Under the pieces are notes generated by a model. That model made no database searches, was not told the origin of the DNA, and saw nothing but the letters and a program-made list of their open reading frames with translations. Below are positions 1 to 24,588 of a stretch of 24,588 nt of DNA, in pieces. Each line of letters starts with the position of its first letter. Positions within the stretch are counted from its first letter, which is position 1. Origin of the DNA: a virus; IMG/VR virus record IMGVR_UViG_3300029827_000044, positions 1 through 24,588 of that record; one strand, given 5' to 3'. The position numbers and the translations under genes are program-made.

Positions 1-1338
1 ATCAGAATCAGCGGAACAGGACAAAGCGGAGATGACTTCACAACAGCAGCTATAGGTGCAGGAGTAATTGACATCCCTTCAGCTTATTGGATCATGGGAG
101 TTGTAGAGAATAGAGATGACCTGATTATCTATACTGAGCGAGAAACTTGGGTCATGAAATATACTGGAAACGACATAGTTCCATTCATAATTGACCGCAT
201 AGATTCAAGTCGTGGGTGTGGTGCTCCATTCTCCCCAATATCTTACCTTAATTTAACCAAAGCTTATTCACAGTATGGATTTACTATTACAGACGGCTAT
301 CAAGTTCAAAGAAATGATGAAAAAATACCTGATTTTGGGATGGAAAAGATTGATCAAGACAATTTCGACGCTTGCTTTTCAGGAGTGGTCGATGATGACA
401 ATAATCATATCCTACTTTATCCGACTCCTGGGGAACAAGTAAGCAATCAGATCTTAGTCAACAACTATGATGAAAATACATTCGCAATATTCAAAGTGCC
501 TGGAAATTGTGCAGGTCAGTACTTCACTTCATTCGATATTGATTGGGATTATACTCTAAAATATAAGACATGGAAAGAGTTTGCTGCTGCTTATGCAACA
601 TGGAATGAAATCGGGTTCAGTGCTGGATCTCCTATCTCAGTACTGGGTGGACATGAAGGGGAACTATGGAGATTTTCAGCATCTGATAGCGAAGATAATC
701 CCCTCCACATCTGGAATGTCACTACGGTCTCGAGCGATCCTGATCCTCTCTTGTTAGAAATCACTCTAGATCATCACAACTTTACAACATCGGATAGTGT
801 ATTTTTCGCTGGAGTTTCTGGAGCTACTGAGATTAATAATAAAGTCGCATATGTCACTTCTGTGGTCGATAGCAATACTGTCCGAGTTCAGTTCAATGAT
901 GACAATCCTGTATCAATAACCGCCTATATAAGTGGTGGTACAATATCAAGAACCATTCCATTCGAATTTATCACCAAGAATTTCAATCCATTTAGCGATC
1001 AAGGTATGAAAGTTCGATGCGGATATATCTATCTCTATGTTGAAGCTACTCAAACACTCTCGACTGATTTAAGGGGAAATCCAGAACAAACAATCCTCGA
1101 TATCGAAGTTTTCGCTAATGATGAGGAAACTCCAACGCAAGTCACATCACTCGACTTCTCTCTACAAGCCAGTATGCAAAACATACAGGGTAAGATTTCA
1201 TATAAGGTCTGGAGGAAAGTATTCATTAACCAGAATGCCCGAATGATCCAGTTTAAATTTTCCAATAAACAGCCTGGTACAAGGGTGAAAATTCACGCTA
1301 TTGAACCTGGCTTTAAACCTGGGGGAAGAATGATATGA
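1..1338 (+). CDS. Packaged-DNA stabilisation / tail-tube-associated protein, 3' part
   Basis: The frame is open from base 1, so the gene starts left of the window; the first ATG at 94 is internal. 445 residues are visible. The segment around window residues 34-75 (LIIYTERETWVMKY, then SRGCGAPFSPIS and a TDGYQV stretch) follows the pattern of podovirus stabilisation proteins, in which repeated beta-propeller-like strands include a conserved 'G.vap.s' turn. Residues about 245-318 look like an inserted ubiquitin-activating-E1 FCCH-type beta domain (DHHNF...VFFAGVSGATEINN...YISGG), a module often found in phage tail proteins. The C-terminal 120 residues are beta-rich. The stop overlaps the next start in ATGA. 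In the family the protein seals the portal after packaging. The family call is from pattern recognition; a tail-tube B-like protein is the main alternative. Confidence 0.6.
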   Translation: MRISGTGQSGDDFTTAAIGAGVIDIPSAYWIMGVVENRDDLIIYTERETWVMKYTGNDIVPFIIDRIDSSRGCGAPFSPISYLNLTKAYSQYGFTITDGYQVQRNDEKIPDFGMEKIDQDNFDACFSGVVDDDNNHILLYPTPGEQVSNQILVNNYDENTFAIFKVPGNCAGQYFTSFDIDWDYTLKYKTWKEFAAAYATWNEIGFSAGSPISVLGGHEGELWRFSASDSEDNPLHIWNVTTVSSDPDPLLLEITLDHHNFTTSDSVFFAGVSGATEINNKVAYVTSVVDSNTVRVQFNDDNPVSITAYISGGTISRTIPFEFITKNFNPFSDQGMKVRCGYIYLYVEATQTLSTDLRGNPEQTILDIEVFANDEETPTQVTSLDFSLQASMQNIQGKISYKVWRKVFINQNARMIQFKFSNKQPGTRVKIHAIEPGFKPGGRMI

Positions 1339-1610
1339 GTAGATTAACAACAAGATACAATTGGGGTCAGGAACTTGGAAAAGATAATCCTGAGCTTTAT
1401 CGTCAACTAAATGATGTATATACAGATATTTCGATGAATGCTAATGGTAAAGCTGGCAAGATAAATATGACTTCCGATCCGTCAGCTAGCTCACCAACGA
1501 ATAAGAATTTTGACATCGGAGATATTTGGGTTCGCACCGATACAAATTCAGCCTGGATGTTAACGAGTAGAACAACAGCAGAAGCAGTCACATGGACTAT
1601 AATTACATAG
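1335..1610 (+). CDS. Small virion/tail-associated protein
   Basis: 91 aa, starting in a 4-bp ATGA overlap with the stabilisation-type gene, so probably translationally coupled. The C-terminal half carries a GDIWVRTDTNSAWML...VTWTII segment. This 'GDlWvdt.....y.......W' pattern is the short beta module common in phage fibre and baseplate proteins, and weaker forms occur in the fibre genes at 6424 and 9322. The N-terminal half (LGKDNPELYRQLNDVYTDIS) looks helical and could be an attachment or trimerisation stretch. Position in the virion operon supports a structural role; the specific function is unknown. Confidence 0.7.
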   Translation: MSRLTTRYNWGQELGKDNPELYRQLNDVYTDISMNANGKAGKINMTSDPSASSPTNKNFDIGDIWVRTDTNSAWMLTSRTTAEAVTWTIIT

Positions 1611-1620
1611 GGAGATAAAT

Positions 1621-2154
1621 ATGGCTTATCGTTTAAATGAACAAGGTGAAGAAGTTGGATATGGAAATACTTTAAGTTTTCTAGAACCAGATAAACTTTC
1701 TTCATTGTCTCCAGAACAACAACAGATTTTTCAGCAATTGACCCAGGCTCTAGGTGGAGGGGGTGGTGCATTTGGAGATTTATTTGGATTCGATCCTGAG
1801 AAGGTAAGAGAACAATACACAAAGCAATATGCTGAACCTGCATATCAACAATTCCAAGAGCAGACAGTCCCAGGTATCACAGGAGCTTTTAGGGGTAAAA
1901 ATTTGCAGAATTCTAGTTATGCTGGTGGAGCTCTAGCTAAAGCAGGAACTGATGTTCAGAGCAACCTCAATGCTCAATTGGCAGGAATGATGTCTAATGC
2001 CGAACAGCAATCTTTGCAACGAAAGCAAGGTGGACTTAATCAATTATTAAACATGCAGACCTTTGCTTACCAAGCTAGTCCTCTAATGCAGATGTTAAAT
2101 GCATTATCAGAAGGAGCAGGGAAGGCGGCAGGTAAAGCAGCATTCGGGGGGTAG
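1621..2154 (+). CDS. Probable internal virion / DNA-ejection protein (small)
   Basis: 177 aa with a clear Shine-Dalgarno (gggagataaatATG). It is rich in Gln, Ala and Gly: a Gly run near residue 46, then an REQYTKQYAEPAYQQFQEQTVPG stretch read as a helix, an FRGKNLQNSSYAGGALAKAG segment and an alanine-rich C-terminus. The order 'Y...y..pay..f.e...p.i...f.g.....Ss..ggal' is typical of small alpha-helical proteins lying before the large ejection proteins of podoviruses. No signal peptide or enzyme motif is seen. The gene follows in series and is 2 bp from the next start. Role inferred from composition and position. Confidence 0.6.
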   Translation: MAYRLNEQGEEVGYGNTLSFLEPDKLSSLSPEQQQIFQQLTQALGGGGGAFGDLFGFDPEKVREQYTKQYAEPAYQQFQEQTVPGITGAFRGKNLQNSSYAGGALAKAGTDVQSNLNAQLAGMMSNAEQQSLQRKQGGLNQLLNMQTFAYQASPLMQMLNALSEGAGKAAGKAAFGG

Positions 2155-2156
2155 AT

Positions 2157-3158
2157 ATGCCAGCAGTACAAGTAGTAGATATGCCAAGCTGGGGTTCAGC
2201 CCTTGGTAAATTTGGGAATGAATTTCTTGGCGGTTATGCAGAGAACGTTAAGAAAACTGGGAAGGAAGATGCCCTTCAAGACATGCTTGCTGATGTACAA
2301 AAACGTAAAGAAGCAGGAGAAAGTGATGAAGATATTATGATGTCAATCATGACAGCTAAGAATGTTCCCTTTCAAGAGAGAAAGTCAGCCTCTGATATTT
2401 ATGCTCAGTCGTCCAAGAATAAGGCTACCTTAGAAGCTAAAAAATTGGAACAAGCTCAGAAGCAAGAAGAATTTAATATTAAGAAGAAACAAAAAGATCG
2501 TGAACTAGATATTAAACAAGAAGCTGAGAGAAATAAAACTAAACCTTTGACTCCTTACGAGAAGAAGAGGCAAGAATTGTCAGCTAAGGAGCAAATTGAT
2601 ATATTTAAAGAGACTGCAAAGGTAGATTCAGCTCTTAGAGATATGCAACACATTGGGGCTTTGATTGAGGAGACTACAGGGACAGGGACTTTCAATTTGC
2701 AGAAGCGCAATCAGCTTGCATTAGCATCAGCAGCAGCACTAGAACCTATCCTTAAGATCTACAATCCTACTGGTCAAGTATCTGGAGTTAAGCTCGCTTG
2801 GATCAATGACAACTTTAGGATTAGTAATAACGAATCTAGATGGGCACAGAGAGGTAAACAGATAGAGATGACTAAACTTCTTTCTGAGCAAAAAAGACGA
2901 TTGCAACAAAGGCAACAACTTGTCGATGAATGGAATGGTAATCCTCCAATGAATGTTCTGAGAGAATTTGATAATGAATCTGAAAAGATTTATGATGATG
3001 TTATCGGATGGAATGAAGAATCGGCAAAGAGGGGAATCTATAATGAAGCTCCCAGTCAGATCCAAGAACAATTAAAGAATGCCCCAAAGGACAAGGTTAT
3101 TAATGGTCCAGAAGGTAAAAAATACAAATGGGTGGAAGATAAATGGGTCCAGATTTAG
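2157..3158 (+). CDS. Probable internal virion protein, coiled-coil
   Basis: 333 aa. A short N-terminal segment (MPSWGSALGKFGNEFLGGY) is followed by a long charged helical region, about residues 35-150, very rich in Lys, Glu and Gln and almost certainly coiled-coil. A second helical block (about 225-260) contains QRGKQIEMTKLLSEQKRRLQ. The extreme C-terminus, GPEGKKYKWVEDKWVQI, is a short beta tail typical of phage virion-associated proteins. The last 16 bp overlap the start of the 844-aa gene. Composition and position fit an ejected or internal virion protein; no enzymatic motif is visible. Confidence 0.6.
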   Translation: MPAVQVVDMPSWGSALGKFGNEFLGGYAENVKKTGKEDALQDMLADVQKRKEAGESDEDIMMSIMTAKNVPFQERKSASDIYAQSSKNKATLEAKKLEQAQKQEEFNIKKKQKDRELDIKQEAERNKTKPLTPYEKKRQELSAKEQIDIFKETAKVDSALRDMQHIGALIEETTGTGTFNLQKRNQLALASAAALEPILKIYNPTGQVSGVKLAWINDNFRISNNESRWAQRGKQIEMTKLLSEQKRRLQQRQQLVDEWNGNPPMNVLREFDNESEKIYDDVIGWNEESAKRGIYNEAPSQIQEQLKNAPKDKVINGPEGKKYKWVEDKWVQI

Positions 3159-5677
3159 GAACGCTCCCTGCGGGGTTTTCATTTGCCGAAGACGAGGAAG
3201 AAGTTGAAGATATTGGCGAACTTCCAGAGGGATTCTCTATTGCTGAAGAAAAATCTTTATATGAAGGAATTAAGCCTCTTTTTGAACTTTCTGATCTAAG
3301 TGAAGATGAAGATAAATCTTGGTGGTCAAAAATGGCTGATTCCTTTGGAAGATCACTTGCCATGCAGTCTCAAATTAGTGGTGGTGGAGGACCTCAAGCA
3401 TTACCAGTTTATGCGGAAGCTGGAAAATCTTTAGCTAGTGGTGCGTCATTAGGTCTAAGTGAAAATATTCCAGGAATGAAACCAGTTGATATTTCTACAC
3501 TACCAGAAGATGAAAGGGCTGGAATTGAAGCTGTGCAAGGAATGACAAAACTTACTGGTGAGTTTGCTCCCGTTGCTGGGCTGATGAAGATTTTCAAGCT
3601 TCCAGGTTTAGTTGGTGAAGGAGCGAGTCTTGGGCAAAAAGCTGTCAATTCATTATTCAATATTGCAAAGGCTGGCGGTGTAGGAGCCTCAAAGAACGCC
3701 ATAGAGGACATATTTAAAGGTAAGATGCCTAACCCTAGCGACATGATCGAACACGGTGCTTCCTGGGCAGCTATTGACGCTGTATTGCAAACTGGAGGAG
3801 CTGGTATAAGAGCAATCAAGGGTCTCCTGGAAAAAAATATCGAGGCTGGTGCAAACCCTTACGAACTAATTAACAAAATTTCACGAGGGTTAGAGGAAAA
3901 TGGGGTTAATCTTGAAAAGATCGAGGATGTGTCAGAATCGGTGTTCTCAACGCTCCGAAAGGAAACTGAATTAGCAGAGGAGATTGCTGCTAACTCACAG
4001 GTTAAAGGTCAAAAGCTCCGAGATCGAAAAGTTGAGAAAAAGTTCTGGGATGACATCAAAACTGAAGTTCCCGAAGAAATTGAAGCTCCTAGCCTAAAAA
4101 GTAAGTTGAAGGATATTGAAAGAGAGAAAGTCTCTACAGAGCAATTAGATCAAATAGCTGAAAGGGCAGAGTCAAGTCAAGACCTTGGTGAAAGCGTGCA
4201 ATCTGACATCAAAAGAAGAGTTAAAGCTGCAAAAGATGAATACAAACCTCGATATGACCTTGTCGCTGAAGCTACTACCGAAATGACCCCAAATGCAAAT
4301 TCCGTAGTGAGAAAGGCATATGACAAGTTTGATAAGATTCGTGGAACATTCAGGACGACTCCAGAAGATTACAGTAAAACCTTGGGAATCGTCGAGAATT
4401 TAATGCGAGATCTTGGGGGGATTTTTGAGGTTTCTCAAAATGGAACAATAAAATCTCTCACTGCTACAAATCCAATAACTTTTGAAAAACTAATGGAGCT
4501 TGGCAGGAGAAGTGGCAGTTTAGCGAAATATGGAAATATTAACCCTGCTATCCGAGATATTGTCAAAGATGTTAACCAGCAAATCAAATCAATGATAAGA
4601 GAAGAGCTGAAGCCTCAACCCGAACTTTATAAAATGTGGACTGAAGCTGAAAAGATCTTTATGGAGAAGGCTAAAACTTTCGACAACCCAATCATAAAGA
4701 AGATCCGAAATCCGAATTTCAAGACTGAAGACATATCCAAAATGATCAAAAAACCAAGTGATCTTCAAAAGGTTAAAGAGGCTGTTTCCCCTCAGCAATA
4801 CAAAGAGATTCAAAGAGAGCTTCTGGAAGAAATGAATGGTATGAAGTCGGATAAGGCTGAGAAGTTTTATCGTGAAATGAAGCGACATTTGGATGAAGAT
4901 TCAAGGAAGCTTGCTGATGAGATAATTTTATCTAAAAAGCCTATTAATAAAATGACTAGTATGGATAAGAATAAAGAACTCGAAAGATGGGTTACCAATA
5001 AAATTAACCAGCCTGCTAAGTCTCGAGATTTGGCTGGTATGTGGAATGATAAGGCAGGAAACGCGCGGATAAGAGAGGCGATAAAGGATAACCCTAATAA
5101 GAAAGAGATTATTGAGTATCTTCAAAATCAAAAGATCCAATCAGCATCGAAGAAATGGGTCAATGATAGTGGGAAATTATCCGCTAGGGAGATAAAAGAC
5201 TGGTTAAGTAACCCACAAAACAGAAAGGCTATCGAAGATGTCGCTGGCAAAGACGGACTTAAATTTATTGATGATGTGGCTAACTTCCAAAAGAAATCAT
5301 CACAAAGACTCAAGGTTTACAATAAATTAAAAGATAAGCCACTAAAGGAATTTACACCTCCTTCCAAGCGTGGAGATGAAATCATTGAGAAGTTTAAGAC
5401 TAAGGTTGAAAAGGAAAAATATCCTTTCGCAACAAAAGCTCAAGATCTTTGGGATAATCTAGGTGAAGGTGCAAAAGACATAATAACATTGTTCGGCTTG
5501 TTTAAATTTGGTGTGTATAAAACTTTGATGGGTAGAAAGGCTGCACCGATACTACTAAGGATAGCTAAAAATCCAAGACTAAGGAATGTATTCAGAAAGG
5601 CAATGGACAGTAAGAATAGCAACCCTTGGGTTATCTATGGATTATGGAAGAATCTTGATATTGAAAATGAAGATTAA
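3143..5677 (+). CDS. Large internal virion / DNA-ejection protein
   Basis: 844 aa, the largest gene here. The N-terminus has two copies of a short motif, LPAGFSFAE and LPEGFSIAE (about residues 7 and 28), resembling the 'LP.GF.l' repeats often seen at the front of phage virion-associated proteins. A mildly hydrophobic Gly/Ala stretch (about 140-215) could contact membrane. The rest is long charged helix, and near the C-terminus (about 775-800) a hydrophobic patch, DIITLFGLFKFGVY, is followed by basic residues. I see no lysozyme or transglycosylase signature. The ATG is preceded by a purine-rich ggtggaagataa and lies inside the preceding gene. Inferred role: protein ejected with the DNA to build the translocation channel. 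Confidence 0.6.
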   Translation: MGPDLGTLPAGFSFAEDEEEVEDIGELPEGFSIAEEKSLYEGIKPLFELSDLSEDEDKSWWSKMADSFGRSLAMQSQISGGGGPQALPVYAEAGKSLASGASLGLSENIPGMKPVDISTLPEDERAGIEAVQGMTKLTGEFAPVAGLMKIFKLPGLVGEGASLGQKAVNSLFNIAKAGGVGASKNAIEDIFKGKMPNPSDMIEHGASWAAIDAVLQTGGAGIRAIKGLLEKNIEAGANPYELINKISRGLEENGVNLEKIEDVSESVFSTLRKETELAEEIAANSQVKGQKLRDRKVEKKFWDDIKTEVPEEIEAPSLKSKLKDIEREKVSTEQLDQIAERAESSQDLGESVQSDIKRRVKAAKDEYKPRYDLVAEATTEMTPNANSVVRKAYDKFDKIRGTFRTTPEDYSKTLGIVENLMRDLGGIFEVSQNGTIKSLTATNPITFEKLMELGRRSGSLAKYGNINPAIRDIVKDVNQQIKSMIREELKPQPELYKMWTEAEKIFMEKAKTFDNPIIKKIRNPNFKTEDISKMIKKPSDLQKVKEAVSPQQYKEIQRELLEEMNGMKSDKAEKFYREMKRHLDEDSRKLADEIILSKKPINKMTSMDKNKELERWVTNKINQPAKSRDLAGMWNDKAGNARIREAIKDNPNKKEIIEYLQNQKIQSASKKWVNDSGKLSAREIKDWLSNPQNRKAIEDVAGKDGLKFIDDVANFQKKSSQRLKVYNKLKDKPLKEFTPPSKRGDEIIEKFKTKVEKEKYPFATKAQDLWDNLGEGAKDIITLFGLFKFGVYKTLMGRKAAPILLRIAKNPRLRNVFRKAMDSKNSNPWVIYGLWKNLDIENED

Positions 5678-5745
5678 AGGCTCCAATCATTGAGATACCA
5701 TGACATCAAACTCCACGCAGTGATAAAAAATAGAAACTCTATCAT
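5674..5745 (-). CDS. 23-aa hydrophobic membrane peptide
   Basis: Short ORF whose ATG overlaps the TGA of the 120-aa gene upstream in an ATGA arrangement, with AAGGA 9 nt before it. The peptide (MIEFLFFITAWSLMSW...) is strongly hydrophobic, aromatic-rich and could span a membrane once, with a short polar tail YLNDWSL. Its stop overlaps the last bases of the 844-aa gene on the other strand. Coupling and composition suggest a real gene, for example a small inner-membrane effector, but at this length a chance ORF cannot be excluded. Confidence 0.4.
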   Translation of the reverse strand: MIEFLFFITAWSLMSWYLNDWSL

Positions 5746-6104
5746 AGGAGATCTTCCTTCTCTTTCTCCAAGATATCCGCATGAATCATCTTTACGACCT
5801 TAACAAACTTGCGATAGATTGATTCTTCAGTTTGCTCATTAATATCTTCCATATTCTCAGTCAAGTCAACTGGTACAGCTACTTCATCAGCAGTCATAAT
5901 TGCAAGCATATTTCCAGATGTCATCGCTACGGCATAACGCACATCAACAGGAATATCCCTGATATTCATGCTCTCAACAATATAACTACACATCACAGCA
6001 GACATGCCCATAGACGTAGCGATCATCGAATTTTTCATTTCTTTCGTAGTGAAAAGTTTATTTAGTCGATCATTGAAATCATAATCATCATTTTTCTTAG
6101 TCAT
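5742..6104 (-). CDS. Hypothetical 120-aa protein in HTH cassette
   Basis: Start chosen at 6104 (MTKKNDDY) because gaggaaaaagATG supplies a good ribosome site and the start overlaps the upstream stop by 8 nt (ATGACTAA); the longer reading frame lacks such support. The protein has a polar N-terminus, two Met- and Ala-rich hydrophobic segments (about 23-43, NSMIATSMGMSAVM; about 55-75, YAVAMTSGNMLAIMT) and a charged helical C-terminus (ESIYRKFVKVVKMIHADILEKEKED). The hydrophobic blocks could be buried helices or weak membrane segments. I do not recognise the family. Linkage to the HTH gene suggests it works with or is controlled by that protein. Confidence 0.65.
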   Translation of the reverse strand: MTKKNDDYDFNDRLNKLFTTKEMKNSMIATSMGMSAVMCSYIVESMNIRDIPVDVRYAVAMTSGNMLAIMTADEVAVPVDLTENMEDINEQTEESIYRKFVKVVKMIHADILEKEKEDLL

Positions 6105-6294
6105 CTTTTTCCTCATATGCTTGAGCATGTAATCTTTGAAGTTCTGTGTAAGGTATTCTCCAAGGAGCTTTAATTCCCTCCGACAGCCGAATAGCTTTGA
6201 TTCTACCACTGTCGATCATGCTGTAAACAAGATCCCTCGGAATCTTTAATTTATCTGCAAATTCTTGACATGTTAAAAACTCTAATTCACCCAT
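6097..6294 (-). CDS. Excisionase/MerR-type helix-turn-helix DNA-binding protein
   Basis: 65 aa. Residues 7-23 (LTCQEFADKLKIPRDLV) are a textbook 'lt..e.A..L.ip...v' helix-turn-helix, followed by YSMIDSGRIKAIRL and WRIPYTELQRL, the wing and closing helix of the excisionase (Xis)/AlpA-like/BldC superfamily. agtgAGGAtct precedes the ATG. It heads a minus-strand cassette placed between two plus-strand structural blocks, with its own promoter (6314-6342) containing a GCAAG/CTTGC dyad that could be its operator. Likely a small regulator (autorepressor or late-gene switch) or a recombination directionality factor for the serine recombinase at 17244; the sequence does not decide between these. Confidence 0.75.
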   Translation of the reverse strand: MGELEFLTCQEFADKLKIPRDLVYSMIDSGRIKAIRLSEGIKAPWRIPYTELQRLHAQAYEEKDD

Positions 6295-6309
6295 AGATCC
6301 TCACTTTTA

Positions 6310-6343
6310 TGCAAGTATATGCTTGCCGATGCTTTCCTGCAAG
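6310..6343. promoter_or_regulatory. Possible operator: three GCAAG half-sites
   Basis: GCAAG (6311-6315) and CTTGC (6322-6326) form a dyad over the -10 of the HTH promoter, and a third TGCAAG (6338-6343) overlaps the -35. Placement over the promoter suggests repressor binding, most simply autoregulation by the adjacent HTH protein. Inference from position only. Confidence 0.4.
6314..6342 (-). promoter_or_regulatory. Sigma70-type promoter for the HTH cassette
   Basis: On the minus strand, TTGCAG (6337-6342) is separated by exactly 17 bp from TATACT (6314-6319), 20 bp before the HTH start codon. Both hexamers are close to consensus and no competing gene occupies the stretch. Confidence 0.65.
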
Positions 6344-6423
6344 AGAAAAAAAATAGGTTTACCAATTAAAATAAAGATTTTACAAGGAAGTTAAAGATAA
6401 AAAATTTCTTTATGGGAGAAAAA

Positions 6424-7227
6424 ATGGCTAACCAATCAAAAATTAAAAGAGCGATAGGAGTTGGTGAATCTTCAATCGAAGTTTTTCCACAACCAGTAAT
6501 TGCTTCTAGAGCACCCACAAATTCTGACACAGATTATCCAGTAGGTCAAAAGTGGATCTGGTTAAATCAAGAATACACATTCAATAAAGCAGGTACATGG
6601 ATTATCGTTCCAAGTTCTCCTGCAACACTCACTGATCATGCCGTCTTAGTTGGTGGTGGAACTTCTGTGATTGATCCTATTGCTGTGGGAACGAATGGAC
6701 AAGTATTAATTGGTTCCACGGGGGCTGATCCAGCATTCGCAACAATAGGATCTGCGAATACTTCGATTGCTGCAACATTGGGAGCGGGCACACTAAGCCT
6801 AGATGTCGATGAATCCTATCTACAAACTGCAACGATCACGGTGAGCACAGCAGAACTTTTAGCTCTTGCTACTACTCCAAAAGAATTAGTCGCAGCTCCT
6901 GGAGCTGATAAGATCGTGGAGTTCCTTGGCGCTAAATTAATCCTTAACTACAACTCAATTCAGTACACAGAAGCTGGCGACAACATGGGTATCAAATACA
7001 CGGATGCCTCTGGTGTTCAGGTTTCGGATACAATTGAATGTACAGGATTCATTGATCAAGCTGCTGATACAGTAACCAGTGCAGTACCTATCAAAGATGC
7101 GATTGTAGCTGCTGCTGGATGTGTAAACCAAGCACTAGTTTTAGATAACTTAAATGCCAACTTTGCGGCTGGCAACTCTGAAATGTTTGTGCAAGTGAGA
7201 TATAGAATCATCACTGCTGGCTTGTAG
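6424..7227 (+). CDS. Tail fibre / receptor-binding-type virion protein A
   Basis: Start taken at 6424, because GGAG lies 5 nt before that ATG; the ATG at 6412 has no ribosome site. 267 aa. After a short N-terminus comes a YPVGQKWIW...GTWIIVP module, then the fibre motif DHAVLVGGG...VGTNGQVLIGSTGADPAFATIG. The second half (about 140-267: TAELLALATTPKELVAAPGADKIVEF ... MGIKYTD ... NSEMFVQVRYRII) matches a beta-sandwich domain found widely in phage virion proteins. First gene of the fibre block after the minus-strand cassette; no confident promoter is seen. Fibre, spike or head-decoration roles all remain possible. Confidence 0.65.
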   Translation: MANQSKIKRAIGVGESSIEVFPQPVIASRAPTNSDTDYPVGQKWIWLNQEYTFNKAGTWIIVPSSPATLTDHAVLVGGGTSVIDPIAVGTNGQVLIGSTGADPAFATIGSANTSIAATLGAGTLSLDVDESYLQTATITVSTAELLALATTPKELVAAPGADKIVEFLGAKLILNYNSIQYTEAGDNMGIKYTDASGVQVSDTIECTGFIDQAADTVTSAVPIKDAIVAAAGCVNQALVLDNLNANFAAGNSEMFVQVRYRIITAGL

Positions 7228-7235
7228 GAGGAACT

Positions 7236-7502
7236 ATGACTCAGAAGCAAACAACTAAAGATTACACATTAGCCGAGATCCGTGGGGATCTTGGCATGTT
7301 CCTTGAGAAGCGTATGTCTTACTCTGGAGATAACATCGAGTATGTAGGATATAATAGAGAAGCAAATGCAACTACTACTGATACATCTTGGTTCATAATT
7401 AAAAATACTTATTCTGGAAGTAATATTACTCGTTACCAACTGCCTGACAGTGGACCACAGTTTAAATATGCTTGGGACTCTAGAGCTACTTATTTCACTT
7501 AA
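7236..7502 (+). CDS. Small conserved phage virion-region protein
   Basis: 88 aa with a strong Shine-Dalgarno (GGAGGaactATG). The pattern 'eYvGya..ga.t....W.Ikk.tYsGsniT......s...f.y.WDsRa...' (IEYVGYNREANATTTDTSW, FIIKNTYSGSNITRYQLPD, YAWDSRATYF) is one I recognise from small proteins next to tail-fibre or structural genes in many phages; their function is not established. No signal peptide or membrane segment. Here it sits between two fibre genes. Confidence 0.75.
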   Translation: MTQKQTTKDYTLAEIRGDLGMFLEKRMSYSGDNIEYVGYNREANATTTDTSWFIIKNTYSGSNITRYQLPDSGPQFKYAWDSRATYFT

Positions 7503-7511
7503 GGAGAGTTA

Positions 7512-8360
7512 ATGCCATACGAATATAATCCTTTCACTAACAATTTAGATGATACGGGTGTAATAAATACTGCTGATGTAGTTGGGCCTGGAACAGCTGT
7601 GATCGACAGTTCGTTAGTTCGATGGGATGGAATAACGGGAACTTCCATAAAAGGGTCGGTAGCAACTTTAGATGATTCTGGAAATCTTGTTGTAAGTAGT
7701 ATTGCCCTCACGACGGATTTGGCTGTTGGTGATGGTGGATCTGGAAGGGCTTCGGCAACTGCCTATGCAGTAATTTGTGGAGGTACAACAAGTTCAGGAG
7801 CACATCAATCTATAGCTTCCGTGGGGACTTCAGGACAAGTTCTTACATCGAATGGAGCTTCAGCATTACCCACATTTCAAAATGCCTCTGGCGGTGGAGT
7901 TGTAGTTCAACAAATTAGAAATGCAACCAGTGCATTAACGATCAATTCTACGATATTACCATGGGACGATACAATTCCGCAACAGACTGAAGGAGATGAG
8001 ATATTGACTGTTTCAATAACTCCTACATCAGCTTCGTCAGTTTTAGTTATTGAGGCTACTTGCATGGGATCAATTGATGGTGTTGAGAGAAAAATGGGTA
8101 TGGCTATATTCAGAGATTCTACTAGTGATGCGATAGCTGCTACTTCACTAAATGCTTCGGCAGATACTTCGGTATCAGATTATTCAATGTCTGGATCAAT
8201 CAAAACATATGTTTCAGCCACAAGCACTTCACCCACTACATTTAAATTAAGAGTCGGCAATGAAGTCGGAGCAGGGAGTTCCGTCAATGGATATACTACT
8301 GGTCGCATTTATGGGGGTGTAGCAAATACTAGCCTTTTCGTTACTGAATATTCAACATAA
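7512..8360 (+). CDS. Tail fibre-type protein B
   Basis: 282 aa, ribosome site aaGGAGagttaATG. The N-terminus MPYEYNPFTNNLDDTG is the 'M...yNPFtgnLD' cap seen on many phage fibre proteins and is shared with the next gene, so it is probably the attachment peptide. Next come SSLVRWDGITGTSIKGS and a GDGGSGRASATAYAVICGG...GTSGQVLTSNGASALPTFQ motif (about 75-130), the classic fibre shaft repeat. The C-terminal half (about 135-282) is a Thr/Ser-rich beta domain ending in GRIYGGVANTSLFVTEYST. Likely a homotrimeric fibre or spike. Confidence 0.7.
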   Translation: MPYEYNPFTNNLDDTGVINTADVVGPGTAVIDSSLVRWDGITGTSIKGSVATLDDSGNLVVSSIALTTDLAVGDGGSGRASATAYAVICGGTTSSGAHQSIASVGTSGQVLTSNGASALPTFQNASGGGVVVQQIRNATSALTINSTILPWDDTIPQQTEGDEILTVSITPTSASSVLVIEATCMGSIDGVERKMGMAIFRDSTSDAIAATSLNASADTSVSDYSMSGSIKTYVSATSTSPTTFKLRVGNEVGAGSSVNGYTTGRIYGGVANTSLFVTEYST

Positions 8361-8369
8361 GGAATAATA

Positions 8370-9101
8370 ATGCCTTTTAAATATAATCCCTTTAGCAATA
8401 AACTTGATGAAACAAACCAAGCTGGCACTGTTTCTCCTTTAACTACAAAAGGAGATATTTACACTTATTCGACTGCTGATGCTAGACTTGCAATTGGAAC
8501 AAATGGAGATGTTCTCACTGCCGACTCTGCTGAAACAACTGGAGTGAAATGGGCGGCTCCTGCTGCACCTACATCATATCGAAGTTTTCAATTGATCAGT
8601 ACTACGACAGCTTCATCAGATGCGACAATAGACTTCACGAGTCTTTCTGAAGACCTTTATCTTCTCGTTGGAAAAGATGTTCTCTTTGGTGATAACTCGA
8701 GTGATAATCGTTTAATCAACATAAGAACAAAAGTTCAAGGTGGCACTTTTGAAAGTGGGGCAACCGACTATTCATGGAGTGCTATAGGAAGAACAGCAGC
8801 TTCTGCTTCTATCGCTAACTCAAATGCCGCAGATACATTAATCGAAACGAAAATGAGTTCCAACTTAACTACAACAAACAGTGGTAGACGTGCTTATTTA
8901 AAAATTTATGTAATGAATATTGGAAATTCATCTCGAAATACAACTGTTTTTGGGAATTGTTATGGTACTGATGGCGATCAAGTACAATTTTCAGGTATCA
9001 GAACGGTGGCGCAAGATGACGATGGATTTCAAATAATTCCTAGTGTTGGCACATTTATTGAAGGGACTTTCTATCTTTATAAAGTAACCGAAGGAGTATA
9101 G
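8370..9101 (+). CDS. Tail fibre-type protein C
   Basis: 243 aa, taaGGAataataATG. N-terminal cap MPFKYNPFSNKLDETN parallels protein B. It is followed by LTTKGDIYTYS...IGTNGDVLTADSAETTGVKWAAP, the 'tKGDil......l.vGtdgqvL.adsa...Glkw' shaft repeat. The C-terminal domain starts with STTTASSDATIDFTSL and ends with GTFIEGTFYLYKVTEGV, the same domain as in the three tandem genes at 10638-12873. Shared ends with exchangeable middles suggest recombination among the fibre genes. Confidence 0.7.
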   Translation: MPFKYNPFSNKLDETNQAGTVSPLTTKGDIYTYSTADARLAIGTNGDVLTADSAETTGVKWAAPAAPTSYRSFQLISTTTASSDATIDFTSLSEDLYLLVGKDVLFGDNSSDNRLINIRTKVQGGTFESGATDYSWSAIGRTAASASIANSNAADTLIETKMSSNLTTTNSGRRAYLKIYVMNIGNSSRNTTVFGNCYGTDGDQVQFSGIRTVAQDDDGFQIIPSVGTFIEGTFYLYKVTEGV

Positions 9102-9341
9102 ATGAGCAAATTACACAAAATGGTCAATGGAAATAAAGTACTATTGACTGAAGATGAGGAATTAATTCTCAAGGCTGAATGGGAAAAAAATAGAATCGAG
9201 CATGACAAAAGAAGATTGAAAATAAAAGCTGACAAAGAAAGAAAATCAGAATTGAAAGCAAAACTAGCTGAGATGTTAGGAGCGACTTCAGAAGAAATTG
9301 ATTTACTTGTGGGGAAATCAGATGAGTTACTCAGGGATTAG
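9102..9341 (+). CDS. Small coiled-coil protein in fibre operon
   Basis: 79 aa, gaaGGAGtatagATG. It opens with MSKLHKMVNGNKVLLTEDEE, the 'm...vnG..v.Lt.eE' opening common in small phage proteins encoded beside fibre genes. The middle is a highly charged helix (KAEWEKNRIEHDKRRLKI..), and the end is LGATSEEIDLLVGKSDELLRD. Possible fibre-assembly chaperone or scaffold, by analogy with neighbours of tail fibres in other phages; not proven. Its last 20 bp overlap the next gene. Confidence 0.65.
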   Translation: MSKLHKMVNGNKVLLTEDEELILKAEWEKNRIEHDKRRLKIKADKERKSELKAKLAEMLGATSEEIDLLVGKSDELLRD

Positions 9342-10641
9342 TCCCAAAAATCCGACAGATTATAAAGGTATTTCGAATGGTGTTGTCCCTGCTGTCACAC
9401 GTGCACGTCGTCCAACTAGTGCTGATTGGAGACAACCTGAAACTGGGAAACGCTATCCGATCACTTGTATTTGGCAAGTATCTAAAAGCCCTACAACGGG
9501 ATCTGAAGGTGAGCTATGGCTTCTATCTAAGATCGTGTCTAATGTAGCTACATGGGTTCAGCTTGGATCTGGAGGAGGTGGAGGCGGTTTAGCGTCTCTG
9601 ACAGCTCAGAACACAACAACTGTTCTCCCATCTGGTGCTGGTGACATCACTGTTAATGGTAGTGTGGTAGCAACAGGAACAAACTCTGGATTCCCTCTCT
9701 ATGCAAAGGGAACTGAGTCAGATCCAACCCATGATATTGATTATGAAATCCAATTGGCTGGATTAGTTACTGCAACTCCAGCAAATTCGAATAGCTGTGG
9801 GATAGCCTGTTTCAATGATACTCAATTTCAGAAGGACGCAACCTCTGGGATGATCTCTCTAGTTGGAAGCACTACTTCACCTCCAATTATAATGTTTTCT
9901 CTTGACGACACCAATAATGCTACTGCTGATGGTTCTGGTGTTGTGACCTTGAAGGGGCAGATAGTCAACAATGGGACACATGCGAAATCCCTTTTCTCAT
10001 TGAGATCTCCTGGAACAAATGACATTCTATTCGATCTCCAAGTGGCAACTCTGACTACAGATGCCGCTAAATCAGTTACTAAGGCTGGTGTGATCTCTGC
10101 AAATAGTGCTCAATTCCAGATGGATGCTACGACTGGTTTTCTCTCTCTGAAGGGATCAACATCACTCGCACCAATCTTAAGTTTAACTGGAAGTGGAGGT
10201 GGCGGAGCACTCAGTCCTGATGCCAATGGAAATGTAACGATAGCGGGTTCGGGGGGAGCGACAGTAACAGGTTCAGGAAATACAATCACAATCAATGCAG
10301 GCGGTGCAGGAGGAGGGTTAACTTGGCGTGAAGAAACAGGTACATCGGCAACTTTCGCAATCGGAGGTGAGGGAATTTTTGGCAATAATGCGTTACCTAT
10401 CACGCTCACATTGCCCTCGGCTACGGTGGGTGATACTTTCGCAGCCTATCAAGAAGGTGCTGGGAGGATCAGGATCGCACAGAACGCATCGGATCAAATT
10501 CGATTCGGAAATTCTACTTCAACTTCTGGAGCTGGAGGATACATTGACTCTCTAAATCAAGGCGATTGTGTATGGATTGTATGTCTTGAAGCTAATAAAT
10601 TCAGAGTTATCAATTCGATAGGGAGTTGGGTTGTAGGATGA
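9322..10641 (+). CDS. Tail fibre-type protein D, with widespread C-terminal domain
   Basis: Start taken at 9322 (MSYSGISPKNPTDY), with ggggaaatcag before it; a TTG at 9298 is possible but less supported. 439 aa. An N-terminal module with ELWLLSK...VATWVQLG ends in a Gly run (about 85-92). Two internal repeats begin near residues 164 and 262 (FNDTQFQKDATSGMISL and NSAQFQMDATTGFLSL, each followed by GST..P). A Gly/Thr hinge leads to a C-terminal domain (about 332-439: EETGTSATFAIGGEGIFGNN...LTLPSATVGDTF...IAQNASDQIRFGN...DCVWIVCL). That domain is the well-known 'tLP...vGd.....g.g.g.w.I.QnagQ.i.fG' fibre tip of many phages and prophages. Best supported receptor-binding candidate here. Confidence 0.75.
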   Translation: MSYSGISPKNPTDYKGISNGVVPAVTRARRPTSADWRQPETGKRYPITCIWQVSKSPTTGSEGELWLLSKIVSNVATWVQLGSGGGGGGLASLTAQNTTTVLPSGAGDITVNGSVVATGTNSGFPLYAKGTESDPTHDIDYEIQLAGLVTATPANSNSCGIACFNDTQFQKDATSGMISLVGSTTSPPIIMFSLDDTNNATADGSGVVTLKGQIVNNGTHAKSLFSLRSPGTNDILFDLQVATLTTDAAKSVTKAGVISANSAQFQMDATTGFLSLKGSTSLAPILSLTGSGGGGALSPDANGNVTIAGSGGATVTGSGNTITINAGGAGGGLTWREETGTSATFAIGGEGIFGNNALPITLTLPSATVGDTFAAYQEGAGRIRIAQNASDQIRFGNSTSTSGAGGYIDSLNQGDCVWIVCLEANKFRVINSIGSWVVG

Positions 10642-11384
10642 CTGTTGTAACTAATGCTCTAAACATTAATGATGACGGCATTCAAGACTTCAATGCAACT
10701 CTCGGAACATTCGATGCAACTTCATTGACAATGAAAGGGGATTTGCTAGGATACACTGGGACTGCACATCAACGATTTCCTGTTGGAATGGATGGATATG
10801 TTTTAAAGGCCGATGATACTCAAGATGTAGGTTGGCGATGGGCTTGTCCAAGCTTTGAATTCATTTCTTCGGCAACAGCAAGTAGTAGCAGCACCATTGA
10901 GTTTAATAATTTTCAGGATGCAGACTGTTACAATGGCTATAAGCTCGTATGGCAGAATGTAACTCATACAGGTACAACTTTCTCATTTCTATTTCGCCTA
11001 AGTACAGATAATGGATTATCATGGAGATCAAGCGGATACCAATATGCCCGTGAAAGTATAAGAGATAATACTGGAGATGCTGTTTATCCATATAGTTCCT
11101 CGGGGAGCTACATTCAAATAAATGCCACTGATGGCGGTGATACTAGGAATCTACAATTTAGTGGAGAGGCTTTTATTTTTAATAGCAGTGATCCCTCAAC
11201 ATATTTACAACAGGGATTTACTTTCACATCATCAAATCATACTAATATAAGTGGGGGTCAATCATTGACTTCTAGGGGATGGGCAATAACCGATGCGACC
11301 GATCCGATAAATGGTTTTCAATTCTATATGTCTAGTGGAAATATCACAGATGGAAACTTCTATCTTTACGGAATGAGATCATGA
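10638..11384 (+). CDS. Tandem fibre paralogue E1
   Basis: 248 aa. The ATG at 10638 overlaps the preceding TGA (ATGA) and gives MTVVTNALNINDDG, matching the start of paralogue E3 (MTITTNAININNDG), so I prefer it to the upstream TTG at 10626. Domains: N-terminal peptide; LTMKGDLLGYTG...VGMDGYVLKADDTQ shaft repeat (about 33-70); C-terminal beta domain opening SATASSSSTIEFNNF, containing LSTDNGLSWRSSGYQY and closing FQFYMSSGNITDGNFYLYG. The closing motif is common in phage fibre tips. Confidence 0.7.
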   Translation: MTVVTNALNINDDGIQDFNATLGTFDATSLTMKGDLLGYTGTAHQRFPVGMDGYVLKADDTQDVGWRWACPSFEFISSATASSSSTIEFNNFQDADCYNGYKLVWQNVTHTGTTFSFLFRLSTDNGLSWRSSGYQYARESIRDNTGDAVYPYSSSGSYIQINATDGGDTRNLQFSGEAFIFNSSDPSTYLQQGFTFTSSNHTNISGGQSLTSRGWAITDATDPINGFQFYMSSGNITDGNFYLYGMRS

Positions 11385-12124
11385 CAACGGAGAATACAGC
11401 AAATGTTTCTAGCTCAGGCCTACAGATTTTTAACAGTACTACGGGCGCATTTTCAGGTGCTGACGCCTCTGCTAAGGGGGATTTACTCGTATATGATGGA
11501 TCAGCTTATACCTTTTTAACTCTTGGAGCTAATGAAAAGGTCCTCACCTTGGATTCGAGTGAAGCGACTGGATTTATATGGAATGATCTTCCGTTCACTG
11601 GAGATTGGGTTTTAATCGGATCGGAAACAGCTAGTTCCTCAGCTACAATCGATTTTACAAATTTAGATACTTCAACATATGCTTCTTTTCATGTCAGAGC
11701 TGTAAATATACATCCTGCCACAGATAACGTATCTCTTCAAACCTTGATGAGCATTGATAATGGGGTTTCATTTATCAGCTCAGGATACAGTTATGTCTAT
11801 CGCATTTTTGATGTGGGATCAGGAACAATTAATGATGGACATAGCACTTCAGCAAGTGCCATAGAAACTTCCGAAGCGATTGGAAATGCTGGAGGAGAAG
11901 GTATTGCAGGATGGTTTTGGTTGCTTCCTAGTGGAGATCCGACACAAACACGACACTCGATAGAATGGCAACTTTATTCTCAAGATACTGGAAATGTTTT
12001 AAATGGATTCTGGGGAGGAGCTATTAATAGTACAACGAGTGCAATAGATGCTCTGAGATTTCAATTCTCTTCGGGAAATATTGAAGTGGGAACATTTTAT
12101 CTCTACGGACTGAATGCATCATGA
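11381..12124 (+). CDS. Tandem fibre paralogue E2
   Basis: 247 aa, translationally coupled by a 4-bp ATGA overlap at both ends. Same three-part build as E1: MTTENTANVSSSGLQIFNS, then ASAKGDLLVYDG...LGANEKVLTLDSSEATGFIW, then SETASSSATIDFTNLD ... MSIDNGVSFISSGYSY ... LRFQFSSGNIEVGTFYLYG. The middle of the C-terminal domain diverges most from E1 and E3, as expected if it contacts different surfaces. The stretch GNAGGEGIAGWFWLLPSGDP matches the position of GNSSGEGLSGKAIYIPSPSP in E3. Confidence 0.7.
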   Translation: MTTENTANVSSSGLQIFNSTTGAFSGADASAKGDLLVYDGSAYTFLTLGANEKVLTLDSSEATGFIWNDLPFTGDWVLIGSETASSSATIDFTNLDTSTYASFHVRAVNIHPATDNVSLQTLMSIDNGVSFISSGYSYVYRIFDVGSGTINDGHSTSASAIETSEAIGNAGGEGIAGWFWLLPSGDPTQTRHSIEWQLYSQDTGNVLNGFWGGAINSTTSAIDALRFQFSSGNIEVGTFYLYGLNAS

Positions 12125-12873
12125 CGATTACAACTAATGCAATAAATATTAATAATGATGGATTGGCAATCTTTGAAAGTTCCACAGGGACTTTCTCAGC
12201 AATTGAATTGACTACAAAGGGTGATATACTTACTCGAACCACATCTGTTTACACGGATCTTGGTGTGGGCACTGATACGCATGTCCTGATAAGTGATAGC
12301 ACTCAGGCATCTGGACTTAATTATGCTGCTAAAACTTCAGGAAGCTCAGTGATCTATCTAGAAACTCAGACAGCTAGTGCTTCGGCATCCGTGGATTTTA
12401 CAGCGAGTTTTGATGATTTGACTTATCTCTATTATATTTTTACTTATACAAATGTCAGTCCTACTACCGATGGAGTAGAATTGAGAGTTAAAATGAGTGT
12501 GGATACGGGAAGTAGCTGGGAAAGTTCTGGATATAGATGGGTAAGAATGAGATTGTCTTCGAGTTCTGGGTCAGATTCGATAAGTGATAGTAATAGTGAT
12601 TCCAAAATTAAAATCATGACTGATCTAGGTAATTCTTCTGGAGAGGGGTTGAGTGGAAAAGCAATTTATATCCCTTCTCCATCACCAAGCAGTGATTATC
12701 CAGGTCAATTAATGCATGATAATATTTTCGTCAAAAGTACAGGAACGATGTACCGCAATTTTGGAAAAGGTATGCTGGGAACAAATTCAGTTGTCGATGG
12801 CATCCAATTTTACATGTCAAGCGGAACAGTCGCCACAGGTGTCTTCAAGATGTATGGAGTCACAAAAGTTTAA
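12121..12873 (+). CDS. Tandem fibre paralogue E3
   Basis: 250 aa, coupled to E2 by ATGA. MTITTNAININNDGLAIFES is followed by LTTKGDILTRTT...VGTDTHVLISDSTQASGLNY and a C-terminal beta domain (TQTASASASVDFTAS ... MSVDTGSSWESSGYRW ... IQFYMSSGTVATGVFKMYG). A Ser/Asp low-complexity patch, SSSSGSDSISDSNSDSK, lies at about 157-173 where E1 and E2 have unrelated loops. Last gene of the fibre block, followed by a stem-loop. Confidence 0.7.
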   Translation: MTITTNAININNDGLAIFESSTGTFSAIELTTKGDILTRTTSVYTDLGVGTDTHVLISDSTQASGLNYAAKTSGSSVIYLETQTASASASVDFTASFDDLTYLYYIFTYTNVSPTTDGVELRVKMSVDTGSSWESSGYRWVRMRLSSSSGSDSISDSNSDSKIKIMTDLGNSSGEGLSGKAIYIPSPSPSSDYPGQLMHDNIFVKSTGTMYRNFGKGMLGTNSVVDGIQFYMSSGTVATGVFKMYGVTKV

Positions 12874-12875
12874 TT

Positions 12876-12900
12876 ATTTGAAAGCATCCTTGCTTCAAAT
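12876..12900. terminator. Stem-loop between convergent operons
   Basis: ATTTGAA..GC pairs with GC.TTCAAAT around a 6-nt loop with one unpaired base, immediately after the fibre stop and before the end of the minus-strand operon. It could serve both directions. There is no clear T-run, so factor-independent termination is uncertain. Confidence 0.5.
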
Positions 12901-12918
12901 ATATCCTTGTGAAATATC

Positions 12919-13056
12919 TTAGTATTCTACACATCCACTTTCATCTACAGTGTAGGTATCATGATTAGTAAATTGTACACAGGCATTAGTAGTACCGACG
13001 ATTAGACAAAACATTAGGGTCATCACGCCAAGTAGTATTGATTTTGATTTTCTCAT
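12919..13056 (-). CDS. Small secreted or membrane-anchored peptide (45 aa)
   Basis: aaaaGGAAGattactcATG gives a good ribosome site. The peptide has a basic start (MRKSKS), a hydrophobic core (ILLGVMTLMFCLIVG) and a cleavage-like end TTNAC at residues 22-26, then a short polar tail with a second Cys. It looks like a signal peptide with possible cleavage after TNA; the Cys at 26 gives a poor lipobox (TNAC). A basic ORF in another frame covers much of the same DNA. Role unknown; lysis-type or envelope-modifying small proteins have this build. Confidence 0.5.
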   Translation of the reverse strand: MRKSKSILLGVMTLMFCLIVGTTNACVQFTNHDTYTVDESGCVEY

Positions 13057-13108
13057 GAGTAATCTTCCTTTTAAATAAGTTTGATAAAAATTTTTTAATC
13101 TTCTTCAT
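12986..13108 (-). CDS. Possible 40-aa basic ORF overlapping the secreted peptide
   Basis: MKKIKKFLSNLFKRKITHEK... is very basic with an amphipathic start. In the same frame an earlier ATG at 13123 overlaps the end of the zinc-ribbon gene. The ribosome site is weak compared with that of the 45-aa ORF lying in another frame over the same bases. Either one ORF is spurious or the two are nested, as in Rz/Rz1 pairs, although this one has no membrane anchor. Confidence 0.25.
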   Translation of the reverse strand: MKKIKKFLSNLFKRKITHEKIKINTTWRDDPNVLSNRRYY

Positions 13109-13116
13109 GTTTAACT

Positions 13117-13299
13117 CTACCATTTTCTAATTATAGAATTTTTACTCAGAATCTGACTTTCTGTCAACTTCTGTTTTGCTTTAGAGCAAGATTTACATCT
13201 TGCAGCTAATCCATCAAAGCGATTCTTTGACCTCGTAAAATTGATTAATGGAACTTGCTCCCCACAAGTATTGCATTCTTTCGTGGGGAGTTCCATCAT
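13117..13299 (-). CDS. Small four-cysteine zinc-ribbon protein
   Basis: 60 aa. C10-x2-C13 and C35-x2-C38 (CNTCGEQVPLINF ... AARCKSCSKAKQ) form a four-Cys zinc ribbon of the 'C..C.....l..F......dG....CK.C' type, common as tiny phage proteins and as the N-terminal part of some HNH nucleases; no HNH motif follows. The first ATG overlaps the lipoprotein stop by 4 nt; the second ATG (13296) is also possible. It resembles the zinc ribbon encoded on the other strand at 15698. Probably nucleic-acid binding; function unknown. Confidence 0.65.
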   Translation of the reverse strand: MMELPTKECNTCGEQVPLINFTRSKNRFDGLAARCKSCSKAKQKLTESQILSKNSIIRKW

Positions 13300-13514
13300 T
13301 CTTCGGATCGGGGAGTGAGATCAATTTCAAGTCCGATCTTATCTCGAATGAGATTTTCAGCAGACTCTTCGAGCATGTTATCATCTTTAAGACCCATCAG
13401 GTCATTAAATCTTTCCATTGGCGAGTAATCGCATCCAATCAAAATGCTAGCTATAATGAATCCCAAAAGACCCATTGCACCATACTTGCCATATTGTTTC
13501 ATGTTCTCTTTCAT
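13296..13514 (-). CDS. Small lipoprotein
   Basis: 72 aa, ribosome site GGAGGGAGatatttATG. Basic N-terminus, hydrophobic core GAMGLLGFIIASILIGC and a perfect lipobox L25-I-G-C28. The residue after Cys is Asp, which in enterobacteria favours retention in the inner membrane. The mature part (about 44 residues) is charged and helical (ERFNDLMGLKDDNMLEESAENLIRDKIG). It overlaps the 37-aa membrane peptide upstream by ATGA. The family is not recognised. A spanin subunit is conceivable, but Asp at +2 and the recombination-operon context argue for an inner-membrane accessory or superinfection-type role. Confidence 0.65.
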   Translation of the reverse strand: MKENMKQYGKYGAMGLLGFIIASILIGCDYSPMERFNDLMGLKDDNMLEESAENLIRDKIGLEIDLTPRSEE

Positions 13515-13624
13515 AAATATCTCCCTCCATCACTGGATATTGCTTGTCCTGTTAGGAACCCTGCGATAAAGATGATCACGTAGTAAGATATGAAGGTTAT
13601 TGTTTCGATTGCTGTGCCTTCCAT
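13511..13624 (-). CDS. 37-aa single-span membrane peptide
   Basis: ATG at 13624 lies within the end of recT, with GGAGaagtttgaaa upstream; the stop overlaps the lipoprotein start in ATGA. The peptide (MEGTAIETITFISYYVIIFIAGFLTGQAISSDGGRYL) has one clear transmembrane helix at about residues 9-26, flanked by short polar ends. Double coupling to its neighbours and the ribosome site support it as a real gene. Function unknown; it may act with the lipoprotein. Confidence 0.55.
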   Translation of the reverse strand: MEGTAIETITFISYYVIIFIAGFLTGQAISSDGGRYL

Positions 13625-14343
13625 TTTTCAAACTTCTCCATAAAATCAGCTTCATCTTCATTATGTTTTCCAATAATTTCTTGATAGCTGATATCACGTT
13701 TTTCGTGAACTAATTTTATATATTCCTGCATGAACATTTGATCATCCTTCTCAAACTTCTCAATGAAATCCGTGGGGAAAGCCTCTACTTCAATCTCAAT
13801 GGATTCCTCTTTCCTGGGCTGGACTTTGTTTGGAGGGCTCTCACCGCTTATTTCACCCTCGACGTATGCACAGCCTATAACATCAGGGAAAAGCCTCCTG
13901 GCAAGCCGAGAGAGCGTCCTCGCATATAGCATATCGCTGGGGTATTTACTCCAACCACCTCCAGACTTAACAAGACCAGCCTGTTTAGCATCTTCAATGC
14001 TAAATGATGCACTTTCCTCATCTTCAGTATCATTTCGTTTTCCAACGATCTCACATTCAGTTTCAGTGCATTTTACTGTCTTGATGCTGTGGCCTGCACG
14101 GCGTATCAATGCATTCATCATCCGAGCTGAAATCTCTACTTTGCCCTGAATGATATTCAGTCCTCCGTTGAGTGCAGCCATCGGAGAAATCCCCAATTCT
14201 CTTGCTGATAACATAATGGTCATCACAGCAGAGGCATCCCCAAAATTACGATAGAACTTTGATTCTACCGCCTGTTTTGCCATTGTGTTGTAAACCATCA
14301 TTTCATGCTCTCTCGGCACAAGTTGTAATCCTTTCTCTTCCAT
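13597..14343 (-). CDS. recT: RecT-family single-strand annealing recombinase
   Basis: 248 aa; ATG at 14343 chosen (ggaggggggaattgATG) in a TGATG junction with the preceding gene. The RecT core is clear: LSARELGISPMAALNGGLNIIQGKVEIS (about 46-73), MMNALIRRAGHSI (75-87), an E-C-x-I-x-G-K/R-R strand (about 97-103), FSIEDAKQAGL (114-124) and WSKYPSDMLYARTLSRLARRLFPDV-IG.AYVEGEI (131-165). The family anneals single-stranded DNA after resection by a partner exonuclease, which here is the PD-(D/E)XK protein two genes upstream. The C-terminal 80 residues are charged and variable. Confidence 0.9.
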   Translation of the reverse strand: MEEKGLQLVPREHEMMVYNTMAKQAVESKFYRNFGDASAVMTIMLSARELGISPMAALNGGLNIIQGKVEISARMMNALIRRAGHSIKTVKCTETECEIVGKRNDTEDEESASFSIEDAKQAGLVKSGGGWSKYPSDMLYARTLSRLARRLFPDVIGCAYVEGEISGESPPNKVQPRKEESIEIEVEAFPTDFIEKFEKDDQMFMQEYIKLVHEKRDISYQEIIGKHNEDEADFMEKFEKWKAQQSKQ

Positions 14344-14561
14344 CAATTCCCCCCTCCCAATATGTAGGTGTTATACCAAAGTTGATTTTCATTACTGTCT
14401 TTTTTGCGATTGAAGTCTCGGGGATCGTCGCCAAAATCTCTATGCACTCCGTTAATATATCCCATTGTCTCTAATTCACGCTGGTGTATCCTTTTCAATA
14501 ATCTTGAAGCTTGATCAAGTTCTTTTTCTTGGCTTTCGTCCGTAAAAGTATCTATAGACAT
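14343..14561 (-). CDS. Hypothetical protein between nuclease and RecT
   Basis: Start at 14561 chosen because GAGGAGtgtctcaATG is the only good ribosome site; an in-frame ATG farther up would overlap the nuclease by over 100 bp. 72 aa, helical and charged (ESQEKELDQASRLLKRIHQRELETMGY) with an Asn/Asp-rich end. It overlaps the nuclease 3' end by 47 bp and touches recT. No family recognised. Position suggests an accessory to the exonuclease-RecT pair. Confidence 0.6.
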   Translation of the reverse strand: MSIDTFTDESQEKELDQASRLLKRIHQRELETMGYINGVHRDFGDDPRDFNRKKDSNENQLWYNTYILGGGN

Positions 14562-15054
14562 TGAGACACTCCTCAAATAGTTGAAAATTTTCTTCATATT
14601 CGTGAAACTTTGGAGCGGAGCCATCTCGTCTCAAGCGAATGAATAAAATATTCTTTACATCATAACCCATCTGTTTTGCAAGATAAGAATATGCTGATCC
14701 CTGCAACATCCATGACTTTGATTCGCTTTGGCTAGTCTTCAAATCAACGATGGTTAAGCCCTTTTTCTCATCTTTGATGATTATATCTGCCTGTCCAGTG
14801 ATTCCTAGCTTATCGCAAAACATCCGCTTCTCCACTGCAACGACTTCATGCCCCTTTTTCCACCATTGTCTAAAAGAGCTGACATAGCCTTCAAGCTCAT
14901 CAGGCACACCCCATCCGTCAATTCCTTCGATTATGCTTTCGCAGATTTTGTGAACCTTCGTCCCTCTAGCAGCAGCATTCTCAAGGATTACTGGATCTAT
15001 GTATTTCATCCCAGTGAATGGATATAAGATTTCGGTGACTCTTTGATGTTTCAT
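14515..15054 (-). CDS. PD-(D/E)XK (RecB/Cas4-type) exonuclease, RecT partner
   Basis: 179 aa; start at 15054 (GAGGtgcgaATG) preferred over an upstream GTG. Motifs in order: ARGTKVH at 29-35 (the 'RG...H' of RecB-like nucleases), E75 in VEKRM, GQAD with D90, IVDLKTS with D104 and K106, and Q118-x3-Y122 (QGSAYSY). These are the catalytic D-(D/E)xK and the QxxxY motif of the family. In phages such an enzyme resects double-stranded ends to supply the RecT substrate. It opens the minus-strand recombination operon, divergent from the operon at 15150. A nearly complete catalytic set argues that it is active. Confidence 0.85.
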   Translation of the reverse strand: MKHQRVTEILYPFTGMKYIDPVILENAAARGTKVHKICESIIEGIDGWGVPDELEGYVSSFRQWWKKGHEVVAVEKRMFCDKLGITGQADIIIKDEKKGLTIVDLKTSQSESKSWMLQGSAYSYLAKQMGYDVKNILFIRLRRDGSAPKFHEYEENFQLFEECLNVYRYFYGRKPRKRT

Positions 15055-15099
15055 TCGCACCTCGTTGTAAAATTTAAAATTAAACTATGAAGTTCTTTC

Positions 15100-15129
15100 T
15101 TGCAATAAAAAAAAATTTAATTTTATATC
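15100..15129 (+). promoter_or_regulatory. Candidate divergent promoter region
   Basis: The 95-bp AT-rich space between the nuclease and the 15150 gene must hold both promoters. TTGCAA (15100-15105) with an 18-bp spacer gives TATATC (15124-15129) on the plus strand. TTGCAA is self-complementary, so it could also be read as a minus-strand -35 with TAATTT 17 bp away. Only moderate matches. Confidence 0.35.
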
Positions 15130-15149
15130 AAAATTTTTAAGAGGTAGAT

Positions 15150-15422
15150 ATGAATACAATAATTCCGCTAGAAATCCTGGATCAAATTGGTCGTCATTGT
15201 CCCCGTGCTATGAGTGTATATGCACTCTGCTTAGGAAGAATGGATGAAGACGGTAAGGTCATCTATAATCGAGCTGAGATTTCTGAAGATCTTTCTGAGA
15301 GTTACTGCAAGTTCCGAAATGACTTGAAAGCCTTAGCCCGAGAGGGGTTAATTGAATGGCATGAGATGGGGGAATTTTTACATGTAACGATTGGAGATAA
15401 CACCACGGATGTTGAAGTATAA
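15150..15422 (+). CDS. Winged-helix-like DNA-binding protein
   Basis: 90 aa, aaGAGGtagatATG. PLEILDQIGRHCPRAMSVYALCLGRMDEDGKV is followed by YNRAEISEDLSESYCKFRNDLKALAREGLIEW (about 38-70) and a short strand pair HEMGEFLHVTI. The layout helix, recognition helix, 'L..L.reGlIew....e.l.v.i' wing is typical of winged helix proteins, including replication initiators and phage regulators. As the first gene of a divergent early operon it may be a regulator or a replication adaptor. The downstream gene has a similar C-terminal half. Confidence 0.6.
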   Translation: MNTIIPLEILDQIGRHCPRAMSVYALCLGRMDEDGKVIYNRAEISEDLSESYCKFRNDLKALAREGLIEWHEMGEFLHVTIGDNTTDVEV

Positions 15423-15705
15423 ATGTTGTTTTGAATGCTATTCAAAAATCAAAGAAAAAAGCAATGAAATTGCCAATCTTTGGACTGAACTTTGTAAGCA
15501 AACAATTCTCCGTGATTCTGATTATCTTGGTCTCAAGAAAGATCATAAGATCGAATGGGAATTAAAACAATTGGAAAAACTTTGTTTTATTTCATCACAT
15601 GAGACTGGAGAAGGAGAGATCATTCGTATTGAGGGGCATATTATCGACGCTGAAGATACTGATGCTTTCTGTATAAATATAGAGAAACATGGTATAGATG
15701 CATAA
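15409..15705 (+). CDS. Second winged-helix-like protein
   Basis: 98 aa from the ATG at 15409 (MLKYKCCFECYSK), overlapping the previous gene by 14 bp; a TTG at 15391 is possible and the ribosome site is weak. The N-terminus has three Cys (KCCFECYSK). WELKQLEKLCFISSHETGEGEIIRIEGHI (about 59-87) parallels the wing region of the 15150 protein (LKALAREGLIEWHEMGEFLHVTI), so the two may be diverged duplicates. Function unknown; DNA binding likely. Confidence 0.55.
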   Translation: MLKYKCCFECYSKIKEKSNEIANLWTELCKQTILRDSDYLGLKKDHKIEWELKQLEKLCFISSHETGEGEIIRIEGHIIDAEDTDAFCINIEKHGIDA

Positions 15706-15955
15706 ATGTAAGACCTGTAAAGAAACTAAACCCAAGGGAGAGTTTTATGTCTGTAATAGTAACGGTAAATCTTACCGAAAGAGCTCATGTAAAATTTGCT
15801 TTAACAGAGCCAAGCACGCCAACGCTAGGAGGCGAAAATTTATCGAACTTACTTCTGAGACTCGCTTCGAAAAACACGAGCGATTCAAAGATAACTCAAA
15901 AGGCTTTTCACATGATGCCAAAGGAGCGTTGCGAGAAGGAGATATCTATGAGTAA
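15698..15955 (+). CDS. Zinc-ribbon protein with basic tail
   Basis: 85 aa starting in an 8-nt overlap with the previous stop (ATGCATAA). C4-x2-C7 and C31-x2-C34 (KCKTCKETKPKGEFY ... SSCKICFNRAKHANARRRK) make a four-Cys ribbon followed by a strongly basic stretch, pointing to nucleic-acid binding. The same fold and length class as the protein at 13117. The C-terminal 35 residues are polar and carry no HNH residues. Confidence 0.65.
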   Translation: MHKCKTCKETKPKGEFYVCNSNGKSYRKSSCKICFNRAKHANARRRKFIELTSETRFEKHERFKDNSKGFSHDAKGALREGDIYE

Positions 15956-15980
15956 AAATATATCTAAATTTTCAACGTAA
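15948..15980 (+). CDS. 10-codon mini-ORF with perfect Shine-Dalgarno
   Basis: AAGGAGatatctATG gives the strongest ribosome site in the operon, yet the ORF (MSKNISKFST) stops after ten codons, 9 nt before the next gene's start codon. The ATG overlaps the previous stop by 8 nt (ATGAGTAA). It may be a translational relay or leader peptide for the SpoVG-like gene. Confidence 0.35.
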   Translation: MSKNISKFST

Positions 15981-15989
15981 AAGGAAAAT

Positions 15990-16310
15990 ATGTCTAAAAA
16001 AATCAAGATAAACAACGTATCCATGAAAAATAAGGGATCATTAATTCTTCAATGTGATGTGGAACTTATACCCTGGGGACTAGAACTTAAAGAAGTCAGA
16101 TATTTCGAAAAGGGACAAAACTACTGGATCGGTATGCCCTGTAGATCATGGAAAGGGGATGATGATCAATGGTGTTTTAAGGAACTCGTAAAATTTACAG
16201 AATCCGAAACGCATGAAAGATTTAAGAAATCAATTTGTGAAGAAATCAGAGAAGCGATTGAAAATGGGATTGATGAAACTCCCCCTATGGATGAAGATCT
16301 TCCCTTTTAA
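15990..16310 (+). CDS. SpoVG-like small conserved phage protein
   Basis: 106 aa, aaaaGGAaaatATG. The pattern KINNVSMKNKGSLILQCDVEL-IPWGLELKEVRYFEKGQNYWIGMPCRSW, then WCFKELVKFTESETHERFKKSICEEI, matches small phage proteins of SpoVG-like beta build ('kgsl.a.f.vel.pwg..l....yfe..g..WigmPsr...g......lv.f......f'). SpoVG binds nucleic acid, so a DNA-binding accessory in replication or recombination is plausible. The acidic tail PPMDEDLPF resembles the acidic ends of single-stranded-DNA-binding proteins, an inference only. Confidence 0.6.
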   Translation: MSKKIKINNVSMKNKGSLILQCDVELIPWGLELKEVRYFEKGQNYWIGMPCRSWKGDDDQWCFKELVKFTESETHERFKKSICEEIREAIENGIDETPPMDEDLPF

Positions 16311-16317
16311 TAAAAAA

Positions 16318-16354
16318 CTCGTTGCCTGTGAAATGGAAAAACGCAGACAACGAG
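16318..16354. other. Stem-loop upstream of the 145-aa gene
   Basis: CTCGTTG.CTG (16318-16328) pairs with CAG.CAACGAG (16344-16354) with one internal mismatch and a 15-nt loop. It follows the SpoVG-like stop and is directly followed by GAGGAG. It could separate expression of the next genes. Confidence 0.4.
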
Positions 16355-16406
16355 CGAGGAGTGTCATGAGAAACACTTTGGTTATTAAATATCACAAGAG
16401 AGACTT

Positions 16407-16844
16407 ATGCAAAAGAAAAAATTGAGAAAAATTCCGAAAGAAAAAGAATTGGATGAGTTATCAAAGTCTGAACTTCCTAAAATTATAAGCGATATTGTCA
16501 CTAAACTTGAATCGGATCTTAAAGACAAGATTAAAAGAGAGGTTCGAACAGCCTTCAAAGATCCTGAATTAATGAGCTGTCTTTTGGAAAATCAATCTAA
16601 TCACATTGTGCAATTCAATCGAAAAACTTTTCAATTTTTTGAGAAGAAGATTGAGAAGATGATACAGAATTTAAACCGAATCACAGAAGTTAACGAGATC
16701 GCAGAGGAGACTTTGAGCAATGTTTTGTTGGCAATTAGGCAAAATGAATATCTCCAAGCATGGTATCCAGAGCAACACGGATATCCTGCTATGAAAGTGA
16801 AAGGACAACACCCGATGAAGCATAAAAAAAAGGCTAAACTATGA
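16407..16844 (+). CDS. Hypothetical helical protein before RusA
   Basis: 145 aa, aAGAGAGacttATG. Very basic at both ends (MQKKKLRKIPKEKE ... MKHKKKAKL) with a helical charged body (LPKIISDIVTKLESDLKDKIKREVRTAF; FEKKIEKMIQNLNRITEVNEIAEETLSNVLLAIRQ). Likely coiled-coil, possibly DNA-associated. It overlaps rusA by ATGA, so the two are co-translated. No family recognised. Confidence 0.6.
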   Translation: MQKKKLRKIPKEKELDELSKSELPKIISDIVTKLESDLKDKIKREVRTAFKDPELMSCLLENQSNHIVQFNRKTFQFFEKKIEKMIQNLNRITEVNEIAEETLSNVLLAIRQNEYLQAWYPEQHGYPAMKVKGQHPMKHKKKAKL

Positions 16845-17374
16845 AGATCGTAATCCCTGGTAAGCCGATCTCTCAGCAGCGACACCGATTCAGACAGCTA
16901 AAGAATGGTAAAGTATGGGCTTATGATCCGATAGCTAGAGAGAAGGCAATAATAAAAAGATGCATCTCTCAGCAGATAATCAATGACTACCCAGACTTTG
17001 AGCTGATAAAGATGGCTGATATTGGTTTTCTTTTCTATTTACCTATCCCAAAATCCATGCGAAAGAAAGAGAGAGAGTACGCCAATAAGGAGATGTTAAG
17101 GCATAATACCAAGCCTGATGTTGACAACTTAGTTAAGGGGTATCTCGATTGCTTGCCTGGAATTGTAATTGCGGATGATAGAGACATAAGTTTAATCATG
17201 GCTCTCAAACTTTATAGTCAAGAGCCACGAGTAGAGATTTATATTAAGAAGGGCAAAGAGATCCTAGATAAAACTCCGCATGATTCTCACGATTCTTTAA
17301 TATGCGATGAACCGCAGAGTGTGACCAAGGACGTCCATCCCTATTCAACACACCCCTTTCACAGAGATCAATAA
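16841..17374 (+). CDS. rusA: RusA-type Holliday junction resolvase
   Basis: 177 aa. N-terminal IPGKPISQQRHRF is the RusA opening strand, and the catalytic core is complete: KPDVDN with D93 and D95, K99, then GIVIADDRDISLI with D112/D113. The family dimer cuts four-way junctions, resolving recombination and packaging intermediates. RusA is normally about 120 aa; here the last 45 or so residues (after VEIYIKKGKEIL) are an unrelated low-complexity tail that runs antisense to the end of the serine recombinase for 131 bp. The tail may simply be read-through to the next stop. Confidence 0.85.
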   Translation: MKIVIPGKPISQQRHRFRQLKNGKVWAYDPIAREKAIIKRCISQQIINDYPDFELIKMADIGFLFYLPIPKSMRKKEREYANKEMLRHNTKPDVDNLVKGYLDCLPGIVIADDRDISLIMALKLYSQEPRVEIYIKKGKEILDKTPHDSHDSLICDEPQSVTKDVHPYSTHPFHRDQ

Positions 17375-17996
17375 CAACCTCTCTGTATGTCATTCCTTCG
17401 TCAAGGTAGAGTTTAGACATGAGTTCTATGACTGATTGCTCCTGATCGCAAGGAACGATCATTTTAGCCCCATCAAGGCGATAACCATATGGGATGTATC
17501 CTACTCGCTCTCCCCTTCTCTTTTTCGCTTGTAGGGCATTTCTGGTACGCTCACGTATCTTTTCGAGCTCGATACGGTTAAACTCAGTTGCAAGCATTCT
17601 ATAGATTCTAAATGTCGCATCATTTTCAAAGAAATCTGGTTCGGTGGCAGAAATTAAGCTAGCTCCCTTCTTCTCAATAGCTAGAATCATCTTAGCCATT
17701 TCGATATGATCAGCCATAACACGATCTGACTTCCATATAACGAACGTGTCCCCTTTCTTTAGAGCATCAATAGCCTTGTTAAGCCCTATCCATTTGTCTA
17801 TTGGATAATCTCTTGAAATATTATTTACTTCATTAAAGATCTTGAACTCATGTTCTTCTCCATTCTTAGAGATAAACATTTTCATCTCTTCTTCTTGCAT
17901 GTGATGGGAGAGGGGATCTTCCTCGAAGACCCACTGACCGCTTTCATCTTTGACTTTCTTTGGCTTTGACTGCCTGGTAAATAATATTTTAGTCAT
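17244..17996 (-). CDS. Small serine recombinase (resolvase/invertase type)
   Basis: 250 aa; start at 17996 preferred (ATG with GGAG 10 nt upstream) over a GTG at 18005. LFTRQS carries the catalytic Ser10 with Arg8, and KSDRVMADHIEMAKMI (89-104) is the conserved 'lDRl.R' helix. The long helix ATEFNRIELEKIRERTRNAL (136-155) leads into GYIPYGYRLD (166-175), the start of the 'recombinase' DNA-binding domain. DGRPWSHSAVHRILKNR (220-236) is its HTH end. An insert (about 11-45) enlarges the catalytic domain. It lacks the large C-terminal part of phage serine integrases, so it may be a resolvase, an invertase or a minimal integrase. The 3' end overlaps rusA. Confidence 0.85.
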   Translation of the reverse strand: MTKILFTRQSKPKKVKDESGQWVFEEDPLSHHMQEEEMKMFISKNGEEHEFKIFNEVNNISRDYPIDKWIGLNKAIDALKKGDTFVIWKSDRVMADHIEMAKMILAIEKKGASLISATEPDFFENDATFRIYRMLATEFNRIELEKIRERTRNALQAKKRRGERVGYIPYGYRLDGAKMIVPCDQEQSVIELMSKLYLDEGMTYREVVIDLCERGVLNRDGRPWSHSAVHRILKNRENHAEFYLGSLCPS

Positions 17997-18270
17997 TGTC
18001 TTCACTCTCCTTGCAACAATCGCAATGTTGGTTATTAATAATTGTCCTATTATGTATGTCCATAGTATGATAAAGAATATAGTTCATTTGCCCAAATATT
18101 TTATATGGGTCAATCGCATTTTCTTCTGACGCTCTATATAGAGTATCAATGGACGCATGTATGAGGGTTGATACTACAAGATCTGTGTTGTTTCCATCCT
18201 CAAGCATGTCATTGATCACTTCATAAATCTTTTCAACATGATCTGTTAGTGTCTCTTTATCCATTTCCAT
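17989..18270 (-). CDS. Hypothetical protein upstream of serine recombinase
   Basis: 93 aa, taGAGGtataaaaATG, 2 nt after the ParB-like stop. Helical, acidic N-terminal half (LTDHVEKIYEVINDMLEDGN), a middle SIDTLYRASEENAIDPYKIFGQMNYILYH, and a Cys/His cluster near the end (HCDCCKES), perhaps metal binding. Its stop overlaps the recombinase start by 8 nt (ATGACTAA), so the two are coupled. Family not recognised; an accessory to the recombinase is a reasonable guess. Confidence 0.6.
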   Translation of the reverse strand: MEMDKETLTDHVEKIYEVINDMLEDGNNTDLVVSTLIHASIDTLYRASEENAIDPYKIFGQMNYILYHTMDIHNRTIINNQHCDCCKESEDND

Positions 18271-18272
18271 TT

Positions 18273-19058
18273 TTATACCTCTAATTCTATTTTGTTTTGT
18301 GTCCTAATTACTTTTAGTCTTTTATTCTTCATATTGAAGTTGTAAATATCTGCGAATTGATCTATGTATTCTCCCCATGCAGACCGATAAAATATATCAT
18401 ATGGGTAGTTCTCGAATCGCTCATAAAATCTCTCTTCATCTAAGATAGGAGTGAAGAAAAATTTTCTTAATGCATAGTGGAAGGCTTTTTGCTTGTATAT
18501 TTTCAATGGTCGATAATTTCTATCTTTCATCATATCAACTATAACCCAAGCTTTACGCAGGTTCATCTCTCCAATTCCATTCCTTGCGATTTTTAACTTG
18601 CCATCTTTAATTATTTGGCAAATTCTTCCTGAATCATCGGGAAGTATCCACGTGCATAAGACTAGATAGGGAATATCAAATTCTCTTTTAAGATTGCGCA
18701 GATAGATATAATCATCCTTCATCTTGCCAGCCCAAAATTCAATATAATTCTCAATACTCCAGTTCATTTGGTTAGAGTTGAGCAACATCAATTTATCTTC
18801 TGTATAATTTGAGTCCGTCACATAAAATATCGGAATTTTCAAAAATTCAGCTGCTTTTAATCTATGTTGCCCGTCAATTACCTTAAGATCTGGTGTAACT
18901 ACAATGGGATGTAAATGCAAATCGTTTGACCTTTCAATAGATGTTATCAATTTATTAACATGATTCTGATTTATTGGGCGGTTATGTTCAATGGAATTAA
19001 ACATATCATAATCTTTTGAAGCCTTAACTCTTATCTCTCGGCTTTTTGTGTTTTCCAT
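18273..19058 (-). CDS. ParB/Srx-fold (DGQHR) protein
   Basis: 261 aa, ribosome site GAGGaaaaaaATG. RPINQNHVNKLITSIERSN then HPIVVTPDLKVIDGQHRLKAAEFLKIPIFYV (about 27-80) contains the DGQHR signature (62-66) of the ParB/Sulfiredoxin nucleotide-binding fold. The rest, rich in aromatic and basic residues, is not the HTH domain of chromosomal ParB, and no ParA lies nearby. In phages such proteins may act as nucleases, NTP-dependent DNA-binding proteins or regulators. It overlaps the preceding gene by 35 bp. Confidence 0.7.
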   Translation of the reverse strand: MENTKSREIRVKASKDYDMFNSIEHNRPINQNHVNKLITSIERSNDLHLHPIVVTPDLKVIDGQHRLKAAEFLKIPIFYVTDSNYTEDKLMLLNSNQMNWSIENYIEFWAGKMKDDYIYLRNLKREFDIPYLVLCTWILPDDSGRICQIIKDGKLKIARNGIGEMNLRKAWVIVDMMKDRNYRPLKIYKQKAFHYALRKFFFTPILDEERFYERFENYPYDIFYRSAWGEYIDQFADIYNFNMKNKRLKVIRTQNKIELEV

Positions 19059-19335
19059 TTTTTTCCTCGTTGTTATCTGATTTTAGTTGTTTTTCTATAT
19101 CTTTAAGAGTTTCTTCCCATGTCTTAGGTGTCCGCTCTCCTACTGCCCTAACTTGGTCATCCATTGAGATCATCAATTTTGCGCAGTGCCATTTAAGCGT
19201 CTCAGCTAACTCTATTTCGTCGTCTGTTAAGATCCCCGAGCTTATATAGCTTACCTGTTCTTTTGAGAGTATGTCGATGAATAAAGCCAGCTTTCCGAGA
19301 CTGAGCATATAGTCCTCAATTGTTTTATCACTCAT
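19024..19335 (-). CDS. Hypothetical helical protein
   Basis: 103 aa from the ATG at 19335, which overlaps the previous stop by 8 nt (ATGAGTGA), a junction used repeatedly in this genome; an in-frame ATG at 19353 is the alternative. N-terminal hydrophobic helix (YMLSLGKLALFIDILS), a Trp/Cys-containing middle (ETLKWHCAKLMIS) and a very charged tail (KQLKSDNNEEKNGKHKKPRDKS). Family not recognised. Confidence 0.6.
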   Translation of the reverse strand: MSDKTIEDYMLSLGKLALFIDILSKEQVSYISSGILTDDEIELAETLKWHCAKLMISMDDQVRAVGERTPKTWEETLKDIEKQLKSDNNEEKNGKHKKPRDKS

Positions 19336-19543
19336 TAGAAGTCCATTCGCCATTTTCAGATATTTCCTTATCCGAAACCGACTTCCTAACTTCTATGAGA
19401 GAATCGCCTGCCCACTCCTCAAAATCTTCATCGCTAGACTCCATAAAGTCTCTAAGTCTCTCCTCTCCATAAGCCACGGAGCCAGTATTTTTATTTAGGT
19501 ACATAGCGTTAACATTTAGCCATGATGGAATACATTTATTCAT
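19328..19543 (-). CDS. Hypothetical acidic protein
   Basis: 71 aa; start at 19543 (MNKCIPSWLNVNAMY), an 8-nt overlap (ATGAATAA) with the preceding stop. The bases before it, cttaaaccaaaggttacctATG, resemble the repeated leader motif of the right arm but lie inside the upstream gene. Acidic middle (ESSDEDFEEWAGDSLIEV). Family not recognised. Confidence 0.55.
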   Translation of the reverse strand: MNKCIPSWLNVNAMYLNKNTGSVAYGEERLRDFMESSDEDFEEWAGDSLIEVRKSVSDKEISENGEWTSNE

Positions 19544-19745
19544 AGGTAACCTTTGGTTTAAGTATTTTAATTTCAAATCCCATTTTCTCTAAAGATGCAA
19601 GGTCGGGATCTAGTAACACCTTGCGCCTCCCCGCTCCTCCCCGAGTGATATCAAGGAAATGATTTGCCATTTCATTATCGGGGTAATAATAATTCTTTCC
19701 GCATAAGACTTTAAGCTTTAAGACAACTAATTTTTTTTCTTCCAT
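19536..19745 (-). CDS. Hypothetical 69-aa protein
   Basis: Ribosome site GGAGaatattaaaATG. Basic beginning KKLVVLKLKVLCGKNYYYPDNEMANHFLDIT, then RGGAGRRKVLLDPDLASLEKMGFEIKILKPKV. The pattern looks like a small alpha/beta protein. Its start and Shine-Dalgarno are overlapped by the end of a 24-aa upstream ORF. Family not recognised. Confidence 0.6.
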   Translation of the reverse strand: MEEKKLVVLKLKVLCGKNYYYPDNEMANHFLDITRGGAGRRKVLLDPDLASLEKMGFEIKILKPKVTYE

Positions 19746-19801
19746 TTTAATATTCTCCGTTGTATTTTAGGGATGATTGCAAGGGGTTTATCCTTCCTCA
19801 T
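19727..19801 (-). CDS. 24-aa basic upstream ORF
   Basis: MRKDKPLAIIPKIQRRILKWKKKN follows a copy of the repeated leader, with AAAGGA 9 nt before its ATG. It runs across the Shine-Dalgarno and start of the 69-aa gene, ending within it. It may be a small basic protein or a translational regulator of the 69-aa gene. Confidence 0.4.
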   Translation of the reverse strand: MRKDKPLAIIPKIQRRILKWKKKN

Positions 19802-19847
19802 TGTTTTCATTCCTTTTGGTTAAGGTGAGGGGCTAGTAATAGCCCCT
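19799..19847 (-). promoter_or_regulatory. Leader element 1 (stem-loop plus TTAACC motif)
   Basis: AGGGGCTA/TAGCCCCT forms an 8-bp stem with a 4-nt loop (19828-19847), then 3 nt and CTTAACCAAAAGGA leads to the 24-aa ORF. On the plus strand the same stem has a GTAA loop and a run of six T, so it could also terminate rightward transcription. Confidence 0.6.
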
Positions 19848-19908
19848 TTTTTCATGCGCTACCTACAAGAAAGCATATAGTATAGAATATTTGCGATCAT
19901 CCTGCAAG

Positions 19909-20379
19909 CTAATACCTCGACCATCTTTCAGCAGTGAGCCATTTGATTTTCATCTCAGTATCACACAAAGCGGACAGATCGCCGAAAAACTTTGCCATCG
20001 CTTCAAAGTCTATCTTGTCGGACACCCATTCTTTATGCCTCTTGAGATTTTCCTCAAGATCATCAATCAAAATTTGAGGCGTTATATTATCTTGATAAAA
20101 GTGAAAATTTAGCTCTTCCCATCCTTTATTACTCCACAGAAACCTTAATCTATTAGTAGTAGAATATTCTTTATCAATAAACATTCTGACATGTTTACCA
20201 TCTCCGACTTTACAATCAAACTTATCAGTAATTCTTTTGTTTACCGTTTTATAATGCAAGTGCTCTTTCAATAATTTAATAGCACATTCCATTATGTGGA
20301 TTCTATGTGAATAAAGTTCTTTGCGCTCTATTTCATCTTTCTTTTGCTGGTCGATATAATTTTGCATTGATTTAAGCAT
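19909..20379 (-). CDS. Hypothetical 156-aa protein
   Basis: Start at 20379 chosen: GGGGGG lies 5 nt upstream and the ATG overlaps the previous stop by 8 nt (ATGCTTAA); an ATG at 20400 lies inside the 57-aa gene. Helical N-terminus (MQNYIDQQKKDEIERKELYSHRIHIMECAIKLLKEHL), basic middle, a Trp-containing SNKGWEELNFHFYQDN stretch and an acidic helical end ending in KWLTAERWSRY. Family not recognised; cytosolic by composition. Confidence 0.65.
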   Translation of the reverse strand: MLKSMQNYIDQQKKDEIERKELYSHRIHIMECAIKLLKEHLHYKTVNKRITDKFDCKVGDGKHVRMFIDKEYSTTNRLRFLWSNKGWEELNFHFYQDNITPQILIDDLEENLKRHKEWVSDKIDFEAMAKFFGDLSALCDTEMKIKWLTAERWSRY

Positions 20380-20545
20380 CGAATCCCCCCATTTTAACAT
20401 CTAAAATATTCTCTTTAGTGATAAACATTATTCCAAATTCTTCGTTTGCCTCTATCCATCCTTCGGCATCTCCGTAAGAATATTCCTGACTTACTAAAAT
20501 TATTTCAGTTAGTTTTGAAGGGATTACTTGATAAATATTATACAT
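20372..20545 (-). CDS. 57-aa hypothetical protein
   Basis: Excellent ribosome site AAGGAGaatgaaATG and an 8-nt overlap with the next gene. The sequence (MYNIYQVIPSKLTEIILVSQEY ... YGDAEGWIEANEEFGIMFITKENI) has the strand-strand-helix-strand layout of small phage proteins that include a 'y.da..wie...e' helix. First gene after the near-consensus promoter at 20595-20623. Function unknown. Confidence 0.7.
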   Translation of the reverse strand: MYNIYQVIPSKLTEIILVSQEYSYGDAEGWIEANEEFGIMFITKENILDVKMGGFDA

Positions 20546-20565
20546 TTCATTCTCCTTGTGTTCAT
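20524..20565 (-). CDS. 13-codon upstream ORF
   Basis: The ATG that follows leader element 2 opens MNTRRMKCIIFIK and stops after 13 codons. It covers the Shine-Dalgarno and first codons of the 57-aa gene in another frame. Possible leader peptide or start-site competitor; too short to be sure. Confidence 0.25.
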   Translation of the reverse strand: MNTRRMKCIIFIK

Positions 20566-20600
20566 GTTACCTATTTTGGTTAAAGTATACGTATACTATA
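20566..20600 (-). promoter_or_regulatory. Leader element 2 with perfect 14-bp palindrome
   Basis: AGTATACGTATACT (20584-20597) is a perfect palindrome lying at the expected transcription start and overlapping the -10. CTTTAACC follows it at once, then AAAATAGG. It may be an operator for a dimeric repressor, a 5' RNA hairpin, or both. Confidence 0.6.
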
Positions 20601-20623
20601 ACACGCCTTCTAGTAAGTGTCAA
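20595..20623 (-). promoter_or_regulatory. Near-consensus sigma70 promoter
   Basis: Minus-strand TTGACA (20618-20623), exactly 17 bp, then TATAGT (20595-20600). Best promoter in the window; it should drive the 57-aa gene and the genes to its left. Confidence 0.8.
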
Positions 20624-20649
20624 GCGTAAACATAAAAAAAAGAAAAGAG

Positions 20650-20678
20650 TTGATAAAAAATGTCTGTACCGATAGAAA
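20650..20678 (+). promoter_or_regulatory. Promoter for the small-terminase-like gene
   Basis: TTGATA (20650-20655), 17 bp, TAGAAA (20673-20678), 34 bp before the ATG at 20713, divergent from the leftward promoter. Confidence 0.5.
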
Positions 20679-20712
20679 AAGGTTAACAGAGCATAAAGGA
20701 ATTATTTTAATT

Positions 20713-21120
20713 ATGGCAGGATACCCAAAAAATAGAGCCGAAAAAGCGACGAACCCTTTGCCAGGCGTGCCCATTGATAGAGAAAAGCTCAAGAAAGAGA
20801 TTATCAAGCAGAATGGGAATTTGACTCGAGTTGCAATGGCCTTCAAGTGCGCTAGGAATTCAATTCGGCGCATTGTGTCCACAGACCCCGAGATTAAAGA
20901 GGTTCTTGAAGAAGCGAGAGAGCGTATAGTTGATGAGGTAGAAGACGCTTTCACAAAAAGAGCTATCGCAGGGGATACAACGGCTAGTATTTTCTTTTTG
21001 AAAACTCGTGGGCGTGAGAGGGGATATGATCAGGACTTTAGAGCAGACCTGGAAGCGGTTACAAGAGCAGCTATGAGCTTTGCCCTTAACAAGTCTCGTA
21101 ACCCTGCTGAAACGGATTAA
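20713..21120 (+). CDS. HTH protein resembling phage terminase small subunit
   Basis: 135 aa from the ATG at 20713 (AAAGGA 12 nt upstream); the frame is open farther up but only from weak starts. REKLKKEIIKQNGNLTRVAMAFKCARNSIRRIVST (about 23-57) is a helix-turn-helix of the 'G....aA..lg.sr.ti...i' type. It is followed by EEARERIVDEVEDAFTKRAIAGDTTASIFFLKTRGRERGYDQD, the 'A...gd..a..ffLKt.g.ergy' pattern found in small terminase-like proteins and related phage HTH proteins. Only plus-strand gene between 17374 and the right end, with its own promoter. No large terminase follows, so a separate regulatory role is possible. Confidence 0.6.
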   Translation: MAGYPKNRAEKATNPLPGVPIDREKLKKEIIKQNGNLTRVAMAFKCARNSIRRIVSTDPEIKEVLEEARERIVDEVEDAFTKRAIAGDTTASIFFLKTRGRERGYDQDFRADLEAVTRAAMSFALNKSRNPAETD

Positions 21121-21123
21121 GGG

Positions 21124-21549
21124 TTATAAAGGTATCTCCCCCTCATGGTATTGACCTACCCAAAACTCTATTTGACTCCAATTAATACCCATTTCAGCGT
21201 CAAAGCCACTTTCAACCTTCTGTAAAATGTGTCTAGCTTCTTGATCAGTAAGCTTAACCCAGTCATTTTCATCGGGGCATGAACTAAAATATTCAATATG
21301 ATCATCATTAACTTTATGAACATCATCAATTGACCAAATATTATTAATTTCATCTCCGTTCGCCACTCTAAAGCTCTCTAGTGGGGGCAATGAGTCAATC
21401 TCATCTTGTAAGCCTTTTAATACCTCAAGTAATTTTTCATAAGATATTAAGCTACCATAAAAATCAATATTCTCTTTGTAGTAATATATTTTATCGGCTA
21501 TAACATTTATCACTTTGCTCTTATAAATTACTTCATTTTCCTCAATCAT
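21124..21549 (-). CDS. Hypothetical 141-aa acidic protein
   Basis: Start coupled by ATGA to the preceding stop; GAGG is 7 nt upstream. Helical N-terminal half (KSKVINVIADKIYYYKENIDFY...LLEVLKGLQDEIDSLPPLESF), then an acidic region with NNIWSIDDVHKV, FSSCPDENDWVKLTDQEARHILQKVE and a Trp-rich end INWSQIEFWVGQYHEGEIPL. The stop lies 4 bp from the end of the convergent small-terminase-like gene. Family not recognised. Confidence 0.65.
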   Translation of the reverse strand: MIEENEVIYKSKVINVIADKIYYYKENIDFYGSLISYEKLLEVLKGLQDEIDSLPPLESFRVANGDEINNIWSIDDVHKVNDDHIEYFSSCPDENDWVKLTDQEARHILQKVESGFDAEMGINWSQIEFWVGQYHEGEIPL

Positions 21550-21749
21550 TCCTTCACCTCTCCACTTTCAATAAATCCTTTTAATATCTCTCTAGCTCTT
21601 TCAACTTCCATCGAAAGCCTTCCTACGGCTTGATTAATTTCTATTTCGATGTCATATTCAAGATAATGTCCATATTCATCGCCTTGATCACATATTTTGT
21701 AAGTTAATGCTATCAGCTCAACATCTGACATCTTATCAAATTTACTCAC
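21546..21749 (-). CDS. Hypothetical 67-aa protein, GTG start
   Basis: GTG start inside the previous gene's TGA (GTGA overlap) with a perfect AAGGAGG 7 nt upstream, which decides the start. MSKFDKMSDVELIALTYKICD and EINQAVGRLSMEVERAREILKGFIESGEV indicate two helices, acidic overall. Function unknown. Confidence 0.65.
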   Translation of the reverse strand: MSKFDKMSDVELIALTYKICDQGDEYGHYLEYDIEIEINQAVGRLSMEVERAREILKGFIESGEVKE

Positions 21750-22096
21750 CCTTTAACCTCCTTCCATACTCGACACGGCACGGTGAAGTTTATACCCCTT
21801 CCAGCTCCAGCCCTATCTTTATCAAAAAACCAGCAATCGCCGTCTTTAATATCGCTAGTTAAGACAAGGTTTTCATTCGGTATCGTTTTATCAAGGCTAC
21901 CCGAATAGCTCATATATCCGTTACCTAGGTATAGAGAGCCATTACCTATTGAAGGTTGTACGCCGTCGCCCCAATTATGAGCTACTCGCCTAGGCTTCTC
22001 CTCTTCCTCTAATTGCAGATAGTCACCTACCCGAATTCCTTCAATTTTATTCCACTGTTCAAGGCGAAACTTTAAAATTTCTTGATTGCATTTCAT
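21746..22096 (-). CDS. Conserved phage protein (HNWGDGVQ / YLGNGYMSYSGSLD type)
   Basis: 116 aa. After an N-terminal helix (ILKFRLEQWNKIEGIRVGDYLQL) come the motifs RRVAHNWGDGVQPS, GSLYLGNGYMSYSGSLD, CWFFDKDRAGAGRGINFTVPCRVW. I recognise this order from small proteins in many phage early regions, beta-rich and of unknown function. The start follows leader element 3 (AAAGGAaataacATG). Confidence 0.7.
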   Translation of the reverse strand: MKCNQEILKFRLEQWNKIEGIRVGDYLQLEEEEKPRRVAHNWGDGVQPSIGNGSLYLGNGYMSYSGSLDKTIPNENLVLTSDIKDGDCWFFDKDRAGAGRGINFTVPCRVWKEVKG

Positions 22097-22153
22097 GTTA
22101 TTTCCTTTGGTTAAGGTTAAATCCTAGCCTATAACGAGATGTTATAAGCTAGG
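22097..22153 (-). promoter_or_regulatory. Leader element 3 (stem-loop plus TTAACC motif)
   Basis: CCTAGC and TATAAC (22123-22135) pair with GTTATA and GCTAGG (22141-22153) around a 5-nt loop. The one mismatch, C-A on the plus strand, becomes a U-G pair in minus-sense RNA, giving a 13-bp stem. Seven nt later comes CTTAACCAAAGGA and the ATG. Confidence 0.7.
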
Positions 22154-22177
22154 GAAAAGCTTAACGCCTAGTATCCT

Positions 22178-22414
22178 TCATTCTTGCCCCCAATTATCAA
22201 TTTCAATTTGCAACTCCTTACCCTTATTCATTATGAATAATCCGCCTGAATTGCTCATAATCCAAGAATAAATTCGCTTCATTCTGCCATTATGTTTTAC
22301 CTTGTATTCAGTTTCAATTTTTAGCCCTCCATGCGGATATTTCATTAATCCCCTTTCTTGCCACCCTAGAGGACATCTAATTAATTCTTTAAAATCTAAG
22401 TCTAATTTTTGCAT
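22178..22414 (-). CDS. Small early protein, paralogue 1 (PLGWQ.RG type)
   Basis: 78 aa. CPLGWQERGLMKYPHGGLKIETEYKVKHNGRMKRIYSWI aligns closely with SPLDWQKRGIIKYPNGGEKVPTEFMFKFKGKLKRVYQRI in the next gene, so they are tandem duplicates. The 'sPL.WQ.rGl..t.sGyG.kipT.y.v..nGr..RvY' pattern is familiar from many phages; function unknown. Starts behind leader element 4. Confidence 0.7.
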   Translation of the reverse strand: MQKLDLDFKELIRCPLGWQERGLMKYPHGGLKIETEYKVKHNGRMKRIYSWIMSNSGGLFIMNKGKELQIEIDNWGQE

Positions 22415-22459
22415 TGTATTACTTCCTTTGGTTAAAGTTTCATTATCGCCTTAATAGGC
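22415..22459 (-). promoter_or_regulatory. Leader element 4
   Basis: CTTTAACCAAAGGA (core ggttaaag at 22430-22437 on the plus strand) 9 nt before the ATG. A short GCCT/AGGC hairpin (22448-22459) precedes it by 10 nt and holds the stop codon of the upstream gene in its loop. Confidence 0.5.
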
Positions 22460-22681
22460 TATGTTCAGAATTATTTTGTGTCCTTCATTAAGTATAAATC
22501 TTGTGCCATAATCAAATGTTATCCTTTGATATACCCTCTTTAGCTTTCCTTTAAATTTAAACATAAATTCCGTAGGCACTTTCTCCCCGCCATTAGGATA
22601 TTTAATTATCCCTCTTTTTTGCCAATCGAGGGGAGACAAGATTAAATCACTGTGGTTTATGTCAATTGCTATTATTCTCAT
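22451..22681 (-). CDS. Small early protein, paralogue 2 (PLDWQ.RG type)
   Basis: 76 aa, duplicate of the 22178 protein; the N-terminal 12 and C-terminal 20 residues have diverged most. The start follows AACCGAAAGGAAAGGATAACATG. Two copies side by side suggest either paired function or a hetero-oligomer. Confidence 0.7.
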   Translation of the reverse strand: MRIIAIDINHSDLILSPLDWQKRGIIKYPNGGEKVPTEFMFKFKGKLKRVYQRITFDYGTRFILNEGHKIILNIAY

Positions 22682-22703
22682 GTTATCCTTTCCTTTCGGT
22701 TAA
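22682..22703 (-). promoter_or_regulatory. Leader element 5
   Basis: ATTTAACCGAAAGGA leads to the ATG; the TAA in the motif is the stop codon of the upstream gene. No stem-loop. Confidence 0.5.
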
Positions 22704-22888
22704 ATTGTGTCGGTCAATGTTCTTCTCATGTGATTTATCAGTCTATGCCTACCCTCATAAAGTGAGGCATAAAGCTCTATTGCGTCGAGTATATCAAGCT
22801 TTGACGCTCTTTTTACCCACGATTTAAAGTCTGATATATTGCCATTTTCTAAGTCATTTAGTGCTTTTTCAATTGACGGTTTCGCCAT
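22700..22888 (-). CDS. Small helical early protein
   Basis: 62 aa: EKALNDLENGNISDFKSWVKRASKLDILDAIELYASLYEGRHRLINHMRRTL. The 'dl..Gni...r.wlk.asklDiLdaIe.y...yg...r.i..m...L' pattern occurs in small phage early proteins of unknown function. All-helical. Ends inside leader element 5. Confidence 0.7.
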   Translation of the reverse strand: MAKPSIEKALNDLENGNISDFKSWVKRASKLDILDAIELYASLYEGRHRLINHMRRTLTDTI

Positions 22889-22909
22889 GTTATCCTTCCT
22901 TGTTGTTAA
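22889..22909 (-). promoter_or_regulatory. Leader element 6 (degenerate)
   Basis: ATTTAACAACAAGGAAGGATAACATG, with CC of the motif changed to CA; its TAA is the stop codon of the upstream gene. No stem-loop. Confidence 0.4.
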
Positions 22910-23148
22910 ATATTAATATGATCAAATTTATAGCCCTTCTCAGTAAACCAAATTTGAAATTGGTTTTCCATATCTCTAAAACTCACGTCGACACCTAGCT
23001 TATTAGCGATATCAATTGAAATTACCTCAATTCTCCCCTCAAATTCCTCAAGGGTAGTGAATTGCTCATTCATCATTTCAATAACTCTATCTCTTGATAT
23101 CTCTTTAATGGCGTATCCTGTCACTATTTCCATATTAAACTTACTCAT
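22906..23148 (-). CDS. Hypothetical 80-aa protein
   Basis: MSKFNMEIVTGYAIKEISRDRVIEMMNEQFTTLEEFE, then GRIEVISIDIANKLGVDVSFRDMENQFQIWF. Mixed alpha/beta and acidic; no metal or catalytic motif. Starts behind leader element 7 with AAAGGATaaaATG. Family not recognised. Confidence 0.65.
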   Translation of the reverse strand: MSKFNMEIVTGYAIKEISRDRVIEMMNEQFTTLEEFEGRIEVISIDIANKLGVDVSFRDMENQFQIWFTEKGYKFDHINI

Positions 23149-23206
23149 TTTATCCTTTCCTTTTGGTTAAGTTTTCATCATTGCCCACAATGTTAATCGT
23201 GGGCAA
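23149..23206 (-). promoter_or_regulatory. Leader element 7 (stem-loop plus TTAACC motif)
   Basis: TTGCCCAC/GTGGGCAA (23181-23206) makes an 8-bp stem. In minus-sense RNA it extends by G-U, A-U and U-A to an 11-bp stem with a UAAC loop. CTTAACCAAAAGGA follows after 9 nt. Confidence 0.65.
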
Positions 23207-23215
23207 GGGTGAGAC

Positions 23216-23524
23216 TTAACGTGCGATTATCTCGCATAGCTCAGTTTGTGATACTCTCATAGGGATTAACTCCCCTAACAAGCCACTGGCATAATCCGCT
23301 TGAGTCTTTACAATATTGATATGCCTTGAGGAAGTAGGGCTAAACTTTTCAAGTGTAATATACCATTGTCCTCCACAATATACCGCTATCGGCTTGTGAT
23401 ATGAATGAATGATATACGCCCCACTTCTAACATTAACACCCCACAATGTTTTGGCGTTAAAATTTTGTTTTCCGTATATTAGGCCTTCACTAACAGCCTT
23501 TTGTATTGATACTTTCTTACTCAT
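23216..23524 (-). CDS. Conserved small phage protein ('SY..PIA' type)
   Basis: 102 aa. NFNAKTLWGVNVRSGAYIIHSYHKPIAVYCGGQWYITLEKFSPTSSRHINIVKTQ follows the familiar phage pattern 'nf.g........y.v.SY.tpIa.....W.i...kyS.TTs.Hq..v'. That domain is of unknown function and often lies among host-takeover genes. Helical tail LLGELIPMRVSQTELCEIIAR. Starts behind leader element 8. Confidence 0.7.
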   Translation of the reverse strand: MSKKVSIQKAVSEGLIYGKQNFNAKTLWGVNVRSGAYIIHSYHKPIAVYCGGQWYITLEKFSPTSSRHINIVKTQADYASGLLGELIPMRVSQTELCEIIAR

Positions 23525-23582
23525 GTTATCCTCTTGTTGGTTAAGATTAAATCCTAGTCCACAATCGCAATCGTGGACTAGG
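23525..23582 (-). promoter_or_regulatory. Leader element 8 (stem-loop plus TTAACC motif)
   Basis: CCTAGTCCAC/GTGGACTAGG (23553-23582) is a perfect 10-bp stem, extended in minus-sense RNA by G-U, A-U and U-A to 13 bp with a UGCG loop. Its flanks (CGTTAAGCTTT before, AGGATTTAAtCTTAACCAA after) are nearly identical to leader 3 while the stem sequence differs. Confidence 0.7.
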
Positions 23583-23589
23583 GGAAAGC

Positions 23590-23817
23590 TTAACGTGGCT
23601 TGCCTAATTCATACGTGGGGCTACGCGTAGTTTTATAACTCCGAAACTCGTCAATTTCGTGTACCTCAGACCATTCAAGGTTATTTAAACATTGCATATA
23701 TCCTATAGTTTGTTCAGCCGTGAGGTTTCTCAAGTTATCTTGTAAAAACTTAAAAATTGCTTTCGTTGTGTCTTGCTGAATCTCTCTCAATTCATGTTTT
23801 TCAATATCTGTTCTCAT
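23590..23817 (-). CDS. Hypothetical 75-aa protein
   Basis: MRTDIEKHELREIQQDTTKAIFKFLQDNLRNLTAEQTIGYMQCLNNLEWSEVHEID is mainly helical and charged, with a short polar tail (RSYKTTRSPTYELGKPR). Starts behind leader element 9 (AAAAGGAaataaATG). Function unknown. Confidence 0.65.
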   Translation of the reverse strand: MRTDIEKHELREIQQDTTKAIFKFLQDNLRNLTAEQTIGYMQCLNNLEWSEVHEIDEFRSYKTTRSPTYELGKPR

Positions 23818-23869
23818 TTATTTCCTTTTGTTGGTTAAAGTTTTGTAAGCGGGGAGAATAATCCCCCCG
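23818..23869 (-). promoter_or_regulatory. Leader element 9 (stem-loop plus TTAACC motif)
   Basis: In minus-sense RNA CGGGGGGA (5' arm) pairs with UCUCCCCG around a UUAU loop (23850-23869), 8 bp including one G-U that is an A-C mismatch on the other strand. CTTTAACCAACAAAAGGA follows 9 nt later. Confidence 0.65.
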
Positions 23870-23875
23870 ACTCGA

Positions 23876-24067
23876 TTAAAGTAATCCTTTGTCGATAAAC
23901 TCCTCAAAGATGTCACTAAAATCATCCGACAGTAAACAGTCTAGCTCGATATATCCTGAATCCGTGAGCTCCTTGTCTAGCCTCGAGAGGAATCCAAGCC
24001 ATGCCCTAACGGTGATCTCTGTTAGTAAAGGCGGTGTTGTGTCTTGGATTGTCTTGTAATTTATCAT
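23876..24067 (-). CDS. Hypothetical 63-aa acidic protein
   Basis: MINYKTIQDTTPPLLTEITVRAWLGFLSRLDKELTDSGYIELDCLLSDDFSDIFEEFIDKGLL: an aromatic-containing helix then a strongly acidic end. Rightmost gene in the window, starting behind leader element 10. Small acidic early phage proteins often act as host-factor inhibitors or DNA mimics; that is only a possibility here. Confidence 0.6.
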   Translation of the reverse strand: MINYKTIQDTTPPLLTEITVRAWLGFLSRLDKELTDSGYIELDCLLSDDFSDIFEEFIDKGLL

Positions 24068-24090
24068 TGTATCTATCCTTTTGGTTAAAG
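24068..24090 (-). promoter_or_regulatory. Leader element 10
   Basis: CTTTAACCAAAAGGA (core at 24083-24090) before gatagatacaATG; the clearest copy of the motif. No convincing stem-loop beside it. Confidence 0.5.
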
Positions 24091-24588
24091 TTTCTCTTAA
24101 TGTGCCACCAGTCTAACACAAGTGCGCATATAAACACAATACGAACAATTATTTTAATTTCCCCTTGACAATTTAAAATGAAAACTTGACAGGTGAGGTT
24201 ATTGGGTCGCATATCTCCACGCTTTCAGTTTAAGATATCCGCTTCACTTCTCCACTTCTCCAAGGCAACAACAATATAGCCATAGCCATAAGGTGTAACT
24301 AATCCATATGGTTGATAGTTGATACGTCTTTTCTTATTATGCAAAAGGCCGCATTGAGGTACTAGTCACAAGTGTAAATTAAAGTTTTAAGTATACACTT
24401 GCTGTTGCCGTTGAGGGTGAGAGTGTCTGACTTTTCCGCCACTGTTCAATGGTGATACAAGCTTGATAGTAGTGGGACAGTGGGGACAACAAGCGATTGA
24501 TCATAAGAACTATTTGAATCTGGTGACAAGTAAACGTTTTATTTGATAGGGGGGCATGACCTTATATATAAGTACCTACATATATATA
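24091..24588. other. Gene-free repeat-rich region at right edge
   Basis: About 500 bases without a supported gene. It contains two direct CTTGACA copies 21 bp apart (24164-24170, 24185-24191), an inverted repeat CAAGTGTA/TACACTTG (24369-24376, 24394-24401), and a second inverted repeat CCACTGT/ACAGTGG (24439-24445, 24477-24483) enclosing CAAGCTTG. It also holds the 12-bp palindrome CTTATATATAAG (24561-24572) and AT repeats to the edge. Likely early control region or replication origin; I see no confident minus-strand promoter, so the main one may lie beyond the window. Confidence 0.5.

Follow-up and report, generated by a model that had tools for sequence, protein, structure and literature searches.

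A start-proximal leader motif and a conserved intercistronic hairpin in nine uncultivated phages

Why would unrelated genes on one strand of a phage genome share a sequence that reaches well upstream of the Shine-Dalgarno (SD)? The question is raised by a 24,588-nucleotide stretch (the window) of IMG/VR virus record IMGVR_UViG_3300029827_000044, in which an earlier note, made from the sequence alone, had described ten minus-strand gene starts with a common leader, and had suggested a translational regulator, an RNA-processing signal or a cassette boundary as its role. The source phage is from soil or water. Searching its major capsid protein against 84,980 genomes for a host revealed no prophage relatives, and isolate phages gave only distant matches.

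A dispersed leader motif on the minus strand

Scanning with the pattern TTAAC[ACGT]{2,8}AGG[..]ATG located ten TTAAC[C/A]-AGG-ATG sites on the minus strand at 19.8-24.1 kb (Table 1; copies are named by their higher coordinate), where about 0.3 are expected; the window's plus strand has none. In 300 second-order Markov simulations covering 19.0-24.6 kb, the mean was 0.28 sites and the maximum 2. The consensus of the window copies, TTAACCAAAAGGA, occurred 8 times with at most two mismatches against 1.3 expected, and 8 was reached in 0 of 100 shuffles. TTAAC was absent within 32 nt of the start in all ten minus-strand SD genes below 19.5 kb, and the per-column information peaks over TTAACC, exceeding the SD columns. 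Therefore, the dispersed minus-strand motif is real, and the counts, the strand bias and the column information exclude chance or a plain SD as its source.

The main claims of the earlier note hold accordingly: the motif is far above its random frequency, is missing from plus-strand genes, and is more than a ribosome site, given its TTAACC columns and the three hairpins upstream described below. Its TAA does double as the stop of the preceding gene in two copies, and a variant does lie in coding sequence ahead of the 19543 start. Two points require qualification. Ten sites exist, while the ORFs that begin at 20565 and 19799 are just 13 and 24 codons long, both overlapping the start of the next gene; and the shared text is less uniform than had been given, with TTAACC in nine of the ten copies (TTAACA in 22909), CTTAACC in four, and ACTTTAACC in only four (24088, 23838, 22435 and 20583). 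The distance from TTAACC to ATG is 18-22 nt in all ten, and the gap between TTAACC and AGG ranges from 8 to 12 nt. Paralogues excepted, the proteins encoded downstream are unrelated.

Table 1. Leader copies, hairpins and neighbouring features, with positions in the window
Feature	Positions	Strand	Details	Basis
Leader motif TTAACCAAAAGGA	24076..24088	-	ahead of start 24067; no strong hairpin, upstream stretch gene-free	pattern and mismatch scan
Short hairpin CGGGGGGATTATTCTCCCCG	23850..23869	-	upstream of 23838 copy	
Leader motif TTAACCAACAAAAGGA	23823..23838	-	ahead of start 23817	pattern scan
Element 1	23537..23597	-	5′ basal arm GTTAAG, 3′ basal arm CTTAAC (the motif copy); apical stem CCTAGTCCAC/GTGGACTAGG	
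Leader motif TTAACCAACAAGAGGA	23529..23544	-	ahead of start 23524; 3′ arm of element 1	
Element 2	23163..23223	-	stem TTGCCCAC/GTGGGCAA, 3′ arm CTTAAC	
Leader motif TTAACCAAAAGGA	23158..23170	-	ahead of start 23148; 3′ arm of element 2	
Variant TTAACAACAAGGA	22897..22909	-	ahead of start 22888; TAA is stop of gene 23148-22906	
Leader motif TTAACCGAAAGGA	22691..22703	-	ahead of start 22681; TAA is stop of gene 22888-22700	
Block common with G001	22688..22882	-	38068-37875 of G001, 89.7%; probable cassette exchange	
Leader motif TTAACCAAAGGA	22424..22435	-	ahead of start 22414	pattern scan
Element 3	22107..22168	-	GTTAAG..CCCTAGCTTATAAC/GTTATAGGCTAG..CTTAAC	
Leader motif TTAACCAAAGGA	22103..22114	-	ahead of start 22096; 3′ arm of element 3	
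Sigma-70-type promoter	20595..20623	-	TTGACA-17-TATAGT, TG before -10	11/12 matches; consensus match only
Leader motif TTAACCAAAATAGG	20570..20583	-	ahead of 13-codon ORF (start 20565) overlapping start 20545	
Short hairpin GGGGCTATTACTAGCCCC	19829..19846	-	upstream of 19823 copy; terminator-like on plus strand	
Leader motif TTAACCAAAAGGA	19811..19823	-	ahead of 24-codon ORF (start 19799) overlapping start 19745	
Weak variant TAAACCAAAGGT	19549..19560	-	within coding sequence ahead of start 19543	

A conserved fold between stop codon and Shine-Dalgarno

In three of the ten leaders (starts 23524, 23148 and 22096), an imperfect hairpin of about 60 nt takes up the intergenic gap, and TTAACC provides the 3′ arm of its basal stem; two more leaders (23838 and 19823) have a short hairpin directly upstream, and five are without a strong one. 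The full form consists of a basal stem of 6-8 bp, an asymmetric internal loop whose 3′ side is usually longer by at least 1 nt, and an apical stem of 10-13 bp that is free in sequence, and it closes with UUAAC(C), followed by an A-rich SD and AUG. The stop of the upstream gene lies within the 5′ arm in element 1 (TAA of gene 23817-23590) and element 2 (gene 23524-23216), and the annotated stop, a TGA, precedes element 3 by 12 nt. Among gaps of 45-90 nt, strong long hairpins occurred in 11 of 64 on the minus strand versus 3 of 125 on the plus strand, where p=5e-4 is indicative only because the thresholds were set after a crude count had been seen; that crude count, which took in long hairpins ahead of every gene, showed no separation of the strands.

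An element of about 75 nt is common to five copies in the window and phage G001 despite their differing downstream genes, and 6 of its 17 pairs carry double changes that preserve pairing. A first covariance model (R1), built from these five copies, located the element in four relatives (G004, G018, G002, G021), and a second (R2), without SD or ATG, in three others (G017, twice, G019 and G029), making 13 elements across nine phages. The window elements score 91.6 bits with R1 and 67.2 with R2 (element 1; MFE -24.8, z -7.7), 68.1 with R2 (element 2; MFE -24.7, z -7.1) and 63.7 with R2 (element 3; z -5.8), all as model-building sequences, and fold z ranges from -4.1 to -7.7 over the elements. Each of the eight elements found by the models in the seven relatives is followed, 8-26 nt downstream and on the same strand, by an ORF start, and in 10 of the 13 the in-frame stop of the upstream ORF (UAA or UAG) occupies the same position of the 5′ arm. 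The outer arms are conserved and the inner stem is hypervariable yet paired; relatives have other basal arms. Over nine sequences, pairing reaches 94.8%, 13 of 17 pairs show double changes, and covariation is 0.709, against 0.181 after shuffling and no more than 0.158 after sliding, values to be read in the light that members found by R1 or R2 are biased toward the model's own structure and that inverted repeats aligned on their arms always show double changes. A 12-sequence MAFFT alignment, in which the G017 arms were misplaced, was left out of the pair counts.

Across other viral contigs totalling 0.90 Mb, R2 had no match, and it detected no copy in most of 23 near-complete relatives. Rfam gave no match above the gathering score for the window, L016, L124 or L147, and only one sub-threshold, chance-level match elsewhere in the region. 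In a motif scan of viral contigs, the matches listed were mostly single-copy, and among them no phage other than that of the window and G001 had TTAACC in multiple copies. The earlier note had reasoned that relatives retaining only AGGA would count against it; the outcome is mixed, as only G001 has several TTAACC copies, while some other relatives keep the hairpin that TTAACC closes and drop TTAACC itself.

Weighing the possible functions

Based on these findings, we propose, with a probability of about 0.52, that each element combines an intercistronic hairpin, serving RNA processing or insulation, with a strong translation leader. We infer that the genes are transcribed as a single operon, and that cleavage, its enzyme and an effect on translation complete the scheme. 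The dispersed motif would be the start-proximal half of an early-mRNA leader: a double-strand RNase (RNase III, in the manner of the T7 early sites) would cut a long early transcript at the hairpins, yielding short mRNAs with the 5′ leader UUUAACC-AAAAGGA, while the upper hairpin left behind could guard the upstream mRNA at its 3′ end. The freed, unpaired UUUAACC-AAAAGGA could then serve as a strong initiation leader of the T7 gene 1.3/10 type, and copies without the long hairpin would use the TTAACC-SD half alone. A hairpin conserved while its letters change points, by analogy, to T7-like cutting into single-gene mRNA pieces. Among the three roles first suggested, the RNA-processing signal is the best supported, through the conserved intercistronic hairpins and the T7-like layout, with cleavage itself presumed. 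A counter-point is the full hairpin in only three of ten window leaders, with a short one in two more. It is possible rather than probable that the element is an undescribed structured intercistronic RNA of a clade of about 40-kb environmental phages, in which one hairpin spans the gap between two early genes from stop codon to SD; a ribosome reaching the end of the first gene would then open the basal arm, and so control both RNase cutting and initiation at the next gene.

Alternatively, UUUAACC with the A-rich SD may simply raise initiation, like the T7 gene 10 epsilon, and no cleavage would occur; the hairpins would then act only as insulators of the cistron that prevent the SD from pairing and protect it against ribosomes arriving from upstream. 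The 18-22 nt between TTAACC and ATG in all ten copies, the TTTAAC ahead of the SD in T7 genes 10 and 1.3 and the five copies without a strong hairpin all agree with this, and a stop codon within the stem suits control by terminating ribosomes; however, the conserved length, asymmetric loop and long stem of the hairpin would be unexplained, as would relatives that retain the hairpin yet drop TTAACC, and we regard this account as possible rather than probable. An extended SD, in which UUAACC pairs with host 16S rRNA whose 3′ end carries an unusual extension (..CCUCCUUUUGGUUAA), would in principle allow perfect complementarity, but TGGNTCACCTCCTTNNGGTTA occurs only 7 times in 84,980 species genomes, in scattered taxa and never in the usual 16S 3′-end context, and these matches, together with the variable spacing between TTAACC and AGG, make it extremely improbable. 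Per-genome k-mers pointed to a general A/C-rich leader in all relatives, but in composition the early strand is only mildly A-richer, which makes such a leader doubtful.

A phage or host factor binding the motif, with the upstream inverted repeat as promoter or operator, would match the layout of the start-associated sequences (SAS) and ESAS of actinobacteriophages in cluster K and Microbacterium cluster EF, and a -10-like hexamer (TATGAT, TAGGAT or similar) does stand 6 nt before TTAACC in several copies. This is nevertheless unlikely, since sigma-70-like promoters are not enriched in the region (20 versus 17.7 expected), the -35 position falls within the hypervariable stem, and the double changes indicate pairing rather than a fixed binding sequence. 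A promoter at each copy was thus discarded; the single good one lies outside the full hairpins, with its predicted transcription start just upstream of the 20583 copy. Intrinsic terminators were likewise set aside (4 versus 3.4 in shuffles; the T tract is missing from most hairpins). The cassette-boundary idea, namely that repeated leaders exist to let small early genes swap by homologous recombination, draws on the block shared with G001 around gene 22888-22700, which is about 90% identical overall, more so over the 3′ two thirds of the gene, and stops exactly at the leader and ATG of the next gene; moreover, the same element precedes unrelated genes in the window and G001. Only one clear case exists, though, distant elements cannot recombine with each other because they have the fold and not the sequence in common, and no dedicated recombinase is linked to the site. 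The leaders are plausible exchange points rather than a dedicated recombination site, and exchange as their purpose is improbable.

Through this finding, a repeated SD-like motif becomes an RNA element open to testing: it is common to nine uncultivated phages, is absent from Rfam, has a fixed place between stop codon and SD and a fold carrying double changes, and offers a handle for locating early operons in metagenomic phages. If the processing reading is right and RNase III cuts the element, the T7 strategy of short early mRNAs would have arisen, or would persist, in an unrelated phage group, and this could explain other start-associated sequences, whose role has been in question since 2011.

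Relation to known elements

Integron attC sites resemble the elements as hairpins with conserved basal boxes and a variable apical part between small gene cassettes. However, attC boxes run 5′-RYYYAAC ... GTTRRRY-3′, the reverse of the GTTRRRY..RYYYAAC order here (GTTAAGY ... CTTAAC), and the boxes are not conserved in relatives, which excludes attC; no integron integrase was seen among the proteins examined. The closest described parallels, different in sequence, are SAS/ESAS, where in cluster K and Microbacterium cluster EF a sequence of about 13 nt covers the SD in one orientation (PMC3203893, PMC7302621). Both systems involve non-structural genes of unrelated families with larger gaps; about half of the SAS have an inverted repeat upstream, and the motif at times holds the upstream stop (PMC3203893, PMC7302621). 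The window likewise has an asymmetric sequence of about 13 nt with an SD, in ten copies at unrelated non-structural starts, but TTAACCAAAAGGA is unrelated to GGGATAGGAGCCC or GGGAAAGGACCCC of SAS/ESAS, and conserved 17-bp imperfect inverted repeats with a promoter are not seen here. Adephagia ESAS contain putative SigA-type promoters, and Pope et al. found little support for RNA pairing in ESAS, unlike the repeat here, whose double changes favour it.

The T7 early transcript is cut by RNase III at five sites (PMC4858673), of which R1.1 is a 60-nt early-region RNA whose internal loop is asymmetric, at 4/5 nt (PMC6121014). Like R0.3, R0.5, R1, R1.1 and R1.3, all 13 elements are imperfect intercistronic hairpins that measure about 60 nt, contain an asymmetric internal loop and immediately precede putative early genes, the 3′ side of the loop reading TGAT or GGAT in several elements and TATGAT in T7. 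With E values up to 10 allowed, T7 500-7300 gave no R2 match, so the likeness is one of layout, not descent; the upstream stop in the basal arm is a feature of the elements described here, at which cleavage is presumed, and the phage is of a different type, with a portal that resembles those of podovirus-type and other isolates only remotely. In the T7 gene 1.3 leader, a hairpin is followed by TTTAACCAATAGGAG and ATG, the same order of hairpin, TTTAACC, SD and ATG. The T7 gene 10 leader, with TTTAACTTTAAGAAGGAG and the epsilon enhancer (UUAACUUUAA), shares the 5′ hairpin, UUUAAC, AAGGAG and AUG; compared with the epsilon-type UUAACUUUA upstream of the SD, the leader here has UUUAAC and the position, without UUUA, and what serves in T7 a single gene with its own T7-type promoter is here dispersed in ten copies.

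Motif-led starts in the early region

The record, a linear virus of 24,588 bases in IMG/VR, is a fragment whose genes were called mechanically. Its plus strand carries structural genes, namely a virion protein and tail-type repeat proteins, the latter a series of related proteins that apparently arose by repeated duplications. Genes for a RecT-like annealing protein, a PD-(D/E)XK nuclease and RusA are followed by one for a ParB-like protein and by numerous small genes of the minus strand, on either side of the plus-strand small terminase gene. The terminase has relatives in G001 (39.8 kb) and G002 (40.4 kb), and a search with their major capsid protein matched 74 viral contigs, many of ~40 kb; several relatives are fragments. 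The portal shares just 20-25% identity with the nearest isolate phages, and no prophage relatives were found among 84,980 species genomes.

Between 19.8 and 24.1 kb, the minus strand carries ten TTAAC[C/A]-AGG-ATG sites against 0.28 expected, while the plus strand of the window and the ten minus-strand Shine-Dalgarno (SD) genes below 19.5 kb have zero. The motif at ten minus-strand starts, described in the earlier note, is real. TTAAC begins 18-22 nt before the ATG, with a TTAAC-AGG gap of 8 to 12. Two motif-led starts open ORFs of 13 and 24 codons overlapping the following gene, which are possible leader peptides or cases of translational coupling; both following genes have their own SD. The early promoter or an origin could lie in the gene-free stretch ahead of the first motif-led gene, and the short hairpin preceding motif copy 19823 may act on the plus strand instead.

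Features in the window and its relatives
Feature	Genome	Coordinates	Strand	Detail
Tail-type protein series	window	7512-12873	plus	N-termini alike (MPYEYNPFTNNLDDTG / MPFKYNPFSNKLDETN and similar)
Motif-led ORF, 24 codons	window	19725-19799	minus	end overlaps start 19745 by ~20 nt
Short hairpin	window	19827-19848		terminator-like if read on plus strand
Motif-led ORF, 13 codons	window	20524-20565	minus	end overlaps start 20545 by ~20 nt
Sigma-70 promoter, near-consensus	window	20595-20623	minus	TTGACA-17-TATAGT, extended -10; sole strong one in early region
Tandem paralogues	window	22451-22681 / 22178-22414		41% identical; product of the former PHROG 3436 (function not assigned), relatives in 270 records of phages, mainly enterobacterial ones
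Gene-free stretch	window	24100-24588		~480 nt without credible gene
Hairpin leaders	window	23597-23516; 23223-23140; 22166-22093		intergenic
Hairpin leader	G001	38863-38789
Shared block	window / G001	22882-22688 / 38068-37875		89.7% identical
ArdA antirestriction gene	G021 (L152)	941-1480	minus	behind hairpin element; Pfam E 7e-38
A/C-rich leaders	G019 (L148)	14518-14977		CACAATAACACAAAGGG
A/C-rich leaders	G013	18380-19543		ACAAAAAGG
A/C-rich leaders	G001	37146; 39102		ATACCATAACAAAAACCAAAGGAG

A conserved hairpin between early genes

By self-comparison, three intergenic regions are 75-76% alike across 77-84 nt, and a G001 region is 81% identical to the first of them, yet precedes different genes. 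With a second G001 copy, the alignment reads GTTAAG-CTTT-CCCTAG-(variable stem-loop)-CTATGATTTAA-CTTAACC-A-SD-ATG, and the inner part varies in sequence with its pairing kept (double changes in 6 of 17 pairs, five sequences). The leader is thus larger than the motif, bearing out the proposal that the shared part extends beyond a ribosome site, and the full hairpin is missing from seven of the ten window copies.

A covariance model (R1) built from these five copies, three from the window and two from G001, found the element in G004, G018, G002 and G021 (E 3e-4 to 0.05), each time directly before an early ORF, which in G018 has just 32 codons. Across the nine sequences, four of them chosen by structure so that the figures lean upward, 94.8% of cells are paired, 13 of 17 pairs show double changes, and covariation scores 0.709 versus 0.181 shuffled and at most 0.158 slid. 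A second model (R2), trimmed ahead of the SD, added elements in G017 (two), G019 and G029. Other viral contigs, 0.90 Mb in total, contained no match with E of 1 or less, Rfam had none above threshold, and most relatives had no detected copy.

Ten of the 13 elements have the upstream ORF's in-frame stop (TAA or TAG) at offset 5-6, within the 5′ basal arm, and the other three have it at most 12 nt upstream; an ORF starts 8-26 nt past the 3′ arm in all 13. The TTA of TTAACC therefore complements the UAA stop within the stem, and this accounts for TTAA appearing on both sides of the hairpin. Apart from two paralogues in G001, the proteins encoded downstream are unrelated to one another; the ArdA of G021 is in keeping with early expression.

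Leader exchange and comparison with known systems

The block shared with G001 begins inside gene 22888-22700, spans the next leader and diverges at the ATG; therefore, leaders have been exchange points at least once. The cassette boundary suggested in the earlier note gains support from this one block, with plain homologous recombination as the probable mechanism. Such exchange, together with the likeness among leaders within the window and with G001, can explain the within-genome similarity of the copies without a trans-acting regulator.

A close pattern match is the start-associated sequences (SAS) and extended SAS (ESAS) of cluster K mycobacteriophages (PMC3203893), with ten start-associated copies here and an inverted repeat upstream of half; motifs of Microbacterium cluster EF are similar likewise (PMC7302621). 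Neither is related in sequence, and the window motif is SAS/ESAS-like in layout but by sequence not a member. RNA pairing in ESAS is little supported according to Pope et al., and the ESAS of Adephagia contain putative promoters (PMC11373665), whereas no promoter enrichment was found here. Other relatives carry repeated A/C-rich leaders before early genes, as if every phage had a start-associated sequence of its own.

In T7, R1.1 lies between genes 1 and 1.1; this RNA is 60 nt long, and its asymmetric internal loop has 4/5 nt (PMC6121014). When the T7 sequence was folded, like hairpins preceded genes 0.3, 0.5, 1 and 1.3; the leader of gene 1.3 runs hairpin-TCATTTAACCAATAGGAGATAAACATTATG, and that of gene 10 carries TTTAACTTTAAGAAGGAG. 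Processed T7 early mRNAs start with pGAU, and several elements have GAT within the internal loop at the matching place. The T7 sites go unrecognised by R2; the order of leader parts is the same as in the window. Based on this order and the GAT, we favour, by analogy with T7, a mechanism in which a polycistronic early mRNA would be cut by RNase III, giving mRNA with UUUAACC-AAAAGGA as a strong leader.
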